The notes under the pieces were generated by a model. That model worked only from the letters and a program-made list of their open reading frames with translations. It made no database searches and was not told the origin of the DNA. DNA of 64,000 nt, taken from Candidatus Dormiibacterota bacterium (GTDB lineage: Bacteria; Chloroflexota; Dormibacteria; CF-121). Location of the stretch: NCBI GenBank assembly GCA_035544955.1, contig DASZZN010000014.1:1-64000 (forward strand), written 5' to 3'. The number at the start of each line of letters is the position of its first letter. Position 1 is the stretch's first letter. A program made the position numbers and the translations under genes. Positions 1 to 64,000 of this stretch are shown piece after piece.

Positions 1-264
1 CCCGGTACGCTTCCAAACGGACACCATTGGTTCAGGGTTACGCGCTGGTTGGAGGTGTGCCGCCAGGCGCGCCGCCAACTTCCCTGGCGGTAGTACCAGC
101 CCTTCAATGATAACGATGCTGTCATATCAGTTGATAAGTGGCGACTTGGGAGAGATGCCCCCGAAAGGGTATAGAGTGAACATGTCTCGTTACACTGATC
201 CGACGGGCCGGCGCATATACTTCGGCAAGATCGCGTCCGACCTGCGGGCGCCTTTTGGAGCCTC
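1..264. other. Left-edge non-coding stretch
   Basis: No convincing gene, RNA or repeat is seen here. It precedes the MerR-type gene that starts at 265 and probably carries its promoter, but no clear -35/-10 pair could be picked out. The open frame on the minus strand in this area is an antisense shadow of the MerR gene. Confidence 0.5.
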
Positions 265-621
265 GTGACCACCGCAGCCGCCGCTGGCCCGGCCCCGTCC
301 TCGCCGAGCGAGCGGGTCGGCCTCGACAAGCCGATCTACACCATCAGCGTGGCGTCGGAGATCCTCGAGACGCATCCGCGGACGCTGATGATGTACGAGC
401 ACCTCGGCATGGTCGTCCCCAAGCGGACCTCGACCAACCGCCGGCGCTTCTCTCAGCGCGACGTCATGAAGCTGCAGACGATCCAGAAGCTCACCCGGCA
501 CCATTCTGTAAACCTGGCCGGTGTGCGCTACATCATGAAGCTGCTCAAGCTGCTGCAAGAGCATCAGCTTCCGGCGCCCGTCGAACTGCGCGATATCGAC
601 GTTTCGCAGCTGGACGTCTGA
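265..621 (+). CDS. MerR-family (HspR-like) transcriptional regulator
   Basis: DNA-binding regulator of 118 aa. The MerR-type winged helix spans roughly residues 24-95 (YTISVASEILETHPRTLMMY, then the RRRFSQRD wing typical of HspR/MerR proteins). There is no long C-terminal effector domain, only about 20 residues ending in ELRDIDVSQLDV. The GTG start at 265 follows TTGGAG at a suitable distance. A close paralogue lies at 1384-1731 with the same C-terminal signature (ELRDLDVKELDV), and the two flank a single-domain response regulator. HspR represses chaperone genes in actinobacteria, but no chaperone gene is nearby, so the target is unknown. The family call is firm and the role is not. Confidence 0.85.
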   Translation: MTTAAAAGPAPSSPSERVGLDKPIYTISVASEILETHPRTLMMYEHLGMVVPKRTSTNRRRFSQRDVMKLQTIQKLTRHHSVNLAGVRYIMKLLKLLQEHQLPAPVELRDIDVSQLDV

Positions 622-756
622 AGCCGGGTCGCGTCTGATTGCCCCGACCTGTCGTTGGCTACCCCGCTGAGCCGCCTGACGTTCGTGCGCCTCGAGATGC
701 GACGCAGTGCCATGTTATCGACAGTCCGCCGAGGATATTTTCTGACTGTCGCGGTG

Positions 757-785
757 TTGACAAGCCGCGTCGTCGTTTCTATAAT
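757..785 (+). promoter_or_regulatory. Consensus sigma-70/A promoter
   Basis: TTGACA at 757-762 and TATAAT at 780-785 are separated by exactly 17 bp, a perfect consensus pair. Transcription would start near 792, giving a leader of about 170 nt before the response regulator at 962. A strong hairpin lies only about 25-50 nt downstream of the predicted start. Confidence 0.8.
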
Positions 786-814
786 CCGAAATAGTTCTCT
801 TGCCCCCCTCTTCG

Positions 815-843
815 GGCCCTCCCTTCGGAGGGCCTTAACTTTT
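815..843 (+). terminator. Attenuator-like hairpin in the leader
   Basis: An 8-bp perfect G/C-rich stem (GGCCCTCC at 815-822 with GGAGGGCC at 827-834) closes a CTTC loop and is followed by TTAACTTTT. It is shaped like an intrinsic terminator with an interrupted T-tract. It sits between the consensus promoter at 757-785 and the response regulator gene, so it may attenuate that gene or end a very short RNA. Confidence 0.55.
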
Positions 844-961
844 CTGGGGCCGGTCAGCCCCGGCCGTATGCCTCGCGAGGAGTCCGACGTATTGCTTCCC
901 GTAAAGGTCGCGATTCGATGCACCAACTTCGTCTATACTGCTTCGCGCCAAGGGGAGTGTT

Positions 962-1399
962 ATGGAAAGTAAGACGCGCCGCAGCGCTGGCGCGAGCCCG
1001 GCCAGCCAGGCGACTCAGGTCGACGAGGACCTGGTCGACGTTCTCCTCGTGGAAGACGATCCGTCCGTCCTCGAGATGTACCGGCTCAAGCTGGAACTCG
1101 ACGGCTACCGCGTCAACACCGCCCTGGACGGCGAGGAGGGCCTCAAGAAAGCCGGCGATCTGAAGCCGGACATCATCTTTCTCGACATTCGCCTGCCGAA
1201 GATGGATGGGCTCGAGGTGTTGAGGAAATTGCGGGCGCAGGAGAAGACGCGCGAGATTCCGGTTATCATCCTCTCGAACTACGATGAAGAAGACCTGGTC
1301 GCCCGAGGGTTGCGGCTTGGGGCACACGAGTACCTCATCAAGGCGCGCACCACGCCGACCAGCCTCTCAGAGGGCATTGAGGATTGGCTAAAGGAGTAA
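962..1399 (+). CDS. Single-domain response regulator (CheY-like receiver)
   Basis: Stand-alone receiver protein of 145 aa that takes a phosphoryl group from a histidine kinase or relays it to a partner. The receiver fold covers about residues 25-144: acidic pair Asp32-Asp33 (LLVEDD), phospho-acceptor Asp75 (FLDIRLPKMDG), switch Ser105 (ILSN) and conserved Lys127 (LIKA). There is no DNA-binding output domain. The 20-residue N-terminal lead is Ala/Ser-rich. ATG 962 is preceded by AAGGGGAG. The 3' end overlaps the downstream MerR-type gene by 16 nt, so the two are probably translated together. No kinase gene is in the window, so the partner is unknown. Confidence 0.9.
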   Translation: MESKTRRSAGASPASQATQVDEDLVDVLLVEDDPSVLEMYRLKLELDGYRVNTALDGEEGLKKAGDLKPDIIFLDIRLPKMDGLEVLRKLRAQEKTREIPVIILSNYDEEDLVARGLRLGAHEYLIKARTTPTSLSEGIEDWLKE

Positions 1400-1731
1400 C
1401 GCGCCGCGCGCCGAGCGATACAAGCCTCTCTCTTGATAAACCCATCTATACGATCAGCGTCGCCTCGGAGATTCTGCAGACGCACCCCCGCACGCTGATG
1501 ATGTACGAGCACCTCGGCCTGGTAGTTCCCAAGCGGACCTCCACCAACCGGCGGCGATTCTCGCAGCGGGATATCCGCAAGCTGCAAGCCATCCAGACGC
1601 TCACCCGCCAGCACGGTGTCAATCTGAACGGCGCCCGCTATGTGCTGCGGTTGCTTCGCATCCTGGTCGATAACGGGCTCTCTGCGCCGCCCGAGCTCCG
1701 CGACCTCGACGTCAAAGAACTGGACGTCTAA
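1384..1731 (+). CDS. MerR-family regulator, paralogue of 265-621
   Basis: Second short MerR-type protein (115 aa) nearly identical in its core to the product of 265-621 (YTISVASEIL, HPRTLMMYEHLG, VVPKRTSTNRRRFSQRD). The start is taken as TTG 1384, with AGAGGG upstream; no ATG or GTG lies in frame before the conserved core. It overlaps the end of the response regulator gene by 16 nt, suggesting translational coupling. The shared tail RDLDVKELDV hints at a common partner or at dimerisation between the two paralogues. The ligand and regulon cannot be read from the sequence. Confidence 0.82.
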   Translation: MAKGVTRRAPSDTSLSLDKPIYTISVASEILQTHPRTLMMYEHLGLVVPKRTSTNRRRFSQRDIRKLQAIQTLTRQHGVNLNGARYVLRLLRILVDNGLSAPPELRDLDVKELDV

Positions 1732-1915
1732 CCGCGCCGTGGCGCCGTCCAGCCGCTCGGCGCACTCGCGCTTAAGAACGTGCGCTCGTGTGCTCGCACA
1801 AGCGGCATGCGGCGCCGGCGCTGATACGCGCGAAAGCGCGGGGCCCCGAGGGGCCCTATCCGTTACGGTAGAGCAACATCTTTGCGGCGAATCGATGGCC
1901 GAAATGTTGTCTTCG

Positions 1916-1927
1916 ATCGGCGCCGAT
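1916..1927. promoter_or_regulatory. Short palindrome before the PH-like gene
   Basis: ATCGGCGCCGAT is a perfect 12-bp palindrome ending 15 bp before the ATG of the 1943 gene. It follows a wider inverted repeat, CAACAT (1874-1879) with ATGTTG (1904-1909). Either could be an operator or a hairpin in the leader. No regulator is assigned. Confidence 0.25.
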
Positions 1928-1942
1928 ACGGTATGAGCACGC

Positions 1943-2434
1943 ATGAGCTTCCGGCCAGACAGCCCGCTGAATCGACTCGTCCTTCTCTGGCCCGGCGTCC
2001 CGATTGCGGCCTGTGCCCTGGGCTTTGTCCTGGCCGTTGTCGAGATCTCGGAAACCCATAGTGGCTCGTTCGCGGCCCTCGCCATCGCGATGGGCTGCGG
2101 GTTCGCCTTCAGCCTCGGCCTGCTGTTCCACAGCTTCTTCATCGAGTGGACCGAGGTGATCGTGACTCGCGAGGGGATCGCACTTCGTCCGGTCGGCCAC
2201 GCCTGGCTCAATCGCCGACCTCGCCTGGTCCCGTGGGATCGCGTGCAGGGGATGAACCAGGTCATCACCCGCAAGGGCGCTCACCTGGAGATCGCCGCCG
2301 ACAGCCAGGTGCTCAAGCTGGATCGGGCGCTGTTCCGCGAAGACACGTTCCAGAACATGGTCGCCGCCCTCTCGCAGCGGACTCGGCAGTGGGGTCCGGC
2401 CGGTTACGACGACGAACTGGCCGCCGCCGCCTGA
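1943..2434 (+). CDS. Membrane protein with PH-like cytoplasmic domain
   Basis: Protein of 163 aa with two hydrophobic segments at about residues 10-32 and 42-66. A soluble part follows with the feel of a bacterial PH domain (VIVTREGIALRPVG, then LVPWDRVQGM, the usual W-D-V pattern of YdbS/bPH2-type domains). It is probably an inner-membrane protein with the domain in the cytoplasm. A perfect 12-bp palindrome, ATCGGCGCCGAT (1916-1927), lies just upstream of ATG 1943. It converges on the C39-like protease gene. The function is unknown; the PH-like call is by pattern only. Confidence 0.65.
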   Translation: MSFRPDSPLNRLVLLWPGVPIAACALGFVLAVVEISETHSGSFAALAIAMGCGFAFSLGLLFHSFFIEWTEVIVTREGIALRPVGHAWLNRRPRLVPWDRVQGMNQVITRKGAHLEIAADSQVLKLDRALFREDTFQNMVAALSQRTRQWGPAGYDDELAAAA

Positions 2435-2446
2435 TTCAGCGCCTCG

Positions 2447-3067
2447 TCAGCTGCGGTAGTAGATCTGCGCCGAGTGGACCGCCTGTCGGTACGCGCCGTA
2501 GCGCGCCTGCAGCGTGGTGCGGTCGCCGAACCACGGGTCATTGATGTAGAGGGTGTGGCCGCTGTGACCGGTGATCACGACGAAGTGCATGCCACCGTTC
2601 AGTCGCACCTCCGCCACGACCAGCCGGCCCGTGTCGAGCTGGGCTTCAACCAGTGACTGCGGCGGAAGGTCCTCGATGTCCTGGTCGTCGGTCCGCAACT
2701 GCGAAACCATCCCCGGGACATGGAGCCACTGCCACCGCACCGAGCCCTGGGTGGCGGCGCCGGCCTGCCGCCAGAGCAGCAGGTCATTCTCGATGTAGCC
2801 GCCGTGGGCGGTGAGCCAGCGGTTCAGCTGCTGCGGGTTTGTCGAGTAGCCATAGGCCGCGGTCACCATCGTCACCGCGGTCAGAGCGCAACCCGATGAG
2901 CCGATCGTGTCCACTGGGTCGCTGCCGAGCGCGTCGCGCGACCACTGGTGTGAGCGTTGGCTGAAGGTGGGGACGGACGGCGCGGCCGCGGCCGAGAGCC
3001 CGGCGGCCGACCATGTCGCAAATGCCAGCAAGCTTGCCCCCAGCGCGCGGCGCCACCCCCGCTTCAC
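2447..3067 (-). CDS. Secreted C39-like cysteine protease
   Basis: Exported papain-fold protein of 206 aa with a signal peptide in residues 1-28 (positively charged start, hydrophobic core, AAA cleavage region). The peptidase C39-like domain shows the catalytic Cys60 (IGSSGCALTA), His161 (GGMHFVVITGH) and Asn176-Asp177 (YINDPW). The length and lack of an ABC-transporter part fit the free C39_2 family rather than a bacteriocin exporter. The substrate is unknown. It reads towards the membrane-protein gene at 1943, with 12 bp between the stop codons. Confidence 0.82.
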   Translation of the reverse strand: MKRGWRRALGASLLAFATWSAAGLSAAAAPSVPTFSQRSHQWSRDALGSDPVDTIGSSGCALTAVTMVTAAYGYSTNPQQLNRWLTAHGGYIENDLLLWRQAGAATQGSVRWQWLHVPGMVSQLRTDDQDIEDLPPQSLVEAQLDTGRLVVAEVRLNGGMHFVVITGHSGHTLYINDPWFGDRTTLQARYGAYRQAVHSAQIYYRS

Positions 3068-3164
3068 GGGGCCAATCTTAAGGTCGAGGCTGGGTCAAGT
3101 CCAGTGGTTGCGGTGTCGGCTTTGCCTTACCAGCGCGGATTGTTACCGCCTGGTGACAGCGCCG

Positions 3165-3482
3165 TCAGCGAAGCAGGCTGGCGAGGTCGCCCTCGTAGCG
3201 GGCGAGCGCCAGCCGGGCGTCGAGCACGTCATCCGTGGTGATCGGCGCTCCGAGCTCATCGACCGGCTCGTCGCGAACCTCGATCACCGGCGCGGCCGCC
3301 GTCTCGGCCGCGATCGCCACCGCGATCACCCGGACGTCCTGGCAGTGCGCGCAGGTGACCTTCACCAGGGACTGGTCGTCCTGATGCGTCACCATCTCGA
3401 GCTGGCAGTCGGCCAGGCTCTCCCCGCACTTGGGGCACTGAAACCGGCCCGCTTGCCGGCGAAGGATATCGAGCATGTCCAC
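3165..3482 (-). CDS. Zinc-ribbon protein
   Basis: Small soluble protein of 105 aa. Residues 1-50 form a four-cysteine zinc ribbon (CPKC at 16-19 and CAHC at 44-47). The remainder is acidic and probably partly helical. The GTG start at 3482 has AGGAAA upstream on the coding strand. Related tiny ribbons occur in many Chloroflexi-type genomes without assigned function. A nucleic-acid or protein-adaptor role is possible but only inferred. Confidence 0.65.
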   Translation of the reverse strand: MDMLDILRRQAGRFQCPKCGESLADCQLEMVTHQDDQSLVKVTCAHCQDVRVIAVAIAAETAAAPVIEVRDEPVDELGAPITTDDVLDARLALARYEGDLASLLR

Positions 3483-3629
3483 GGCATTTTCCTACCCGCG
3501 ATTCCCGGGAAACAAACGAGCAAAGCTGATACCGCCAGGACAGTCTAAAGCACTAATGGCTGAGCCTCAGTTGCTGCCATGACGATCGTTTGCGGGGGGC
3601 GCTGACGCGGGACGATACTCGCCACCGGC

Positions 3630-5273
3630 ATGCGCCTTCCCGTCTACCTGGGCGCGGGCGCCATCACCACCGGGATGCTGCTTCTCGGGGGCCTGGTCGC
3701 CACCGAACTGAACCCGGTGCCGGTCGTCAACGTGGATGCCATGGAGCTCGATGGGGCGTCCATCCTGTCGATGCCGCTGCCCGAGGTATCGCCGCGGCCT
3801 CGCCTCGTCGTCAGGGTGAGCCACCCGCTTCGGCCGGGTGACTGGCAGCTCTTCATGGACGGCCGGCCGGTCCTATTCGCCGCCGCGCCGACGGCGACCG
3901 AGCTGCGCGTCGCGCTTCCCGGTCCGCTTGCCCTGGGCAGCCGGCACACGGTCCAGCTGACGGCAGGGGCGATGCATGTGCGAGCGGGGTTCCAGGTCGT
4001 CCCACCATTGGCTGCCCAGTTGTCGATGCACCTCTATCACCTGAAGGCCGGCGCGCTCGCCAGTATCGCGGCGACCGTCCGATTCTCGCGGGCGGTGGCC
4101 GACCGCACCCAGGCGCAGAGCCACGTGCGGATGACGGGACATCCCACGATCACCTGGCGCGATGCGCAGACCGTCGACCTCGTCTCCCCTGGCTTCGGGT
4201 TGGGTGACCACGCCGTCCTTTCGGTTGACGCTGGTATCCAGGCGGCTGACGGGACCTGGAGCCGCAAGGACGAGAGCAGCGAACTCTCCGTCCCATCGAC
4301 CTTGACGCGCGTGCTGCCCGGCCGGATGGTCCAGATGTACTACGTGAACACCGATGACGGCCGCGCTGCCTTCTTCGCCCACGTGCATCAGATCGACGTG
4401 CTGAGCCCCGGCTGGTACGACGCGAATGCCGACGGGAGCATCACGGGTTACGCGCGACGCGACATTATTGATGCTGCGCACGCCGCCGGCGTCGCGATCA
4501 TTCCGCTGGTGGTCAACAAGGATGTTGATCCCGACGTCGGCCATGCGATCCTGGCGGATCCGACCCGGCGCGCCGCATTGGCCCGCAATCTGGTCAACGA
4601 GGCGAAGACCTACGGCTACGCCGGGTTCCAGCTGGACTTCGAGCAGATTCCCTGGACCGACCGCGGTCTCTTGACCGCGCTCGCGCAGGATTGCGCTGAC
4701 GCCTTTCGTCCCGCCGGGCTCAACCTATCGGTCGCGGTCATTCCGCGGCTGCCGGGCGACGATGGCGCGGGCGGGGCGCTCCTCGATTATTTCCGCCAGT
4801 GGTCCGGCGCCTACGATTTCGCCGCGCTCGCAAAGGTCGCCGACTTCCTGTCCTTCATGACCTACGACGAGCACAACGGGGTGACGCCGCCGGGGGCGGT
4901 CTCCGGCACGCCCTGGATTCGTCAGGCGCTCGAGTTTTCCTTGCAGGGCGTCCCGCCCGAGAAGGCGACGCTCGGGCTACCGACTTACTACCACGATTGG
5001 ACGGGCGTCGGGCGATTGACCTCGAGCTCCTACGCCGACGCGATGATCCTCGCCCAGGCGCACGGGGCGACGCCGGCATTCGATCCGACCGAGGAGGAGA
5101 TGCATTTCGGCTACAGCGCCTGGGGTGTGCACCATGAGCTGTGGATCCAGAGCCCGGACACGTTGCGGCTCAAGCTGGCGCTGATGTACGAGTACGGGTT
5201 GAAAGGGATCAGTGTTTGGCGGCTGGGCTTCGAAGATCCTTCGTTCTGGAACCTGATCCCGCCGCGGCAATAG
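3630..5273 (+). CDS. Secreted glycoside hydrolase family 18-type protein
   Basis: Exported or membrane-anchored enzyme of 547 aa. A hydrophobic N-terminus (residues 4-22) acts as signal or anchor, residues about 45-215 are beta-rich Ig-like sequence, and a GH18 TIM barrel follows from about 235. The catalytic stretch is YAGFQLDFEQIPW, with Asp336 and the probable acid/base Glu338. SFMTYDEHN (strand 6) and an ending GLKGISVWRLGFEDP are typical of YaaH/spore-germination-type GH18 proteins that act on peptidoglycan or chitin. The 3' end overlaps the convergent sugar kinase gene by 65 bp. Confidence 0.85.
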   Translation: MRLPVYLGAGAITTGMLLLGGLVATELNPVPVVNVDAMELDGASILSMPLPEVSPRPRLVVRVSHPLRPGDWQLFMDGRPVLFAAAPTATELRVALPGPLALGSRHTVQLTAGAMHVRAGFQVVPPLAAQLSMHLYHLKAGALASIAATVRFSRAVADRTQAQSHVRMTGHPTITWRDAQTVDLVSPGFGLGDHAVLSVDAGIQAADGTWSRKDESSELSVPSTLTRVLPGRMVQMYYVNTDDGRAAFFAHVHQIDVLSPGWYDANADGSITGYARRDIIDAAHAAGVAIIPLVVNKDVDPDVGHAILADPTRRAALARNLVNEAKTYGYAGFQLDFEQIPWTDRGLLTALAQDCADAFRPAGLNLSVAVIPRLPGDDGAGGALLDYFRQWSGAYDFAALAKVADFLSFMTYDEHNGVTPPGAVSGTPWIRQALEFSLQGVPPEKATLGLPTYYHDWTGVGRLTSSSYADAMILAQAHGATPAFDPTEEEMHFGYSAWGVHHELWIQSPDTLRLKLALMYEYGLKGISVWRLGFEDPSFWNLIPPRQ

Positions 5274-6807
5274 GCCCTAATTTCCCTCCCCGTCTGGGGG
5301 AGGGCGGGGTGGGGGCATGGTCGAGTGGAGGAAACAGCAGATCGTAGAGACGTTGCTGGCGGCGTCGCGCGCTCTCGTAGCGCGCATGCACGCTGGCGCG
5401 CGGCCGGAAGCTGCGGCCGCGTCCCGGCCGGGTCGACCACAATTTCGGTAGTTTGCCCAGGGCGTGGAGGACGAGCAGGGCGGCCCCGCGGCTCGAGGCT
5501 TCCGGCTCTGGCGAGGTCGTTACCAGGAGATTCAACGTGTCGGCGAGCATTTGGCTCCACGCCGGCGAATGGATCAACTGCCCGCCGGTGGCAATCACCG
5601 ATTCCGGACGAGGCACGACCCTTCGCATCGCCGCGGCGACCGCGACCAATTGGTAGGTGATCGCCTCCATCGCCGCGCGCAACATCTGCGTTGGCTGGGT
5701 GCCGAGCGAGAGCCCGGCGATCACCGCTCGCGCATCGCCGCGCCAGTTCGGGCTCCGTTCACCAGCCCAGAAGGGAAGGACGGTCAGCCCATGGCTGTCG
5801 GGCGCGAGCGCGCCGGCCGCGCGCTCGAATTTTTTCTTGGGCTTGAGGCCGAGGGTCTCGGTGAACCAGCGGACCACGTTGCCACCCTCGCTCAGCGCGC
5901 CGCCGAGCACGTAGCGGTGGCGGTCGACCCGGTAGACGAAAACGCCCCAGGGGACGCTGACGCGCCTGCGATCGAGCAGCACGCGCAGGGCGCTCGAGGT
6001 CCCAATCGTGGCGCACGCCCAGCGAGGACTGACGCAGCCCGCGCCGATGTTCGCCAGCCCACCGTCGCCAAGCGGTAGATACCAGGGCACGTCACGCAGC
6101 TCGGGCCAGCGTTTGGTCAAGCTCGTTCGCAACGAGCAAGCCGGCTGATCCCAGTCGCTCAGCGGGGAGAGATGGTCCTTCGTGATCCCGGCCAGTCGCA
6201 GCGCGTTCTCGTCCCACTGGCAGCGGTTTACGTCGAGTAGTCCGGTGCCCGACGCGATCGAGTGGCTGACGCGGACGTCGCCGTGGAATTCCTGGTAGAG
6301 GTATTCGCCCAGCGACATCCAGCGTGCGGTGCGACCGACCGCGGCGCGGCGGGTGGCGCGTAGCCAGCGGAGCTTGGCGGGCCAGTAGCTGGCGTGAAAG
6401 AAGCACCCGGTCCGTGCGTGGTAGGCGCGCTCATCGAAGTGGGTGCGCATGCCCCGGGTTTCTTGCGCGCTGCGCGTATCGGCCCAGGTGAGGAGCTCGG
6501 TGGTCGGTCGACCTGCGCGATCGACACCCATCAAGCTGTGCCAGTAACAGGAGACACCAACGGCGAGGATGGCGACCTTGTCTTTGCACGCCGCCTTCAG
6601 CGCGCCGTCGATGCTCTGGGCGATGAGCTTGACCAGCGTGACCGGGTCAGAAGAAACCTCGCCCGCGTCGGTCGTCCGGACCTTGTACGGCAGGTCCGAC
6701 ATCGTCGCGTCGACCATCGAACCGCGGGCGTCGTAGACGACCGCACGGACGGAGGACGTGCCGAGGTCGAGTGCCAGAACGCCGTCGCCGGAATGGGTCT
6801 TGGGCAT
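5209..6807 (-). CDS. FGGY-family carbohydrate kinase (gluconokinase/xylulokinase-like)
   Basis: ATP-dependent sugar kinase of 532 aa with the two-domain actin-like fold. The N-terminal phosphate motif is VLALDLGTSSVRAVVYD; WADTRS and the C-terminal IATGGQLIHSPAWSQMLAD are adenosine- and sugar-site segments. The exact sugar is not certain, with gluconate the best guess. The last 45 residues or so (PPLDHAPTPPSPRRGGKLG and beyond) are not family sequence: they come from reading through the GC-rich repeat at 5281-5317 and into the antisense of the GH18 gene. This suggests an ancestral stop was lost when the repeat inserted. Confidence 0.85.
   Translation of the reverse strand: MPKTHSGDGVLALDLGTSSVRAVVYDARGSMVDATMSDLPYKVRTTDAGEVSSDPVTLVKLIAQSIDGALKAACKDKVAILAVGVSCYWHSLMGVDRAGRPTTELLTWADTRSAQETRGMRTHFDERAYHARTGCFFHASYWPAKLRWLRATRRAAVGRTARWMSLGEYLYQEFHGDVRVSHSIASGTGLLDVNRCQWDENALRLAGITKDHLSPLSDWDQPACSLRTSLTKRWPELRDVPWYLPLGDGGLANIGAGCVSPRWACATIGTSSALRVLLDRRRVSVPWGVFVYRVDRHRYVLGGALSEGGNVVRWFTETLGLKPKKKFERAAGALAPDSHGLTVLPFWAGERSPNWRGDARAVIAGLSLGTQPTQMLRAAMEAITYQLVAVAAAMRRVVPRPESVIATGGQLIHSPAWSQMLADTLNLLVTTSPEPEASSRGAALLVLHALGKLPKLWSTRPGRGRSFRPRASVHARYESARRRQQRLYDLLFPPLDHAPTPPSPRRGGKLGPIAAAGSGSRTKDLRSPAAKH
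5281..5317. repeat. Dispersed GC-rich palindromic repeat, copy 1
   Basis: A pyrimidine block (CCCTCCCC), a short loop and a purine block (GGGGGAGGG) followed by a G-rich tail (CGGGGTGGGGGC). It closely matches 62462-62498 and more loosely 25364-25403. It lies between convergent genes and now codes for part of the kinase C-terminus. It could act as a bidirectional terminator. Confidence 0.7.
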
Positions 6808-6859
6808 AGCTGAATTCTGAACGACCCTCTGCTAGACTGTCCCAGCCTAAGCCGACCGC

Positions 6860-6934
6860 TGGGGCGTGGCCAAGTGGTAAGGCGCCTGACTCTGGATCAG
6901 GTAAACCTAGGTTCGAATCCTAGCGCCCCAGCCA
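6860..6934 (+). tRNA. tRNA-Gln (anticodon CTG)
   Basis: Complete cloverleaf. The acceptor stem TGGGGCG (6860-6866) pairs with CGCCCCA (6924-6930), the anticodon stem CCTGA/TCAGG encloses loop CTCTGGA with anticodon CTG, and the T-arm contains GGTTCGAATCC. Discriminator G at 6931 is followed by an encoded CCA (6932-6934). The gene is the attachment site of the serine recombinase element next to it: the recombinase ORF ends on the other strand inside the T-arm. Confidence 0.95.
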
Positions 6935-8415
6935 TTTTCGCTATTTGCCGCTGTGACGAGGGCATCGAAGGGCTTTCGCAATTCAAATTCCAGCGTTCTG
7001 CCCTTGAGGACGCGGTTCGATGTCAGCAGACCCACGAGCTCTCGCCGTTGCTCCGGATCGGCCCGCTCGAATATTTGGGGAGCCTGCGCGATCAGTTCGA
7101 TGAGCTTGCTGCCGACCTCCATGTAGGCGCCTTCAGCGTGCTGATGGCGGGCCAGGTCGCGGGTTAGCTCGCAGCGCTTCTCCTCAAGCACGTCGAACCG
7201 CTGACGGAAGAAGTCCTCTGAGATCAGCCGATGAAGGCGATCGTCGTAGAGGCGATCCATCAGAAGCTCTTGCTCTTTGATTTCGGTCCGGATTTCTTCG
7301 ACGACCGTCTGGTGGTAGGCGCGCTGCTCCTCGCGGCTCTTGGCGATGCCCCGCAGCAGCCACGCCTTGACGTCCTCCGGGATGGCGATGCTGGCCAGCA
7401 GGGCACGGACTTGCTCGTCGAGCTGCTCCTCGCGGATGTAGGTCTTGCGGCAGGCTTCCTCGCCGGCACAGTGGTAGTAGACATAGCGCTTCTTCTTCAG
7501 CTCCGCGGTGAGGTGATGGCCGCAGGAGCCGCACGTCAGCAGGCCCTTGTATGCGAAGTCATGTTTCTGGTAGACGGGCTTCTCGTGGGCGCTGAAGGCC
7601 GCCTGGACCGCGTCCCATAGCTCGCGCAAGACCAACGGCGGATGGCTCCCGGCCCAGGTTCGTCCTTTCCAACGAAAGTCGCCGTAGTAGAAGGGATTCT
7701 TGAGCAGCCATTGCAGCTGGCTGAGGCTGATGAGCTTTGCTTGTTTGGTGGTGGCGAGGCCCTCATCCCGCAGCTTCTTCCGTAGCGTCTTGAGCGAGTA
7801 GGCGCGGGTCGCATATAGCTCATAGGCGCGACGGACCATCGGCCCTTTGACCGGATCCGGGACGATCACTTGGCGATCGCCTTCGCGGACGTTGCGGTAG
7901 CCGAGGGGCGCCTGGTGCGGAAAGCCGCCTTCCTGGACCTTTTCGGCCATGCCCTTCTTGACTTCGTCCGAGAGGTTGTCGATGTAATGCTTGGCCAGTA
8001 GCACCATCATTCCGAAGGAGAGCTTGCCTGCCGCATTGTCCGGAAAGTCCTGTTGCCAGAACAGGGTCTTCGCCGGTAGCTCGTCGATGGTCAAATAATC
8101 CCGAAGGTTGCGGCAGAGGCGATCGACCTTCTCGCAGATGATGGCGCCTATGGTCGCGTCGTGGCGCGCGGCTTCGACCATCCGCGAGAACTCCCGGCGT
8201 CCGGGCTCCTTGGCGGTCTCGACGTCAACGTACTCGGCGACGATGGTAAAGCCGTGGCGCTCCGCGTACTCGCGAACTCGCTTCAACTGGACCGGGATCG
8301 AGTAGCCTTCGCGCTCTTGCTCTTTGGACGAGACTCGCGCGTAGGCAAAGGCCGGAATGATTACGCCCTTGGTGCGCGTCGTTTCGATGTCTCGCTCGAT
8401 CTGCTTCGCCTTCAC
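6907..8415 (-). CDS. Large serine recombinase (site-specific integrase)
   Basis: Catalyses integration and excision through a 5'-phosphoserine intermediate. The resolvase domain (about residues 20-165) has the nucleophile serine in FAYARVSSKEQE and the helix CEKVDRLCRNLRDY. The recombinase domain (about 170-285) includes GYRNV and LKNPFYYGDFRWKG. The zinc ribbon (about 305-345) is CGSCGHHL with C(x5)C, and a coiled-coil follows (about 365-450). The last residues NGWGARIRT are encoded by the antisense of the tRNA-Gln 3' end. GTG 8415 overlaps the upstream small ORF stop (GTGA), giving translational coupling. At 502 aa it is a usual length for the family and looks intact. Confidence 0.93.
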   Translation of the reverse strand: MKAKQIERDIETTRTKGVIIPAFAYARVSSKEQEREGYSIPVQLKRVREYAERHGFTIVAEYVDVETAKEPGRREFSRMVEAARHDATIGAIICEKVDRLCRNLRDYLTIDELPAKTLFWQQDFPDNAAGKLSFGMMVLLAKHYIDNLSDEVKKGMAEKVQEGGFPHQAPLGYRNVREGDRQVIVPDPVKGPMVRRAYELYATRAYSLKTLRKKLRDEGLATTKQAKLISLSQLQWLLKNPFYYGDFRWKGRTWAGSHPPLVLRELWDAVQAAFSAHEKPVYQKHDFAYKGLLTCGSCGHHLTAELKKKRYVYYHCAGEEACRKTYIREEQLDEQVRALLASIAIPEDVKAWLLRGIAKSREEQRAYHQTVVEEIRTEIKEQELLMDRLYDDRLHRLISEDFFRQRFDVLEEKRCELTRDLARHQHAEGAYMEVGSKLIELIAQAPQIFERADPEQRRELVGLLTSNRVLKGRTLEFELRKPFDALVTAANSENGWGARIRT

Positions 8416-8702
8416 GCGGCTTCGTCTCCGTCGGTCGTGGACAACTCGCGGGCCCCGAGTATAGAGCCACTGATGCTCGCGAGCAAGTCGATAAAGCGAA
8501 ACAGATTGCCTTCAACCTCCGTCAGGTCCTCGTCGGAGAGCGGATGGCCATAGACCGCCTCCCAAACAACACGCGTCGTCGGTGCATCGCCCCACCCTTC
8601 GGCCGATTGCTCGACGTCGTGCTGAGGGGGGCTTGACTCTGGCCCTTTCCCCGCGCGTTTTTGGGTCAGGCCACCTCCCCGCCTCCAGGCCTGCGCTCCC
8701 AC
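8412..8702 (-). CDS. Small protein coupled to the recombinase
   Basis: Protein of about 97 aa whose C-terminal half (VVWEAVYGHPLSDEDLTEVE, then GNLFRFIDLLA) resembles the small ORFs that often precede large serine recombinases in integrative elements. The stop overlaps the recombinase start by 4 nt. The start is uncertain: GTG 8702 has GAGG upstream and is chosen here, but no ATG is available near the end of the upstream gene. The N-terminal third is low-complexity. The function is unknown; a recombination directionality or regulatory role is only a guess from position. Confidence 0.55.
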   Translation of the reverse strand: MGAQAWRRGGGLTQKRAGKGPESSPPQHDVEQSAEGWGDAPTTRVVWEAVYGHPLSDEDLTEVEGNLFRFIDLLASISGSILGARELSTTDGDEAA

Positions 8703-9940
8703 CAGCTGCCTCGACCGATGCAGTCGGCCATCGTCCGCTGTGAGGTCTCTCGTGCCGCCAGGTCTGTGAGGCGTCTGCGACGAAGGCATTTAAGGTCGAC
8801 CGGCTTCGGCTCATCAAGTTCCTCGTCGTCATCCTTGCCCGAGTCGGATTCTCCGACCGCTGCCCAGAGCGGGCCCAACGGGCCGACATGGTCGATGCGC
8901 TCGACCGTGGTGGTCCAGAACCGGCAGCAATCAGGCCCGGCGGCAACGAGCTCGCGAGCCACGTGGTGGAGCAGCTCCTCGCGGCTGCTGCGATGCAGAA
9001 CAAATAGCACATGCTCGCGGTCGGCCCCTTTTGTGTCGTTGTAGAAGCCAACGTAGGTCCGAAGCTTCGACCGTAGGCGGCTCACGGACTCTGTTCCACG
9101 ATCCCATTCCAGGTCGAAAGCCACGACACGACCACGCGCGACGTAAAAGCCTTCGCCGTCGGGCGTGGCGATCGGTCGTCGATGTTGCTTCGCCCAGACG
9201 CGCCGGCTGATGCGGCAGCTCTCCTCGCCGATCCACAGCCACAATCCCTGGTCCACGTGCAATCGGCTGGCCAGGGCAAGATCCACGAAGAACCCATTGG
9301 CCTCGAGATCGTGGGTGACGTGCCAGCAGTGGTCCCGGGCATCCTCGGCGCGGCGGATGTAGGACCAGGGCGAGTGGCCCCGAAATTCGGCCAATAAGCG
9401 CCCCCCGCGGGGTGTCAGAAGCAGCAGTGAAGGCCGGCGGGTAAGGCCGGGGGGATCGATCATGTGCCATCGATAAATGAGGCCGTGATGGGAGAGGAAC
9501 TGCAACCGCATTTGCGCGGAGCGGATGCCGTGAAAGAAGAGCTGCTGGATCTGCAGGGTGCTGAGGTAGCGGTAGTCGTGGAGAGCCTGGAGGATAGACA
9601 GGTCACGTTGGGTGAGCGAGCGTAAAAGCCGGGAGGTGGTTTCCTGGGTGAGGAGTGAACTGGCGTGTTTGCGGAGATCGCGAAGAATAGAGGGACGACC
9701 ATGTATGGGTGTCCGTCCCGGGGTGGGAGCGAGCGTTTCCCGAATTCGCAGAGGCTTCGCGATGGGGTTCGTTCCCTGAACCGCAGGTGGAAGCGAAGGG
9801 GCAGGAGCGAAAGCGGTAGCGAGGTCCTCGCGTACGGCGCTCAGGTACGGGCCGGGGTCCCAATGGTCGTTGGCGAGGTCGCCTTCGCCCGGGTGACGCG
9901 CAGGCATCAAGCCGTCTGCGTCTTGGTCGTCGATCGTCAT
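8666..9940 (-). CDS. Replication-relaxation family protein
   Basis: Protein of 424 aa of the Replic_Relax type found on plasmids and integrative elements of actinobacteria and Chloroflexi. The diagnostic part is a winged-helix-like N-terminal region at about residues 105-200 (LTQRDLSILQALHDYRYLST, then QIQQLFF, LTPRGGRLLAEF). A nuclease-like core follows with LEANGFFVDLALA and FDLEWDRGTES, where Asp and Glu could bind metal. The role is thought to be relaxation or nicking linked to element replication. It is preceded by an array of imperfect palindromes (9976-10200), a plausible target. The acidic C-terminus (about 355-370) is odd but not disruptive. Confidence 0.78.
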   Translation of the reverse strand: MTIDDQDADGLMPARHPGEGDLANDHWDPGPYLSAVREDLATAFAPAPSLPPAVQGTNPIAKPLRIRETLAPTPGRTPIHGRPSILRDLRKHASSLLTQETTSRLLRSLTQRDLSILQALHDYRYLSTLQIQQLFFHGIRSAQMRLQFLSHHGLIYRWHMIDPPGLTRRPSLLLLTPRGGRLLAEFRGHSPWSYIRRAEDARDHCWHVTHDLEANGFFVDLALASRLHVDQGLWLWIGEESCRISRRVWAKQHRRPIATPDGEGFYVARGRVVAFDLEWDRGTESVSRLRSKLRTYVGFYNDTKGADREHVLFVLHRSSREELLHHVARELVAAGPDCCRFWTTTVERIDHVGPLGPLWAAVGESDSGKDDDEELDEPKPVDLKCLRRRRLTDLAARETSQRTMADCIGRGSWWERRPGGGEVA

Positions 9941-9975
9941 TCGCTCAACTCGAGAATCGTTGCGTTCGTTGTCCT

Positions 9976-10200
9976 CTTACTCTCTGAAGAGTGAGTCCGG
10001 CGTCGTTTTTTGGAAGCTCATCTTTTAAAGGACCTGGATTGGCGCTGGTTTTCGGACATCCATTCCCTGAACAGCCGGCGCGTCGCCTCTTTTCGGCGTC
10101 CTATCTCTAAAGAGCCGCTTTTTCATCTCGTTTTCATGCATCCGGTTTCACTCACTAAGGAGTGAGTCCGTTTTTCATCGCTCTCTAATCCTTAAAGGCC
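9976..10200. repeat. Array of six imperfect palindromes with T-rich spacers
   Basis: Six small inverted repeats lie at intervals of about 36-49 bp. Centres are near 9987 (CTCTGAAGAG), 10026 (TTTTAAAGGA), 10069 (CCCTGAACAG), 10109 (CTCTAAAGAG), 10158 (ACTCACTAAGGAGTGAGT) and 10194 (CCTTAAAGG). Most are followed by a CC(G/T)G box and a T-run (TTTTTT, TTTTC or TTTTT). The array lies directly upstream of the replication-relaxation gene and before 10373. It could be an iteron-like origin, an operator array, or stacked terminators. Confidence 0.6.
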
Positions 10201-10247
10201 TGTCTTTCGGACCGTTCGGTTACATCGGGGTTCTCCGATCTCGACAG

Positions 10248-10280
10248 AGTGGGTACAGTTGCGGGATCTACGTGCCCACT
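10248..10280. repeat. Inverted repeat near the element origin region
   Basis: AGTGGGTAC (10248-10256) and GTGCCCACT (10272-10280) form a 9-bp inverted repeat with one mismatch around a 15-bp spacer. A further TGCCCACT follows at 10285. It lies between the palindrome array and the small ORF at 10373 and may belong to the same replication, transfer or recombination region. Confidence 0.4.
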
Positions 10281-10372
10281 GGTCTGCCCACTCACCGGAG
10301 CCATGCGCTAGGCAGCTGCTTTGATCTATCTTCGGAGCTGGGCTTCGAGAGGACTGAGAGGAGGTACGGCCG

Positions 10373-10564
10373 ATGGAGCAGGGCGAATTCGACGAATTTG
10401 TCCGCCTAATGCGTCGCTACGGGAGCGAGGAACTAGATCAGTTCGATCTCTGGCGCTTCTCAACCCGCTACGGACCCGTTTATGTCGAAATCAAGCGCGA
10501 ACTGATGCCCGGTGTTTCACCAGATGCGTATGTCGATCTCGACAAGGGCCGGCCTTCACGTTAA
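10373..10564 (+). CDS. Small hypothetical protein in the element
   Basis: Protein of 63 aa with a strong ribosome-binding site (GAGGAGGT about 9 nt before ATG). It is charged and helical (EQGEFDEFVRLMRRYGSEEL) with a short beta-like stretch (GPVYVEIKREL) and has no cysteines or membrane segment. The good Shine-Dalgarno and balanced composition suggest a real gene. It reads away from the palindrome array, opposite to the replication-relaxation gene, so it could be controlled from the same region. No family is recognised. Confidence 0.55.
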   Translation: MEQGEFDEFVRLMRRYGSEELDQFDLWRFSTRYGPVYVEIKRELMPGVSPDAYVDLDKGRPSR

Positions 10565-10703
10565 AGCTGATGTCGACCATCGCCTTCACGGCCGGCCTGT
10601 CAGCCTCCTCGGTGAGTGGAAACAGGCAAGCATCTCTTCTTGGTGTCGGGGCGCGATCACCTCAGTTCAGGACTCTGTTTTGGCGAGGTAGGATCGAAGC
10701 GCC

Positions 10704-10895
10704 TTAAATGGGGTCTGGATGATCCTCCTCTTCGTCGGTGAGCATTTCGGCGATATACGTGGCACTGGTGCGTTCGTCATGGCCATCTTCGAACACCACA
10801 CGGTCATCGTCACCGATGGCGGTGAATTGGCTGACCGCCGCAATACGTCCATCGATGAGCCGTACAACGGTTCCGACGTTCGGCATAAAGTTCAT
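10704..10895 (-). CDS. Small hypothetical protein
   Basis: Open frame of 63 aa beginning MNFMPNVGTVVRLIDGRIA, which has the look of a small beta-barrel (SH3/KOW-like) start. It continues with a negatively charged tail (LTDEEEDHPDPI). No clear ribosome-binding site is seen. The composition is protein-like and unlike the random antisense frames around it, so it is listed with low confidence. It lies in the cargo part of the degraded element and no function can be given. Confidence 0.35.
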   Translation of the reverse strand: MNFMPNVGTVVRLIDGRIAAVSQFTAIGDDDRVVFEDGHDERTSATYIAEMLTDEEEDHPDPI

Positions 10896-11008
10896 ACAGG
10901 GATTGTAGGTACGTTAGTGATGCTGCCCGCTAAAGAGGAGGCCTGCTTCGGCTCAGGGATAAGGAGCCGAGGCAGCCAGGAAGCAAATCGCCGCCCAGCT
11001 GGTCGAGC

Positions 11009-11050
11009 AGAGTTGCCAAACCTGACCAATTGACCCAGCCATCGCCTTCA
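11009..11050 (-). repeat. 42-bp repeat, copy A
   Basis: Begins AGAGTTGCCAAACC on the + strand and ends CCATCGCCTTCA. It matches copy C (14127-14168) at 40 of 42 positions. On the minus strand it reads DGWVNWSGLATLL, which resembles the start of an OST-HTH/LOTUS domain, so it may be a relic of a LOTUS-domain gene. The last base is the first base of the ATG of the HEAT-SUKH gene. Confidence 0.7.
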
Positions 11051-12288
11051 TGCGGCAGCGACGCGAGATTGACCAATTCGGTCGCCGCATCGTACTGTCG
11101 CTGCAGGTGGTGGACGAGTTCGCCGATTTACTGACAAACCATCGCCGCAGCGTCCAGGAGCGCGTGGCGGCCTTTGATGGTCTCGGCCCCGATCTTCACC
11201 CTGCCGTCTGGAAAGTCATTAGAGACGAAACCGACGATCTGACCGTCCGAGCGGCCGCGGTTCGTGCCGTAGGACGTTCACCCGGGGCCATCAATCAACT
11301 GACCCGTCGGTTCCACCCGCCTGCTCTCCGCAAGGTCGCTATCGCCGAGCTCGAACGGCTGGCGCAGCTCGGGCTTCCCCCGTACTTCGAGGAACGGCTG
11401 CGGGCGGATCTTCAGGAGTTGGAGCGAGATCCGGGAGGCTCTCCGCTCATCAACCTCGGCAACACGTTTGGCCGAGACCGGCGCGTCATCGAGGCCGCAC
11501 GTCAAGCTACAAAAGACTCTCGACCAGACGTTCGCTCGGCTGCATTCACGGTCTTGGGACAGCTTGGTGAATTCGATGAGGTTCTAGACAGTGTCAGCGA
11601 CTCCAGCTCACACGTTCGAGCGCACGCCGCACATCTCATCGGCCTCTTGTCACTGGCGCGCCACGAGGATATCGCCGCACTGGAGGGCCTCGCTGTCGAC
11701 CCTGACCAAGAGGTCCGAACCGAAGCCCGAGTGGCACTGCGGCGCTTGGAGGCGTTGCCAATGCCGGTAAGCAAGCCGCGGCAGGCCCATTCCGGTGACC
11801 CCGAGTGGGTGGAACTTCTCAGCAAACTGGCCGCTAGGGTTATAGGCGATCGGGAAATGGCCGTGGAACTGCCGGATGAGGCTCTGGAAACAGGCTGGCT
11901 AGGTGCCCGAGGCGCAAGCCCGGCAGAGTTAGCGGACGTGGAGGCGCGGCTTGGCGTTACCCTGCCCCCTTCATATCGCGCTTTCCTGCAGACCTCCAAT
12001 GGTTGGGGACGGCTGTCACATGCCGTTGAGCGCCTGCTTGCTGCCGGTGAAATCGTCAAATTTGTAGAGGCCGAGCCGGAATGGGTCGCGGCATACGAGC
12101 GAACCGAGGAATCATCCGGGCTCTCGACCGCCCTTCAGATCAGCACCGCCTATGACGGCGGCGTGTGCTTGCTGATTCCCTCACAAGCCGCGGAATGGGA
12201 GACCTGGTTCTTTGCCAACTGGCTCGCGGGGGCTTGGCGTCATGAAAGCTTCCTTGCATTCATGCGCTCGGAGATGGAGCGTCCCTGA
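11050..12288 (+). CDS. HEAT-repeat protein with C-terminal SUKH (SMI1/KNR4) domain
   Basis: Protein of 412 aa in two parts. Residues about 25-240 are helical HEAT-like repeats (ADLLTNHRRSVQERVAAFDG, DSRPDVRSAAFTVLGQLG, DSSSHVRAHAAHLIGLLSLA, DPDQEVRTEARVALRRLE). Residues about 275-410 are a SUKH domain (SPAELADVEARLGVTLPPSY, FLQTSNGWGRL, WFFANWLAGAWRHESFLAFM). SUKH proteins are commonly immunity proteins for polymorphic or contact-dependent toxins, but no toxin gene is adjacent. The ATG at 11050 is at the edge of repeat A and lacks a clear ribosome-binding site, so the true start could be slightly downstream. Confidence 0.78.
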   Translation: MRQRREIDQFGRRIVLSLQVVDEFADLLTNHRRSVQERVAAFDGLGPDLHPAVWKVIRDETDDLTVRAAAVRAVGRSPGAINQLTRRFHPPALRKVAIAELERLAQLGLPPYFEERLRADLQELERDPGGSPLINLGNTFGRDRRVIEAARQATKDSRPDVRSAAFTVLGQLGEFDEVLDSVSDSSSHVRAHAAHLIGLLSLARHEDIAALEGLAVDPDQEVRTEARVALRRLEALPMPVSKPRQAHSGDPEWVELLSKLAARVIGDREMAVELPDEALETGWLGARGASPAELADVEARLGVTLPPSYRAFLQTSNGWGRLSHAVERLLAAGEIVKFVEAEPEWVAAYERTEESSGLSTALQISTAYDGGVCLLIPSQAAEWETWFFANWLAGAWRHESFLAFMRSEMERP

Positions 12289-12352
12289 GGGCGCGGACAG
12301 AGACAAGCTACGGTTCAGTCTCGCCGCGAACGCGTTCTCGACCTTCGCCAGC

Positions 12353-12394
12353 AGAGTTGCTAACCCTGACCAATCGACCCAGCCATCTGCCAGA
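12353..12394 (-). repeat. 42-bp repeat, copy B
   Basis: Diverged copy of the element repeat (AGAGTTGCTAACCCTGACC, later CAATCGACCC). The minus strand reads ADGWVDWSGLATLLAKVENA, the longest LOTUS-like stretch of the three. It lies between the HEAT-SUKH gene and the debranching-type hydrolase. Confidence 0.6.
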
Positions 12395-12421
12395 CCGACC
12401 GCTGCGTCGCGTTGTACCGCG

Positions 12422-13981
12422 GTGAGCGCCCTCGCCGACCTCGCACGCTTACGCAGTGACGGCAACGGGCTCTACGGGAGCGGCGACCGGCTGTTCAGCA
12501 ACGCAATCTTCGGCCGCGACTCGGTGACGGCCGGCGAGACGCTGCTCCACCTGCGCCCCCACGTGGCGCGCGACATCATCCTGACGCTGGCTCGGCTGCA
12601 GGGTACGGTGGACGCCCCCGTCGGTCCCCACAGCAACGAAGAGGAGCGCGGCAAAATCCACCACGAGCACCGGACTCTGTACGTCGACGGCCGGCGGATC
12701 TCGCCGGCCTCCGAGCGGCTGCTGAGGGAGCAGGCCGAGCGGTGGGGTGGCGATGAGACGACCCTGACCTACTACGGCAGCGTTGATGCGACGCCACTCT
12801 TTGTCCGCCTGGTGGCCCGCTACTGCGCGACCCACGGCGAGTCGATCCTGGCGGATCGTGTCACTCGCCGCGACGGCGGCCAGGTCACGGTCCGCGAGAG
12901 CGTCCTCGCGGCGGTGAACTGGATCACCGGGAAAATGGACGCCTCCCCGCTCGGGCTGGTCGAGTTCCAGCGCCGAAACCCCCACGGCATCCCTTTCCAG
13001 GTTTGGAAGGATTCGAACACCTCGTACGTCCACCGCGACGGAACCCTGGCAAACTCGGACGCCGCGATCGCCGCCGTCGAGGTTCAGGGCTACGCCTACG
13101 ATGCGCTACTCGGCGCCGCGCGCCTTTTCGAAACTCGCGCGGCTGAGTGGCGTGACCGAGCGCAATGGCTCCGCGAGTGCGTCATCGGCAATCTCTGGAT
13201 GCCGGCTGAAAGCTATTTCGCGATGGGCCTCGATCGAGACGGCGGTGGCGGGGCCAGATGGATTGAGAGCATCGCGTCCAACGGCGCCCTGCTGCTGGAC
13301 ACCGCACTATTCGATGGGCTTCCCGCTGCCGATCTGTATGTGGCCGGGCTGGTGCGCCGGATCTGCAGCCCTGACTTCATGACCGAGGTCGGCATCCGCT
13401 GCCGCAGCGCGAGCGAAGGCGGCCTGGTGGACTTTCAGGACTACCACGGCGAGTGGACCGTCTGGATGAAGGAGACCTTCGACATTGCCAGGGGCCTTGC
13501 GCGGCAGGGACTGCCAGGGCTGGCCCGCCAGCTGGGCATCCGGCTCCTCAACGCGGTCAACGTCGCCGGCGCTCACGTCGAGTTCCTCTACGTCAGCCCC
13601 GACCAGCGAGTCATGTACGACTTCCGGGCTCGCGACCTTCGCACCGCCGAACCGGAGGTGATCGCCGGCACTAACCAGCCCGAGGCGCCCATCACTTGGA
13701 CGGTGACAGCGGCACTCGCCCTTAAGTCGTGGCTGGGCGGGAACCGGAAGTTCCTCGGCACAACGGGTGCGCCGGACACGCATCCCTGGCGCCGGGCCCT
13801 GGAGGCCGAGGCGCTGGAGCAGGTTCCGGAACTGGCTGTTCATCGCAATTCGGAGGAACTTCGCAATGCTTATGCCCGCCGCGGGGACTTCGTCCTCGAC
13901 CTGGAGGGCGGCGTGCAGCGGGACCGGCGCGCCCGAACGTGTGGGCGGGGTAGCGACAGGCTGGGTAAGATCGCCGCATAG
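12422..13981 (+). CDS. Amylo-alpha-1,6-glucosidase / debranching-type glycoside hydrolase
   Basis: Enzyme of about 520 aa with the (alpha/alpha)6 barrel of the glycogen-debranching C-terminal family. Motifs include NGLYGSGDRLFSNAIFGRDS near the N-terminus, TYYGSVDATPLFVRLVARY, GIPFQVWKDSNTSY, AIAAVEVQGYAYDAL and FQDYHGEWTVWMKETFD. It would cleave alpha-glucosidic branches or a related glycoside in the cytoplasm. The in-frame opening extends to 12212, but that part overlaps the HEAT-SUKH gene and repeat B and is not family sequence, so GTG 12422 is chosen. The N-terminal sandwich domain found in many relatives is absent. No signal peptide is seen. Confidence 0.75.
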   Translation: MSALADLARLRSDGNGLYGSGDRLFSNAIFGRDSVTAGETLLHLRPHVARDIILTLARLQGTVDAPVGPHSNEEERGKIHHEHRTLYVDGRRISPASERLLREQAERWGGDETTLTYYGSVDATPLFVRLVARYCATHGESILADRVTRRDGGQVTVRESVLAAVNWITGKMDASPLGLVEFQRRNPHGIPFQVWKDSNTSYVHRDGTLANSDAAIAAVEVQGYAYDALLGAARLFETRAAEWRDRAQWLRECVIGNLWMPAESYFAMGLDRDGGGGARWIESIASNGALLLDTALFDGLPAADLYVAGLVRRICSPDFMTEVGIRCRSASEGGLVDFQDYHGEWTVWMKETFDIARGLARQGLPGLARQLGIRLLNAVNVAGAHVEFLYVSPDQRVMYDFRARDLRTAEPEVIAGTNQPEAPITWTVTAALALKSWLGGNRKFLGTTGAPDTHPWRRALEAEALEQVPELAVHRNSEELRNAYARRGDFVLDLEGGVQRDRRARTCGRGSDRLGKIAA

Positions 13982-14280
13982 ATGTATTAGCCGCTTGGTA
14001 GTTGCGGCCGGGTTTAGCCTCAACCTGTTGACTGCTAACTAGAATCACCCTCGGCACGGGCCGAAGGATCGGGGAGCTAATAGGCGACCCAGCGCATCAG
14101 GGATTGCTTGGCTCAGGTCGACAAAGAGAGTTGCCAACCCTGACCAATTGACCCGGCCATCGCCTTCAAACCCGCGCTTCTCGTGCGTCTCGTTCACCGG
14201 GTGGTAGCATCGTTACTCCGATGCGTTTTGCGGCGTTACCGGTTGTGATGGTCGCAGAAAGCGGAAGGGAAAGATAAACC
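13982..14280. other. Intergenic stretch with repeat C
   Basis: About 300 bp between the debranching-type gene and the chimeric pseudogene. Apart from the 42-bp repeat copy at 14127-14168 I see no gene. The minus strand continues LOTUS-like from the repeat (SGLATLF) for about 20 codons without obvious homology. GGAAGGGAAAG just before 14281 is a probable ribosome-binding site for the pseudogene. Confidence 0.5.
14127..14168 (-). repeat. 42-bp repeat, copy C
   Basis: Begins AGAGTTGCCAACCC and ends CCATCGCCTTCA on the + strand. It differs from copy A at two positions, and its minus-strand reading is GDGRVNWSGLATLF. All three copies have the same orientation and lie outside the flanking genes. 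Confidence 0.7.
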
Positions 14281-14553
14281 GTGCTCCGGGTTGCCGCGTT
14301 GGCGACGGCATTCAGTATTGTGCTAGCCGCCTGCGGTGGATCGCCGGCAGGCTCCAAGGGCTCACCGCCGGTCGGCAAGGCGGAAGCTTCCACGAAGACT
14401 TCAGGGACTATCGTGTTCGTGAACGATCAAGACGGGAACCCAAACAACCCAGACTACGACCAATCGATTTATGTCATCAATGCGGACGGGACCGGCCTGC
14501 GTCAGCTCCTACGCGGGGCTTGGCCCGATACCGGGAGTTGGTCGTCGCGCTGA
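14281..14553 (+). pseudogene. Truncated lipoprotein with PD40/TolB-like start
   Basis: A GTG start with GGAAGGGAAAG upstream opens a lipoprotein signal (SIVLAACGG lipobox at about residues 12-20) and a Ser/Gly/Pro linker. The beginning of a beta-propeller of the PD40/TolB type follows (SIYVINADGTGLRQL). The repeat array that should follow is missing: from about 14518 the sequence becomes the C-terminal end of an unrelated GH2 enzyme in another frame, and this frame stops at 14553. It is therefore a 5' gene fragment left by a deletion or recombination. Confidence 0.7.
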
Positions 14554-14698
14554 TGGCTGAGGGTCCGTGGAAGGGTTCTGCTACACGCAGCTCACAGATA
14601 TCGAGCAGGAGCGCAATGGTCTCCTCGCCTTCAACCGCCGGGCGAAAACTGACGCCGCCATCGTCCTCCCCATCACCAAAACCGCGAAACGGCGCTAA
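14518..14698 (+). pseudogene. 3' fragment of a GH2-family glycosidase, frameshifted
   Basis: The sequence first reads LARYRELVVALMAEGPWK in one frame, then after a frameshift near 14570 EGFCYTQLTDIEQERNGLLA and on to a stop at 14696-14698. EGFCYTQ(L/W)TD-EQE-NGLL is the characteristic C-terminal stretch of GH2 beta-galactosidases and beta-glucuronidases. Only about 60 codons remain, directly joined to the lipoprotein fragment at 14281. The enzyme is dead here. The sugar transporter that follows may once have served it. Confidence 0.75.
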
Positions 14699-14735
14699 TA
14701 CTTCCTAATCCTTCGACGGGTCGAGCGGAACCCGA

Positions 14736-14764
14736 TTGACAAAGCGCAAGGCCGGTCATAGACT
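14736..14764 (+). promoter_or_regulatory. Promoter of the sugar ABC operon
   Basis: TTGACA (14736-14741), a 17-bp spacer and TAGACT (14759-14764) lie about 80 bp before the ATG of the substrate-binding protein gene at 14844. Confidence 0.6.
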
Positions 14765-14843
14765 CGCTCACAGGGTCATGGGCGACCCCACGGGATGGCG
14801 ACCGCGCCGGGCCGGTGTCCCGGTCATTGGGAGGAAGGAATCA

Positions 14844-16148
14844 ATGGGAAGGTTAACCCGACTTCTGGCCGCGATGGCCATTGTGGTTCTCGGCGTCACC
14901 GCATGCGGTAGCAGCACGACGTCATCCGGGCAGATCGGCGGAACGGTCCACGTCCTCGGAACCTGGAGCGGGGCCGAGAAGGACTCGTTCGACGCGGTCA
15001 TGAAACCGTTCACCGACCAGACGGGCGTCAAGATCTCGTTCGAGGCAACCCGAGATCTCGGTCCCATCCTCCAGACCAAGATCGCGGCCGGAAACCCGCC
15101 CGACATCACCGCGGCGCCCGGCATCGGGACGCTCATCCAGCTGGCAAGGGCGGGTAAAGTCGTCGCGCTCGACGACAAGCTCGACATGAGCCAGCTCAAC
15201 GCCAACTACGGGGCCGACTGGATCAATCTCGGGAAGGTCGACGGCAAGCTGGTCACGCTGTATGCGTGGGCGGCGCTCAAAGGCCTTGTCTGGTACGACC
15301 CCAAGGCCTTCCAGGCCAAGGGGTACCAGGTGCCCAAGACCTGGGACGATCTGATGGCGCTCCAGACCAGGATAAAGTCCGATGGCGGCAAGCCGTGGTG
15401 CGTCGCCATGGAGAACCAGGCCGCCTCCGGCTGGCCGGGAACCGACTGGGTGAAGGAAATCGTCTTGAGCCAGTCGGGACCAACCGTGTACGACAAGTGG
15501 TGGCAGGGCAAGCAGAAATGGACCTCAAGCGAAATCAAGCAGGCCTGGACGACATGGGGCAGCATCCTCGGCCCCGGTGACAGCAATGTCTACGGCGGCT
15601 CGCAGTACATGATCGCGACGACTTTTGGTGACGGCGGCCAGGGGCTCTTCAGCAGCCCGCCGAAGTGCTACATGTTCAACCAGGGCTCGTTCATCACCTC
15701 CTTCTTCGACGGCTACACGCCCAAGCCTGTGGCTGGCACCGACTACGCCGTCTTTCCACTGCCCGATGTGAACAGCAGCAACGCGGGGGCGCACGTCCTC
15801 GCCGGTGATGCCTTCGTCATGACCAAGGACACTCCCCAGGCCCGCGCGATGCTCAAATACCTGGCCACGGCGCAGGCGCAGGACATCTGGGTCAAGCGCG
15901 GCGGCGGCAAGATCGCGATCAACAAGCAGGTCAGCCTGAGCGACTACCCCGATCCGATCTCCAAGTCCCTGGCCCAGGTGGTGGTCGATACCAAGATCGG
16001 ACGCTACGATGCCGGTGACCTGATGCCGAGCGACATGCAGTCGGCCTACTGGTCGGCGGCCCTCAAGTTCGCCCAGAACCAGTCGCAGCTCGATTCCATC
16101 CTGGCGGACCTCGACAAGAAGCAAGTGACCGCCTATGCGTCGCCCTAA
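14844..16148 (+). CDS. Sugar ABC transporter substrate-binding lipoprotein
   Basis: Extracellular solute-binding protein of family 1, 434 aa from ATG 14844, which has a strong GGGAGGAAGGAA upstream; the longer in-frame opening from 14736 is leader sequence. The lipoprotein signal MGRLTRLLAAMAIVVLGVTA ends at a Cys (TACGSS). The mature part has the periplasmic-binding fold seen in alpha-glucoside and oligosaccharide binders (VLGTWSGAEKDSF, AAPGIGTLIQLARAGKV, GVKISFEATRD). It delivers its sugar to the two permeases just downstream, which form one operon with it. The substrate cannot be fixed from sequence; an alpha-glucoside is plausible. Confidence 0.88.
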   Translation: MGRLTRLLAAMAIVVLGVTACGSSTTSSGQIGGTVHVLGTWSGAEKDSFDAVMKPFTDQTGVKISFEATRDLGPILQTKIAAGNPPDITAAPGIGTLIQLARAGKVVALDDKLDMSQLNANYGADWINLGKVDGKLVTLYAWAALKGLVWYDPKAFQAKGYQVPKTWDDLMALQTRIKSDGGKPWCVAMENQAASGWPGTDWVKEIVLSQSGPTVYDKWWQGKQKWTSSEIKQAWTTWGSILGPGDSNVYGGSQYMIATTFGDGGQGLFSSPPKCYMFNQGSFITSFFDGYTPKPVAGTDYAVFPLPDVNSSNAGAHVLAGDAFVMTKDTPQARAMLKYLATAQAQDIWVKRGGGKIAINKQVSLSDYPDPISKSLAQVVVDTKIGRYDAGDLMPSDMQSAYWSAALKFAQNQSQLDSILADLDKKQVTAYASP

Positions 16149-16181
16149 CACGACAACGACTCGACTGACGACGTAGCGGCA

Positions 16182-17216
16182 ATGGACGTGAGCACGCCGT
16201 TGACCGGGCTCCCAACGCTGCAGGTGGACTGGCAAACGCTGCTGACCGTCAACCTGCCGGCGCTGATGCTGGTGGTCATCGGCGTGCCGCTCGTTCTGGC
16301 GGCCTACATCGTGGGCGCTGACATCCTGGTCCGGCGCCTACCCAAGCGGAGCCAGGTGTCGGTCCGGCCATGGGTCTGGGTTGGGCCGGCGATCGTGATC
16401 GTCGGCGTGATCCTCGTCTACCCGATGTTCGGCACGATTTTTCGAAGTCTCTTCGACCGCCATGGGAGCACGTTTGTTGGTCTGGGAAACTTCACCAGGC
16501 TCCTGACCGACGGTGGCATCCTGATCGTCCTACGGAACAACCTTCTGTGGCTGCTTCTCTACCCGGGGCTTGTGCTCATCTTCGGCTTGCTCCTGGCGGT
16601 GCTGGCCGATCGAGTCCCGTACGAAAAGCCGGTCAAGTCCCTGATCTTCATGCCGCTGGCGATCTCGTTCGTGGCGATGGCGATCATTTGGCAGTTCATG
16701 TACTACTACCGCCCGCCTGACGTCGCCCAGACGGGCACCCTCAATGCCATCGTCGTCAATCTGTTCCACGGTCAGCCACAAACCTGGGTGCAGGACACGC
16801 GCTACAACAACTTCGCGCTGATCTTCATCGGCGTCTGGGGCGCGACTGGCTTCGCCATGGTGATCCTCTCGGCAGCGCTCAAGGGCATTCCCGGCGAGCT
16901 GCTGGAGGCGGCCCGGGTGGACGGGGCCAACGAGCTCACGGTTTTCCGGCGGATCATCCTGCCGCTGATGATGCCGACGATCGTCGTCGTTGGAACCACC
17001 ATGGTGATCTTCGCGCTCAAAGCCTTTGATGTCGTCTACGTCATGACGGCGGGTAACTACAACACCGATATCCTGGCGAGGCGGATGTACGCGGAGCTCT
17101 ACAGCGCCGGAAACAACGCCAACGCCAGCACGCTCGCCGTGATCCTATTGCTGGCCGTAGTCCCTGTATTGATCTTCAACCTCCGCCAGTTTCGAGCTGT
17201 GGAGTCCCGGCGATGA
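16182..17216 (+). CDS. Sugar ABC transporter permease (MalF/AglF-like)
   Basis: Inner-membrane permease of 344 aa with about seven or eight hydrophobic segments. An N-terminal segment (about 20-45) is followed by a linker and the standard six-helix core. The EAA loop that contacts the ATPase is EAARVDGANELTVFRRI. It pairs with the permease at 17213, whose ATG overlaps this gene's stop (ATGA), so their synthesis is coupled. No ATP-binding subunit is encoded in the operon, so a shared ATPase (MsiK-type) from elsewhere must power it. Confidence 0.9.
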   Translation: MDVSTPLTGLPTLQVDWQTLLTVNLPALMLVVIGVPLVLAAYIVGADILVRRLPKRSQVSVRPWVWVGPAIVIVGVILVYPMFGTIFRSLFDRHGSTFVGLGNFTRLLTDGGILIVLRNNLLWLLLYPGLVLIFGLLLAVLADRVPYEKPVKSLIFMPLAISFVAMAIIWQFMYYYRPPDVAQTGTLNAIVVNLFHGQPQTWVQDTRYNNFALIFIGVWGATGFAMVILSAALKGIPGELLEAARVDGANELTVFRRIILPLMMPTIVVVGTTMVIFALKAFDVVYVMTAGNYNTDILARRMYAELYSAGNNANASTLAVILLLAVVPVLIFNLRQFRAVESRR

Positions 17217-18163
17217 GCGTAGTGGTCACGACCCCGGTCCCGACTCCCACCACATCAGCCCCGGCGCGCCGACCAAAGGTGCGGACCGAGCGACTGTCGG
17301 CTCGTGCGTCGAACGCCGGCCTCCAGGTGGCGGTCATTGCCCTCACGCTGGCCTGGACTGTGCCCACGCTCGGGCTGTTGATAAACTCCTTCCGGTCCGG
17401 CGGCGCGTTCAACACCAGCGGCTGGTGGACGGCGCTGGCGCCGCCATTCAAATTCACCCTCGACAGCTATCGCCACGTGCTGGGCGCCTCCGACCTTGCT
17501 CCCAGTTTTTTCAACAGCTTCATGATCACGATCCCGGCCACCATCATTCCGACGGCCATCGCGGCCTTTGCCGCCTATGCGTTCTCCTGGATGAAATTCT
17601 GGGGGCGCGATTGGATTTTCCTCGCCTTGGTGGGACTACTCGCGGTGCCGCTGCAGCTGACCTTTATCCCGCTGCTCACCCTGGCGGTGCATTTCGGGTT
17701 GACCTCGGGCAACACGCTCCCGCTGGGCCTTAACGCCGGATTCCTGGCGATCTGGATCGCCCATACCGGCTACGGCCTGCCGTTCTCCATTTACCTGCTG
17801 GCAAACTTCTTCCGCGTGCTGCCCCAGGACCTCTTCGAATCGGCCGAGATCGACGGCGCCGGGCCGGTCACCGTCTTCTTCCGCCTGATCCTTCCGCTGT
17901 CGGTCCCCGCCATCGCGTCGCTGGTCATCTTCCAGTTTCTCTGGGTCTGGAACGACCTGCTGGTGGCGCTGATCTACATCGGCGGCACGCCCGAAGTGGC
18001 TCCCCTGACCGTCACCCTGACCAACCTGGTTGGATCCCTCGGGCAGAACATCCAGTATCTGACCGCAGCGGCCTTCGTCTCCATGATCGTGCCGCTCATC
18101 GTGTTCTTCGCGCTGCAGCGCTACTTCGTTCGCGGCATTTTGGCTGGTTCGGTCAAGGGCTGA
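17213..18163 (+). CDS. Sugar ABC transporter permease (MalG/AglG-like)
   Basis: Second permease subunit, 316 aa, with six membrane segments after a Pro/Thr-rich cytoplasmic N-terminus. The EAA loop is ESAEIDGAGPVTVFFRL. The C-terminal RYFVRGILAGSVKG is the usual ending of MalG-type subunits. It forms a heterodimer with the product of 16182 and takes sugar from the lipoprotein encoded at 14844. It is the last transporter gene of the operon; the SDR gene follows 29 bp later and could be co-transcribed. Confidence 0.9.
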   Translation: MSVVVTTPVPTPTTSAPARRPKVRTERLSARASNAGLQVAVIALTLAWTVPTLGLLINSFRSGGAFNTSGWWTALAPPFKFTLDSYRHVLGASDLAPSFFNSFMITIPATIIPTAIAAFAAYAFSWMKFWGRDWIFLALVGLLAVPLQLTFIPLLTLAVHFGLTSGNTLPLGLNAGFLAIWIAHTGYGLPFSIYLLANFFRVLPQDLFESAEIDGAGPVTVFFRLILPLSVPAIASLVIFQFLWVWNDLLVALIYIGGTPEVAPLTVTLTNLVGSLGQNIQYLTAAAFVSMIVPLIVFFALQRYFVRGILAGSVKG

Positions 18164-18192
18164 CCTTCAGCGCCGCGTAGCACCGTTAGCGA

Positions 18193-18945
18193 ATGGCAGC
18201 ATCTGAGCGCGTTGCCGTGGTGACCGGTGCCAGCTCGGGAATCGGCGAGGCGACGGCGCGGGGCCTCCACAAGGCCGGCTTCGCGGTCGTGCTCGGCGCC
18301 CGCCGCGAGGATCGGCTGATGGCGGTCGCCCGCGAGCTTGGCGGCCGGGGCCTGCCACTCGACGTGCGCGACCAGGCCAGCATCGCCGCGTTCGTCGACG
18401 CGATCGCGGCGGAATACGACCAGGTCGAGGTCCTGATCAACAACGCGGGGTTGGCGGCCGGCCTCCAGCCGCTCGCCGAGGGCAATGACGAAGACTGGGT
18501 GCAGATGATGGACACGAACGTGCTGGGCCTGCTGCGGGTGACCAAGGCGATGCTGCCCTTGCTCCGGCGGGCGCCCCGCGCGCATATCGTCAACCTGGGT
18601 TCGGTGGCGGGCTTCGAGATCTACGTCGGCGGTGTGGGGTATACGGCGAGCAAGCACGCGGTCCGCGCCATCACGAAAACGCTTCGGCTCGAGCTCATGG
18701 GAGAGCCCATCCGGGTGACCGAGATCGAGCCCGGCATGGTGGAGACCGAATTCAGCCTGGTGCGGTTCAAGGGGGACCAGGAACGGGCGTCGAACGTCTA
18801 CAAGGGGATGCAGCCGCTCACCGGCGCGGACATCGCCGATTGCATCGTCTGGGTGGTGACCCGGCCGCCCCATGTGAACATCGACGAGATGGTCGTCAGG
18901 CCGATTGCCCAGGCCACCGTGCGCGACGTCGCCCGCCACAGCTGA
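18193..18945 (+). CDS. Short-chain dehydrogenase/reductase (YdfG-like)
   Basis: Classical SDR of 250 aa using NAD(P). It has the Rossmann motif VVTGASSGIGEATARG, structural NNAG, the catalytic Ser in NLGSVAG and the YTASK pair (Tyr and Lys). The sequence resembles NADP-dependent 3-hydroxy-acid/serine dehydrogenases of the YdfG group (TEIEPGMVETEFSLVRF). The substrate is not certain. It may be transcribed with the sugar transporter upstream, since only 29 bp separate them and no terminator is seen between. Confidence 0.88.
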   Translation: MAASERVAVVTGASSGIGEATARGLHKAGFAVVLGARREDRLMAVARELGGRGLPLDVRDQASIAAFVDAIAAEYDQVEVLINNAGLAAGLQPLAEGNDEDWVQMMDTNVLGLLRVTKAMLPLLRRAPRAHIVNLGSVAGFEIYVGGVGYTASKHAVRAITKTLRLELMGEPIRVTEIEPGMVETEFSLVRFKGDQERASNVYKGMQPLTGADIADCIVWVVTRPPHVNIDEMVVRPIAQATVRDVARHS

Positions 18946-19021
18946 GCTCGCTAACGGTCTGGCTTATTCACAGGCCTTCCACACAATTCACATCGGCAAT
19001 TTCGCGTAGGGATGCCGCCTC

Positions 19022-19044
19022 AGGAGGCCTGATCGGGGCCTCCT
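19022..19044. terminator. GC-rich hairpin after the SDR gene
   Basis: AGGAGGCC (19022-19029) and GGCCTCCT (19037-19044) form a perfect 8-bp stem with a 7-nt loop. No T-tract follows, so termination is possible but not certain. Confidence 0.4.
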
Positions 19045-19079
19045 CACCGAGCGGCCAGGACGCTTGCCCCTCGCAACAA

Positions 19080-19108
19080 TTGACGGCGGCGTAGACAACT
19101 GTTATGAT
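19080..19108 (+). promoter_or_regulatory. Promoter of the 71-aa membrane protein gene
   Basis: TTGACG (19080-19085), a 17-bp spacer and TATGAT (19103-19108), close to consensus. The start codon is at 19155 and has AGGGAGGT in front, giving a leader of roughly 40 nt. Confidence 0.7.
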
Positions 19109-19154
19109 AGCCACGGTATCAATTAACTCATCAGGGTACCAGGGAGGTTAATTC

Positions 19155-19370
19155 ATGGCAGTCGTTCACGAGCACGGCGACGGCGACGGCGGCTCCAACG
19201 CGGCGGTGGTGGCGATCTTCCTGATCGCCGTGATCGTCATCCTGGCCATTCTGTTCTACGGTTTTGCGGTCGGCCACTGGTTCGGCGTTGGCGGCGGCAG
19301 CACGACCATCATCAACAATCCGGCATCGAATGCACCCTCGATCGCAGCCTCGGTTTCTCCGTCCAAGTAA
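19155..19370 (+). CDS. Small single-span membrane protein
   Basis: 71 aa. A charged His/Asp/Gly N-terminus, one membrane helix at about residues 17-40 (AAVVAIFLIAVIVILAILF) and a Gly/Ser/Asn-rich tail (GVGGGSTTIINN) likely exposed outside. It has its own near-consensus promoter (19080-19108), a strong ribosome-binding site and its own terminator (19389-19414), so it is a discrete, probably well expressed single-gene unit. No family is recognised and the function is unknown. Confidence 0.75.
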   Translation: MAVVHEHGDGDGGSNAAVVAIFLIAVIVILAILFYGFAVGHWFGVGGGSTTIINNPASNAPSIAASVSPSK

Positions 19371-19388
19371 TTCCAGGCCAGCCAAGAA

Positions 19389-19414
19389 AAGACCGGCCGG
19401 TGCCGGTCTTTTTT
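19389..19414 (+). terminator. Intrinsic terminator
   Basis: AAGACCGGC (19389-19397) and GCCGGTCTT (19402-19410) form a perfect 9-bp stem with a 4-nt loop, continuing into a run of six T residues. It ends the 71-aa membrane protein transcript. Confidence 0.9.
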
Positions 19415-19439
19415 CATGCCCACGAGAGCGACCGACGCG

Positions 19440-20108
19440 CTAGTTGGTGAAGTCCTCCACCATGTAGACGCGCGACCCGCTGACGGCGACCCCGATGCCG
19501 ATGTGACCGTAGTGCGTGTTGAGGATGTTGGCGCGGTGCTCTGGCGAGTTCATCCACCAGGTATTGAAGTGAGTGGCGACCGATGCCGCCGGCTGGCCGG
19601 ACTCCCAGATGATGTTCTCGCCATACCAGGTGAAAGGCAGGCCGTTGGCCCGAAGCAGCTCGAGGACGGCCAGCGTGGTGTGCCCGGGCCGGTAGTGTCC
19701 GAAGTAGCCATTTACCACCATGTCCTGCGCCCGCGCGGTGGCGATGCGATCCAGCGCCCCGGACTCGACCAACGCTGGAAGGCCGGCGACCCTGCGGTCG
19801 GCGTTGACCAGGGCGATCTCCTGTGCGACGAGGCTGCCCGCCGGCGCGGTGGGGCCGGCCGTCACGGGCGTCGGCTTCGGCTGCGGCTGCGGCCTGTGAA
19901 CAACCGGGATCTTTTTGGTGGTGCGCGTGGGCGTGTGTATGGCCACCCGCACGCAGTGGCGCACGTGGTGCCGAACGATGCAGCGCACGACCGTCTTGCC
20001 GGCGGCCTTTGGCGCGGCGGCCTCGACGGGTGTCGAGCTCAGGGTCAGCCCGGCCGTCACCAGTAAAGCGACGACGCCGGAACCCAGACGTGAGGCGATG
20101 AACGACAT
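19440..20108 (-). CDS. Secreted CAP/SCP-domain protein
   Basis: Exported protein of 222 aa. The start is set at ATG 20108, which has GGAGGGAGG about 9 nt upstream; the longer frame to 20264 is not supported. Signal peptide about residues 1-30, then a basic Thr/Pro/Lys-rich linker. The CAP (cysteine-rich secretory/PR-1) domain is at about residues 95-222: VNADRRVAGLPAL, ARAQDMVVNGYFGH, WYGENIIW, WWMNSPEHRANIL, HIGIGVAV. Bacterial CAP proteins of this YkwD type are extracellular, with functions mostly unknown. Confidence 0.87.
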   Translation of the reverse strand: MSFIASRLGSGVVALLVTAGLTLSSTPVEAAAPKAAGKTVVRCIVRHHVRHCVRVAIHTPTRTTKKIPVVHRPQPQPKPTPVTAGPTAPAGSLVAQEIALVNADRRVAGLPALVESGALDRIATARAQDMVVNGYFGHYRPGHTTLAVLELLRANGLPFTWYGENIIWESGQPAASVATHFNTWWMNSPEHRANILNTHYGHIGIGVAVSGSRVYMVEDFTN

Positions 20109-20277
20109 GCCGAATACCTCCCTCCGAAGATGCTGGACGTACAACCCGTCCCCTTCAGGCCGGGTTGCGCCGTCGAAAGGTTGCAGCCTGGATTGCGACA
20201 TCGCCGTCGACCGGCCGCTCTGTGGCGGTAACGGCGAGACATCGCCGCATCGCGTATTCGACACGGTCCTGTAACAA

Positions 20278-20484
20278 ATGACGAAAGGTCACTCCTTCAC
20301 AATCCGGTTTATGCATTTCGGTGAACTCATTCGGCGTTTGACCGACAACGAGCAGGGCCAATCGATGATCGAGTACGCGCTCATCCTGGTCCTGATCGCG
20401 GTGGTCGTGGTCGTCGTGCTGATCATCCTGGGCAACCAGGTGCAGAACGTGTTCTGCAACATCAGCGGCGCTCTCGGGCAGTAG
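20278..20484 (+). CDS. Flp/Fap-type pilin
   Basis: Small type IVb pilin-like protein of 68 aa (57 aa if it starts at ATG 20311, which fits the family better). The prepilin pattern is LTDNEQGQSMIEYALILVLI: a Gly and Glu around a helix of about 25 hydrophobic residues, the Flp hallmark. A prepilin peptidase would remove the leader and the helix would pack into a pilus. No tad/cpa assembly genes are in the window, so the machinery must be elsewhere. It stands alone before mobA. Confidence 0.85.
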   Translation: MTKGHSFTIRFMHFGELIRRLTDNEQGQSMIEYALILVLIAVVVVVVLIILGNQVQNVFCNISGALGQ

Positions 20485-20505
20485 CCGTCGCGTAGGCTCT
20501 TGCCT

Positions 20506-21102
20506 ATGGGCGGCGGCTGCAGTCTCGTGATCCTTGCCGGCGGCCTCAGCCGCCGCATGGGTCGCGACAAAGCGAGCCTGCCGGCGGGCCACGGGACGCT
20601 GATCGAGCACCTAGCTCGCCGGCTGGCACCGGTCGTCGATGAGACGATCGTCGCCGGCGGATCTGACCGGCCCACGCTTCCGGGCGTGCGGATGGTCGAG
20701 GACCGCTACCCTGGCCTCGGTCCGCTGGCCGGGATGCATGCCGGACTGGCGGCGGCCCGCTACCCGCACGTCTGGGTGGTCGGCTGTGATTTGCCGGACG
20801 CCGATCCGGCGCTGGCCCACCTGTTTTTAGGACTCGCAGCCGGCTACGACGCCGTCGTGCCGCGCCTCGACGCGGAGCCCCAGGGCGTCTGCGCCCTCTA
20901 CGATCGGGCGCTGGTCTCCCGCATCGATGGCTTGCTGGCTTCCGGCGAGCGGAGCATCAAGAGCCTGCTGGCGGCCAGCAACGTCCGCTACCTGACGCCA
21001 GAGGAGCTGCGCGCCGTCGATCCGGAGTTGCGTTCATTCCGCAACATCAACACCCCCGCCGATTACGGGGCCTGGCTCGCGACGCAACCGGCTTCGCGGT
21101 GA
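20506..21102 (+). CDS. mobA: Molybdenum cofactor guanylyltransferase MobA
   Basis: Transfers GMP from GTP to molybdopterin to make the dinucleotide cofactor. The protein is about 198 aa with the nucleotidyltransferase signature [17 protein letters not shown] at the N-terminus, [30 protein letters not shown] (metal-binding Asp) and a C-terminal [10 protein letters not shown], all typical of MobA. ATG 20506 is chosen over TTG 20500. It lies 21 bp after the pilin gene and its 3' end overlaps the convergent YyaL-like gene by 56 bp. No molybdoenzyme is seen nearby. Confidence 0.9.
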
Positions 21103-23092
21103 ACGCCTCAAGCTGACGCGCCAACTGCGCCGGGTCGGTCGTGGGCGCCTGGCAGACGAAGCCCTCGCAGAGATAGGCGGTCGCCTTGCCGTCGAGTGCG
21201 CGCCGGTCGGCCAGCAGCGGAATGGCCGACTCGCCCGGCGCGACGGCGACCAGTCGATTGGGAAGAAAGCGCTCGCGCATGACCTCCAGGAGTCGACGCG
21301 TCTGCGGGTCGGCGGGTTCGCCGATGACGGCCAGCTCCACGGTCCGGGCGAGGTGGAAATCGAGAGCCGCGAGGAGACGCCCGAACGCGAGCGGCGCCTT
21401 GGCGGCGGTCGGCGCCAGCCGCTCGAGTGTCGCCCGCGCGATGTCGACCCATGATGGCTCGCCCAGTAACATCCCGGCACGTAGCAGCACATCGACCGCG
21501 AGAGAGGTGCCCGACGGGATCGCGTTGTCGGTCACATCCTGGGGTCGCGCCACCAGTCGCTCCTGGTCCTGCGCGGTGTCAAAGAACGCCCCGCTCGCCG
21601 GATCCCAGAACGCGGTCACCATTTCGCTCACCAGGCCCCGCACTTCGTCGAGCCATCGGGGGTCGAAAGTCGCTTCGTAGAGGGCGAGCAGCCCGTCGGC
21701 GACGGCCGCCTGGTCCTCGAGGTAGCCGGCGAGCGGTGCGCGGCCGTCCTTGTAGCTCCGCCGCATCCGTCCGTCGTGGCGCATGTGCGAGAGCAGGAAG
21801 TCGGCGGTCGCCTGCGCGGCCGTCGTGAGGTCGGGCCGGTCGAGCACGCGCCCGGCGTCGGCAACCGCGCGCAGCATCAACCCGTTCCAGCCGGCGATCA
21901 CCTTCTCGTCGCGATGCGGCCGCACGCGCTGCTCCCGAAATGCTATCAGCCGGTCGCTGGCCGCGTCCAGGATCTCGATCGCGCCGGGCGCCACCGGGTG
22001 CAGGATGTTGCGACCCTCGAAATTTCCCGTGCCCGTGACATCGAACGCCGCAGCGACAGAGCCGGCCTGATCGGCGCCGAGCGCCGCCTCCAGCTCCTGC
22101 GGTGTCCACAGATAGAAGCGCCCCTCTTCGCCCTGGCTGTCCGCGTCGAGGCTCGAGTAGAAGCCGCCCTCGGGCGAGGTCATCTCGCGCAGCACGAACG
22201 CCACGGTGTCTTCGGCGACACGTCGAAACGCGGGATCATGCGTCAGCTGCCAGGCATCGAGATAGGCGCGCAACAGCAGCGCGTTGTCGTAGAGCATCTT
22301 TTCGAAATGTGGCACGAGCCAGTGGTCGTCGATGCTGTAGCGGTGGAATCCACCGCCCAGCTGGTCATGGATGCCGCCGGCCGCCATCGCGCGTAACGTC
22401 TGCAGTGCCATCTCCAGCGCAGCGGCTTGCCCGGTTCGGACGTGGTGGCGCAGCAGCACCTCGACGAGCATGGGTTGCGGAAACTTGGGTGCGCCGCCGA
22501 AGCCGCCATGGACCGTGTCGAAATCGCGCGCAAGCCCCGCGGCTGCCTCGTCCAGCAATGCCAGTGTGAGCTCGCCCACCGCGAGCGGCACCGACGGGCG
22601 GTTAAGAAAATCACGGACCTGGGCAGCCGTCTCCTCGACGTCGGCCGGGCGTTTCGCAAAGGCGTCCGCGACCGCGGCCAGCACGCGTTGGAACGACGGC
22701 ATCCCGAAACGATCGCTCGGCGGGAAGTAGGTGCCCGCAAAAAATGGCCTGCCGTCCGGCAGCACGAACACCGTCATCGGCCACCCGCCGGAACCGGTCA
22801 TCGCCTGCACCGCACGCATGTAGACCTGGTCGAGGTCGGGCCGCTCTTCGCGGTCCACCTTGATGGCGACGAAGTCGCGGTTTATCGAGGCGGCGGTCTG
22901 CGGATCTTCGAACGACTCGCGGGCCATGACGTGGCACCAGTGGCAGGCACTGTAGCCGATGCTCAGCAGGATCGGCTTGTGTTCGGTCCGCGCGCGCGCC
23001 AGCGCCGCCTCGCCCCATGGATACCAGTCGACCGGGTTGTTGGCATGTTCGAGGAGGTAGGGACTGGTCTCCTGCGCGAGCCGATTTGCCAT
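21047..23092 (-). CDS. Thioredoxin-domain protein, YyaL/DUF255 family
   Basis: 681-aa cytoplasmic protein. Residues about 1-165 form a thioredoxin-like domain ([36 protein letters not shown] with a CxxC pair, [21 protein letters not shown]). The remainder is an (alpha/alpha)6 barrel like that of N-acylglucosamine 2-epimerases and cellobiose epimerases ([23 protein letters not shown]). The family is conserved from bacteria to mammals (SPATA20), with function not firmly known. Length is normal. It overlaps mobA by 56 bp tail to tail. Confidence 0.9.
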
Positions 23093-23174
23093 TGGATCAT
23101 GCTAGCGGCCCTCCTCCGAATGGCTGCCGTAATGGGCCGAATGGACTACCGGGTCGAAACATCTGGTCCCTAGG

Positions 23175-23627
23175 ATGCATGGCATGTCGGGAACGATTGG
23201 CGTCGCCGGCCATCGGGCGCTCTCGCTGGGCACCCTGGTGATTGCCGGCGCCGCGCTGGCGCTCTACCAGATGACATCGCTGGTGTTGGGTCCCGTCGGC
23301 AGTCGCCAGCTCCACCTCTCGCTCGCGGTTCCGGCCGTCGACACCCAGGAACGGACGGAATCGTGGACCTCCAGCGGGAAGCTCGCGCTCGGCACGCTCG
23401 TGGCTACGGCGCCCGCGACGCGGCTGTGGGCGCGGCCGGCCGTCGCGCATCGAGTCGCGAGCACACCCGCCGCATCCGTCGCGGCCGCGCCCGCGGCGCC
23501 GGTCGCATCGCCCGTACCGGTCGCATCACCACGGCCAGAGCCGCGCCCCTCTCAGCCGCCCGCGCCGATTGTTCGGGGCGGTCCCAGTCCGCAGCCTGGC
23601 GGCCACAAGCCCGACGACCGCGACTAA
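23175..23627 (+). CDS. Hypothetical membrane-anchored Ala/Pro-rich protein
   Basis: 150 aa (ATG 23175 or 23184). One hydrophobic segment at about residues 17-38, then a soluble part and a long Ala/Pro/Ser/Val tail (about 85-150, with PAAPVASPVPVASPRPEPRP) typical of cell-wall-spanning stretches. It is probably anchored in the membrane with the tail outside. It ends 5 bp before the PfkB-like kinase gene. No family is recognised. Confidence 0.6.
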   Translation: MHGMSGTIGVAGHRALSLGTLVIAGAALALYQMTSLVLGPVGSRQLHLSLAVPAVDTQERTESWTSSGKLALGTLVATAPATRLWARPAVAHRVASTPAASVAAAPAAPVASPVPVASPRPEPRPSQPPAPIVRGGPSPQPGGHKPDDRD

Positions 23628-23632
23628 CTATC

Positions 23633-24502
23633 ATGACCCCGATGAGCGGGGCCCTGGACTGGCTCGCCGTGGGCGACGTGGCGGAAGAACGCGCGGCGGC
23701 GAGTGGCCCGGGAATCCTGGGCGGTGGGGCGGCCCGGCTCACAGCCCATGCCGCGGCGCTGCGCGCGCGGACCGCGCTCGTCGGCAAAGTGGGCGCCGAC
23801 GAGGCGGGACGCCGGGTGCGCGATTCGCTCGAGCGGCTGCGGGTGGATCTTCGCTGGCTGCTCGAGGCGCCGGGGCTGCGGACGACCATCTGGCATCAGC
23901 CCGACGGTGAGCCCCAGCTGCGGCGGGTCGAGCGCGGCGCGGACGTTGCGCTGCGGCTCGACGAGCTGCCGCCGGCGTCGGTGACGGCCGCGCTCACGGT
24001 GATCTCCGGTTACAGCCTCTCGGTCGAGCCCGCCCGTTCGGCGGCGCTGGGCGCGATTAGCGGGGCTCGGGCGCGCGGCGGGCGGTCCGCGCTGCTCCTC
24101 GAAGCCGACCTGCTCTGGTGGACGAACGCGCGCATGACTCGCCGCGTGCTGGAGCCGGCGCTCGCCGCCGTGGACAGCGTGGCGCTGCAGGCGTCCGACG
24201 CGAGCGTGCTGTTCGGCGCGGCGGATGGCCGCGAGGCGCTGCGGCTGCTCGCCGGCATGGGACCTCGACTGGTTTACCTGGCGGAACAGGACGGCGGCGT
24301 CCTGCTGCGCGAGGGGGGCCGGGTCCACTGGTGTCCCGCCCAGGCGGGCGAGGATGCGCCTCGCGATCGATATGCCGGACCGGCCGCGTTCTGGGTCGCG
24401 CTGGCGCACCGCGTGGCGCCGCGCAAGGCCGCCGCCGACTCGGTCCGCTACGCGCAGTCGGTGCGCCGGGCGGGCGCGCCCCGCCAGCCGGCGCCCGCCT
24501 GA
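23633..24502 (+). CDS. PfkB/ribokinase-fold protein with degenerate active site
   Basis: Protein of 289 aa (ATG 23633 or 23642) with the ribokinase fold: GDVAEERAA, then GGGAARLTAHAAALRARTAL and VGKVGADEAGRRVRDSL, as in PfkB kinases. The C-terminal anion-hole motif, normally GAGD with the catalytic Asp, is replaced by a region reading DRYAGPAAFWVALAHRV, so the usual Gly-Ala-Gly-Asp is not seen. It may have lost kinase activity or use an altered mechanism. The long in-frame opening upstream to 23363 overlaps the previous gene and is not used. Confidence 0.7.
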   Translation: MTPMSGALDWLAVGDVAEERAAASGPGILGGGAARLTAHAAALRARTALVGKVGADEAGRRVRDSLERLRVDLRWLLEAPGLRTTIWHQPDGEPQLRRVERGADVALRLDELPPASVTAALTVISGYSLSVEPARSAALGAISGARARGGRSALLLEADLLWWTNARMTRRVLEPALAAVDSVALQASDASVLFGAADGREALRLLAGMGPRLVYLAEQDGGVLLREGGRVHWCPAQAGEDAPRDRYAGPAAFWVALAHRVAPRKAAADSVRYAQSVRRAGAPRQPAPA

Positions 24503-24618
24503 GATCGCGGCTCGACGCTACCGGCGGGCCATTCCCGCATATGTAACACCGGCATGGCGCGGCTGGAGCAGCCCGGCGACGGCGGGTTGGTGCCGCCTAG
24601 CCGGGCCGTTGCTCTTCC

Positions 24619-24813
24619 GTGGGGGCGTCATGGCGCCGCTGGCTGATCGCCGCCATCGCGTGCGCGGTGCTGCTGCCGTCCACGGCCGCGATTCCCGTAA
24701 GGCCGCATCCCGCGTTGAGCGTCTCCTTTTTCGTGGAGCCTGCCGCGGTCGACGCCCCGGCTACCCCTTCGCCAGCGCCGACAGGTGCGGCTGGATCCGC
24801 GACCACGCGATAG
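24619..24813 (+). CDS. Possible small exported peptide
   Basis: 64-aa frame from GTG 24619: a basic start (ASWRRW), a hydrophobic stretch (LIAAIACAVLLPSTAAI) like a signal peptide, then a Pro/Ala-rich tail. It overlaps the end of the dCMP deaminase gene by 53 bp on the opposite strand. The signal-like N-terminus makes it better than a random shadow frame, but no ribosome-binding site is obvious and no family is recognised. Confidence 0.3.
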   Translation: MGASWRRWLIAAIACAVLLPSTAAIPVRPHPALSVSFFVEPAAVDAPATPSPAPTGAAGSATTR

Positions 24814-25342
24814 GGTGGCTCGGGATCCCCGCCTGGCTCAAGTAACGGTCGCGCAAGCCGCTTGCGTCCGGGTAGCCATGGACGTAGTAGATGGCGTGGA
24901 TGCCGGCGCTGATCAGCAGTTTCGTGCACTCGATGCAGGGGAAGTTGGTGCAGAAGATGTCGGCGCCCGCCGTCGATGAGCCGCGGTAAGCGCTCTGCGC
25001 CAGCGCGTTGGCCTCGGCGTGCGCGCAGTACTTGAGCGAGAGGTCGGCGCCGCTGACGCCGCCGACGCAGGGACAGGGGCGGGGAAACTCCTCCGGGTGC
25101 CAGGTGCCCTTGGGGGTGCCGTTGTAGCCGGTCGCAATCACCTGGCCGTCGCGCACGATCACGCAACCAACTTTTCGGCTGAGGCAGGTGGAGCGCAGCG
25201 CGGCCGCGAAGGCGAGGATCATCGCGTAGGAGGCCTTGTCAGGTCGACCCTGCTCTTTGACGCTGTGCGATTCGACGGCGTCCGGGTTGGGAGCGGCCCG
25301 GCGGGCGCGCCGCGCCGCTGGCCGGGAGGGCCGGGAGGTCAC
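24761..25342 (-). CDS. dCMP deaminase family protein
   Basis: Zinc-dependent deoxycytidylate deaminase-like enzyme of 193 aa, converting dCMP to dUMP for thymidylate synthesis, or acting as the ComEB homologue. The deaminase fold spans about residues 35-185: zinc motif CAHAEANAL (His and catalytic Glu) and CIECTK (PCxxC), plus SRKVGCVIVRDGQVIATGYN and CVGG in the family-typical insert. The N-terminal 35 residues are basic and probably disordered. No partner genes of the pathway lie next to it. Confidence 0.9.
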   Translation of the reverse strand: MTSRPSRPAARRARRAAPNPDAVESHSVKEQGRPDKASYAMILAFAAALRSTCLSRKVGCVIVRDGQVIATGYNGTPKGTWHPEEFPRPCPCVGGVSGADLSLKYCAHAEANALAQSAYRGSSTAGADIFCTNFPCIECTKLLISAGIHAIYYVHGYPDASGLRDRYLSQAGIPSHPIAWSRIQPHLSALAKG

Positions 25343-25363
25343 TGGTCGATGTTACCGCGAGCC

Positions 25364-25403
25364 ATTTCCCTTCCCTCAAGGGGAAGGGTCACGGAGCGGG
25401 CGC
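25364..25403. repeat. Dispersed GC-rich palindromic repeat, diverged copy
   Basis: TTTCCCTTCCCTCAAGGGGA and the following AGGG block form a pyrimidine/purine palindrome with a G-rich tail, resembling the repeats at 5281 and 62462. It is placed between the dCMP deaminase start and the zinc-ribbon gene. Confidence 0.5.
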
Positions 25404-25406
25404 TTG

Positions 25407-25622
25407 CTAGCTCGCCTTGAGGATCCGCGTGATCGTGGTCCCGCAGTGGGCGCAGGTGCCGATCCGCGCCCAGTGTCCGGAGCGCAGCGCCGTCGTCGAC
25501 GCGCCGAGGTCGACGGCACAGTGGCACTGGTAGCAGAAGGTCAGCTGGGCGGGGGTGCGGTACGCATGCGGAACCGCCGGTGAGCCGAAGCGGAGCGAGA
25601 GGATATTTCCTGACTCGTGCAT
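25407..25622 (-). CDS. Small zinc-ribbon protein
   Basis: 71-aa protein with two cysteine pairs (CYQCHC and CAHCGTT) spaced about 25 residues apart, a likely zinc ribbon, ending ITRILKAS. It lies upstream of, and in the same direction as, the dCMP deaminase gene, separated by the GC-rich repeat. The role is unknown; such short ribbons occur as orphan proteins in related genomes. Confidence 0.6.
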   Translation of the reverse strand: MHESGNILSLRFGSPAVPHAYRTPAQLTFCYQCHCAVDLGASTTALRSGHWARIGTCAHCGTTITRILKAS

Positions 25623-25816
25623 CTCTCTAATCCTCGTAACGTCCAGTATTCATCGGCTTGTTCGCGGTTGGCGGCCACGATTCCGTAACGCTTTCTCACA
25701 AGAGATTCGACGGTTACGAAGAGCCTTTCGCTAATTGACGCCGAGCTGCGCATTGGCGCAGACCGGCACACGGCCGTAGGCCGCAGCCGGCCGCTAAGTC
25801 TCTGTGAACGGAGGGG

Positions 25817-26263
25817 TTAAGCGCGGGTCGGGGTTGCCGCTGCGCGCGGGACGCGCGTCTCTTGCGGACCGCCGGCCTTTTCCCAGATCTGGTCGACCTT
25901 GTCGATCAGGTCGAGGAACTTCTGGGCATCCGCCAGGTCGACCGAGCCCTTCACCTTCGAGCCCTGGGAGACAGCCGCCTTCAGGGCGTCCTTGAGCTCG
26001 GGGAACTTGGCATCGTGCTTCTCGGGCTTGTACCAATCACTCCAGAGGACGTCGATGTGGTGCTTGGCTAGCTCCGCGCGCTCCTCTTTGATGACGATCG
26101 CCCGCTGCCGGTAGACCTCGTCCTTCGAGTCGTTGTACTTCTTGATGATGTTGTAAACGGACTCTGCTTCGATGCGGGCCTGTTCGGGGTCGTAGATGCC
26201 GCACGGAAGATCGCAATGGGCCTCGACCGTCCTGCTCGGACGAATCCACTCCATCAAATTCAT
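25817..26263 (-). CDS. sodN: Nickel superoxide dismutase
   Basis: Converts superoxide to oxygen and hydrogen peroxide with a nickel centre. The start ATG 26263 has AGGAGG 8 nt upstream, giving 148 aa. After a leader of about 16 residues comes the nickel hook HCDLPCGIYDP, in which the His becomes the N-terminus of the mature enzyme and His1, Cys2 and Cys6 bind nickel. The remainder is the four-helix bundle (ARIEAESVYNIIKKYNDSKD, RAELAKHHIDVLWSDWYKPE). Maturation needs a protease, probably the product of the divergent gene at 26338. The 31-residue longer frame is not used. Confidence 0.95.
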   Translation of the reverse strand: MNLMEWIRPSRTVEAHCDLPCGIYDPEQARIEAESVYNIIKKYNDSKDEVYRQRAIVIKEERAELAKHHIDVLWSDWYKPEKHDAKFPELKDALKAAVSQGSKVKGSVDLADAQKFLDLIDKVDQIWEKAGGPQETRVPRAAATPTRA

Positions 26264-26337
26264 GGTGCCAACTCCTCCTATACGATGAACGACTGACTCT
26301 GAAGCCAGTCTACCCGCTGCGCGTAAATGGTGAGAGC

Positions 26338-26625
26338 ATGGCACCGCGATTACCATCCGGGGCGCTGGTCGTTGCCCGCCCGATCGATGGCATGACGCCG
26401 CTCCGAGTCGGAGATGTGGTCGTAGCCCGGCGCCCGGACCGCCCGAGCGTCACGATGATCAAGCGGATCCAATCCCTGCAGGCGGACGGGGCAGCCTTCC
26501 TGGTGAGTGACAATCCCGCCACCCCTGGAGCCACGGACTCACGGATCTTTGGCGCCGTTCCCCGTGACCTGCTCTTGGCCCGCGTCCGCTGGCGCTACTG
26601 GCCGCTCCCACCGGCTCGGCTCTAG
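26338..26625 (+). CDS. sodX: NiSOD maturation protease (S26 signal-peptidase-like)
   Basis: Signal-peptidase-like protein expected to cleave the SodN leader. Seen here are APRLPSGALVVARP, then VGDVVVARRPDRPSVTMIKRI with the probable catalytic Lys of the family and GAVPRDLLLARVRWRYWP. The catalytic Ser of S26 enzymes would be in GESMAP: in frame, codons 26329-26337 read Gly-Glu-Ser immediately before ATG 26338. No ATG, GTG or TTG lies in frame further upstream after sodN; only CTG codons (26293, 26299, 26317) do. The functional start is therefore probably a CTG, otherwise the enzyme lacks its nucleophile. Confidence 0.8.
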   Translation: MAPRLPSGALVVARPIDGMTPLRVGDVVVARRPDRPSVTMIKRIQSLQADGAAFLVSDNPATPGATDSRIFGAVPRDLLLARVRWRYWPLPPARL

Positions 26626-26636
26626 CGAGGCGCCGG

Positions 26637-28058
26637 CTAGGCGAGCGTACGTGCGGCGCGTTCCAGCCGGGCCACGACAGTGTCCTTGCTCAGGCGGCTG
26701 ATCGACTCGATCAGCGGCGGTGTCACGGTGCGACCGGTGACCGCGACCCGCAACGCCATGAAGAAGTCGCGCGACGACCAACCCACGCGCTCCGCGAGTG
26801 CGCGCAGCGCGGCCTCGATCGATTCCGGGGTCCAATCGCTGAGCGCGCGCAAGGTGGTGGCCGCCTCGATGAGCGCGGTGGCCGCGGCGGCGCCGTCGCG
26901 CCCCTTGGGGACCAGCTGCTCCGGCCGGTAGGTGTCGGGTTCCTCGAAGAAAAAGCGCAGCATGTCGGGAGCCTCATTCAAGCTGCGCAGCCGCTCCTGC
27001 ACCAATGGCATCAATGGCGTGAGCGCCGCCACCGGGACCGCGGGCATGAGCGGCGAAATCCGCGCGGCGAGCTGGTCGGGCGTCAAGCGGCGGATGAACT
27101 GGCCGTTGAGCCAGTCGAGCCGCTCGAGATTCGCGACCGCGGGGCTCGCCTGGATCTTGCTGAGGTCGAAGGCCTGGATCAGCTCGTCCATGGTGAAGAT
27201 GTCCTGGTCGGTGCCCGGTGACCATCCGAGGAAGGCGATGAAGTTGTCGACCGCCTCGGGCAGGTAGCCGGCCTCGCGGTACTCGAGGACGTCCTTGGCG
27301 CCGTGGCGCTTGGCGAGCGGCTTCTTGTCCGATCCCAGCACGAGCGGAAGATGGGCGAATGCCGGCGGCAGCCAGTTGAACGCCTGGAAGAGCAAGAGGT
27401 GCTTGGGCGCTGACGGCAGCCAGCCGTCGCCACGGATGATGTGGCTGATCCGCATCGCGTGATCGTCGACGGCGAAGGCGAGGTGATAGGTGGGGAAGCC
27501 GTCCGACTTGAGGAGGACATGGTCGTCGAGCGTGTCATTGCGAAAGGTGACCGTGCCCATCACCAGGTCCTGCAGCGTAGTCGTTCCCTCGGCGGGCATC
27601 GCCTGGCGCACGACGAAGCGCTCGCCGGCGGCGGCTCGGCGCTCGGATTCATCTTTCGTGATCGAGCGGCAGCGGCGATCGTACCGCTCCGGCTCGTGGC
27701 GAGCGCGCTGCTCGGCCCGCATCTGCTCGAGGCGTTCCGGCGTGCAGAAGCAGCGATAGGCCGCGCCCGATTCGAGCAGGCCGGCAGCCGCCTCCTGGTA
27801 GATCGCCTTGCGCTCCGACTGGATGAGTGGCGTCTCATCCCATGTCATGCCGAGCCAGCGTAGCCCCTCTTCGATTTGCGCCTGGCTGCCGGGAACCAGG
27901 CGGGCCCGGTCGGTGTCCTCGATACGCAGCTGGAACTGCCCGCGTTTCTGCCGAGCGAACAGGTAGTTGAAGAGGGCCGTGCGGGCGCCGCCGAGGTGCA
28001 GCGCACCCGTCGGGCTGGGCGCGTAGCGGACACGGACCGGCTCGTTCACCTGGGCCAT
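26637..28058 (-). CDS. gltX: Glutamyl-tRNA synthetase
   Basis: Class I aminoacyl-tRNA synthetase charging tRNA-Glu. 473 aa from ATG 28058 (MAQVNEPVRVRYAPSPTG); the longer frame to 28136 overlaps the divergent protease gene. The HIGH-type motif is in YAPSPTGALHLGGARTALFN, EDTDRAR follows, and the KMSKS-type loop reads KKPLAKRHGAKD. The C-terminal anticodon-binding helices end at ARTLA. Normal length. It converges with sodX, with 11 bp between them. Confidence 0.95.
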   Translation of the reverse strand: MAQVNEPVRVRYAPSPTGALHLGGARTALFNYLFARQKRGQFQLRIEDTDRARLVPGSQAQIEEGLRWLGMTWDETPLIQSERKAIYQEAAAGLLESGAAYRCFCTPERLEQMRAEQRARHEPERYDRRCRSITKDESERRAAAGERFVVRQAMPAEGTTTLQDLVMGTVTFRNDTLDDHVLLKSDGFPTYHLAFAVDDHAMRISHIIRGDGWLPSAPKHLLLFQAFNWLPPAFAHLPLVLGSDKKPLAKRHGAKDVLEYREAGYLPEAVDNFIAFLGWSPGTDQDIFTMDELIQAFDLSKIQASPAVANLERLDWLNGQFIRRLTPDQLAARISPLMPAVPVAALTPLMPLVQERLRSLNEAPDMLRFFFEEPDTYRPEQLVPKGRDGAAAATALIEAATTLRALSDWTPESIEAALRALAERVGWSSRDFFMALRVAVTGRTVTPPLIESISRLSKDTVVARLERAARTLA

Positions 28059-28107
28059 CCGACCATCGTACTCAGCGGAAAATCGCCGGCCATTCGTCAC
28101 ACCCTCG

Positions 28108-28854
28108 ATGCCTCGGTACGCGCTCGGCTGCATCAAGGACCCCTACGACCATCGCGACTTCAACGTGGCGACCTTCCTGAAAGCGGCCCCGCTGGCCGAG
28201 CAGGTGGATCACTCGCCGGCGCTGCCGCCAGTTTTCGACCAGGGTCCGGCGGGCACGTGCGTCGCCTGCGCCACGGCCTACTACGACAAGTCCTTCCAGA
28301 AAGGACTCGAGCATCACTGGACGCTCGACGATCCGCAGCACCAATTCTCGCCCCTCTACATCTACAGCCAGCGGCGCAACCAGCCGGAGGATGACGGGAT
28401 GACGATCCGTGAGGCGATGAAGATCATCCAGGAGCAGGGTGTCTGCAGTCTTGCCTGCATGCCCTATGCCGTGCAGCGCATCAACGTCCCGCCTACCGCG
28501 GAGCAGCGCCACGCGGCCGAGCCCTACCGGGCGAAAAGCTATGCGCGGCTCAACAGCATCGTCGAGATGGAGGCCTACCTGATGACGAACTGCTTCATCG
28601 CCGGGGTCATGGTGCACGAGCCCTTCATGGATGCGCCGGGCGGCATCGTCCCGATGCCGCAGCCCGGATCCGAATTCCTGGGTGGCCATGCGATCTGCAT
28701 CGTCGGCTTCGACCGCAGAAACCGCATGTTCAAGTTCGCCAACAGCTGGGGAAGCCAGTGGGGCGACCACGGCTTCGGGCATATCGGTTACGCGACGCTG
28801 CAGGCCCTCATGATGGATGCCTGGGGCATGGTCAACGCGCCCGATGGCGGCTGA
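28108..28854 (+). CDS. C1-family (papain-like) cysteine protease, no export signal
   Basis: 248 aa papain-fold peptidase. The oxyanion Gln and nucleophile Cys lie in FDQGPAGTCVACATAYYD, the catalytic His in GGHAICIVGFD and the Asn in FANSWGSQWGD. The N-terminal IKDPYDHRDFNV is the region usually seen right before the mature enzyme, so there is no inhibitory propeptide and no signal peptide. It may therefore act in the cytoplasm or on a partner. It diverges from gltX with 49 bp between. The substrate is unknown. Confidence 0.87.
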   Translation: MPRYALGCIKDPYDHRDFNVATFLKAAPLAEQVDHSPALPPVFDQGPAGTCVACATAYYDKSFQKGLEHHWTLDDPQHQFSPLYIYSQRRNQPEDDGMTIREAMKIIQEQGVCSLACMPYAVQRINVPPTAEQRHAAEPYRAKSYARLNSIVEMEAYLMTNCFIAGVMVHEPFMDAPGGIVPMPQPGSEFLGGHAICIVGFDRRNRMFKFANSWGSQWGDHGFGHIGYATLQALMMDAWGMVNAPDGG

Positions 28855-28866
28855 CGCAGCGCGCGT

Positions 28867-29070
28867 TTAGGGGTCGTGATAGACGCCGACGATTCCGGCG
28901 CGGGTAACCATCACGTAGAGCATGTCGGTCGTTAGGTCGACCGCCAGGGTTGCAGCCTCAGGCCCAGTGCCCTTGAAACCGAGCGGCTTGAGGCTGATCG
29001 TATCGACGACCGCGCGAAATTGGGAGTACACAGCGGAGACCCTGGTCGCGCTCGCGTACGAACGCCTCAA
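28867..29070 (-). CDS. Possible remnant or small hypothetical protein
   Basis: 67-aa frame downstream of the aminotransferase gene. The C-terminal half (LAVDLTTDMLYVMVTRAGIV) resembles one blade of a YncE/SMP-30-type beta-propeller. It may be a short gene fragment rather than a complete gene. No clear start signal is seen. Confidence 0.25.
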   Translation of the reverse strand: MRRSYASATRVSAVYSQFRAVVDTISLKPLGFKGTGPEAATLAVDLTTDMLYVMVTRAGIVGVYHDP

Positions 29071-29092
29071 AACGCCCTTTGGTGAGTAGGGC

Positions 29093-30184
29093 CTAGAGGT
29101 GGCTCAGGGTGTTCGCCACCCGCTCGCGGTCTGAATCTGAGACGCCGGGGTGGACCGGGATCGAAATCATGTCCATGGCAGCCTGTTCGGCGTTGGGGCA
29201 TGGCGTGTCGCGGTAGGCGCGATAGGCGGGTTGACGATGTACCGGGACCGGGTAGTAGACGCCCGTCCCGATTCCGACCGCGGCCAGCGTCTCCCTCACG
29301 GCATCACGTGGGTGCTTGAGGGGGTCCGTCACCCGCAGGGTGTACTGGTGGTAGACATGTGTCCGGCCGCGGCCCGTCCGGGGCCTGAAAAATCCTTTTG
29401 GCGCGATTCGCTCGTCGTAGTACGAGGCGGTTTCGCGTCGACGCTGCGTGATGCCGGGTAGCCGCTGGATCTGGACCAGTCCGATGGCGGCCTGGATCTC
29501 GGTCATCCGAAAGTTGTAACCGACCGCATCATGCGTATAAGGCTCGTCCCCGTAGGCCTGGTGTCGGAGGCTGGCGCATGCCTTTGCGAGCCTCGCATCG
29601 TTCGTGGTGATCATGCCCCCCTCACCGGTCGTCAGGTTCTTCGTCGCGTAAAAGGAGTAGACGGCCGTCGCCAGCGTTCCAAGCGGTGTTGCTCCGATGG
29701 TTGCACCAACCGCCTGGCAGGCGTCCTGGATGAGGAGCAGGCCATGCTTGGCAGCCAAATCGAGCAAGGCAGGAACGTCGGCGGGATTGCCGTGGAGGTG
29801 CACCGGAATAATGGCCTTGGTCCGTGAGGTGATCGCTGCAGCAACTAACTCGGGATCGAGGTTGAGGGTGTCGTCGACATCAACGAAAATGGGGCGGGCG
29901 CCTGTCTGGGCGATTGCGTTGGCGGTCGCAATAAAGGTTAACGGACTCGTGATGACCTCGTCCCCCTGGCCGACTCCCGACGCTAGCAATGCGAGGTACA
30001 GGGCGGTGGTGCCGTTGGAGGTTGCGACTGCATAGTCGGCACCGGTCACGGCAGCGAAAGACTCCTCAAACGCCTTCACCCGCGGCCCCTGGGCGAAGGT
30101 TCCGGACCGCATCACCTCTAGGACTGCCGCCTCTTCCTCCGGGCCAAACTGTGGTCGCGCGATCGGGATCACGGTGTCACCCAT
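29093..30184 (-). CDS. DegT/DnrJ/EryC1-family sugar aminotransferase
   Basis: PLP-dependent enzyme of 363 aa that transfers an amino group onto a nucleotide-linked keto-sugar. The fold signature is VATSNGTTALYLALLASGVG with ITSPLTFIATANAI; the PLP lysine is in SFYATKNLTTGEGG; HLHGNPADV and QAVGATIGATPLG follow. Combined with the Gfo/Idh dehydrogenase (37855) and the acetyltransferase remnant just upstream, it fits the WlbA-WlbC-WlbB (WbpB/E/D) route to a 3-amino-3-deoxy uronic acid sugar. It is the last clear gene of the - strand polysaccharide operon, whose 5' end is at 39144. Confidence 0.9.
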   Translation of the reverse strand: MGDTVIPIARPQFGPEEEAAVLEVMRSGTFAQGPRVKAFEESFAAVTGADYAVATSNGTTALYLALLASGVGQGDEVITSPLTFIATANAIAQTGARPIFVDVDDTLNLDPELVAAAITSRTKAIIPVHLHGNPADVPALLDLAAKHGLLLIQDACQAVGATIGATPLGTLATAVYSFYATKNLTTGEGGMITTNDARLAKACASLRHQAYGDEPYTHDAVGYNFRMTEIQAAIGLVQIQRLPGITQRRRETASYYDERIAPKGFFRPRTGRGRTHVYHQYTLRVTDPLKHPRDAVRETLAAVGIGTGVYYPVPVHRQPAYRAYRDTPCPNAEQAAMDMISIPVHPGVSDSDRERVANTLSHL

Positions 30185-30189
30185 TGGTC

Positions 30190-30551
30190 TTAGCCTCCGT
30201 AGCCGCCGCCGATCGATGCCCCGGCAGCGACGACAACGCCTTGCGCCCGCCAGTCCGCCCGCGTCTTGAGCGCACCGTCGGGCGTGATAGCCGGGGGGCG
30301 TTTGTCATTGAGGAGGCAGCTATGTGGGCCGGTGAACACCCCGTGGGCCACCGTCGCCTCTTCGAAGATGGAGGCGCGGTTTTCGAGCTTGACGCGATTG
30401 CCGATAGTCACCCCGATGTCGATGTACACGCCCCTTCGCCAGCACACAGTCAGCGCCGATCCGAGCGCCCTCGAACCTGGGCATCGTTCCAGATTCGCGT
30501 TCCGGCGACGACGCTGGCGCCCGCCGACACGTCCGCGCGCCGATGGATCTC
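30190..30551 (-). pseudogene. Broken hexapeptide N-acetyltransferase (WlbB/WbpD-like)
   Basis: The sequence of a UDP-amino-sugar N-acetyltransferase is split over three frames. EIHRRADVSAGASVVAGTRI and WNDAQVR are fused in frame to the end of the methyltransferase; EGARIGADCVLAKG is in a second frame; VYIDIGVTIGNRVKLENRAS and FTGPHSCLLNDKRPPA are in a third. It then ends early at GASIGGGYGG just before the aminotransferase gene, without the last left-handed beta-helix turns. At least two frameshifts and a missing C-terminus indicate a dead gene unless the sequence contains errors. Confidence 0.8.
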
Positions 30552-31442
30552 CGGCGCGGGGTCGATGGCCGCTCTTTGAGCCAGCACCATGTACCCGGAG
30601 CCACCGGCGCGGAGGCCGGGTATGCCGCGATCGGCGAGGCGCTGTAGCTGCGCTTGCAGGGGATGGCCGATCGAGTCGGGCAGCTTGTGGCCCAGCAACG
30701 TGAAGGGTCCGAAGCCTTGCGTTCGCCACGAAAGCTTTGCAAGCCCGGCCTGGTAGAGCAGCGCGTCTAGCTCGCGGCGGCGGTGAAACTCTGCCCGAGC
30801 ACCGTGGGGCGGCGTGCGGCGCAGCCCAGCGCGGCGAAGGACCGCCGAAATCGTCCGGCGGGCGGGTTCGAGCCAGGCGCCGCGCATTGGATCGATCAGG
30901 TAGACGAGTCCGCGGCGGTTGTCGCATGTGACAATCGCGTGGCCACCAGGTTTGAGCACCCGCGCCACCTCCGCGAGCGCTTGGCCCGGCGAATGCAGCC
31001 ACGGCACGACCCCCAGAGCAAGTATCAGGTCGTAATGGTCGCGCTCCGCCTCGAGCGCATGAATATCGCCAGCGCGTACCTCGATGGCGTCGCCTTGTCC
31101 CGCCTCGTCCGCATTGCGACGAGCGAGCTCGACCATGGTGGCTACCGGGTCAATAGCATCCACGTGATAGCCACGACGGGCGAGGGCGATCGCCGCGTGG
31201 CCGGCGCCACATCCCGCATCGAGGATGCGAGCGTCACGCGGGAGGTTCAGGGCGTCGACCCAGGCGAGGGCTCGAGCCTGGCGCTCGCGAAAGAGCCAGG
31301 TCGCGACGTCGGCGCGGTCATAGAGTTCATCCCAAAATCGCGCAGCCGCCTCGAAGTGTCCCTCGATGACGCGGCGTTGCTCCGCTTGACGCTCCCCGAC
31401 GGGATCTCGGTGCAGGCTGGCCGGACCCATGTGGGCCGTCAT
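30450..31442 (-). CDS. SAM-dependent methyltransferase, fused to acetyltransferase start
   Basis: Class I methyltransferase of about 330 aa from ATG 31442, which overlaps the ATP-grasp stop (ATGA). The SAM-binding motif is RILDAGCGAGHAAIALARRG, then DPVATMVELARRN, LILALGVVPWLHSPGQAL and VLKPGGHAIVTCDN. After about residue 297 the protein continues into the first 30 residues of an acetyltransferase (ADVSAGASVVAGTRIWND) and stops at a frameshift. In the operon it follows the sulfolactate genes and the ATP-grasp ligase, so its substrate may be the same glycan precursor. The specificity is unknown. Confidence 0.8.
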   Translation of the reverse strand: MTAHMGPASLHRDPVGERQAEQRRVIEGHFEAAARFWDELYDRADVATWLFRERQARALAWVDALNLPRDARILDAGCGAGHAAIALARRGYHVDAIDPVATMVELARRNADEAGQGDAIEVRAGDIHALEAERDHYDLILALGVVPWLHSPGQALAEVARVLKPGGHAIVTCDNRRGLVYLIDPMRGAWLEPARRTISAVLRRAGLRRTPPHGARAEFHRRRELDALLYQAGLAKLSWRTQGFGPFTLLGHKLPDSIGHPLQAQLQRLADRGIPGLRAGGSGYMVLAQRAAIDPAPEIHRRADVSAGASVVAGTRIWNDAQVRGRSDRR

Positions 31443-32701
31443 TTGACCGCCGCCGTCGACTCGATACGAGCCGCCGGTCGCTGAGCCGACGCCTGAGCCT
31501 GGCGCCGGCGTACCCGCTGCCAGCGACCTCGGACCGTTTCGCTCACCAAATGCCACATGCTGGCGATGAACGGAACGGGATCAACCAGCGAGAAGGTCGC
31601 TGTCTCCTGCACGCCGCGAAATGACCGCAGCCAGTCCCCCAGCCGAAGTTTGTCGGTGCGGCGGTACTGGACCAGGGATAAGAGCTCTGAATCTTCTCGC
31701 AGCCAGCGGCGGCCGTCCTGCGGAACGGTAACGGGCACGGGTTGATCGGTCAAGTCGAGGTAAAGCGCTCGCACGACGTCTAGGCCGTTCCGATCGACAA
31801 ACAAACGGAATGCCCCACCCAGGCGTGGATTGACGTCCAGGATCTTGTACTGACCATCGCGGTGGTCGAACCGGTATCCTATGTCAACGATCCCACGATA
31901 GCCGACTGCCCCCAGAAACCGAAGCGTGGTCTTGATCACTGCGCGATTCTGTCGGCAGACCCCGAGTGAGCAATGGCCCATGTGCGCAGGCTGCTGACGG
32001 AGCTTCCTTCCGGTGAATGCCGCAAGGCAGCGCGAGTTCTCGTCGAAGTACCCGTTGAACATCCAGACGTCTTCGTCCCGTCCCGGAATGTATTCCTGCA
32101 GCATGACGTTGGGCGCCTCCGGAGCCTCCTCCATCCGCTCATAGGCGGCCAGGAGGCTGTCGGCGTTCCCTGCGACCGCCTTGAAGGTCACGTCGGGACG
32201 GCTGACGACCGGCTTCAGCATCACCGGGTAACGCAGCGTCGATGCCAGGGCCGCAGCCTCCTGCGCATTGGCCGGTTTTGCGATTCGCGGGGTGGGAACG
32301 TTGTGCTCGCCAGCGAGCTGGTAGAGGCCCTCCTTGGAGGCAAGCGAGGCCACCAGGTCAGCGCTCATGCGCGGGAAGCGAAACCGGGTTTGCAGCTGCT
32401 CCGCATGTTCGGCGACGAAGACGGCCCATTCATCCGTGCCGGCGAGGAGAATGGCGCCCGGTCCCAGTTGTTCGCCGGCAGCTAGCAAGCCGGCCACCAG
32501 CGTCGCCGGCTCGCCAGTCGGACGTCCTTCGTCGCCAATCGGAAACGTCCCAGCGCAGTACCGCGAGGCGTTGGGCACGAGCCGCCGCCTGTGGGCAAGG
32601 CCGTAAACTGGCACGCCGAGCTGTCCGAGGCTGCGCATGGTACCGAGGCCACCAATCCATGCAGGTGGAACCAGTACGAGCAGCGCTGGGCGGCGAGTCA
32701 T
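31439..32701 (-). CDS. ATP-grasp carboxylate-amine/thiol ligase-like protein
   Basis: 420-aa ATP-grasp enzyme that would activate a carboxylate as acyl-phosphate and join it to an amine or similar acceptor. The N-terminal Rossmann-like part is LVLVPPAWIGGLGTMRSLGQ. The ATP-grasp core is at about residues 130-330: YPVMLKPVVSR (ATP-binding Lys), NVMLQEYIPGRDEDVWMFNG, ILDVNPRLGGAF (metal-binding Asn/Asp). The gene start overlaps the ComB stop by 4 nt and its own stop overlaps the methyltransferase start, so it is tightly coupled to sulfolactate synthesis. Sulfolactate is a plausible but untested carboxylate substrate. Confidence 0.85.
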   Translation of the reverse strand: MTRRPALLVLVPPAWIGGLGTMRSLGQLGVPVYGLAHRRRLVPNASRYCAGTFPIGDEGRPTGEPATLVAGLLAAGEQLGPGAILLAGTDEWAVFVAEHAEQLQTRFRFPRMSADLVASLASKEGLYQLAGEHNVPTPRIAKPANAQEAAALASTLRYPVMLKPVVSRPDVTFKAVAGNADSLLAAYERMEEAPEAPNVMLQEYIPGRDEDVWMFNGYFDENSRCLAAFTGRKLRQQPAHMGHCSLGVCRQNRAVIKTTLRFLGAVGYRGIVDIGYRFDHRDGQYKILDVNPRLGGAFRLFVDRNGLDVVRALYLDLTDQPVPVTVPQDGRRWLREDSELLSLVQYRRTDKLRLGDWLRSFRGVQETATFSLVDPVPFIASMWHLVSETVRGRWQRVRRRQAQASAQRPAARIESTAAVK

Positions 32702-33435
32702 GAGTTCCAGCCTCCTCGCGCCGCCGTATGAGCAGCGACCGTCGTCGCTTCCTGGCCCTCCATGACGACCACAAGGTCGAGGTCGTCAATATGGGACAGC
32801 ACGTAACCGATGTCGTCCCCTTGGCCGGTGCTGCGCAGGTACTCTGCGCTTGGACCGTCGTTGATCAACGCAATATCCGCCGATGCCCACCGATCAATTT
32901 CCTGTCGTGTGGTGGGATTCTCCGGTTCAAAACCAAGCTGCGTCAGACGGAGGGCAAACCAAGCGCAGGCCAGCTGGTCTTCCGCCCTCGGCTCGCCCCG
33001 GGTCCCGGCTCCGATGACGGCAATGTGCTCGTGGCGCTGTGCAACGTAGTCCGCCGTGGCCGACAAGTTGCGGAAGCACGCGACGTAAACCGCGCGGGAA
33101 CCCCGGGCGTTAGCTAGCAACTTGGTCCCTGCCGATGAGAGGAGCACCAGCGGGCGTCGGTCGGATCGGCTGGCCAGCCGATAGGGCGAGTTATTGATTT
33201 CGAAGGTCGCCGGTGTATCCCCGGCCACTTCGCCGGCCAGCAGGGGATTGGTTAGCCCGGCTGCCACCTCGGCAGCTTCCTCAACTGAGGCGACGGGAAA
33301 GACCCGACGTCCATGGGCCAGCGCGGTGACGATCGTCGTCGTCGCTCGAAAGGCGTCGACGGCGACCACGGCGTGCGTATTCAGGTAGCGGGCAGTACGC
33401 TCGGGGAGCGAATCGATAACCACCGTACCCTTCAT
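32698..33435 (-). CDS. comB: 2-phosphosulfolactate phosphatase (ComB family)
   Basis: Removes phosphate from 2-phospho-3-sulfolactate to give 3-sulfolactate, the second step of coenzyme M or sulfolactate synthesis. The 245-aa protein carries the family signature AVVAVDAFRATTTIVTALAH, LLAGEVAGDTPATFEINNSP and LVLLSSAGTKLL, GAGTRGEPRAEDQLACAW. Its GTG/ATG start overlaps the ComA stop (4 nt), and its stop overlaps the ATP-grasp start, so all three are translated as a unit. Later CoM steps (ComC, ComD/E) are not seen in the window, which points to sulfolactate as the end product. Confidence 0.87.
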   Translation of the reverse strand: MKGTVVIDSLPERTARYLNTHAVVAVDAFRATTTIVTALAHGRRVFPVASVEEAAEVAAGLTNPLLAGEVAGDTPATFEINNSPYRLASRSDRRPLVLLSSAGTKLLANARGSRAVYVACFRNLSATADYVAQRHEHIAVIGAGTRGEPRAEDQLACAWFALRLTQLGFEPENPTTRQEIDRWASADIALINDGPSAEYLRSTGQGDDIGYVLSHIDDLDLVVVMEGQEATTVAAHTAARGGWNS

Positions 33436-34259
33436 CGGCGCCCCTCGGTTCCGGGGCGCGGCCTTGGCGCGAGTTCCCGATAAAAGGAGTCGGCGTGCAG
33501 GCCGCGACGGTAGATTTCGACGCGAAGAATCTCTTCCATGCGGACGTTGCTCAGGTTCACGTCGTTACCGAAATGCGTCAGCAGGTCGAACTGACTCCGC
33601 TTGGTCGGGGCTTCGAAGACAGTAGTCGCGATGCCCCAGGCCGAGACGAAGGTCTCGGCGAAATCGGTATTCAGCCGTCCGGTCTCGTCGAACAGCCCGA
33701 TGCCCTGGGCGCTCTCCCGCCCTTCGACCACGATCTGTTTCGCGCCGGCCGTCAGCCAGCGATGGCCTCGTTCGACCAACCGCTCGGCGACCGTCCTGGT
33801 GAACGCCCCACCTTGCTTTTCGCCCAGCTCGACCTGCACCTCCAGGCCGAATTGCCGGGCGAGGCGGATGACATCTTCAGGCGCCATCGGCGCCGTAAAG
33901 CCTTCGCCCGCCTCGATCCGTTCGATGCCAAGGCTGGCGCAGAGCGCGAAGTACTCCTCGAGGCAGCCCCGTTCCTTGGCGATCTCGTAAGGTCCGCCTC
34001 CGGTGACCAGTGGCACATTCAGACGCTTGGCGGCCCCGATCTTGGCCCGCGTAGCAGACTCATCGGCGAGCAACCAGGTGGCCATCGACAGCTTTAACCG
34101 ACTCAGCAGACGGCCGCTCTGTTCGAGATGACTAATGACGGTAGCCGGGTCATAGCCGGGGTCGAAGGCGCTCGTCCGCGCCGGCAGTTCCGGCACGCCA
34201 AGGGCGCCGAGGAACGCAGCGGTTTGCGCGCCGGCCGCCATCGGCTCAGGCTGCGCCAT
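33432..34259 (-). CDS. comA: Phosphosulfolactate synthase (ComA family)
   Basis: Adds sulfite to phosphoenolpyruvate to form phosphosulfolactate. About 275 aa from ATG 34259 (TTG 34307 would add 16 residues). Family stretches match well: VTGGGPYEIAKERGCLEEY, IVVEGRESAQGIGLFDETG, TVFEAPTKRSQFDLLTHFG, VNLSNVRMEEILRVEIYRRG, then LHADSF. The enzyme is a TIM barrel that needs magnesium. It overlaps the GT2 glycosyltransferase gene upstream and ComB downstream, placing sulfolactate synthesis inside a polysaccharide operon rather than a methanogenesis or sporulation setting. Confidence 0.9.
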   Translation of the reverse strand: MAQPEPMAAGAQTAAFLGALGVPELPARTSAFDPGYDPATVISHLEQSGRLLSRLKLSMATWLLADESATRAKIGAAKRLNVPLVTGGGPYEIAKERGCLEEYFALCASLGIERIEAGEGFTAPMAPEDVIRLARQFGLEVQVELGEKQGGAFTRTVAERLVERGHRWLTAGAKQIVVEGRESAQGIGLFDETGRLNTDFAETFVSAWGIATTVFEAPTKRSQFDLLTHFGNDVNLSNVRMEEILRVEIYRRGLHADSFYRELAPRPRPGTEGRR

Positions 34260-35217
34260 GTTCCACCCGTGTGCCAGATTGAGCGGTTTCCAGGACCACG
34301 CCGCCAACCTTGTAGTAGCGGTGAAGCACGCGCGCCATCAAGAGTTGCAGCTGGCGAACCCTCAGCAGATCCGCAGCCCACAGGCTGGCGATCAGCGTTC
34401 GACCGAGGGCGTCCATTGCCGTCGGCGCAGCTCGCCAGGCCGACGCCAACCGGCGGGTCACCCCCTGGTCGATCGGGCTGCCGATAAAGGTCTCGATTGG
34501 AAGGGAGTGTTTGCGTGCGAGGTGCACGATTGACTTGCCGCCGCTGAAGGCTTGCCGCCGCGCGGCACCATAGCTGACGTGATGCAGGTGATAGGAAAGG
34601 GCCCGCGGCTCGAAGACCACGGGGACACCGATGGCGGCGATGCGGATTCCGAAGTCTGTATCCTCGTTCCCGTACTGGCGAAAGCCCTCGTCGAATCCAC
34701 GGACCCGCGCCCAGAGATCGCGGGTCAGCGAGATATTGGCGCTCCAGATCTCGGCAGACATGCGGTGCTGCCGGTCGAGCGGTGCGACAGAGCGCTCGAG
34801 CCAGTGCTGATAGATGAGGGATGCTCCGCGACGGTCGTAGCCTTTGGCGAGAGGATAAAAGCCTTGGACAAGGGCCGGTCCCTGTTGCTCCTGCACCTCG
34901 AGATGGACCGCGACCAGGTCAGGCGACGCGATCTGATCGTCGTCGAGGAAGATCAGTACCTCGTGGTGGGCCTCGCGGGCTGCGGAATTGGAGGCAGCGG
35001 CGCTGCCCGCGTTTCGCTGCGTGATCCATCGGAGTGGGTAAGTGGGCCTGAAGTGCTCGAGCGCTTCCACGGTGTCGTCGGTTGAGCCGTCGATGGCGAC
35101 GATGACTTCAAAGGCACCGCTTTCGACGGACTGCGCCTGAAGGCTGTTGAGCGTCTGCATCAGGAAGGAGCGCCGGTTGTACGTGGGGATGAGCACCGAT
35201 GCTCGTAGGTCATTCAT
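34246..35217 (-). CDS. GT2-family glycosyltransferase
   Basis: Inverting GT-A-fold glycosyltransferase of about 323 aa (ATG 35217, or GTG 35226). ASVLIPTYNRRSF at the start, EVIVAIDGSTDDT, IFLDDDQIASPDL with the metal-binding DxD, and GFDEGFRQYGNEDTDFGIR, typical of GT2 enzymes that add sugars to a lipid-linked chain. It is a close paralogue of the + arm GT2 (46392). The 3' end overlaps ComA by 14 bp and the 5' end overlaps the flippase stop. The donor and acceptor sugars are unknown. Confidence 0.9.
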   Translation of the reverse strand: MNDLRASVLIPTYNRRSFLMQTLNSLQAQSVESGAFEVIVAIDGSTDDTVEALEHFRPTYPLRWITQRNAGSAAASNSAAREAHHEVLIFLDDDQIASPDLVAVHLEVQEQQGPALVQGFYPLAKGYDRRGASLIYQHWLERSVAPLDRQHRMSAEIWSANISLTRDLWARVRGFDEGFRQYGNEDTDFGIRIAAIGVPVVFEPRALSYHLHHVSYGAARRQAFSGGKSIVHLARKHSLPIETFIGSPIDQGVTRRLASAWRAAPTAMDALGRTLIASLWAADLLRVRQLQLLMARVLHRYYKVGGVVLETAQSGTRVEHGAA

Positions 35218-36583
35218 TGCTTGCACCCTGTCCCATGAAGGCGTTGAGCCGCGTCATACGGCCGGCGCTGACTTGCCGGATGGTGTAGGCACCGATGACC
35301 ACGAGCTGAACCCCTGCGCCTGCAGAAAAGGCCACGGCAGCTCCGAGCAGGCCGGCCCGCGGAACCAGCAACAAGCCGATGACGACGGTGGCGACGGTGC
35401 CCGCGCCGGTCGCTCCGGCATCGATGGCCGGCTTGCCAAGCCCTCGCCAACTTCCCGCTAGAACCAGGTAGACGCCGTAGCAGGCCATCCCGATCGCCAG
35501 CACCGCAAGCGGTGTGCTGACCTCGCTGTATCGGCTGCCGAAGATGAAGTCCGTGAGCGGCTTGCCGAAAATGACGAAGACCATCAGGAGCGGGGCGGTT
35601 ACGATCGTCGCAAAAACCAGGACCCGCCCCAGGTAGCCACCGAGGGACAACTGTGGCATGCGTGCAATCCGACTCATCACCGCACCCGATACGGCCGAAG
35701 GCGCGAGATAGACGGCGTTCGCGAGGCTTTTCGCCGCCGCGTAGTTACCGGCCGCTTGCGAATCAAGCAGCCGCTGGACGAGGATCAGGTCGGCTCCGAA
35801 CCAGATGGCAAAAAAGACCGTCTGGAGCACTAGCGGCTGGATATAGCGAGCGACCGCCATCATCCGCTGCCATTCCACCGCGTCGCGAATGAAACGGAGG
35901 GCCAGTGGCGCGACCGGCTGGACAATGGCTAGGGCGGCAACGCTCGACAACCCGTAGATCGCAAGGTAGAGGGCGGCATTTCTCCGGCCGAACGCAGCCA
36001 GTACCAGAATTGCGATGAGCTGAGCAACGTTAGCCAAGAAGTAGAAAATCGTCATCGCGGCGAATCGCTCCAGCCCGCGCTGCGCTTCTTTGTAGGTTTG
36101 CAGCACCGCGAGCCCGACCAGGTTTGCGATGACGGCGAGCAGCATCGGCGGACTCAGCCGGGCCACGGCGGCGATCGGGACCATCAACACGGTGCTGAGC
36201 GCCAGCAGCAGGGTGATGACCGCCAGCCAATTGCTGAAGTGCAGTTCTTGTTCGCGGGGATTTCCCTGGTAGCGAGCGACGAAGGTGGCCAAGCCTGCTG
36301 GTGCGCTGGAGATGAGAATCGAGGCGAAGCCAACGATGGCGAGGCCGTACGCCAGCAGGCCGTACTCGGCAGGCACGAGCAGGCGTGCCGCGGCGACCGA
36401 GAAGAGAAAGCCGATCGCGCGCGCCGCCGTACCGCCAAAGAAAAGGATGGCCGACGACCGAAGCAGTCCTCTCTTGGGTGCGACCCGCTGGACGAGCCTG
36501 CTGATCCGCGAGAACGAAGAAAGGGCGCCCGGGCCGCTCTGCGTAGCCCCCACCGGCGTCAGCCCGACGGGAGGTAAGGCCAC
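35210..36583 (-). CDS. Wzx-type polysaccharide flippase
   Basis: Membrane protein of the MATE/PST superfamily that moves lipid-linked sugar units across the membrane. 12-14 hydrophobic helices over about 457 aa from GTG 36583; the frame opens further to 36721 but that part overlaps the hydrolase gene and is not family sequence. SSAILFFGGTAARAIGFLFS, then VAAARLLVPAEYGLLAYGLA at the N-terminus closely match the Wzx half of the fused protein at 43609, showing paralogy. It lies between a hydrolase and a GT2 gene, all overlapping. Confidence 0.85.
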   Translation of the reverse strand: MALPPVGLTPVGATQSGPGALSSFSRISRLVQRVAPKRGLLRSSAILFFGGTAARAIGFLFSVAAARLLVPAEYGLLAYGLAIVGFASILISSAPAGLATFVARYQGNPREQELHFSNWLAVITLLLALSTVLMVPIAAVARLSPPMLLAVIANLVGLAVLQTYKEAQRGLERFAAMTIFYFLANVAQLIAILVLAAFGRRNAALYLAIYGLSSVAALAIVQPVAPLALRFIRDAVEWQRMMAVARYIQPLVLQTVFFAIWFGADLILVQRLLDSQAAGNYAAAKSLANAVYLAPSAVSGAVMSRIARMPQLSLGGYLGRVLVFATIVTAPLLMVFVIFGKPLTDFIFGSRYSEVSTPLAVLAIGMACYGVYLVLAGSWRGLGKPAIDAGATGAGTVATVVIGLLLVPRAGLLGAAVAFSAGAGVQLVVIGAYTIRQVSAGRMTRLNAFMGQGASNE

Positions 36584-37827
36584 GATCCCCGGTTCCAACG
36601 GTCCTTTCCTCCTGGCCGAATAGTTGCGCCCGCTGCGGACGCATGCAGCACTGTCAGAGAACGGGTGCGCTCCTGCTTCACAAATAGTACAGTCGATCCA
36701 GGGCCAGAGACAATGGGCCATTTGGCCCTGCCGCTGGCCTGGCCGCTAAAGCTGGAGAGGACTTCGCCCGCGGGTGTCAGCCGGTCGTGCGTGGCCAGAA
36801 AGAGGTTCTGGTCGGAGATGGAATGCATCAGCACAGCTAGCGCCCCGGACCCTATCGCTTGGTCGAGGAAATCGCGCACCGCGGTCGCTTCAATTCGCTG
36901 GTCATGGAGATGGTCGCCCTTTAACGAGGCACCCGCCTCACCCAGGATGAAGGGCTTATCCAGCCTACGCCTCAGCTCGCGCAGCGCCGGGTGGTCCTCA
37001 TAGATATGCAGGTCGTAAAAGTCGAGGATGTCGTCGAAGCGGCTCAGGTCGGGGGCTGGCTGAACGTAGAGGTTGCCGTCGGAAACCGTGAGCCAGGAGT
37101 GCGGCGCAGCTGCCTTAGCGGCGGAGTAGAGGTCGTGCAGAAAGCCGTGCACGATGCTGTCCGGGAAGTTTGGACTGATGGGATCGCCTGCTGGGGGAGG
37201 AGGATGGCCGGCATCGGGTCCGAGGCTGCCATAAGCCTCGTTGAAGAGGTCCCAGGCGACGATCGCCGGCTCCGAGCCAAAGCGCGCCATGAACGCTTGT
37301 GTAGCCCTGAGGTAGCCGGCGCGCATTTCGGCGTGCTGACCGTCAAGGGCCTCGAAATGGAAGTTGCCCGGGCTCGATGTCTCCTCCTGGTCGTAGAGCA
37401 CGGCAACCATTTGGAGGTCGCGCGCGGCAAATAGCGAGACCATCTGCTGGAAATTAGCGAGGCTTCCTTCGTGAAAGCCGATGAAGCCCGTTCCGTCGTT
37501 CCACTCCATGAGTTGATCAAGTCCGATAAACAGGCGGATAACCCGACCGAGATGGCGCTGTTGGACGAAGTCGAGGTCGGCGACGATTTGTGGGTAGGCG
37601 ACGTTCCAGTTGTCTTTGACACCAGTCCCGGAGCGGAGCCAGGTTGTCCCAATCCACCGCCCGTCAAGGCCCAGGGGGATGCCATAGTTGAGCCCCTTGA
37701 CTGACGCGAAGTGGGGCCCGGTCGAGCTCGGCGCGGGCTGACCCGATGGCGAACCGAAGGTGATGAGGCCAACCGCAACCAATGCCAGGCTAAGGGCGGA
37801 GATTGCGGCACGGAATCGATAGCCCAC
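36559..37827 (-). CDS. Secreted cellulase-fold (GH5/GH-A clan) glycoside hydrolase
   Basis: 422 aa with an N-terminal signal or anchor (residues 5-27) and a TIM-barrel glycosidase. VKGLNYGIPLGLDGRWIGTT, VIRLFIGLDQLMEWN, the acid/base Glu in WDLFNEAYG and the nucleophile Glu in ILGEAGASLKG are typical of clan GH-A enzymes such as mannanases and cellulases. It is encoded within the polysaccharide operon, so it probably trims or releases the polymer outside the cell. The stop overlaps the flippase start by about 25 bp. Confidence 0.8.
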   Translation of the reverse strand: MGYRFRAAISALSLALVAVGLITFGSPSGQPAPSSTGPHFASVKGLNYGIPLGLDGRWIGTTWLRSGTGVKDNWNVAYPQIVADLDFVQQRHLGRVIRLFIGLDQLMEWNDGTGFIGFHEGSLANFQQMVSLFAARDLQMVAVLYDQEETSSPGNFHFEALDGQHAEMRAGYLRATQAFMARFGSEPAIVAWDLFNEAYGSLGPDAGHPPPPAGDPISPNFPDSIVHGFLHDLYSAAKAAAPHSWLTVSDGNLYVQPAPDLSRFDDILDFYDLHIYEDHPALRELRRRLDKPFILGEAGASLKGDHLHDQRIEATAVRDFLDQAIGSGALAVLMHSISDQNLFLATHDRLTPAGEVLSSFSGQASGRAKWPIVSGPGSTVLFVKQERTRSLTVLHASAAGATIRPGGKDRWNRGSWPYLPSG

Positions 37828-37854
37828 GAAGGTCCGGATCCGGGGCCGCCCGGA

Positions 37855-39144
37855 CTAAAGCTCGGGGAAGGCGACTGCTGGATCGTCCGGGGCGGTCACG
37901 GACGAAACCGGGTGGACGGGTACGTCGCGGCTGTTAGCCAAAACGACCGGGTGTCCGTTGCCGTTCGACGGGATGGCGTGACCATTACCGTTCGATTGTA
38001 CCGCGTGACCGTTGCCCGTCGGGGCGACGGGATGGTTCTCGGCCTGTTGCACGGGTTGCCTGCTGGCGACTCCGACTATCGTGGGAATGCGGACTGGCAC
38101 CCGAAGCCCGCCATTCATGAGTGATTGGTTGGCTGCTTCCAGGACCGCCACCACCGCGAGACCCTGGTAACCGTCGCTCAGTGGGGTGGCACCCGTGCGG
38201 ATAGACTCCACAAAATGCTCGCACTCCGTCCGCAGCGGCTCTTGCCACGCGACGTACGGAATGGTGATCTGCCCGTTTCGATAAGAGAGCTGAAATTCGC
38301 CGAAGCTGTCAGTGGGTGGCGGCTCCACGCCCTTGTCGTAAATGCGGATCTTTTCGGTCGTGGATACGTCGTTGTACACAGCCATCTTCCGGTCACCAAC
38401 CACCGTAATCCGGCGAACTTTGGCGGGATCAAGCCAACTGACGTGGAGCTGCGCGCTGAGCCCGTTGTCGAATTGGATCTCGACGTACGCCACATCATGG
38501 ACCGTTGAACGTACGCAGGAGCTTCCGCGCGCGCTCACGGCGACCGGGGTCGTCCCGAGCACGTACAGCAGGATTGAGACGTCGTGGGGGGCGAGGTCCC
38601 AGATGACGTTGACGTGGCGCTGGAAAAGGCCGAGGCTCAGCCGGGCGGCGTCGACGTAGAAGATGCGGCCAAGCTCACCCGACCTGACGAGGCGTCGAAG
38701 CTCGACCACCGCGGGGTTGTACAGAAACGTATGGCCTGACATCAGCGTCCTGTCCATGACCCGGGCCACCTCAATCAGGGAAGCCGCCTCGCCCACACTT
38801 AACGCTAGCGGCTTTTCTACCAGCGCATGCTTGCCGGCGCGGAGGGCTTCCCGGGTGATGCTGAAATGGGTTTCGATGGGCGTCGCGACCACGACCGCCT
38901 CGATGTCCGACGCGAGGAGCTCGCGGTAATCCGCGTAGACGGGTACCCCTGGATAGCGCTGCCGCACATATTGAAGTCGGTCCGGGCTGGTATCGGCGAC
39001 CGCCGCCAGCTGCGCCTCGGGCATCTCGGAAAAATTTCGGATGAGCTGGGGGCCCCAATAGCCGCATCCGATCACGCCGACCCGCACTGGATCCTGGTGG
39101 GCGTGCTTGACCCCATTCCCTGGCTGGTGCCCGTTTTCCTTCAC
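37855..39144 (-). CDS. Gfo/Idh/MocA-family dehydrogenase (WlbA/WbpB-like)
   Basis: NAD(P)-dependent oxidoreductase of about 429 aa from GTG 39144 (GGAG upstream). VRVGVIGCGYWGPQLIRNFS binds the nucleotide; EAVVVATPIETHFS and the catalytic ALVEKPLALS follow. The family includes UDP-GlcNAcA 3-dehydrogenases of 2,3-diamino uronic acid synthesis, which fits the aminotransferase and acetyltransferase remnant downstream. The last 80 residues are unusual: three copies of an Asn-Gly-His unit (NGHAVQS, NGNGHAIPS, NGNGHPVV) after the catalytic fold, followed by a Pro-rich end. It is the first gene of the - operon. Confidence 0.87.
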   Translation of the reverse strand: MKENGHQPGNGVKHAHQDPVRVGVIGCGYWGPQLIRNFSEMPEAQLAAVADTSPDRLQYVRQRYPGVPVYADYRELLASDIEAVVVATPIETHFSITREALRAGKHALVEKPLALSVGEAASLIEVARVMDRTLMSGHTFLYNPAVVELRRLVRSGELGRIFYVDAARLSLGLFQRHVNVIWDLAPHDVSILLYVLGTTPVAVSARGSSCVRSTVHDVAYVEIQFDNGLSAQLHVSWLDPAKVRRITVVGDRKMAVYNDVSTTEKIRIYDKGVEPPPTDSFGEFQLSYRNGQITIPYVAWQEPLRTECEHFVESIRTGATPLSDGYQGLAVVAVLEAANQSLMNGGLRVPVRIPTIVGVASRQPVQQAENHPVAPTGNGHAVQSNGNGHAIPSNGNGHPVVLANSRDVPVHPVSSVTAPDDPAVAFPEL

Positions 39145-39286
39145 TAAAGGTGCTCCGCTTTTTTCCCTTCCGTGATTTCCCAGTCTAAAGCCTCTTTCGG
39201 TCGCTGGCAAGATCGTATACTCGTGTCCCCCACATAGGAAACGTTACAGTATGTGCGGCAAGAGTTCGGCAAAGTGATGCGGAGGA

Positions 39287-39314
39287 TTGACAACTATTTA
39301 CTCATTGATACAAT
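39287..39314 (+). promoter_or_regulatory. Promoter of the + polysaccharide operon
   Basis: TTGACA (39287-39292), a 16-bp spacer and TACAAT (39309-39314), about 54 bp before ATG 39368. The region 39145-39367 separates the two divergent arms; the promoter of the - arm must also lie here but was not clear. Confidence 0.7.
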
Positions 39315-39367
39315 GACTGTACCCTCTGTGCAGCCCCTCATTGGTCGCTGCGGCTAGGGCGAATTAC

Positions 39368-40066
39368 ATGGTCGGGGTCGTCCGCCGTCTGAGATCGTTC
39401 TGGCCCTGGGCGTATGCAACAACGGCTGAGACGACCCACCCTGCCGTCCTGCCAGTGCACCGCTGGAAACGAGCCATGGATCTCGGGATCGGCGTCCTGG
39501 TGCTGGTCGCGCTTGCTCCACTCATGGCTGCTATCGCCGCCCTCATCGTCCTGGACGGTGGCGGACCAGTCCTGTTTGGCCAGGAGCGCATCGGTCGCTA
39601 CGGCAAACCATTCACGATGTGGAAGTTTCGCTCCATGTACCCTGGTTCCGACGACCGCGAGCACCGCAGCGCGGCCGAAGCCTGGTTCGCCGGAAGTCCC
39701 GCACCCCTTGGGTACAAGGCCTGGAAGGACCGCCGCGTCACTCGGGTCGGTCGGGTGCTTCGGCGCACGAGTCTTGACGAACTGCCACAGTTCGTTAATG
39801 TGGTGCGCGGCGAGATGAGCCTGGTTGGCCCGCGGCCGGCGATCCCGTATGAGCTTGCGCTCTACGAGAATTCCTACTTCGAGCGCCAGGCGGTGCGGCC
39901 GGGGATCACCGGGATGTGGCAGGTGCTCGGGCGCGATCGTCTGCCCGCAACCGCTATGATGGCCCTCGACCGGCGGTACGTTCGCGAATGCTCGCCCGCG
40001 CTCGACTTCAAAATCCTTGCTTATACGATTCCGTCGCTACTTGGACGCCGCCCGAGGAACCTTTAG
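39368..40066 (+). CDS. Initiating sugar transferase (WcaJ/bacterial sugar transferase)
   Basis: Polyprenyl-phosphate phosphoglycosyltransferase of about 232 aa that starts the repeat unit by moving a sugar-phosphate from a UDP-sugar onto undecaprenyl phosphate. HRWKRAMDLGIGVLVLVALA leads the membrane-dipping helix; MWKFRSMYPGSDD, RVLRRTSLDELPQFVNVV (catalytic Asp-Glu), LVGPRPAIPYE and VRPGITGMWQVLGR are canonical. This short monotopic form lacks the large N-terminal membrane domain of WbaP. ATG 39368 is chosen over TTG 39341. It is the first gene of the + arm. Confidence 0.93.
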   Translation: MVGVVRRLRSFWPWAYATTAETTHPAVLPVHRWKRAMDLGIGVLVLVALAPLMAAIAALIVLDGGGPVLFGQERIGRYGKPFTMWKFRSMYPGSDDREHRSAAEAWFAGSPAPLGYKAWKDRRVTRVGRVLRRTSLDELPQFVNVVRGEMSLVGPRPAIPYELALYENSYFERQAVRPGITGMWQVLGRDRLPATAMMALDRRYVRECSPALDFKILAYTIPSLLGRRPRNL

Positions 40067-40067
40067 G

Positions 40068-41477
40068 ATGGAGCGGGGGAGTCAGTTGAAAACGGTTTCG
40101 GGCGCTCTCCGACACCGGCTGCCGATCGTCCTGGCGGTCGTTGGCCTCTGCCTGCTTGCCGGCGTCGCCGCCGTCATCTTGTTGCCTAGGACCTACAAAG
40201 CCGAGTCACTCCTTCTGGTCGACGCTCAGTGGGAGGGCGCGTCCGATCCTGCCTCCGCCCTGAGCGCGAGCGATACGCTTACCCGGCTGTACATCGCCGA
40301 GGCGACCAGTGGGCCGCTGCTGCAGCAGGTGGTTGATCAGGCTAAGCTCGGCGTGTCTCCCGATCGCCTGGCAAAGCAGATAAATGCCAGCACGGTCCGG
40401 GGGACCACGCTACTGGCGATCGATGCCACCGACAACTCGCCCGATCGGGCGGCGCGTATCGCCAATGCGGTCGCACAGAGCCTTGTGGATCGAAACCGCG
40501 CCGATGTGCTGGCTCGATTCGAGCCACGGCGGACCTACCTCGAGTCCGAACTTGCCAGGCTGGACGCCGCGATCCAGACCGTACAAAGCGAGAAGCCCGG
40601 CACCAATGCGGCTGCAATCGGCGATCACGCGGCCCGGCTGAGCCTGCTTCAGGGCCAGTACAGCGGCGTGTACACGCAGCTGCAGAACATCCTGTTAGCG
40701 CAATCGCACGGCATCTCCACCCTGACGGTCAATGCGCTCGCAGGACCTCCAACTGGACCGATTAGCCCGGACCCTCTCCGCTACGTCCTGGCTGCGCTGG
40801 CGATCGGGCTGGCCCTCGGAGTTTTGGCCGCCTTGCTGGTTGAACGGTTCGACGATCGCCTCTACAGCGCCGAAAGCCTGGCCGAAGCCACCGGTTCGCC
40901 GCTGGTCCTCGCCGGGTTTCGCGGCGTCGCCGCGAACGGGAGGGCGGATGCGGCGTCTCGCAACGCCTATGCCTTGGCGCTGGCAAGCGTACGCGCCAAG
41001 TACCCCGAGGCGAAGATGTTGATGGTGGTGGCCGCCGCCCCGCGTGATCGCGCCGATGGTGTGGCGACCGGGATTGGTAAGGCCGCCGCCTATGGCGGAG
41101 AGCGGGTCGTGTTGGTGCGCGCCGACCCGGTGAACGGCATCCCCCACCCGGTAAGCCCGAACGGTTCGGGTCTGACGATAGTCCCGCTGCCCTCCACGCA
41201 CGATCCGCGGCAGGCGTTGAGCGCACTCGCGAACGGCAAAACGCCCTACGACTTCACCGTCCTGTCCCTGCCTTCGCCGCAGACAGATCCGGTCGCCATG
41301 TCGCTCGCGGGAACAGCCAGGCTCGCCATCCTGGTGGCAACTGCGAAGCAGACCCGCTTCGGGGAGGCGCGCGATGCCGCGGAGGCGCTTCGCCAGGCCG
41401 GGTTCGCCGTCGCTGGTAGCGTGTTGGTCGCTCGCGGGGTATCGGGATCACACGAGGGCTCGACCGCAAAGTCGTGA
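40068..41477 (+). CDS. Wzz-like polysaccharide co-polymerase with inactive BY-kinase-like domain
   Basis: 470 aa from ATG 40068, one base after the sugar transferase stop. A first membrane helix (about 18-38) and a second (about 240-265) flank an extracytoplasmic Wzz region (YKAESLLLVDAQWEGASD, then helices). The C-terminal cytoplasmic part resembles the P-loop ATPase of BY-kinases (MLMVVAAAPRDRADGVATGI) but has no Walker A GKT/S and no tyrosine-rich tail, so it is probably not a kinase. It controls chain length with the Wzy half of the protein at 43609. Its stop overlaps the next start (GTGA). Confidence 0.82.
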   Translation: MERGSQLKTVSGALRHRLPIVLAVVGLCLLAGVAAVILLPRTYKAESLLLVDAQWEGASDPASALSASDTLTRLYIAEATSGPLLQQVVDQAKLGVSPDRLAKQINASTVRGTTLLAIDATDNSPDRAARIANAVAQSLVDRNRADVLARFEPRRTYLESELARLDAAIQTVQSEKPGTNAAAIGDHAARLSLLQGQYSGVYTQLQNILLAQSHGISTLTVNALAGPPTGPISPDPLRYVLAALAIGLALGVLAALLVERFDDRLYSAESLAEATGSPLVLAGFRGVAANGRADAASRNAYALALASVRAKYPEAKMLMVVAAAPRDRADGVATGIGKAAAYGGERVVLVRADPVNGIPHPVSPNGSGLTIVPLPSTHDPRQALSALANGKTPYDFTVLSLPSPQTDPVAMSLAGTARLAILVATAKQTRFGEARDAAEALRQAGFAVAGSVLVARGVSGSHEGSTAKS

Positions 41478-43612
41478 CGCGCGGCCCATTGGTCGCATTC
41501 GCTTGGTCGCCATTTCAAGCGCGCACCGAGGGCCTCGCGAAGGAGCTGGGTGGCGAGGCGCGGTTCGTCGCCGGGCGCCGCCTACGCCGTGCCCGGTGGC
41601 AACTGCCGCTCCGATACGTGCGAGACGGCATTGACGCCTGGAGGCAGCTGCGCCGGCTCGATCCCCGGGTCGTCATCGTCATCACACCCCCGGTGTTTGC
41701 TCCACTGGTGGCGTGGCTCTGGTGTCGCGTCCACCGCCGCCCGCTGGTCATCGACTGCCACACGCTCGCGTTGCATTCTCGGAAGTGGGCCTGGGCGCTT
41801 CCGCTCCATCGTTTCCTCATGCGTCGATCGCGGGCCGTCCTCGTTCACACGCAGGAGGCCCTCGCGGAAGTGCGGGGTTGGGGCGTCCACGTCATGGTCC
41901 TCCCGGACGAGCTGCCCGATCCAGCCCTGGCTCGAGAGCCCAAGCACGGAGGCGCTCCGCGCGTGCTGATCGCCGGGAGCCTGGACTGGGACGAGCCGGT
42001 CGCCGCTGTAGTCGAGGCGGCTCGGCAAGTGCCGGCGATGGAGTTACGCCTTACCGGTGACCCAGCGCGAGTGTCAGCGGGCGTACGCGCCGCAGCGCCA
42101 CCGAATGCCGTCTTTACCGGGTGGCTCGACTATCCCACCTTCCTCGGAGAGGTACGAGCGGCTGACGTGGTCGCGGCATTCACCGGGCTGCCGGGTGTTA
42201 TGAACCGGGCCGCGTTCGAAGCGGTCGCACTGGGTAAGCCTCTCGTGCTCACCGACCTTCCCGAGATGCGCGAACGCTTCGGTCAAGCCGCCCTCTTCAC
42301 GACCAACGATCCAACCGACATGGCCCGGACCGTTAGCCGCGCCTACGAGGAGCGCGAGGCGCTCGCCGCGCGTAGCCTGCGCCTCCAGACGGATCTGCGT
42401 GCGGCCCGACTCGAGGGACTGACACGACTTCGGACGCTGCTGACCGAGCCGCCTCGACGCGCCCGACGTATGTTGCTGGTCAGCCAACACGCGTACCCTG
42501 ACGCGCCGCTGCTGCGACGAAATGTTGAGCACCTCGCAGCGCAGGGCATGCAGATCGACCTTATCTGCATGGAGCCAGCTAACCCGCTTCCACCAAGCTC
42601 ATTCCTTCCCGGGATGCGCATATTCGCGCTACCCGTGCAGCATCGGCGGGAGCATCGGTTCAATTACGTGGTCGAGTTCGCTGCCTTTTTTCTCCTTTCC
42701 TTTCCGATCGTGACCGCGCTCGGACTACGGCGTCGCTACGATGCCATCCAGGTCGACAACCTCCCGGACTTCCTTCCCTTTGTGGCGATCGTTCCGAGGC
42801 TGCGGGGCGCGCGTGTCGTCTTCTACATGTACGACATGTTCCCCGAGCTCGCCATGACGCGCCTCGGCCTGGATTCCGGCCACCCGATTATCAAGCTTGC
42901 ACGCCAGATCGAACGATGGGCGCTGCGCTGGGTGGATCATGCGGTCGTTGTGACCGATCTATTCCGGCGCACTCTCGTCAGCCGGGGCGTCGATGCCGCA
43001 AAGATCTCGGTCGTGTACAACACTCAGCCCCTGACGGTGGCCATGCGCAAGCCATCAAACGGTAGTCCTCGCCTCGTGACCCACGCCAGCCTGGTCGAGC
43101 GTTACGGTGTCCAGGTCGCAATTCGCGCTCTTCCGATTCTCCGCGACGCGTGGCCGGATCTCACCTACGATGTGCTGGGGCGCGGCGAATACCAGCCAGC
43201 CCTGGAGCGCCTGGCCACTGAGCTCCGCGTCCGCGATGCGGTCACCTTCGGCGGCTTCCTTCCGTGGCCGGAGGCGATGGAACGAATCAGCTCCGCCACC
43301 CTTGGCATTGTGCCGGTTATCGCTGACGGCTTTGGGGAGTTCATCCTTCCGATGAAGTTGCTCGAGTACGTCGGCATGGGCATCCCGGTAGTTTGCGCGC
43401 GGCTACCCGGGATCGAAGAACACTTCGACCCCGAGTCAGTCGCCTTTTTCACGCCAGGCGACTGCGAGGGTCTGGCGCGTCAGGTCGACCGCCTCCTCAA
43501 TGACCCAGTGGCAGCCGAGCGGCAGGCAGCCCGTGCCAGCCAGGCGCTTGAGAGTCTTCGCTGGGAAACGGTGGCGCCTCGTTACCTGGCGGCGCTGCAC
43601 CCGATGGCATGA
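41474..43612 (+). CDS. Tandem two-domain GT4 glycosyltransferase
   Basis: 712-aa fusion of two GT-B fold glycosyltransferases. Domain 1 (about 5-325) ends with FTGLPGVMNRAAFEAVALGK and LVLTDLPEMRERFG. Domain 2 (about 330-710) contains YDAIQVDNLPDFLPF, HASLVERYGVQVAIRAL, GRGEYQPALERLATEL and GFGEFILPMKLLEYVGMGIP, the usual GT4 donor site with Glu residues. Each half could add one sugar, so the protein may catalyse two steps. It starts at GTG 41474 inside the previous stop and its stop overlaps the Wzy-Wzx start. Confidence 0.88.
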   Translation: MTRGPLVAFAWSPFQARTEGLAKELGGEARFVAGRRLRRARWQLPLRYVRDGIDAWRQLRRLDPRVVIVITPPVFAPLVAWLWCRVHRRPLVIDCHTLALHSRKWAWALPLHRFLMRRSRAVLVHTQEALAEVRGWGVHVMVLPDELPDPALAREPKHGGAPRVLIAGSLDWDEPVAAVVEAARQVPAMELRLTGDPARVSAGVRAAAPPNAVFTGWLDYPTFLGEVRAADVVAAFTGLPGVMNRAAFEAVALGKPLVLTDLPEMRERFGQAALFTTNDPTDMARTVSRAYEEREALAARSLRLQTDLRAARLEGLTRLRTLLTEPPRRARRMLLVSQHAYPDAPLLRRNVEHLAAQGMQIDLICMEPANPLPPSSFLPGMRIFALPVQHRREHRFNYVVEFAAFFLLSFPIVTALGLRRRYDAIQVDNLPDFLPFVAIVPRLRGARVVFYMYDMFPELAMTRLGLDSGHPIIKLARQIERWALRWVDHAVVVTDLFRRTLVSRGVDAAKISVVYNTQPLTVAMRKPSNGSPRLVTHASLVERYGVQVAIRALPILRDAWPDLTYDVLGRGEYQPALERLATELRVRDAVTFGGFLPWPEAMERISSATLGIVPVIADGFGEFILPMKLLEYVGMGIPVVCARLPGIEEHFDPESVAFFTPGDCEGLARQVDRLLNDPVAAERQAARASQALESLRWETVAPRYLAALHPMA

Positions 43613-46395
43613 TCGCCACCTTCGCCCGTCCGAAGGGGGCCTACGAAGAACCGGGCCAGCTCTGGCTCGCCGCCGGTGTCTCCGTCGCCGCTGTTCTGGC
43701 AGTGGCGCTAGCCGCTCGGGGTGGCGCCGCCGGCGCGATCGTGCTCGTGGCGTTGGGCGGCGGCGCCCTGGTCGCCCTGACGATTTGGCGGCCGGCCATT
43801 GGCTGCGCCGTATTGGTTCTTTCGGTGCCGCTGACCGGCGGGCTCGGACGCGATACCGTCATCCCGCTCTTTCGGACCAGCGAGGTTATCGCAGCGTTGG
43901 TGGGGCTCGCCCTGCTGGTCCGCTACGTGCCAAAGAAGAGCAGGATCCCGTTCACCGGCCTCGACCTCGCGGTGGGGGGCTACTGCCTCAGCGGACTGAT
44001 CATTCCGGCGCTCGTCCTGTTCGTCGGGCACGATGGAGGCGGTTTCACGGTGTGGCGGGTGGTCTTCGCGCCTGCCCAGTATCTGTTGATCTATCTCATC
44101 TTTTCGAGAACGGAACTTCGCGAACGGAGCCTGTACGCCATCTTGAACCTGGCCATGGCCGCCAGCGTCGTCATCGCGCTCATCGGTTTGGCGCAGCTGG
44201 CAGACGTGCCGGGTGTCCGAACGTTCATCAACAGCTACTTTCCGATGGACGGCAGCGGCGAGGCGATCTGCCAGTTTGGGGTATGCCGTCCAGACTCGCT
44301 TCTCGAACATTGGAGCGCTTTCGGCGGCTTTGCGCTCCTCAATTTCATCCTGGCTCTGGCGCTTGCCGCCTGGGCGCACCCGGCCTTTTCCAAGCGGTGG
44401 CTCACGCTTGTCATGGCGGCAAATGCCGTTGCGGTGCTGGCGAGCCAGACTCAGGCGGTCATTATCGCGCTGGTCATCGTGATCCTGGTCGTCATCTGGC
44501 ACGCTCGCCGGGCCCCGCGACAGCTCCTGGTCGTCGCCGCGGCGATTCTCGTCGGGCTCGCTGTTTTCTGGCCCCAGGTTTCGGCGCGCGCGACGCAGCA
44601 GTTCTCTTCGGTCGCTAGCGGCAGCTCCGGTCCCGTAAGCCTCGAGACCCGATTCCGCTATTGGAATGCCTACTTTCTGCCTGTCATCGGCGATCACCTC
44701 TTGACCGGCACTGGCACTGTGATTCCGGGCGCGGTCCCGACGCAACTCGCGTCGTTCGTCGACAACGAATACCTACGCCTTGCTTTCCGGGCCGGGGTTG
44801 TTGGCGTGGGTGCGCTGCTACTGATGCTGGCGACGGTCGGTGCGGTCGGCTGGCGTAATCGGATGGCCCCCGACCCCACCGTCCGGGCTATCGGCGCGAC
44901 TGCCGTGGCCTATGTCATCGGCTTTGCGATTATGGGGGCGACCGGCGAATATCTCACCTACGCTGGCCTTAGCCAGCTGTTCTGGATGGTGATCGGCGTG
45001 CTTGGCGCTCTGCAGTTGGCGCGACTGAAACCTTTGGCTGAACCGGCCAGAATCATCGAACTTAGTCCGGCGCCGCAGTGGGGTGGGCCGATCAGGATCG
45101 CGCTGTCGTCGGCCGCCCGCTCCGCGATGCGGCTCGCACCGGAAATGCCATTTCTTCGGTCGTCCGCCATCGTCTTTTCGGGCAATACGGCGGCAAGGTT
45201 CCTCGGCCTCTTGTTTTCGGTTGTCGCGGCGCGCCTGCTCCTGCCGGCTGGCTACGGCATCTTTGCTTATGCCCTGGCGCTGGCTACCATTGCCGGAATG
45301 CTGGTCGGGAATGCGCAGCAGGGCCTTTCTCGTGCGCTCGCTCGCAGCGAAGGCGCGCCTGCCGAACAGAACGCGCACTTCACCAACTGGGTGGTCGTCG
45401 TAGCGATCGTGTTGGGCCTGAGCCTTGCGATTGCGCTACCCCTCTCTTACATCGCCGGGCTTCGGGGATGGCTCGTGGTTGGTGTCATGGCCAACCTGGT
45501 TGGGCTCGCCGTCTTACAGCTGTATCGTGAAGCTCAGCGGGGCCTCGAACGATACGGCGCCATGGTCGGCGTCTACCTGCTGGCTAACGTCATCCAGCTA
45601 CTTGCCATCATCGGTCTGGCTGTCGGCGGTCAACGAAGCCCCGCCGCCTACCTCATCGTCTACGGGTTGTCGAGCGTGGTCGGGCTCATGCCGATGCAGG
45701 CGATGGCGCCACTCACGCTTCATTTCGTGCGTGATGCCGTTTCGCGGGTCCGGATACAAGAGATCCGCAAATTCATCAGTCCACTCTTCTTGCAGACGGC
45801 GTTCTTCTCGATTTGGATTGGCGCTGACCTCATCCTCGTCACGCGCCTGATGTCCTCGTCATCTGCTGGGGCCTATGCCGCCGCCAAGACGGTCGTGAAC
45901 GGCCTGATGCTGATTGCCACCGCCATCACGGTCCCGTTGGTGCCGCGTGTCGCCAACCTCCCCGCCCGAGCCGTCGCGGAGTACGTGCTCCGCGCTCTGC
46001 GGATCGTCGCCGTCCTGACGGTTCCGCTGGTGGCATTCCTCGTACTCTTCAGCCGGCCTCTCGTGTCCATCCTCTTCGCCTCGGGTTACGCGCAGGCGGC
46101 CGCTCCCCTGGCCATTCTCGCGATCGGGATGGGTCTGTACGCGCTGTACACCGTACTCGAGTGGGCCTGGATCGCGCGCGGACGCCCGGCCGTCGATGCG
46201 ACGGCGACGGGCGCGGGCATGCTCACCACCGTTGTGGCTGGTCTCATGCTTGTACCGCGCGCCGGGCTGGTGGGGGCTGCCATTGCGTTTGCGGCGGGCG
46301 CCGCCATCCAACTGGTCGTCATCGGCGGGATCAGTGCGTGGTGGCTCCAAGGGATTCGCCGGGTGCCCGATGACAGCGCGGAGCGATCAGCATGA
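43609..46395 (+). CDS. Fused O-antigen polymerase/ligase (Wzy-like) and Wzx flippase
   Basis: 928-aa membrane protein. The N-terminal half (about 1-460) is an O-antigen polymerase/ligase-type protein with 10-12 helices and the periplasmic loop with FRYWNAYFLPVIGDHLLTGT and FVDNEYLRLAFRAGVVG. A linker (about 465-500) leads to a complete Wzx/MATE-type flippase (about 505-915): FLRSSAIVFSGNTAARFLGL, AARLLLPAGYGIFAYALA. The second half is paralogous to the separate flippase at 35210. Wzy and Wzx are normally separate proteins. No stop or frameshift separates the two parts. Confidence 0.88.
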   Translation: MIATFARPKGAYEEPGQLWLAAGVSVAAVLAVALAARGGAAGAIVLVALGGGALVALTIWRPAIGCAVLVLSVPLTGGLGRDTVIPLFRTSEVIAALVGLALLVRYVPKKSRIPFTGLDLAVGGYCLSGLIIPALVLFVGHDGGGFTVWRVVFAPAQYLLIYLIFSRTELRERSLYAILNLAMAASVVIALIGLAQLADVPGVRTFINSYFPMDGSGEAICQFGVCRPDSLLEHWSAFGGFALLNFILALALAAWAHPAFSKRWLTLVMAANAVAVLASQTQAVIIALVIVILVVIWHARRAPRQLLVVAAAILVGLAVFWPQVSARATQQFSSVASGSSGPVSLETRFRYWNAYFLPVIGDHLLTGTGTVIPGAVPTQLASFVDNEYLRLAFRAGVVGVGALLLMLATVGAVGWRNRMAPDPTVRAIGATAVAYVIGFAIMGATGEYLTYAGLSQLFWMVIGVLGALQLARLKPLAEPARIIELSPAPQWGGPIRIALSSAARSAMRLAPEMPFLRSSAIVFSGNTAARFLGLLFSVVAARLLLPAGYGIFAYALALATIAGMLVGNAQQGLSRALARSEGAPAEQNAHFTNWVVVVAIVLGLSLAIALPLSYIAGLRGWLVVGVMANLVGLAVLQLYREAQRGLERYGAMVGVYLLANVIQLLAIIGLAVGGQRSPAAYLIVYGLSSVVGLMPMQAMAPLTLHFVRDAVSRVRIQEIRKFISPLFLQTAFFSIWIGADLILVTRLMSSSSAGAYAAAKTVVNGLMLIATAITVPLVPRVANLPARAVAEYVLRALRIVAVLTVPLVAFLVLFSRPLVSILFASGYAQAAAPLAILAIGMGLYALYTVLEWAWIARGRPAVDATATGAGMLTTVVAGLMLVPRAGLVGAAIAFAAGAAIQLVVIGGISAWWLQGIRRVPDDSAERSA

Positions 46396-47351
46396 CAATG
46401 CCACTGAAGGCCTCGGTCTGCATACCCACATACAACCGGCGGGAGAGGGTCCTTGCCGCCCTGAGAGCACTGGATCGCCAGACGATTGACCCTGACCGAT
46501 TCGAGGTGATTGTCCTCATCGACGGGGCAACGGATGGAACGGAAGCGGCGCTGGCGGGCCTTAAGCCCGGGTATGCCTTGCGGTGGAGTGCCCAGCCGAA
46601 TGCCGGCAGTTCGGCGGCGCGGAATGCTGCGGCGCGCCTCGCCAGGCACGAGGTCATCATCTTCCTCGACGACGACCATGTCCCGGTTCCCGAGCTTGTC
46701 GCTGCGCATCTCGAAGAACACGAGCGAAATGACGACGTTATTGTTCAGGGGTGCTATCCGCTTGCGCCCGGCTATGACCGCATGGGCGCCGCGCTCGCCT
46801 ATGAGCTGGCGAGAACCCGGACCCTGCCAGCGAGCCATCGTCCAAACGGTTCGAGCTGGATGCTGTGGGCCGGCAATTTCTCCGTCCGGAAGCAGACCTT
46901 CAGACGGGTCGGCGGCTTCGATGAAGATTTCCGCGCATGGGGCAGTGAAGATACGGACTTCGGCCTGCGGTTGGCTGCACTATCTATTCCACTCGTCGTA
47001 AGCGAAGCGGCAGTCAGCCAGCATCGGATGCGCGTCGGCTACGGGGCGTTTCGACGGCAGTCCTACAGCGCCGGGCGTGCCGTCGTGCGCCTATCGCGCA
47101 AGCACGGGCGCCCGCTCAACGAGCTATCACCCAATGAGACGACCGGATGGCTGAGCTCCGTCCTCGCCCGTTCCTGGAGCGTGAGTCCGGCGGCAACGGA
47201 CGCCGCCGGAAGGATGTTCAGCGCATGTCTGTGGCTGGCCGATCGCGCCCGTGCCCGTCCGCTCCAACTGGCCTTTGCCCGCGTGGTGCGCCGCATCTAC
47301 AAGGTTGGCGGCATTACGGAGGAAGTCGCCGTGCGGATCGGCGAAGCCTAA
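46392..47351 (+). CDS. GT2-family glycosyltransferase, paralogue of 34246
   Basis: 319 aa, GT-A fold: ASVCIPTYNRRERVLAALRA, FEVIVLIDGATDGTEAAL, IIFLDDDHVPVPEL (DxD) and GGFDEDFRAWGSEDTDFGLR. It aligns along its length with the GT2 of the - arm (SVxIPTYNRR, FDExFRxxGxEDTDFGxR, the same Lys-His end). ATG 46392 overlaps the Wzy-Wzx stop. It is the last gene of the + arm and its end overlaps the convergent GH26-like gene by 4 bp. Substrates are unknown. Confidence 0.9.
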   Translation: MTMPLKASVCIPTYNRRERVLAALRALDRQTIDPDRFEVIVLIDGATDGTEAALAGLKPGYALRWSAQPNAGSSAARNAAARLARHEVIIFLDDDHVPVPELVAAHLEEHERNDDVIVQGCYPLAPGYDRMGAALAYELARTRTLPASHRPNGSSWMLWAGNFSVRKQTFRRVGGFDEDFRAWGSEDTDFGLRLAALSIPLVVSEAAVSQHRMRVGYGAFRRQSYSAGRAVVRLSRKHGRPLNELSPNETTGWLSSVLARSWSVSPAATDAAGRMFSACLWLADRARARPLQLAFARVVRRIYKVGGITEEVAVRIGEA

Positions 47352-48544
47352 TAGGGAAGCGTCAAGCAGAAGGGCGCCGCTCCGAAGGCCGCTCGCTCGC
47401 CGGCGATGGCGGTCGCGGACGTCGTCAACGAGTAGATGCCCTCGCTAAACCAGACCACCGCCTTGACCTGTGGGAACAACCGTCGGAAGTCCACCGCGGC
47501 TTGCTGGACCCAGGCTGCCTTGTCTCCTCCCTGCTCGACGCTGCCGAATTCGGCGAGGATGATCGGCTTGCTGGCGCTCAGCGCGGTCAGCCGGTTGTAG
47601 GAAAGCTGAAGCCGGGCACTCATTGGCTGCCACGTCCCGTATTGCTGCGTGGTGCCGACGTTATAGATGTCGCTTCCCAGCCAGTCGACGTAGGCGTCGC
47701 CCGGATAGAAAAGGCCGAGCGGCGGGAAACCGCCATTGGGGTCGCCGTCGGCCCCAAATACCCATTGCACCTTGCTCGCGCCTGCCCTGACGAAGCGGTC
47801 ATGGATGTGTCGGTAGGCGGCGATGAAGTCGGCCGGCGTATTGCCGTTGATGTTCGCCCCCCATGGGAGCCAGTTGCCCTGCATCTCCGGCCCCCAGCGC
47901 AGCATTATGGGATGCGCGTAGGCGGCCAGACCCGTCGCCCAACTATCGATATAGGTGTCGAACTGACCGGCCGCGATCCCTTTCAGCGGGAAGGGGTTGT
48001 TTGTGGCGGGCGGCCCAACCCAGGGCTCCCAGCTGATCAGCGGGAGCGAGCCGTGCTGGCGAACGCCGTTCAGCAGGTTCAGCGTCGACGGATTGAAGAC
48101 GCCGCTCTGGTTTCCCCACTGCGCGTACCAGTGAACGATGGCGCTGTGCCGATTGATCTGCGCCTCGACCGCATTGTACTGGCCCCATGACCACGGAGCG
48201 CCCGTCTGGTACATCCCAAAAGCGATTGAGCACGGAACCGGCGGAGGGGGCGGGGGTGTTGGTCGCGGTGTCGGGCGAGGGGTGCTGACCGGACCAGGCG
48301 CCTGGGTTGGCGCGGCCGTCTGCGGCGGTGCTGTGGTGGCCGCCGGCCGTGACGCCTGGGCCCCCGTGCTGGCAGGCGATGCGGTTGCGGTTGGACTCAG
48401 CGTCGCCCTGGCCGGCGCCGAGGGGGTTGCGGTTGCTAGAGCCTGGGGGCCGAAGATGCCGGCAATATGGATAGCGGGTCCGAGTGTCAGCCAGCTCCCC
48501 CAAATCAGGACGCAAACAAGGACGAAGCCCCAAATTTTCCCCAT
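47348..48544 (-). CDS. Membrane-anchored GH26-like glycoside hydrolase
   Basis: 398 aa. An N-terminal membrane anchor or signal (about 4-25), a Pro/Thr/Ala-rich wall-spanning linker (about 35-108, PRPTPRPTPPPPPP) and a GH26/clan GH-A barrel (about 110-395). IVHWYAQWGNQSGVF, the acid/base Glu in LRWGPEMQGNWLPWG and the nucleophile Glu in IILAEFGSVEQGG fit mannanase-type enzymes. It sits at the outer edge of the polysaccharide locus and probably trims or degrades the surface polymer. Confidence 0.82.
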   Translation of the reverse strand: MGKIWGFVLVCVLIWGSWLTLGPAIHIAGIFGPQALATATPSAPARATLSPTATASPASTGAQASRPAATTAPPQTAAPTQAPGPVSTPRPTPRPTPPPPPPVPCSIAFGMYQTGAPWSWGQYNAVEAQINRHSAIVHWYAQWGNQSGVFNPSTLNLLNGVRQHGSLPLISWEPWVGPPATNNPFPLKGIAAGQFDTYIDSWATGLAAYAHPIMLRWGPEMQGNWLPWGANINGNTPADFIAAYRHIHDRFVRAGASKVQWVFGADGDPNGGFPPLGLFYPGDAYVDWLGSDIYNVGTTQQYGTWQPMSARLQLSYNRLTALSASKPIILAEFGSVEQGGDKAAWVQQAAVDFRRLFPQVKAVVWFSEGIYSLTTSATAIAGERAAFGAAPFCLTLPY

Positions 48545-48648
48545 GTCAGAGCAACGGCCGCGTCCCCGGGGCCCCAGCGGCCGCGCCTTGACAGGGCAGA
48601 AACGGGACCGTCTCTAGGGTGCGCGCGGGATCATTCCTACGTCAGGAC

Positions 48649-48678
48649 TTGACGTTTTCGTGACAATGGGACCATAAT
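48649..48678 (+). promoter_or_regulatory. Promoter of the surface-protein gene
   Basis: TTGACG (48649-48654), an 18-bp spacer and CATAAT (48673-48678), about 70 bp before ATG 48747, which has GGAGGAAAC in front. Confidence 0.7.
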
Positions 48679-48746
48679 GAACTGAGTTCAACCGGGGCGT
48701 TCCCGGTCGACGAAAAATTCCATATGGGTTGCACTCAGGAGGAAAC

Positions 48747-49475
48747 ATGAGGAACAAGGCTCGAAGAGGACTATTCCGAGGAGCGCTGGCTGCCGGCATC
48801 GTCGCCGCGCTGTTTATCGGAACCGCCGCGGTGGCGGCCGCCCACTCCCCGGGACCTGCCGGAACAACCCAGAACGGCTGGGTATTTGTCAATCTTGTCG
48901 GATATAAGTCCCCGCCGGCCAATTACTCGGTGGGAGATGCCTTTACGTTCAGTGTTGACACTTTCAACGAGACCGACACATCGCGCGATGGTTGCTTCCG
49001 CCTGGAGATCTACCACCTGGCGGCACTGAACGCGAACACCCCCTACACGGAAGCGCAACTTGAGAACATGGTGAACACCACCAATACCCAGGAGATGTTG
49101 GTGTTCAGCACCGAGTTCACCAAGACGTTCACCGCGCACCAGAAACAAGTCCTCTCGAGCGGCTTTACTGTCACAGTCGCGGGTTACTACCAGTTCGACA
49201 TGGGCGAGTGCGGCACGGGGCCATTTGCTCCGCGGCCTGGATATAACGGTCCTCCCGTAAGCGGCCTCGTTCGCTACCTTCCGGCCGCCGGTACGAGCGG
49301 TAGCGGAGTTTCGGGTTCGACCACAACAACCACAACCACAACCTCGACATCGGCTGCCGTCTTGGCCGGCACCGGCGGCGGAGCAACAGCTCCGATTGGC
49401 GCGGGCTTGCTCCTACTGGCTGGCCTGTCGCTCATCGCCGCTGGTCTATCGACTCGTCGCCGAGCCATTCGCTAA
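48747..49475 (+). CDS. Surface-anchored protein with Thr-rich stalk
   Basis: 242-aa exported protein from ATG 48747 (GGAGG 8 nt upstream). Signal peptide about residues 1-33, a globular beta-rich domain (about 35-185: GDAFTFSVDTFNETDTSRDG, VLSSGFTVTVAGYYQFDMGE), a Thr/Ser stalk (GSTTTTTTTTSTSA) and a sorting-type end with a Gly-rich AGTGGG stretch, a membrane helix and RRRAIR. The arrangement resembles sortase-type anchoring although no exact LPxTG is visible. It has its own promoter and terminator. The function is unknown; it may be a wall or S-layer-associated protein. Confidence 0.75.
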   Translation: MRNKARRGLFRGALAAGIVAALFIGTAAVAAAHSPGPAGTTQNGWVFVNLVGYKSPPANYSVGDAFTFSVDTFNETDTSRDGCFRLEIYHLAALNANTPYTEAQLENMVNTTNTQEMLVFSTEFTKTFTAHQKQVLSSGFTVTVAGYYQFDMGECGTGPFAPRPGYNGPPVSGLVRYLPAAGTSGSGVSGSTTTTTTTTSTSAAVLAGTGGGATAPIGAGLLLLAGLSLIAAGLSTRRRAIR

Positions 49476-49495
49476 ACGCGACTATTCGGAAGGCA

Positions 49496-49524
49496 AGAGC
49501 TGGGCACCGAGCCCGGCTCTTTCA
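49496..49524 (+). terminator. Intrinsic terminator
   Basis: AGAGCTGGGC (49496-49505) and GCCCGGCTCT (49511-49520) form a 10-bp stem with one G-T pair and a 5-nt loop, followed by TTCATTT. It ends the surface-protein transcript just before tRNA-Glu. Confidence 0.75.
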
Positions 49525-49556
49525 TTTGATTCTTCGCTACCATGATTCCGCGTCAT

Positions 49557-49628
49557 GCCCCCATCGTCTAGCGGCTAGGACACGGCCCTTTCAAGGCCGG
49601 AACGGCGGTTCGATTCCGCCTGGGGGTA
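49557..49628 (+). tRNA. tRNA-Glu (anticodon TTC)
   Basis: Acceptor stem GCCCCCA (49557-49563) pairs with TGGGGGT (49621-49627). The anticodon stem CGGCC/GGCCG holds loop CTTTCAA with anticodon TTC, and the T-arm has GGTTCGATTCC. CCA is not encoded. Its 3' half is overlapped on the other strand by the end of a methyltransferase gene. Confidence 0.93.
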
Positions 49629-50358
49629 CTCGCTGCCCGCAGAGAAACGAATGCCGGGCATAGGCAAAGCAGGACATCCAGCGGTCCCGCCGCACGATTT
49701 GAAGGTGACGGCTGAGGACAGGTTCGATCGGGCTTCCGCTATTTCCCGCTCGATCGACGTCCAGACTGTTGTTCCCGAGTACGAACACCTTTCCCTGCGG
49801 CTCGAGGAGGGCGACCAACTCCGGAAGCAACTGGTCGAGGATAGGCTCGGGGATGTGTTGGAGGACTTCGATCATGAGGATGCAATGCACTTTGCCCATG
49901 ATTTCGCTCTGGCCCACCAGGTCGCGATCTGAGACGATCGTGACGGCTCCGGATCGCAGGTACTCGGTCGGCAAATAGCTCCTCGCGTGGTCTCGCATCG
50001 TTGCGGACCGATCCACGGCGAGGACCCGAACATCGAACCTCTCGCAGAGTGCGCGGGTGATCCGGCCGATGCCGCAGCCATAGTCGACCACGGTGTCCCC
50101 GTCGCGCACGAGGCTGAGCTGGTCCATGATGTCGAGGGTTGCGCCGGTTGCCTGCTGCCAATCGTCACGCCACAAGATCACGGCTTTTGCCTTCCGAAGG
50201 CTCCGTTGCTCGAAGTTCACGCGGTAATCGGTGCGGCCCCGGCGCCGCACCCTGAAACGCGCCGCGCTCACCCGCTGTTCGGCCCACGCCAACGGCTCAA
50301 GCAGAAACCGCGGCAGCGTACGTTTGGCTAGAGTTCTGATTGTTGTGCCGAAGCTCAT
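49591..50358 (-). CDS. SAM-dependent methyltransferase ending inside tRNA-Glu
   Basis: 255-aa class I methyltransferase: DTVVDYGCGIGRITRALCER binds SAM, VLAVDRSATMRDHAR, ILMIEVLQHIPEPILDQLLP follow. The substrate is unknown; weak likeness to ubiquinone/menaquinone- or glycan-type methyltransferases. The last residues, GGIEPPFRP, are encoded by the antisense of the tRNA-Glu T-arm, variable region and anticodon stem, so the original stop is gone and the frame stops in the anticodon loop. This is the same arrangement as the recombinase at tRNA-Gln, which hints at an insertion at the tRNA 3' end. Confidence 0.85.
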   Translation of the reverse strand: MSFGTTIRTLAKRTLPRFLLEPLAWAEQRVSAARFRVRRRGRTDYRVNFEQRSLRKAKAVILWRDDWQQATGATLDIMDQLSLVRDGDTVVDYGCGIGRITRALCERFDVRVLAVDRSATMRDHARSYLPTEYLRSGAVTIVSDRDLVGQSEIMGKVHCILMIEVLQHIPEPILDQLLPELVALLEPQGKVFVLGNNSLDVDRAGNSGSPIEPVLSRHLQIVRRDRWMSCFAYARHSFLCGQRVPPGGIEPPFRP

Positions 50359-50467
50359 GAAGTCATCAAGCTAGTACGAATTCTCCACCGGTAAGGCTTC
50401 GGCGAGTTTAGGCGTGCGGTAAGCAAGCATTCCCGTGAGAAGCGGCCTGACAAACACTATGCGGGCC

Positions 50468-50473
50468 TATAAT
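50468..50473 (+). promoter_or_regulatory. -10 box of the SRPBCC-MarR unit
   Basis: A perfect TATAAT at 50468-50473 lies about 37 bp before ATG 50510. The best -35 match is CTGACA (50447-50452), with a short 15-bp spacer. The -10 overlaps the palindrome at 50472-50485. Confidence 0.6.
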
Positions 50474-50485
50474 ATGGTCGCATAT
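50472..50485. promoter_or_regulatory. Palindromic operator, probably for MarR
   Basis: ATATG-GTCG-CATAT is a perfect 5-bp inverted repeat around 4 bp, overlapping the -10 box and the start-site region of the SRPBCC gene. The next gene downstream encodes a MarR-family regulator, so autoregulation is likely. Confidence 0.5.
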
Positions 50486-50509
50486 CAAACCGCCCAGGAG
50501 GATCTCAAG

Positions 50510-50953
50510 ATGTGGACCTATGAACATTCGATCGAGACCGGCGCGAGCCCCGAGTCCATCTGGCCCCTCTATGCCGACGTCCCCGCTTGGCCGCGCTGGG
50601 ATCAGGGATTGGAGTGGGTGACGCTGAACGGTCCGTTTGCCGGCGGGAGCACGGGCAACCTGAAGGTTCCCGGTCAGGATCCGTTGCCCTTCAAGGTCCT
50701 CGAAGTTCGACCGCTGCAGAGTTTCTCGGACGAGACCTACATCCCCGGTCTCGCGATCCGGTTCGACCACTTCTTGGAACCGACGAACACGGGGAAGACG
50801 CGCATCACCCACCGGGTGATCATCACCGGCCCGGCGGCAGACGAGGCGGGGCCGAACCTCGGTCCGCAGATTACGGCCGACGTTCCCGAGGCGATGGAGT
50901 CGTTGGCGCGGCTCGCCCTGCAATCAGTCACGCCCAGCCTGCGCAAGGCCTAG
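50510..50953 (+). CDS. SRPBCC-superfamily (START-like) protein
   Basis: 147-aa ligand-binding-fold protein from ATG 50510, which follows CAGGAGGA. WTYEHSIETGASPESIWPLY, AWPRWDQGLEWVTLNGPFA and TGKTRITHRVIITGP show the polyketide-cyclase/dehydrase-type helix-grip fold. It has no catalytic motif that can be assigned and probably binds a hydrophobic ligand. It shares a promoter with the MarR regulator that follows 50 bp later. Confidence 0.85.
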   Translation: MWTYEHSIETGASPESIWPLYADVPAWPRWDQGLEWVTLNGPFAGGSTGNLKVPGQDPLPFKVLEVRPLQSFSDETYIPGLAIRFDHFLEPTNTGKTRITHRVIITGPAADEAGPNLGPQITADVPEAMESLARLALQSVTPSLRKA

Positions 50954-51003
50954 TGGCCACCCGGCGGCGCGCAATTGCCGCGCAAGGAAAAGGACGGCGA
51001 CTC

Positions 51004-51459
51004 GTGTCCTCGCGCTTCCGCTCTGCCTGGGATAGCCCGGGATTCCTCCTGTGGCATGCCTCCCTACGCTGGCAGCGACAGATGGCTGCTGCCCTGCGGC
51101 CGATGGGGTTGACGCACGTCCAGTTCGTGCTGCTGGCTAGCACCTGGTGGCTCATCGCGCACGGCGGCCAACCGAGCCAGCGTGAGCTGGCCGATCACGC
51201 CGGGACCGACGTGATGATGACCTCTCAAGTCGTACGGGCCTTGCAAGCCAAGGGCCTGATCACGCGGGAGCCCGATGCGCGTGACCCGCGTGCCCTTCGC
51301 CTTGGCCTGACAAAGCAAGGGGAGAAAGCCGCTCAACTGGCCCTTGCCGCTGTGGAGTCCGCGGACGAAGACTATTTCCAGGCCGTCGAGGATAGACCGC
51401 GGTTGATCGGTGCGCTCCGGGCAATGGCAGGCCATCCACGAAGCGAGAGGACCGCTTAA
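51004..51459 (+). CDS. MarR-family transcriptional regulator
   Basis: 151 aa from GTG 51004 (AAGGA upstream; GTG 50953 is a longer option). The winged helix is clear: LTHVQFVLLASTWWLIAHGG, QPSQRELADHAGTDVMMTSQ, VVRALQAKGLITREPDARDP and RALRLGLTKQGEKAAQLAL. It probably represses its own operon through the palindrome at 50472-50485. The effector is unknown; the neighbouring SRPBCC protein and amidase may belong to the regulated response. Confidence 0.9.
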   Translation: MSSRFRSAWDSPGFLLWHASLRWQRQMAAALRPMGLTHVQFVLLASTWWLIAHGGQPSQRELADHAGTDVMMTSQVVRALQAKGLITREPDARDPRALRLGLTKQGEKAAQLALAAVESADEDYFQAVEDRPRLIGALRAMAGHPRSERTA

Positions 51460-51496
51460 CGACACTCCGACCGCTCGATATTGTTATGTGATCGAC

Positions 51497-52906
51497 ATGA
51501 CAGACCTCGAACTCGCCTTCACGCCGGCCGTCGACCTGGCGCGCATGATCGCCGCGCGCACCGTCTCGCCGGTCGAAGTGGTTTCCAATGCCCTGTCCCG
51601 CATCGAGGACGTCAACCCGAAACTGAACTGCTTCTGCTTCGTCTGGCATGACGACGCCCAGGAAGCCGCGCAGACCGCCGCCGAAGCAGTGGCTCGTGGC
51701 GAGACATTAGGCCCGCTGCATGGCGTGCCCATGGCGCTGAAAGACACGACGCCGACCGCCGGTCACCGGACAACGCTCGGCTCCTACACGCATGAGAACT
51801 GGATCCCGGATCGCGACGCCTACATCGTTGGGGCGCTGCGGCGAGCCGGCGCGATCATCGTCGGCAAGACCACCACTCCGGAGTTCGCGCACACACTGGT
51901 GACCGACAGCCCGCTCTGGGGCATCACGAGAAACCCCTGGAACCTCGAGCGTACGCCGGGTGGCTCATCTGGAGGGAGCGCCGCGGCGGTCGCGGCCGGG
52001 TGCGTACCGCTGGCCGAAGGCACCGACATGGGAGGGTCGGTGCGGATCCCGGCCGCCTGGTGCGGAATCGTCGGGCTGAAGCCCGGACTGGGTCGCATTC
52101 CGATGGACACACTTCCTGGCCTCTTCGACCTGATGTCACACCATGGTCCCCTGGCTCACACGGTCGACGACGTGCGCGTGTTCTTGCGAGCCACCCAGGG
52201 ACCGGATGATGCCGACATCCTTTCCGTTCCCTGCCCGCTCGACCTCGAGTCGCCGGTCCCGGCGTCGGTCAACGGTCTCCGCCTCGCGTTGTCGATCGAC
52301 CTAGGACTCTGGGCCGTCGACCCGGCCATTGAGGCCTCGGTGCGCGCGGCGGCCATCGCCTTGCGTGCGGCGGGGGCGGTTGTCGACGAAGTCGAGGTCA
52401 GTGTGACGCGGAAGGACGAAGACGTCTGGGTAGATCTGTGGAGCGTGTTTATGGCCAGCTACTACGGCCACCTGGTTGAGCAATACGCACCGAAGATGGA
52501 TCCGGATGTCCTGAGGCTGATCGAGCGTGGCAACGCGCTGAGCGCAGTGCAGCTCAAACGGCTCGAGTTGGCGCGGACCGATCTCTGGCGTCGGCTCGCA
52601 CCTGTCTTCGCTTCCTACGACGCCCTGCTTTGCCCCACTATGGCCACTGGGCCCAGCCCTGCCGGCAAGGCTGACCGACCAAAGGATCCTCCGGCGGATG
52701 GTCGCTATCACGCCGCCGACATGACGGGTGTCTTCAACCTGGTCGCGCCGTGCCCGGCGCTATCGGTCCCCTGCGGCTGGGACGCTGAAGGCCTGCCGAT
52801 CGGGTTGCAGGTCGTCGGCCGGCGGTGGCGCGAGGATACGGTGCTTCGGATCGGGCGGGCAGTCGAGGTGGCCATACCCGACTCCTTTCGCCGGCCGCTG
52901 ATCTAG
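51497..52906 (+). CDS. Amidase signature family enzyme
   Basis: 469-aa hydrolase with the Ser-Ser-Lys triad: Lys in GVPMALKDTTPTAG, the cis-Ser in TPGGSSGGSAAAVAAG and nucleophile Ser in GTDMGGSVRIPAAWCG. The C-terminal GVFNLVAPCPALSVPCGW is typical. It cleaves an amide but the substrate cannot be assigned (it is not GatA in context). ATG 51497 is used; the frame opens earlier inside the MarR gene. It follows MarR by 37 bp and could be co-transcribed. Confidence 0.9.
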   Translation: MTDLELAFTPAVDLARMIAARTVSPVEVVSNALSRIEDVNPKLNCFCFVWHDDAQEAAQTAAEAVARGETLGPLHGVPMALKDTTPTAGHRTTLGSYTHENWIPDRDAYIVGALRRAGAIIVGKTTTPEFAHTLVTDSPLWGITRNPWNLERTPGGSSGGSAAAVAAGCVPLAEGTDMGGSVRIPAAWCGIVGLKPGLGRIPMDTLPGLFDLMSHHGPLAHTVDDVRVFLRATQGPDDADILSVPCPLDLESPVPASVNGLRLALSIDLGLWAVDPAIEASVRAAAIALRAAGAVVDEVEVSVTRKDEDVWVDLWSVFMASYYGHLVEQYAPKMDPDVLRLIERGNALSAVQLKRLELARTDLWRRLAPVFASYDALLCPTMATGPSPAGKADRPKDPPADGRYHAADMTGVFNLVAPCPALSVPCGWDAEGLPIGLQVVGRRWREDTVLRIGRAVEVAIPDSFRRPLI

Positions 52907-53082
52907 GGATGCACCGATCTTGGGACAGGATCGATGGTTTAGGCGTCGGCCCAAGCTGGTACACTTGTTCGTGACCTCCCAATTCTGAGGTCGCCCGCTC
53001 TCGGTTCTCCTCCCCGTTGCTAAACGGTGTCCTGAAGATCGGCCAACACAAAGATAGGTAGAGGGGACCGAGGAGTACCCTC

Positions 53083-54375
53083 TTGACAACGACGTTTGCC
53101 GACCTGGGCGTAAATGCCCACCTCCTGACCGCCCTCGCGAAAAACTCGATCGACAGCCCGGTGACTGTCCAGGTCGAAGCCATCCCGCCCCTGCTACGGG
53201 GACGCGATGTCGTCATCCAGGCCCCAACCGGCTCCGGGAAGACGCTGGCCTTCATCCTGCCGATCGTCGAACGGCTGATCGCCGTCAAAGGACCCGGGCC
53301 GCGGGCGCTGGTCGTCACACCCACCCGTGAACTCGCCATCCAGGTCGACCGGGTCTTCCAATCCCTGGCCACCGGCCTCAAATCGGCCCTGGTCTACGGC
53401 GGCGTCGGCTACGCCACCCAGGAACGCGATCTCAAAGCCGGCGTCGATCTCGTGGTCGGGACACCCGGTCGCATCCTCGACATGGTTTCGCGGCGACGCC
53501 TGTCGTTGAACCGAGTTCAGTTCCTCGTGCTCGACGAAGGCGACGAGATGCTCGACGCCGGCTTCGCGCCGGATGTGGAGCGCATCATCGAGTTGACCTA
53601 CCAGCCCCAGATGGCCCTGGCGTCCGCGACGATGCCCGATTGGGTCAGCCGCATGATCGAGCGTCACCTCGACGACCCGGTCCGCATCGTGGTCGCCGCG
53701 CCGGCCGAGGATGCTCTCGAGCACGGCCTCCTTCGGGTCAGCCGTCCGGAGAAGCTGCGCACGCTCAGCAAGCTGCTGCAGCGTCACCGCGGCTCCGCCA
53801 TCGTCTTCGGCCGCACCAAGCACGGGGTTCGCAAGCTCAGCCGCGACCTGCGCAATCTCGGCCACGACAGTGCCGACCTCCAGGGCAACCTCTCGCAGAA
53901 CGTCCGCGACCGCACCATGGATTCCTTCCGGGGACTCCGGACCAACGTCCTGGTGGCCACCAACGTGGCCGCCCGCGGTCTCGATATCAGCCACGTCGAT
54001 CTCGTGATCAACTACGACCTCCCGGATTCGCCACAGTGGCTCACCCATCGCGTCGGCCGCACGGCCCGCATGGGGGTCAAGGGTCGCGCCCTGACCTTCG
54101 TCACGCCGGAAGATGAGGTCGCCTGGCGCACCCTGCGCCGCCAGGGCGCGCCCGCTCTGCCCGAGCTAGATGTTCGGAGCCTGCTGGCCGAGGGGGATTG
54201 GCGCTACGTCGCCGCCTCGCTCGTCGAGCCGGAACCGAGGGTGCGCACCGCGCGCGTCACGCCCGGGCCGTCCGGTGCCGCCCGTCCTGCCCAATCGTGG
54301 AATCGGCGGCGTCGCCGTCCTCGAGGGCGCGGGCCGTATCGATCCGACCAGCGGCCGGCCTCGGCTGGCGCTTAA
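53083..54375 (+). CDS. DEAD-box RNA helicase with DEGD motif II
   Basis: 430-aa ATP-dependent RNA helicase. Q-motif region (FADLGVNAHLL), Walker A APTGSGKT, TPTRELAIQ, TPGRILDM, motif II as FLVLDEGDEMLD (DEGD instead of DEAD), SAT, then helicase C with VATNVAARGLDI and HRVGRTARMG. The C-terminus is basic and Arg/Gly-rich (WNRRRRRPRGRGPYR), likely RNA-binding. Start TTG 53083 follows GAGGAG at about 7 nt. A leader of up to 176 nt precedes it, as in cold-induced helicase genes, but this is not proven. Confidence 0.9.
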   Translation: MTTTFADLGVNAHLLTALAKNSIDSPVTVQVEAIPPLLRGRDVVIQAPTGSGKTLAFILPIVERLIAVKGPGPRALVVTPTRELAIQVDRVFQSLATGLKSALVYGGVGYATQERDLKAGVDLVVGTPGRILDMVSRRRLSLNRVQFLVLDEGDEMLDAGFAPDVERIIELTYQPQMALASATMPDWVSRMIERHLDDPVRIVVAAPAEDALEHGLLRVSRPEKLRTLSKLLQRHRGSAIVFGRTKHGVRKLSRDLRNLGHDSADLQGNLSQNVRDRTMDSFRGLRTNVLVATNVAARGLDISHVDLVINYDLPDSPQWLTHRVGRTARMGVKGRALTFVTPEDEVAWRTLRRQGAPALPELDVRSLLAEGDWRYVAASLVEPEPRVRTARVTPGPSGAARPAQSWNRRRRRPRGRGPYRSDQRPASAGA

Positions 54376-54417
54376 TCTAAGCACGAGGGGCGTCAAAAAC
54401 AACAGCGGGGTGAGCTG

Positions 54418-56292
54418 ATGGCAAAGAGCTCGGTGAGCGAGGTCCACACGACCCAGGGCCTGGATTTCATCCGGGAGCTCGGGCAGCAGTTGCGAGTCGA
54501 CAGCATCCGGGCCAGCACCGCCGCTGCTTCCGGCCACCCCACCTCATCGATGTCGGCGGCCGACCTGATGGCCGTGCTCATCACCCGCTATTTCCGCTAC
54601 GACTGGAACGACCCCAAGCAACCCAACAACGACCACCTGATCTTCTCCAAGGGGCACGCCTCGCCCTTGCTCTACGCCATCTACAAAGCGGTCGGCGTGG
54701 TCAGCGATGATGAGCTGCTCACCTTCCGCAAGTTCGGATCGCGGCTCGAGGGGCATCCCACCCCGATCCTGCCCTGGGTCGACGTTGCCACCGGGTCGCT
54801 CGGCCAGGGCCTGCCGATCGCCGTCGGCGTCGCGCTCGCGGGTCGCAAGCTCGACCAGCTGCCCTACCACGTCTGGACGCTCACCGGCGATAGCGAGCTG
54901 GCTGAGGGATCGATCTGGGAGGGGCTCGATAAGGCGAGCTATTACGGACTCTCGAACTTCACCGCCATGTTCGACATCAATCGCCTCGGCCAGCGCGGCC
55001 CCACCGAATACGAGTGGCAAACCGATGTCTACCGCGACCGGGTCCAGGCCTTCGGTGGTCGCGCCATCGTGATCGACGGTCACGACCTGGAACAGATCGA
55101 TCAGGCCCTGCAGCAGGCTCGCGAGGCCACCACCAAGCCGACGGTCGTGATCGCGCGCACCGTCAAGGGCAAAGGCTTCAGCGAAATCGAAAACAAAGAT
55201 GGCTGGCACGGCAAGGCCTTGCCCGCCGATATGGCGGAGCGTGCCATCACCGAGCTGGGCGGCGTGCGCCACCTCCGCGTCGACGGCCTGAAGCCCGAGC
55301 CCGGTGAACCCGCCATCAAGGATGCGAAGGTCGAGATCACGCTCCCCACCTATAAAAAGGGAGACAAGGTCGCGACGCGCAAGGCGTACGGGGATACGCT
55401 CAAGGCGCTGGGGGCCCGCCCGACGGTGGTCGCGATGGACGGCGAGGTGAGCAACTCCACCTTTGCCGACGAGTTCGCCAAGGCCTACCCGGATCGCTAC
55501 TTCGAGATCTTCATCGCCGAGCAGCAGCTCGTCGCCACGGCCATCGGGATGAGCGTGCGCCACTACATCCCGTTCGCTTCAACCTTCGCCGCCTTCTTCA
55601 GCCGCGCCTACGACTTCATCCGCATGGGGGCGATCTCACAGGCGAACATCCGGCTCTCCGGGTCGCATGCCGGCGTCGAGATCGGGGAGGATGGGCCGTC
55701 GCAAATGGCGCTCGAGGACCTGGCGATGATGCGGGCGATCCACGGCTCGACCGTCCTTTATCCGTCGGATGCCACCTCGACCGCCCACCTGGTCAGTGCG
55801 ATGGCCGACCAACCGGGGATCAGCTATCTCCGCACCACCCGGGGCGCGTATCCCGTGCTCTATGACCAGGGGACGAAGTTTCCCATCGGCGGCTCGAAGC
55901 TGGTCCGCAGCGATCCGAACGACCGAGTGACGCTGGTCGGGGCGGGTGTGACCCTGCACAACTGCCTGGCGGCGGCCGACGAGCTCGAACGCGAGGGCAT
56001 CAAGACGCGCGTCATCGACCTGTACAGTGTCAAGCCGGTCGACAAGGTCACGCTGCAGGAGGCGGCGGCTCAGACGCGGGGCCGCCTGGTGGTCGTCGAG
56101 GACCACTACCCCGAGGGCGGCCTCGGCGCCGCCGTGATGGAGGCCCTGGCCTCCGACATGGCTCCGCCGCGGATCGTGCACCTCGCGGTGCGCGGGCTGC
56201 CGGGTTCAGGAAAGCCGGTGGAGCTGATGGACAAAGCGGAGATCTCGGCGCGGCATATCGTGGCGGCCGCGAAGCGACTCTACGGAATATAG
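54418..56292 (+). CDS. tkt: Transketolase
   Basis: Thiamine-diphosphate enzyme of the pentose phosphate pathway, 624 aa. The ThDP-binding part has SIRASTAAASGHPTSSMSAA, FSKGHASPLLYAIYK, ATGSLGQGLPIAVGVAL and LTGDSELAEGSIWEG; the pyrimidine domain has EIFIAEQQLVATAIGMSV with the catalytic Glu, and SHAGVEIGEDGPSQMALED. It is of the shorter (animal/actinobacterial-like) type. GGGGTGAG before ATG 54418 is the ribosome-binding site. Dodecin follows 9 bp downstream, suggesting one transcript. Confidence 0.94.
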   Translation: MAKSSVSEVHTTQGLDFIRELGQQLRVDSIRASTAAASGHPTSSMSAADLMAVLITRYFRYDWNDPKQPNNDHLIFSKGHASPLLYAIYKAVGVVSDDELLTFRKFGSRLEGHPTPILPWVDVATGSLGQGLPIAVGVALAGRKLDQLPYHVWTLTGDSELAEGSIWEGLDKASYYGLSNFTAMFDINRLGQRGPTEYEWQTDVYRDRVQAFGGRAIVIDGHDLEQIDQALQQAREATTKPTVVIARTVKGKGFSEIENKDGWHGKALPADMAERAITELGGVRHLRVDGLKPEPGEPAIKDAKVEITLPTYKKGDKVATRKAYGDTLKALGARPTVVAMDGEVSNSTFADEFAKAYPDRYFEIFIAEQQLVATAIGMSVRHYIPFASTFAAFFSRAYDFIRMGAISQANIRLSGSHAGVEIGEDGPSQMALEDLAMMRAIHGSTVLYPSDATSTAHLVSAMADQPGISYLRTTRGAYPVLYDQGTKFPIGGSKLVRSDPNDRVTLVGAGVTLHNCLAAADELEREGIKTRVIDLYSVKPVDKVTLQEAAAQTRGRLVVVEDHYPEGGLGAAVMEALASDMAPPRIVHLAVRGLPGSGKPVELMDKAEISARHIVAAAKRLYGI

Positions 56293-56301
56293 GAGGGAGC
56301 A

Positions 56302-56535
56302 ATGGCCGTTCTGAAAATCCTGGAGCTGGTGGGGACCTCGAAGCAGAGTTGGAGCGACGCCGCGCGCGAGGCGGTAAACGAGGCAGCCAAGACGGTGCGC
56401 GGTATCGAGACGGTGGAGGTCGTGTCGTCGAAGGCGGTCGTCCAGAACAACCGCCTCACGGAGTATCACGTGCAGGTCCGGATCGGCTTCCGCATCGAGC
56501 GCGCAGCCGCCAGCACCTCGAAGAAAAAGGCGTAG
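56302..56535 (+). CDS. Dodecin, flavin-binding protein
   Basis: 77-aa protein that forms a hollow dodecamer storing FMN, FAD or riboflavin. Motifs: VLKILELVGTSKQSWSDAAR, EAVNEAAKTVRGIETVEVVS and EYHVQVRIGFRIE, matching the three-stranded sheet and helix of dodecins, with the flavin-contacting Trp in SKQSW. Ribosome-binding AGGAGGGAG precedes ATG 56302. It lies directly after the transketolase gene. Confidence 0.92.
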   Translation: MAVLKILELVGTSKQSWSDAAREAVNEAAKTVRGIETVEVVSSKAVVQNNRLTEYHVQVRIGFRIERAAASTSKKKA

Positions 56536-56549
56536 GGCCTCCGCCGGCC

Positions 56550-57362
56550 ATGCTGCGAAGCCTATTCGGCTCAAAGGCGCAGGCACGCGTCTTCATGCCT
56601 CCCGGCCTGACTCTGCCGGCCAGCACGGTCCAGGCCCACCAGCGACGGCATCCGGCAGCGCTGGGCCAGGCCAAGGCCGGGCAGACGCAAAATTTCATCG
56701 TCTTCTCTGATGGAACCGCGGATGGCGATGCCGCCGCGCAAGCGATGCTCGGCAGCGCCGAGGCCGACTACGCGGCGACCCAGGTGTGGTTCGGCGGGCT
56801 CACGCCACCGAGCCTGCCGTTTTATGTCTACGCCGATCCCAACGCCGGCGGTGCCTATCACATAACCTGTGCCGGCACGGATGTCCACGTGCTCTCAGAC
56901 CCCGTGCGCGCGCCCGGCTTCCTGACGGCGGAGATCGTCGAGGTTTTCGAGGCGGCCATCAACAACGGCTGGGACTGCGCCGTGACCAACGGCGAATCGC
57001 TGTCGCGCGTGCTGGCATTCGAGCGCCATCCAGAGATCGCGGCGGAGTTCAATCCGACCGAACAGGACTGGTGGGCGCAGGGGCACCGCGATTACGTCAA
57101 CGACAACTCCGCCGGCGACACCGACCAGATCGCGGCCGGCTGCGGTGACCTCTTCCTCTACTACCTGCACTCCCAGCTGACGTTCGATTGGACGTCCGTC
57201 TGCGGGTCGGGCGGCCCCACACTGGGTGCGACCTACCAGTCGTTGACCGGCTACGATCCGCAGCAGGGGTTCAACGACTTCATCGCCGCACTGACAAAGA
57301 TCGACCAGGGCGGGACGCTCGGGCTGCCCCCCTCCGGGAACCCCTTTCCCATCAAGACCTAA
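56550..57362 (+). CDS. Hypothetical protein, unknown family
   Basis: 270 aa from ATG 56550, 15 bp after dodecin. No signal peptide. Notable segments: FIVFSDGTADGDAAAQAMLG, LPFYVYADPNAGGAYHITCA, AEIVEVFEAAINNGWDCAVT, then NGESLSRVLAFERHP and DQIAAGCGDLFLYYLHSQLT. Conserved-looking acidic, Trp and Cys residues suggest a metal- or ligand-binding enzyme-like domain, but I recognise no family. It is the last gene of the transketolase-dodecin run and abuts the convergent zincin gene by 1 bp. Confidence 0.6.
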   Translation: MLRSLFGSKAQARVFMPPGLTLPASTVQAHQRRHPAALGQAKAGQTQNFIVFSDGTADGDAAAQAMLGSAEADYAATQVWFGGLTPPSLPFYVYADPNAGGAYHITCAGTDVHVLSDPVRAPGFLTAEIVEVFEAAINNGWDCAVTNGESLSRVLAFERHPEIAAEFNPTEQDWWAQGHRDYVNDNSAGDTDQIAAGCGDLFLYYLHSQLTFDWTSVCGSGGPTLGATYQSLTGYDPQQGFNDFIAALTKIDQGGTLGLPPSGNPFPIKT

Positions 57363-57363
57363 C

Positions 57364-58077
57364 TCAGTACGGCAGTTCGTCTTCGGCCATCCCGAAGTGG
57401 TGGCCGACCTCGTGCCGCATCGTTTCGCGCACCTCTTCCGCCAACTCCCGATCGTTGGTGACGACGTTCTCGTGATTGCGCTGGTAGAGCACGATCCGCT
57501 CTGGCAGGCCGTGTTCGAGCACGGTCGCGCCCTCGTAGAGGCCGACCAGGTCCGGATCTTCCCCCTCACGGACGGCGTCGATGTCGGGCAGATCATCGAC
57601 CACGATCATGGTGTTGGACATCTGCGTCTGGAAGGTTTCCGGGATGCCGGCTAGCGCCTTCTCGGCGAGACGGGCAAAGTGGTCGCGCGAGACGCGGTGC
57701 GGAATCCCGTAATGTTGCGGACGCAGCGCCGCCGCGCGCGCAAAGGCCGTGCTGGCGTCGCCATCATCGAGCCAGACACGAATCCGCCCGAGGAGGTTCC
57801 AGGTCGCGGCGTCCTCCTCGCCCGCGAGCGCCTGCTGCGCGAAATCCGCTGCTTGGGGCATGTCGCCGGCGCGGTAGGCGAGGCGGGCGGCGAGCCGGAG
57901 CCAGTCCACGTCCACCCGCTCCCGCAGGGCGCGGAGCTCTTGGAGCGCGTCGGAAAACCTTTCGGCAATTGTTTCGATCGCGCCATCCGCGTCACCGTCG
58001 CGAGCCTGTTGTAGACCTTTCACCACCCGGTCTCGCAGGCTCGGCGCGCCGCCGCGGAACCAGCGGCTAAGCGGCAT
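57364..58077 (-). CDS. Zincin-like metallopeptidase family protein with N-terminal TPR-like part
   Basis: 237 aa. The C-terminal minimal MMP-like domain (about residues 130-237) carries the zinc motif MRHEVGHHFGMAEDELPY (HExxH-xx-G and the following Glu/Asp) typical of short bacterial zincins of the PF06262 group, plus DPDLVGLYEGATVLEHG and RIVLYQRNHEN. The N-terminal 115 residues form helical, tetratricopeptide-like repeats (LAYRAGDMPQAADFAQQALA). The cellular role is unknown. Confidence 0.82.
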   Translation of the reverse strand: MPLSRWFRGGAPSLRDRVVKGLQQARDGDADGAIETIAERFSDALQELRALRERVDVDWLRLAARLAYRAGDMPQAADFAQQALAGEEDAATWNLLGRIRVWLDDGDASTAFARAAALRPQHYGIPHRVSRDHFARLAEKALAGIPETFQTQMSNTMIVVDDLPDIDAVREGEDPDLVGLYEGATVLEHGLPERIVLYQRNHENVVTNDRELAEEVRETMRHEVGHHFGMAEDELPY

Positions 58078-58132
58078 CTTTGTTACGGAGGGCAGCCTGC
58101 AAGCCTACCTTCGGGACCCCGTTACATCGGCA

Positions 58133-58936
58133 ATGGGCCAGCAGACAACGATGAATGCCCACGACTTCGAGAACCATGTGCTCAAGCGCCTGACCGCGCT
58201 GCGCCCGGGTTGGACAGTCAAGAAGGGGCCGGAGCCGTTTCAGCTGACCATCCGCCGCGTTCGCGAAGGCGACCTGCGCTTCAACCTCGACAGCTTTTAC
58301 CAGCAGTACCGCGAACAACCGAGCGCGCTCGACCGGCTCTTCGCGGCGCGCCTGCGCCGGCTCGACCAGGAGTGCGACAGCGAGGCGCTCTTCGGCGCTC
58401 CCCTGATCCTGCCGGTGCTGCGGCCCGCCAGTTTTCTCGAGTCGGCCGGCGGCCCGGTCGTCTACCGCAGGATGCTCAACGACATGGTCGTCACCTACGC
58501 CGCCCACTACGCACAGGGCATGCGCTACCTGCTGCCCCAGGACCTGGCGGCCTGGAACGTCGGCCGGGACCACGTCGAAGTCATCGCGCTGGGCAACCTG
58601 GCGCTCATGTTCCGCAACGGTATGAAGTTCACCGGCCTGGAAACCGACAAAGAGGGCCGTTCGAAGATGCTGATGTTGAGTTATGTCGACCCTCGGCCGT
58701 ACGGGGCGGCGCTCATGCTCCTCCCGGAGGTCTGGGCGTGGTTGGAGGAGATGCTGGAAGATGTGCCGGTCGTCGGGGTGCCGGAGCGCGGGTCGCTGAT
58801 CGCCGCCGGCCAGCAGGCGCAGTTGATGGGACGGCTCCGCCACGACGTCCAGGAACGTCACCGTGAAGCCGCCTTCCCGGTGTCCGACCACCTGTTCTGC
58901 GTCGAGAGCGGACGCATCCGGCAGTACGCCCGCTAG
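58133..58936 (+). CDS. DUF1444-family protein (YtpP-like)
   Basis: 267-aa soluble protein (ATG 58133, or 58151 with MNAHDFE). VYRRMLNDMVVTYAAHYAQG, LGNLALMFRN and PYGAALMLLPEVWAWLEEML are the typical stretches of the DUF1444/UPF0354 family, which has no established biochemical function. It has normal length and no membrane or signal segments. It is divergent from the zincin gene with a short gap and stands apart from the rhomboid gene behind it. Confidence 0.8.
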   Translation: MGQQTTMNAHDFENHVLKRLTALRPGWTVKKGPEPFQLTIRRVREGDLRFNLDSFYQQYREQPSALDRLFAARLRRLDQECDSEALFGAPLILPVLRPASFLESAGGPVVYRRMLNDMVVTYAAHYAQGMRYLLPQDLAAWNVGRDHVEVIALGNLALMFRNGMKFTGLETDKEGRSKMLMLSYVDPRPYGAALMLLPEVWAWLEEMLEDVPVVGVPERGSLIAAGQQAQLMGRLRHDVQERHREAAFPVSDHLFCVESGRIRQYAR

Positions 58937-58961
58937 CGTGCTCGCGCGGCGCCGGCCGCCA

Positions 58962-59627
58962 CTACGCATACCCCGGGAAGCCCGGGTGCGGATCGGGATG
59001 TTCCCGCGGCCGCAGCAGGACCGCCAGGATCAGTCCGCTGGCGAATCCACCGATATGGGCGAAGTAGGCTACGCCACCGCCGGTGACGCCGAGGCCCAGG
59101 AAAGCATCGAACAATTGCAGCGCGATCCAGTACCCGATGACGAGATAGGCGGAAATCGTTATGAAGAAAAAAGGCACGATGAACGTGAGGACGCGGGCCC
59201 GCGGGAAGTAGAGGACATAGGCCGCGAGGATGCCGGAGATCGCGCCGCTCGCACCCAGCATCGGCACGGTTGACGTCGGGGTGAGATAGACCTGCAGCAA
59301 GCTGCCGGCAATCCCCGAGGCGAAATAGATGACCAGGAACTTGATCTCGCCCAGCTTGTCTTCGACATTGTTGCCGAAGATCCACAGGAACAGCATGTTA
59401 CCGCCCACGTGCAGCAGGCTGGCATGCAGAAACATCGACGTGATCAGCGTGCCAAGGTGCCGACCGGCGGTGATGTCGGCCGGGGTGACGGCGTACTGCG
59501 CAATCGCGTTCTCGTTCATCACCGGGTTTTGCGCAAGGTAGAAGTAGACCGCGAAATTGATCAGGATCAGTCCCCAGGTCAGCAGGGACGGCCGGCGGGT
59601 CGGGTTGTAGTCCCGGAGGGGGATCAC
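58962..59627 (-). CDS. Rhomboid-family intramembrane serine protease
   Basis: 221 aa with six membrane helices. The catalytic Ser is in LGASGAISG and the His in AHIGGFASG; MFLHASLLHVGGNMLFLWIF carries the HxxxN loop. It cleaves membrane-protein helices; the substrate is unknown. The start overlaps the DapA-like gene's stop by 4 nt, so the two are translated together in the same operon. Confidence 0.92.
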   Translation of the reverse strand: MIPLRDYNPTRRPSLLTWGLILINFAVYFYLAQNPVMNENAIAQYAVTPADITAGRHLGTLITSMFLHASLLHVGGNMLFLWIFGNNVEDKLGEIKFLVIYFASGIAGSLLQVYLTPTSTVPMLGASGAISGILAAYVLYFPRARVLTFIVPFFFITISAYLVIGYWIALQLFDAFLGLGVTGGGVAYFAHIGGFASGLILAVLLRPREHPDPHPGFPGYA

Positions 59628-60532
59628 GAGGCCAGCGCCCGCGGCATGAGCTTGGCGTCCTCCAGCAGGCGCCGGAGGGTCGGAAGCTCGGTCGTGGCCA
59701 GCGGGGGAAGCGGCACGCGCGGGTCGCCGTGGTCATATCCCAGCAGGCGCAGCGCGGCCTTCAGCCCGGGAACGCCGTAGCCGCCGCTCAATGCCTCGCC
59801 GAGCGGCGCGATGGTGCGCTGCAGCTGGCGTGCCTGGTCGATGTGGCGCTCGCGCCACGCCTTGCGGATGCCGGCGGAGGCGTGCGGGGCCAGGTTGGCG
59901 AGCGCGGCGATCGCGCCGTCCGCCCCCGCCTCGAGGGCGTCCAGCAGCTTCTCGCCCGCGCCGGCGAGCAGGATGAAATCGGGCCCGAGCTGCTCGCGCA
60001 GTCGGGGCAGTCGTGCGATGTCACCGGACGAGTCCTTGATCCCCGCAATGTTGGCGTGTCCGGCCAGCCTCACGATCCATTCGGCGCCGAGGTCGTAGCC
60101 CATGTGGACCGGAACGTTGTAGATCAGGATCGGGATCGGGCTCGCCTCGGCCACGGCGTGGTAGTGGGCGCGCAGCGCCTCCACCGTGAGCTGCCGCCGG
60201 AAGTAGCTAGGGGCAATCACGAGCGCGGCTTCCGCCCCTCCCGCGGCGGCCGCCCGAGTCCGTTCGATGGTCGCCCGCGTCGATTCCGCGCCCGTCCCGG
60301 CGATGAGGCGCAGCGGCGGCGGCAGGGCGCTGCGCACGTTTCCGATCGCCTGCAGCCGTTCGGCCTCGGTCAACTGCGCCGCCTCGCCGTTCGATCCTAG
60401 CGCGACCACGCCATCGAGGCCGCCGTCGTTCAGGAACTCCAGGAACCCGGCCGGCGGCGGCCGCAGCGCGCCGTCCGGCGCGAAGGCCGTGGCGATCGGT
60501 GGGAAGATGCCAGCAAGCCAGCGTGCGCCCAT
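59624..60532 (-). CDS. Dihydrodipicolinate synthase/N-acetylneuraminate lyase family aldolase
   Basis: Class I pyruvate-type aldolase of 302 aa. GVVALGSNGEAAQLTEAERL, the Tyr in IPILIYNVPVHMG and the Schiff-base Lys in IAGIKDSSGDIA are canonical; GVPGLKAALRLLGYDHG is near the end. It could be DapA or a sugar-acid aldolase such as KDG aldolase; nothing in the neighbourhood decides. It is the upstream member of an operon with the rhomboid gene. Confidence 0.85.
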   Translation of the reverse strand: MGARWLAGIFPPIATAFAPDGALRPPPAGFLEFLNDGGLDGVVALGSNGEAAQLTEAERLQAIGNVRSALPPPLRLIAGTGAESTRATIERTRAAAAGGAEAALVIAPSYFRRQLTVEALRAHYHAVAEASPIPILIYNVPVHMGYDLGAEWIVRLAGHANIAGIKDSSGDIARLPRLREQLGPDFILLAGAGEKLLDALEAGADGAIAALANLAPHASAGIRKAWRERHIDQARQLQRTIAPLGEALSGGYGVPGLKAALRLLGYDHGDPRVPLPPLATTELPTLRRLLEDAKLMPRALAS

Positions 60533-60663
60533 CTGGCGATTCTATGGACTGCGGGGCCCCAACCGTGGACGGCCGCTTGTTACGCAGCCGCGACGGCATT
60601 GTCGCTGCGCGCCGACCCGTCCCGACGGGCCTGTTAACAAACCGCTGATAGCCTCACGACAAC

Positions 60664-62010
60664 GTGTTCGACACGCATGCCGTGGCGTCGCGCCGCTTGA
60701 CACGTCGTTCCTTCCTCGACCGCGGGCTCCGCGTCGGCCTCGGCCTGACGGGTGGCCTCACGCTTGCGTCGGTGCTCGACGCCTGCGGGACCGGACCCGG
60801 GAGTACGGCCCCCACGCCGCCGCCTGGCGCGACGGTGATCCGGGCGCTGCTCTTCGACCAGGTCGGCTACGACGCGACCGTGCTGCAATCGCTGGCGAAC
60901 AAGTTCCGGACCCTCCACGACAACAAGGTGTTCGTCTCGATCGAGACGGCGCATTACCGCGAGCTCTACGAGAGCATCCTCGCGGCCGGCTTGTCGAAGC
61001 CGGCTCCATACGATGTCGTCGGCCTCGACCAGGTCTGGGTACCGGAGTTTGCGAACCGCAAGCAACTCCTCAGCCTGAAGGACCAGATCCCGGATGATGC
61101 CCGCTCCGACATCATGCCCAGCCTGCTCGACGCCTTCTCCTTCAAGGGTGTGAACTGGGCGATGCCACACGTGCTCAACATCCAGAGCCTCTACTACAAC
61201 AAGAGCCAGCTGCGCGCCGCGGGTTTCAACGACCCGCCCAAAACCCTGGAGGACTGGTACACGCAAATGACGGCGTTGCGCCACCGCGTCGTGCCCTACA
61301 CGGACTCCTGGGCGCAGGATGAGGGCCTCGTCTCGGACTTCGTCCGGATCACGGCGCAGTTTGGCGGCGACCTCTTCGATGTCAGTGGAAAGCCGTTGTT
61401 GCTCCAGCAACCGGCGCAACGCGCCGCGGCCTTCATGCGGCAACTGATCGACGAACACCTGGTGCGCACCGACATCGCGGCCAGCAACGAACCGGACGCC
61501 ATGCGAGCCTTCCTCTCTGGTGGGGTCGCCTTCACGACGAACTGGAACTTCGTGTGGGGGGCGATGAACGATCCGCTCTATTCGCAGATCGTCGGGCAAG
61601 GCTCGGTCGCGCCCATCCCCGCCGCCGCCTCAAGCGGACAGAGTGCCGCCTCGGTGAGTGGCTTCCTCGGCCTGTCGGTGCTGGCCAACAGCGCCCACCC
61701 CGACCTGGCGGTCGCCTGGATGCGCTATCTGACCAGCCCGGAAGTCCAGGCACAACAGACCGCCGAGCTGCCGATCTGGACCTCGCTGCAGAACTCCGCT
61801 GACCTGCGGAAAGCGAATCCGCAAATCGGCGTCTTCCTCACCAACCTGGCCAACGCCCGCCCGCGGCCGAAGCTGGGGCACTATGTCGAGGCGTCGTCGG
61901 TCCTGCAGCGCCACCTTCACGACCTGGTGCTCGGCAGCGCCAGCCCGACGACCGCCATGGCGCAGGCTCAGGCCGAGCTGCTCGCCCTGCAGGCCCGGTT
62001 CTCGAGCTAA
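60664..62010 (+). CDS. Tat-exported substrate-binding lipoprotein of a sugar ABC transporter
   Basis: 448-aa extracellular solute-binding protein, start GTG 60664. The N-terminus has a twin-arginine signal (LTRRSFLDRGLRVG) and a lipobox ending at DACGTG. The binding fold is family 1: IRALLFDQVGYDATV, VGLDQVWVPEFANRKQLLSL, WAMPHVLNIQSLYYNKSQLR and SVSGFLGLSVLANSAHPDLA. No permease or ATPase is adjacent. Tat export suggests it folds in the cytoplasm before secretion. The substrate is unknown, probably a sugar. Confidence 0.88.
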   Translation: MFDTHAVASRRLTRRSFLDRGLRVGLGLTGGLTLASVLDACGTGPGSTAPTPPPGATVIRALLFDQVGYDATVLQSLANKFRTLHDNKVFVSIETAHYRELYESILAAGLSKPAPYDVVGLDQVWVPEFANRKQLLSLKDQIPDDARSDIMPSLLDAFSFKGVNWAMPHVLNIQSLYYNKSQLRAAGFNDPPKTLEDWYTQMTALRHRVVPYTDSWAQDEGLVSDFVRITAQFGGDLFDVSGKPLLLQQPAQRAAAFMRQLIDEHLVRTDIAASNEPDAMRAFLSGGVAFTTNWNFVWGAMNDPLYSQIVGQGSVAPIPAAASSGQSAASVSGFLGLSVLANSAHPDLAVAWMRYLTSPEVQAQQTAELPIWTSLQNSADLRKANPQIGVFLTNLANARPRPKLGHYVEASSVLQRHLHDLVLGSASPTTAMAQAQAELLALQARFSS

Positions 62011-62041
62011 GCCCCTCGCATCGGGCTACGATGGAACGCGC

Positions 62042-62461
62042 ATGCCGCAGGACAGCGCCGTCTATCGGATCGGATTGATCGAAGCCATCATCCTGCTGCT
62101 GCTGCTCGTCCTCACCTTTGGCGCGATCACCATCATGGCTCGCGAGCGGTGGCTCGCGCTCGGCGTGGCGGAAGCGCTGCTGGCGCGCCTGGCCGTGTCG
62201 GCGGTGGTGGCCTCGATCGCGGTGACCGGGCTCAGCGGCGTGGTGCTCAACCTCGTCCAGGGCATCGCCCTCTCCGACCCGAACCTCGCGGTGTCCGCGG
62301 CGCGCAATCAGGCGGTGGTGGGTATCACGCTGGCGCTGGCCCTGACGGCCGCGAGCATCCTCCGGATCGAGATGTATCATCGGCGGCTCGCCAACCCACC
62401 CGTCCAGGAAGAGGACGCCGACTGGAAGGTCGAGCCACCCGACATCGCCGGCCGCCGCTAA
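62042..62461 (+). CDS. Membrane protein of unknown function
   Basis: 139 aa from ATG 62042 with about three hydrophobic segments (about 12-32, 44-70 and 92-112) and a charged C-terminus (EEDADWKVEPPD). It lies 31 bp after the sugar-binding protein gene and could be in the same transcript, but it has no EAA loop and is too small for a permease. It ends one base before a GC-rich repeat. The function is unknown. Confidence 0.6.
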   Translation: MPQDSAVYRIGLIEAIILLLLLVLTFGAITIMARERWLALGVAEALLARLAVSAVVASIAVTGLSGVVLNLVQGIALSDPNLAVSAARNQAVVGITLALALTAASILRIEMYHRRLANPPVQEEDADWKVEPPDIAGRR

Positions 62462-62498
62462 AGGTCCCTCCCCCTCGGGGGGAGGGTAGGGTGGGGGC
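62462..62498. repeat. Dispersed GC-rich palindromic repeat, copy 2
   Basis: Pyrimidine block CCCTCCCCC, then GGGGGGAGGG with the tail TAGGGTGGGGGC. It is highly similar to 5281-5317 and again lies between the ends of convergent genes (62461 and 62498). Probably a repeated mobile palindrome that doubles as a terminator. Confidence 0.7.
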
Positions 62499-63412
62499 TA
62501 CGAGCTGCTCGGGCTGGGCGTCACTACGATTTGCGAGGCCGGGATCTCTCCATCCAGCAGATTCCACCTGGTGAGGATCGTGCGATACGTCCCGTCCTTG
62601 TAGATGGCCATCATGGCCTGCTGCATCGCCTTGAGGAGTTCGCCGTTCTTGGGATCGATCGCGATCCCCTCCGGATTCGTCTTGAACGGCGCGCCGGCCT
62701 GCTCCAGCTGGTCGGGGGTCTGCTTGACGAAGTAGGCCGCCACTGGCGAATCATCGAGCGCGGCCTCCACCCCGTGCTGCTTGAGAATCAGCACCGCCTG
62801 GAGGTCGGTCGGGTACACCTGTTTGCTGATCTTGCTGTCCTTGCATACGCCACCATTCGCCTCGTCGATGGAGGTCTCCTCCGGGCTCTGCACCTGGACG
62901 GAGACTTTCTTGCCGCAGAGGTCACTCAGGCCGGTGATCGCCGAGGGGTTGCCCTTTCGCACCAGGATCGCCTGCCCGGCGCGGAAGTAGGCAACGAGGG
63001 CAACCTGCCGCTGGACATCGGGGGTGATCTGCAAGGCCGAGATGATGGCGTCGCCCTTCTTGGCCAGCAGGGCCGGGACGAGTTGCGGCGTATCGGTTGT
63101 CTGGATGGTGGCCGTCATCCCCATCCTGGCAGCGACGGCCTGCGCGATCTCGATGTCGAACCCGACCGCCTGTTGGGTGGAGGCATCGATCGATTCCTGC
63201 GGCGGGTAGGTGGTGTCCGAAAGAAACGTGATGGTGCCGGGCCGGACCAGGTTGGTCGGGGGCGTGATGGCGGGCGGCGTCGGACTGGCAATTGCCAGCG
63301 CCGTCGTCGAGGGCGACGCTTTGGCGACCCCAGGGCTGGGGAGACTGCAGGCACCGAGCGTCATGGCGAGGAATGCGCTCAGCGCGAGACGTCTCTGCAG
63401 CGCGGCCGTCAT
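62498..63412 (-). CDS. Amino-acid-type ABC transporter substrate-binding lipoprotein
   Basis: 304 aa. Lipoprotein signal (about 1-21, MTLGACSLPS lipobox), a Ser/Pro/Thr linker and the family 3 binding domain (about 58-295): ITFLSDTTYPPQESIDASTQ, GFDIEIAQAVAARMGM, DAIISALQIT, then LVPALLAKKG and DGTYRTILTRWNL. It is typical of polar amino-acid binders. No permease genes are adjacent. The next gene on the other strand is hutH, so histidine or a related amino acid is a possible, unproven ligand. Confidence 0.87.
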   Translation of the reverse strand: MTAALQRRLALSAFLAMTLGACSLPSPGVAKASPSTTALAIASPTPPAITPPTNLVRPGTITFLSDTTYPPQESIDASTQQAVGFDIEIAQAVAARMGMTATIQTTDTPQLVPALLAKKGDAIISALQITPDVQRQVALVAYFRAGQAILVRKGNPSAITGLSDLCGKKVSVQVQSPEETSIDEANGGVCKDSKISKQVYPTDLQAVLILKQHGVEAALDDSPVAAYFVKQTPDQLEQAGAPFKTNPEGIAIDPKNGELLKAMQQAMMAIYKDGTYRTILTRWNLLDGEIPASQIVVTPSPSSS

Positions 63413-63504
63413 CTCCCCGCTCCTCGCCCGAACGGGGTTATTGTCCTGGCCAAAATTAGCGACCCAATTCTACGACCGCCGTCCCCGCCCGGCGCATCAG
63501 CCTT

Positions 63505-64000
63505 ATGCTGAGCCCCTTGCCAGTCACACTCGACGGCCAGTCGCTGAGCCCTGCCGATGTGGTGGCGGTGGCTCGCCATGGCGAGCGTGTCAGCCTGGGG
63601 CCGCAGGCGAAGACCCGGCTCCAGCAAGCCCGACGGCTGGTCGATCGCCTGGTCGCCGAAGATCGGGTGGTTTACGGGCTGACCACGGGGGTGGGCGCGC
63701 TCAAGAACGTGCGCATCCCGCCGGCCGACAGCCGCCAGCTCCAGCGCAACCTGTTCATGAGCCACGCCGTCGGCGTCGGCCCGCCCCTACCCGAGGAGCT
63801 CGTCCGCGCTGGGATCCTGGTCCGGGTCAACCAGTTCTGCCAGGGGACCTCGGGGGTCAGCCCGGTGGTCGCCGAGCGGCTGGTGGATCTGCTGAACCAC
63901 GACATCTGTCCCTGGGTGCCGGAGAAGGGGTCGCTGGGGGCCAGCGGCGATCTCGCCCCCTCGGCGCACGTCGGCCTGGTGCTGATCGGGGCGGGAGACG
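63505..64000 (+). CDS. hutH: Histidine ammonia-lyase, 5' part (runs off the window)
   Basis: Deaminates histidine to urocanate, the first step of the Hut pathway. The first 165 residues are seen, starting at ATG 63505. VYGLTTGVGALKN, the LQRNLFMSHAVGVG stretch and the MIO-forming GASGDLAPSAH motif (Ala-Ser-Gly, which cyclises into the catalytic prosthetic group) are diagnostic. The frame is open to the end of the window, so it is partial only because of the boundary. A divergent amino-acid binding protein gene lies upstream. Confidence 0.92.
   Translation, partial: MLSPLPVTLDGQSLSPADVVAVARHGERVSLGPQAKTRLQQARRLVDRLVAEDRVVYGLTTGVGALKNVRIPPADSRQLQRNLFMSHAVGVGPPLPEELVRAGILVRVNQFCQGTSGVSPVVAERLVDLLNHDICPWVPEKGSLGASGDLAPSAHVGLVLIGAGD

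Follow-up and report, generated by a model that had tools for sequence, protein, structure and literature searches.

A putative sulfolactate-decoration cassette of ComA, ComB and an ATP-grasp ligase in polysaccharide loci of uncultured bacteria

A ComA-like (2R)-phospho-3-sulfolactate synthase, a ComB-like 2-phosphosulfolactate phosphatase and an ATP-grasp ligase are encoded next to one another in a polysaccharide gene cluster of a soil Chloroflexota MAG, and recur together in dozens of unrelated genomes. The three genes probably form a sulfolactate-decoration cassette for surface polysaccharides, in which ComA and ComB would make sulfolactate and the ligase would couple it. The linkage of the cassette to glycan genes is strong and is specific to the glycan-linked ComA clade. 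The enzyme families are known and their combination is new; the product is coherent but predicted from sequence. The fuller proposal, with about an even chance of being right, is that a dedicated cassette modifies glycans with a sulfolactoyl amide, that its ligase belongs to a new family specific for sulfolactate, and that some lineages add a nickel-dependent racemase for sulfolactate. The first-pass annotation had taken such a modification to be undescribed, and in the open-licence literature no link of sulfolactate or phosphosulfolactate synthase to polysaccharide was found.

Organization of the locus

The stretch of DNA that was analyzed, called the window here, comprises 64,000 nucleotides of contig DASZZN010000014.1; the genome has a size of 3.67 Mb in 52 contigs and is 95% complete. 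The operon lies on the minus strand in the order Gfo/Idh dehydrogenase, unknown protein, Wzx-like flippase, GT2, ComA, ComB, ATP-grasp ligase, SAM methyltransferase, hexapeptide acyltransferase remains and DegT aminotransferase. For the Gfo/Idh/MocA sugar dehydrogenase (37855..39210; PF01408; NF040723, 198 bits), the nearest NCBIfam entry is UDP-GlcNAc 3-dehydrogenase, with a score below the cut-off. The protein of unknown family (36559..37827) gave no significant Pfam match and has a homologue in the related locus L039 at 437 bits. It is followed by the Wzx-like flippase (35210..36721; PF01943 / PF13440), the true start of which is probably internal, and by the GT2 glycosyltransferase (34246..35226; PF00535, 85 bits; EpsD-like, 166 bits). 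The ComA gene (33432..34259), the ComB gene (32698..33435) and the ligase gene (31439..32701) come next. Each of the junctions from ComA to ComB, from ComB to the ligase and from the ligase to the methyltransferase is a 4-nt ATGA overlap, as expected of a single transcript, and GT2 and ComA overlap by 14 nt, provided that ComA starts at the ATG at 34259. The place of ComA and ComB and their overlaps with each other, with GT2 and with the ATP-grasp gene are thus confirmed as first annotated.

The SAM-dependent methyltransferase (30560..31442, minus strand; PF08241, 79 bits) has only an approximate 3' limit, as its frame continues into the disrupted hexapeptide acyltransferase (30190..30560, minus strand). 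According to a DNA comparison with L039 and a comparison of frames, the acyltransferase is broken by two small indels, at ~30473 and ~30433, and its 3' end is truncated; the disruption may be a sequencing or assembly error. In the relative L059 the acyltransferase is intact and fused to the methyltransferase (Hexapep, L059:12593-14158). Neither the methyltransferase overlapping the ligase nor the disrupted acyltransferase between methyltransferase and DegT had been remarked on in the first-pass annotation. The DegT/DnrJ/EryC1 sugar aminotransferase (29093..30184, minus strand; PF01041, 404 bits) has PDB matches to perosamine synthetase, ArnB and WbpE.

The divergent half of the cluster, on the plus strand, encodes an initiating bacterial sugar transferase (39341..40066; PF02397, 197.5 bits), a double GT4 glycosyltransferase (41474..43612; PF13439 / PF13692, two stretches each) and, in a single reading frame, an O-antigen ligase/polymerase-like region followed by a flippase (43609..46395; PF04932, PF13440). 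With PF02397, PF01943, PF04932, PF00535 and GT4 families all present between positions 34 and 47 kb, the cluster has the composition of a Wzx/Wzy-dependent surface polysaccharide locus. A tmRNA called by ARAGORN at 50973-51581 was without Rfam support and was rejected.

Distribution and glycan context of the cassette

Nine ComA sequences of the phylum were aligned, and the alignment served as query in a scan of genomes, with each species represented by one. The alignment was needed, as the window ComA, taken as the only query against genome contigs, matched nothing. The scan recovered 67 related loci from about ten bacterial phyla, which form one fully supported ComA clade. The phyla named in the locus titles are Acidobacteriota, Chloroflexota, Pseudomonadota, Actinomycetota, Nitrospirota, Ignavibacteriota, Myxococcota, Thermodesulfobacteriota, Gemmatimonadota and Zixibacteria; the titles of all 67 loci point to MAGs, and the habitats are mostly soils, sediments and groundwater. 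Three nominal archaeal contigs (L084, L099 and L102) were among the matches. Their rows are nested in bacterial groups of the tree, which suggests binning errors. The closest cassette relative of the window is contig VBIC01000114.1 of a soil Chloroflexota MAG (genome G016), in which nine operon genes were matched with their order kept. ComA was not found in 14 other examined members of the window's genus, and the cassette is therefore patchy. No ComA relatives were found in the viral contigs scanned, and plasmids contained distant ComAs only, ~28-31% identical to the window protein.

The ComB cluster is represented in 65 of the 67 loci and the ComA-linked ligase cluster in 56. Profile searches detected the ligase in 44 of the 45 untruncated loci (those with 4 kb either side of ComA) and in 0 of 32 loci of other ComAs. 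Across 400 genomes of the phylum, ligases scoring above 360 bits occurred in seven and the ComA clade in eight; six of the seven also held the ComA clade, where ~0.14 would be expected. Genome G381 encodes a close ligase without ComA. Between the distance matrices of the three cassette proteins, correlations are 0.73-0.80, or 0.66-0.78 once near relatives are removed, levels never reached in 2000 permutations. About half of the related loci contain methyltransferase homologues, which show a looser distance correlation. The recurrence of ComA, ComB and ATP-grasp ligase in dozens of unrelated genomes shows that the arrangement is not due to chance.

The surroundings of this ComA clade differ from those of other ComAs. 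Glycan genes number 2.00 per 10 kb around clade ComAs versus 0.05 around control ComAs, and at least two are in view in 46 of 67 test loci versus 0 of 32 controls; as the underlying profiles derive from the test loci, which they therefore favor, an independent Pfam comparison is the fairer control. In that comparison, glycosyltransferases, GNAT/FemAB and DegT lead among the nearest neighbors in the test set, and MmgE/PrpD and IclR lead in the controls. An initial comparison using single window proteins was insensitive, yet it set the test loci apart from the controls (0.54 versus 0.00-0.08 matches per 10 kb). XrtA-type exopolysaccharide clusters account for several of the loci, where TIGR03019 and TIGR03006 both exceed their cut-offs. 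The linkage to glycan genes, which the first-pass annotation had expected to be conserved in relatives, is borne out by the gene densities.

Enzymes of the cassette and alternative functions

The ligase matches carbamoyl phosphate synthase-like ATP-grasp entries of NCBIfam. Its AF2 model (pLDDT 94.3) has PDB fold matches at E about 1e-14 and TM 0.5-0.6, which identify an ATP-grasp fold; the nearest solved folds are biotin carboxylase, PurK and the L-amino-acid ligases 3vot and 4wd3. In 53 ligase sequences the motif D289-x-N291-x-R293, of the form D/E-x-N-x-R, is invariant, as are K123, K163, E203 and D279. The ligase thus retains the D-x-N-x-R motif and the lysines that an active enzyme should have. 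Two further arginines, R299, located six residues past the catalytic-motif arginine R293, and R331, are present in 53 of 53 ComA-linked ligases versus 0 of 11 ComA-free relatives. It is proposed that R299 and R331 contact the sulfonate. Distant homologues (~250 bits) reside mostly in polysaccharide loci without ComA, which places the ligase family in glycan synthesis. Fusions join the ligase to a polysaccharide deacetylase domain in two Gemmatimonadota loci, L078 and L118, and to the methyltransferase in L119 and L106.

An alternative is that the ligase couples an amino acid or another small amine to sulfolactate in the cytosol, and that the conjugate, a sulfolactoyl amino acid or diamide, is secreted as a metabolite or attached to the glycan by another enzyme. 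The L-amino-acid ligases among the nearest folds speak for it, as do a second, cyanophycin-synthetase-like ATP-grasp family in 13 loci and the GNAT/FemAB-like proteins of many loci, both of which are candidate attaching enzymes. Biotin carboxylase and PurK folds are, however, equally close, the second ligase and the GNATs are missing from many complete cassettes including that of the window, and the partners that stay constant are ComA, ComB and the first ligase. A small-molecule conjugate is therefore considered unlikely.

ComA scores 147.6 bits against PF02679 (cut-off 25.2; clade support 100/100 in the tree) and ComB 128.7 bits against PF04029 (cut-off 26.4), well within both Pfam families. 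The scores against the NCBIfam equivalogs are below the cut-offs, with 148.1 bits versus 280 for ComA and TIGR03849, the archaeal ComA equivalog, and 78.6 bits versus 175 for ComB and TIGR00298. Both proteins are therefore divergent family members, not equivalogs, and the first assignment holds for the family but not at equivalog level. The closest PDB sequences are the solved ComAs 9cm1, 24fo and 1qwg and the solved ComBs 2yyv and 1vr0. ComA residues invariant over 32 other ComAs, the Methanocaldococcus jannaschii enzyme among them (K43, E79, E103, E133, E168, E205, E237 and R240 in its numbering), are kept at 100% in 64 of 64 clade members; the K137 equivalent is also at 100% across the 64. 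In ComB the conserved residues are D27, R30, E69, N82-S83-P84 and E152-D153.

Sulfolactate corresponds to malate with a sulfonate replacing the distal carboxylate. A Lar_N protein (LarA-type 2-hydroxyacid racemase) is encoded near 15 of the 67 loci; its best NCBIfam matches are the malate racemases LarAH6 and LarAH5, at 178 bits versus an equivalog cut-off of 500. A malate-type racemase fits sulfolactate as the sulfonate analogue of malate. In L126-L129 a Lar_N/LarA_C protein adjoins a quite different ComA clade, which suggests that the racemase family is tied to what ComA makes and not to the glycan. No LarA-type racemase was found in the window genome; the racemase is therefore accessory, not core.

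That the ComA clade adds a group other than sulfite to phosphoenolpyruvate, so that a different acid is attached to the glycan, is improbable. The sub-equivalog score and the long internal branch of the clade (4.72 changes per column) would agree with a change of substrate, and so would the sulfur metabolism of the window genome (95% complete), in which none of five sulfite-linked families was found (ATP sulfurylase, PAPS reductase, sulfite reductase, TauD and cysteine dioxygenase). No route of sulfite supply, be it sulfate assimilation, TauD or cysteine dioxygenase, was found in this genome, a point that also counts against the decoration cassette. Against a different acid stand the unbroken conservation of the family-invariant ComA residues, the retention of ComB beside ComA and the preference of the racemase relatives for malate, the close analogue of sulfolactate. 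Hardly credible is a supply of coenzyme M or of another free sulfonate (osmolyte, sulfonolipid head group) with the glycan setting incidental: ComA and ComB are the first two steps of coenzyme M synthesis in methanogens and nominal archaeal bins are among the matches, but those rows lie inside bacterial groups, as with binning errors, the ligase and the glycan context are clade-specific and missing from 32 other ComAs, and, as the first-pass annotation had seen no later coenzyme M genes, so the genome search gave a single ComA and no Ldh_2/ComC (PF02615) match, for which coenzyme M supply was rejected.

Proposed pathway and comparison with known systems

In the preferred reading, the sulfolactate-decoration cassette, ComA would condense phosphoenolpyruvate and sulfite to phosphosulfolactate, and ComB would remove the phosphate to give (R)-3-sulfolactate, as judged from the families of the two proteins and their conserved residues. 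Next, the ATP-grasp enzyme would convert the carboxylate of sulfolactate to an acyl phosphate, a step suggested by fold, motif, linkage and fusions, and transfer the acyl group to an amine of a sugar that is bound, in the cytosol, to a lipid or a nucleotide. For the ATP-grasp class an amide would be the likeliest bond. The product would be a sulfolactoyl amide with a negatively charged sulfonate, exported with the glycan. In some lineages the LarA-type racemase may change the configuration at C2, and the methyltransferase probably caps a hydroxyl of the acid or the sugar.

The acceptor is where the first reading had to be revised. It had assigned sulfolactate to the surface glycan by way of the ATP-grasp enzyme, for example as an amide on the operon's own amino sugar. 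The ComA/ComB/ATP-grasp core of this reading was strengthened by the survey of 67 loci, while the acceptor is unsupported as a rule. DegT is found near only ~13 of the 67 loci, and the deacetylase fusions point elsewhere, to an acceptor amine freed by deacetylation; the operon's amino sugar may be an acceptor, but not a general one. The intact acyltransferase that lies between methyltransferase and DegT in the closest relative could acylate the DegT-made amine.

If the proposal is correct, ComA and ComB have a third role beside coenzyme M and free sulfolactate, and ComA genes of bacteria without methane or alkene metabolism are accounted for. The surface glycans of many uncultured bacteria of soil, sediment and groundwater would bear a permanently charged group with a C-S bond, which the standard analysis for sulfate esters would overlook. 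In soils the glycans would supply organosulfonate, a matter of interest for communities that degrade sulfonates, and the cassette would provide a ready enzyme set for sulfonated sugars.

Of the known systems using sulfolactate, its catabolism (SuyAB, SlcC/ComC) shares the metabolite but is degradative. Racemization of sulfolactate in catabolism employs two dehydrogenases (cited in PMC6018796). LarAH5 and LarAH6 are malate racemases that depend on nickel (PMC11770544, PMC7583248); neither paper mentions sulfolactate. Cj1438 of Campylobacter jejuni capsule synthesis contains a TupA-like ATP-grasp amidoligase domain, which activates the glycan's uronic acid for the addition of an amine (PMC11800379). 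The predicted ligase reaction resembles it in function, as amide formation by an ATP-grasp enzyme in the synthesis of a polysaccharide, whereas in the cassette the small molecule would contribute the acid and the sugar the amine.

The other ComAs of the same phylum have the same fold and catalytic residues, but their neighbors are MmgE/PrpD, IclR or LarA, with no ATP-grasp partner and no glycan genes. The ComAs on plasmids, annotated as phosphosulfolactate synthase, for example in Xanthobacter autotrophicus Py2 and Mycolicibacterium, likewise share the ComA fold and catalytic residues, at the ~28-31% identity given above. With ComA and ComB of coenzyme M biosynthesis in M. jannaschii, the cassette has in common both families, the expected order of reactions and the invariant residues. 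It differs from them in its separate clade, its sub-equivalog scores, the lack of ComC, its fixed ATP-grasp partner and its glycan context.

Features in and around the window operon

A hexapeptide acyltransferase gene (30190-30560, minus strand) lies beside the SAM-dependent methyltransferase and is disrupted by two small indels, with its 3' end truncated. By comparison, the gene is unbroken in the relative (L059/L039), where it forms an in-frame fusion with the methyltransferase. The damage to the window copy reflects either gene decay or an assembly error. An operon protein of 422 aa (36559-37827, minus strand) gave no significant match in a Pfam search, and its homologue is kept in L039. 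At 50973-51581 (minus strand) ARAGORN called a tmRNA of the permuted type whose tag is atypical; Rfam gave no tmRNA match there, and the call is therefore probably false. ATP sulfurylase, PAPS reductase and sulfite reductase were not found in the whole genome of the window (95% complete), and the organism may lack sulfate assimilation.

A LarA homologue next to conventional ComA

Four genomes belonging to a single family (ComA loci L126-L129) carry, adjoining a high-scoring conventional ComA, a LarA homologue that has both a Lar_N and a LarA_C domain (L126:10771-12099). This protein lies outside the glycan cassette and is a candidate for a sulfolactate racemase that depends on nickel.

Additional genes within cassette loci

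The cassette ligase is duplicated in tandem at L088:11532-14116, the copies scoring 322 and 330 bits. At one locus the gene for a B12-binding radical SAM protein (L067:10765-12165) stands between those for ComA and ComB. A second ATP-grasp family was found with the cassette in 13 loci, including L067, L069, L074, L086, L090, L091 and L110, and its gene separates ComA and ComB in L069. This family resembles cyanophycin synthetase and N-acetylglutaminylglutamine synthetase.
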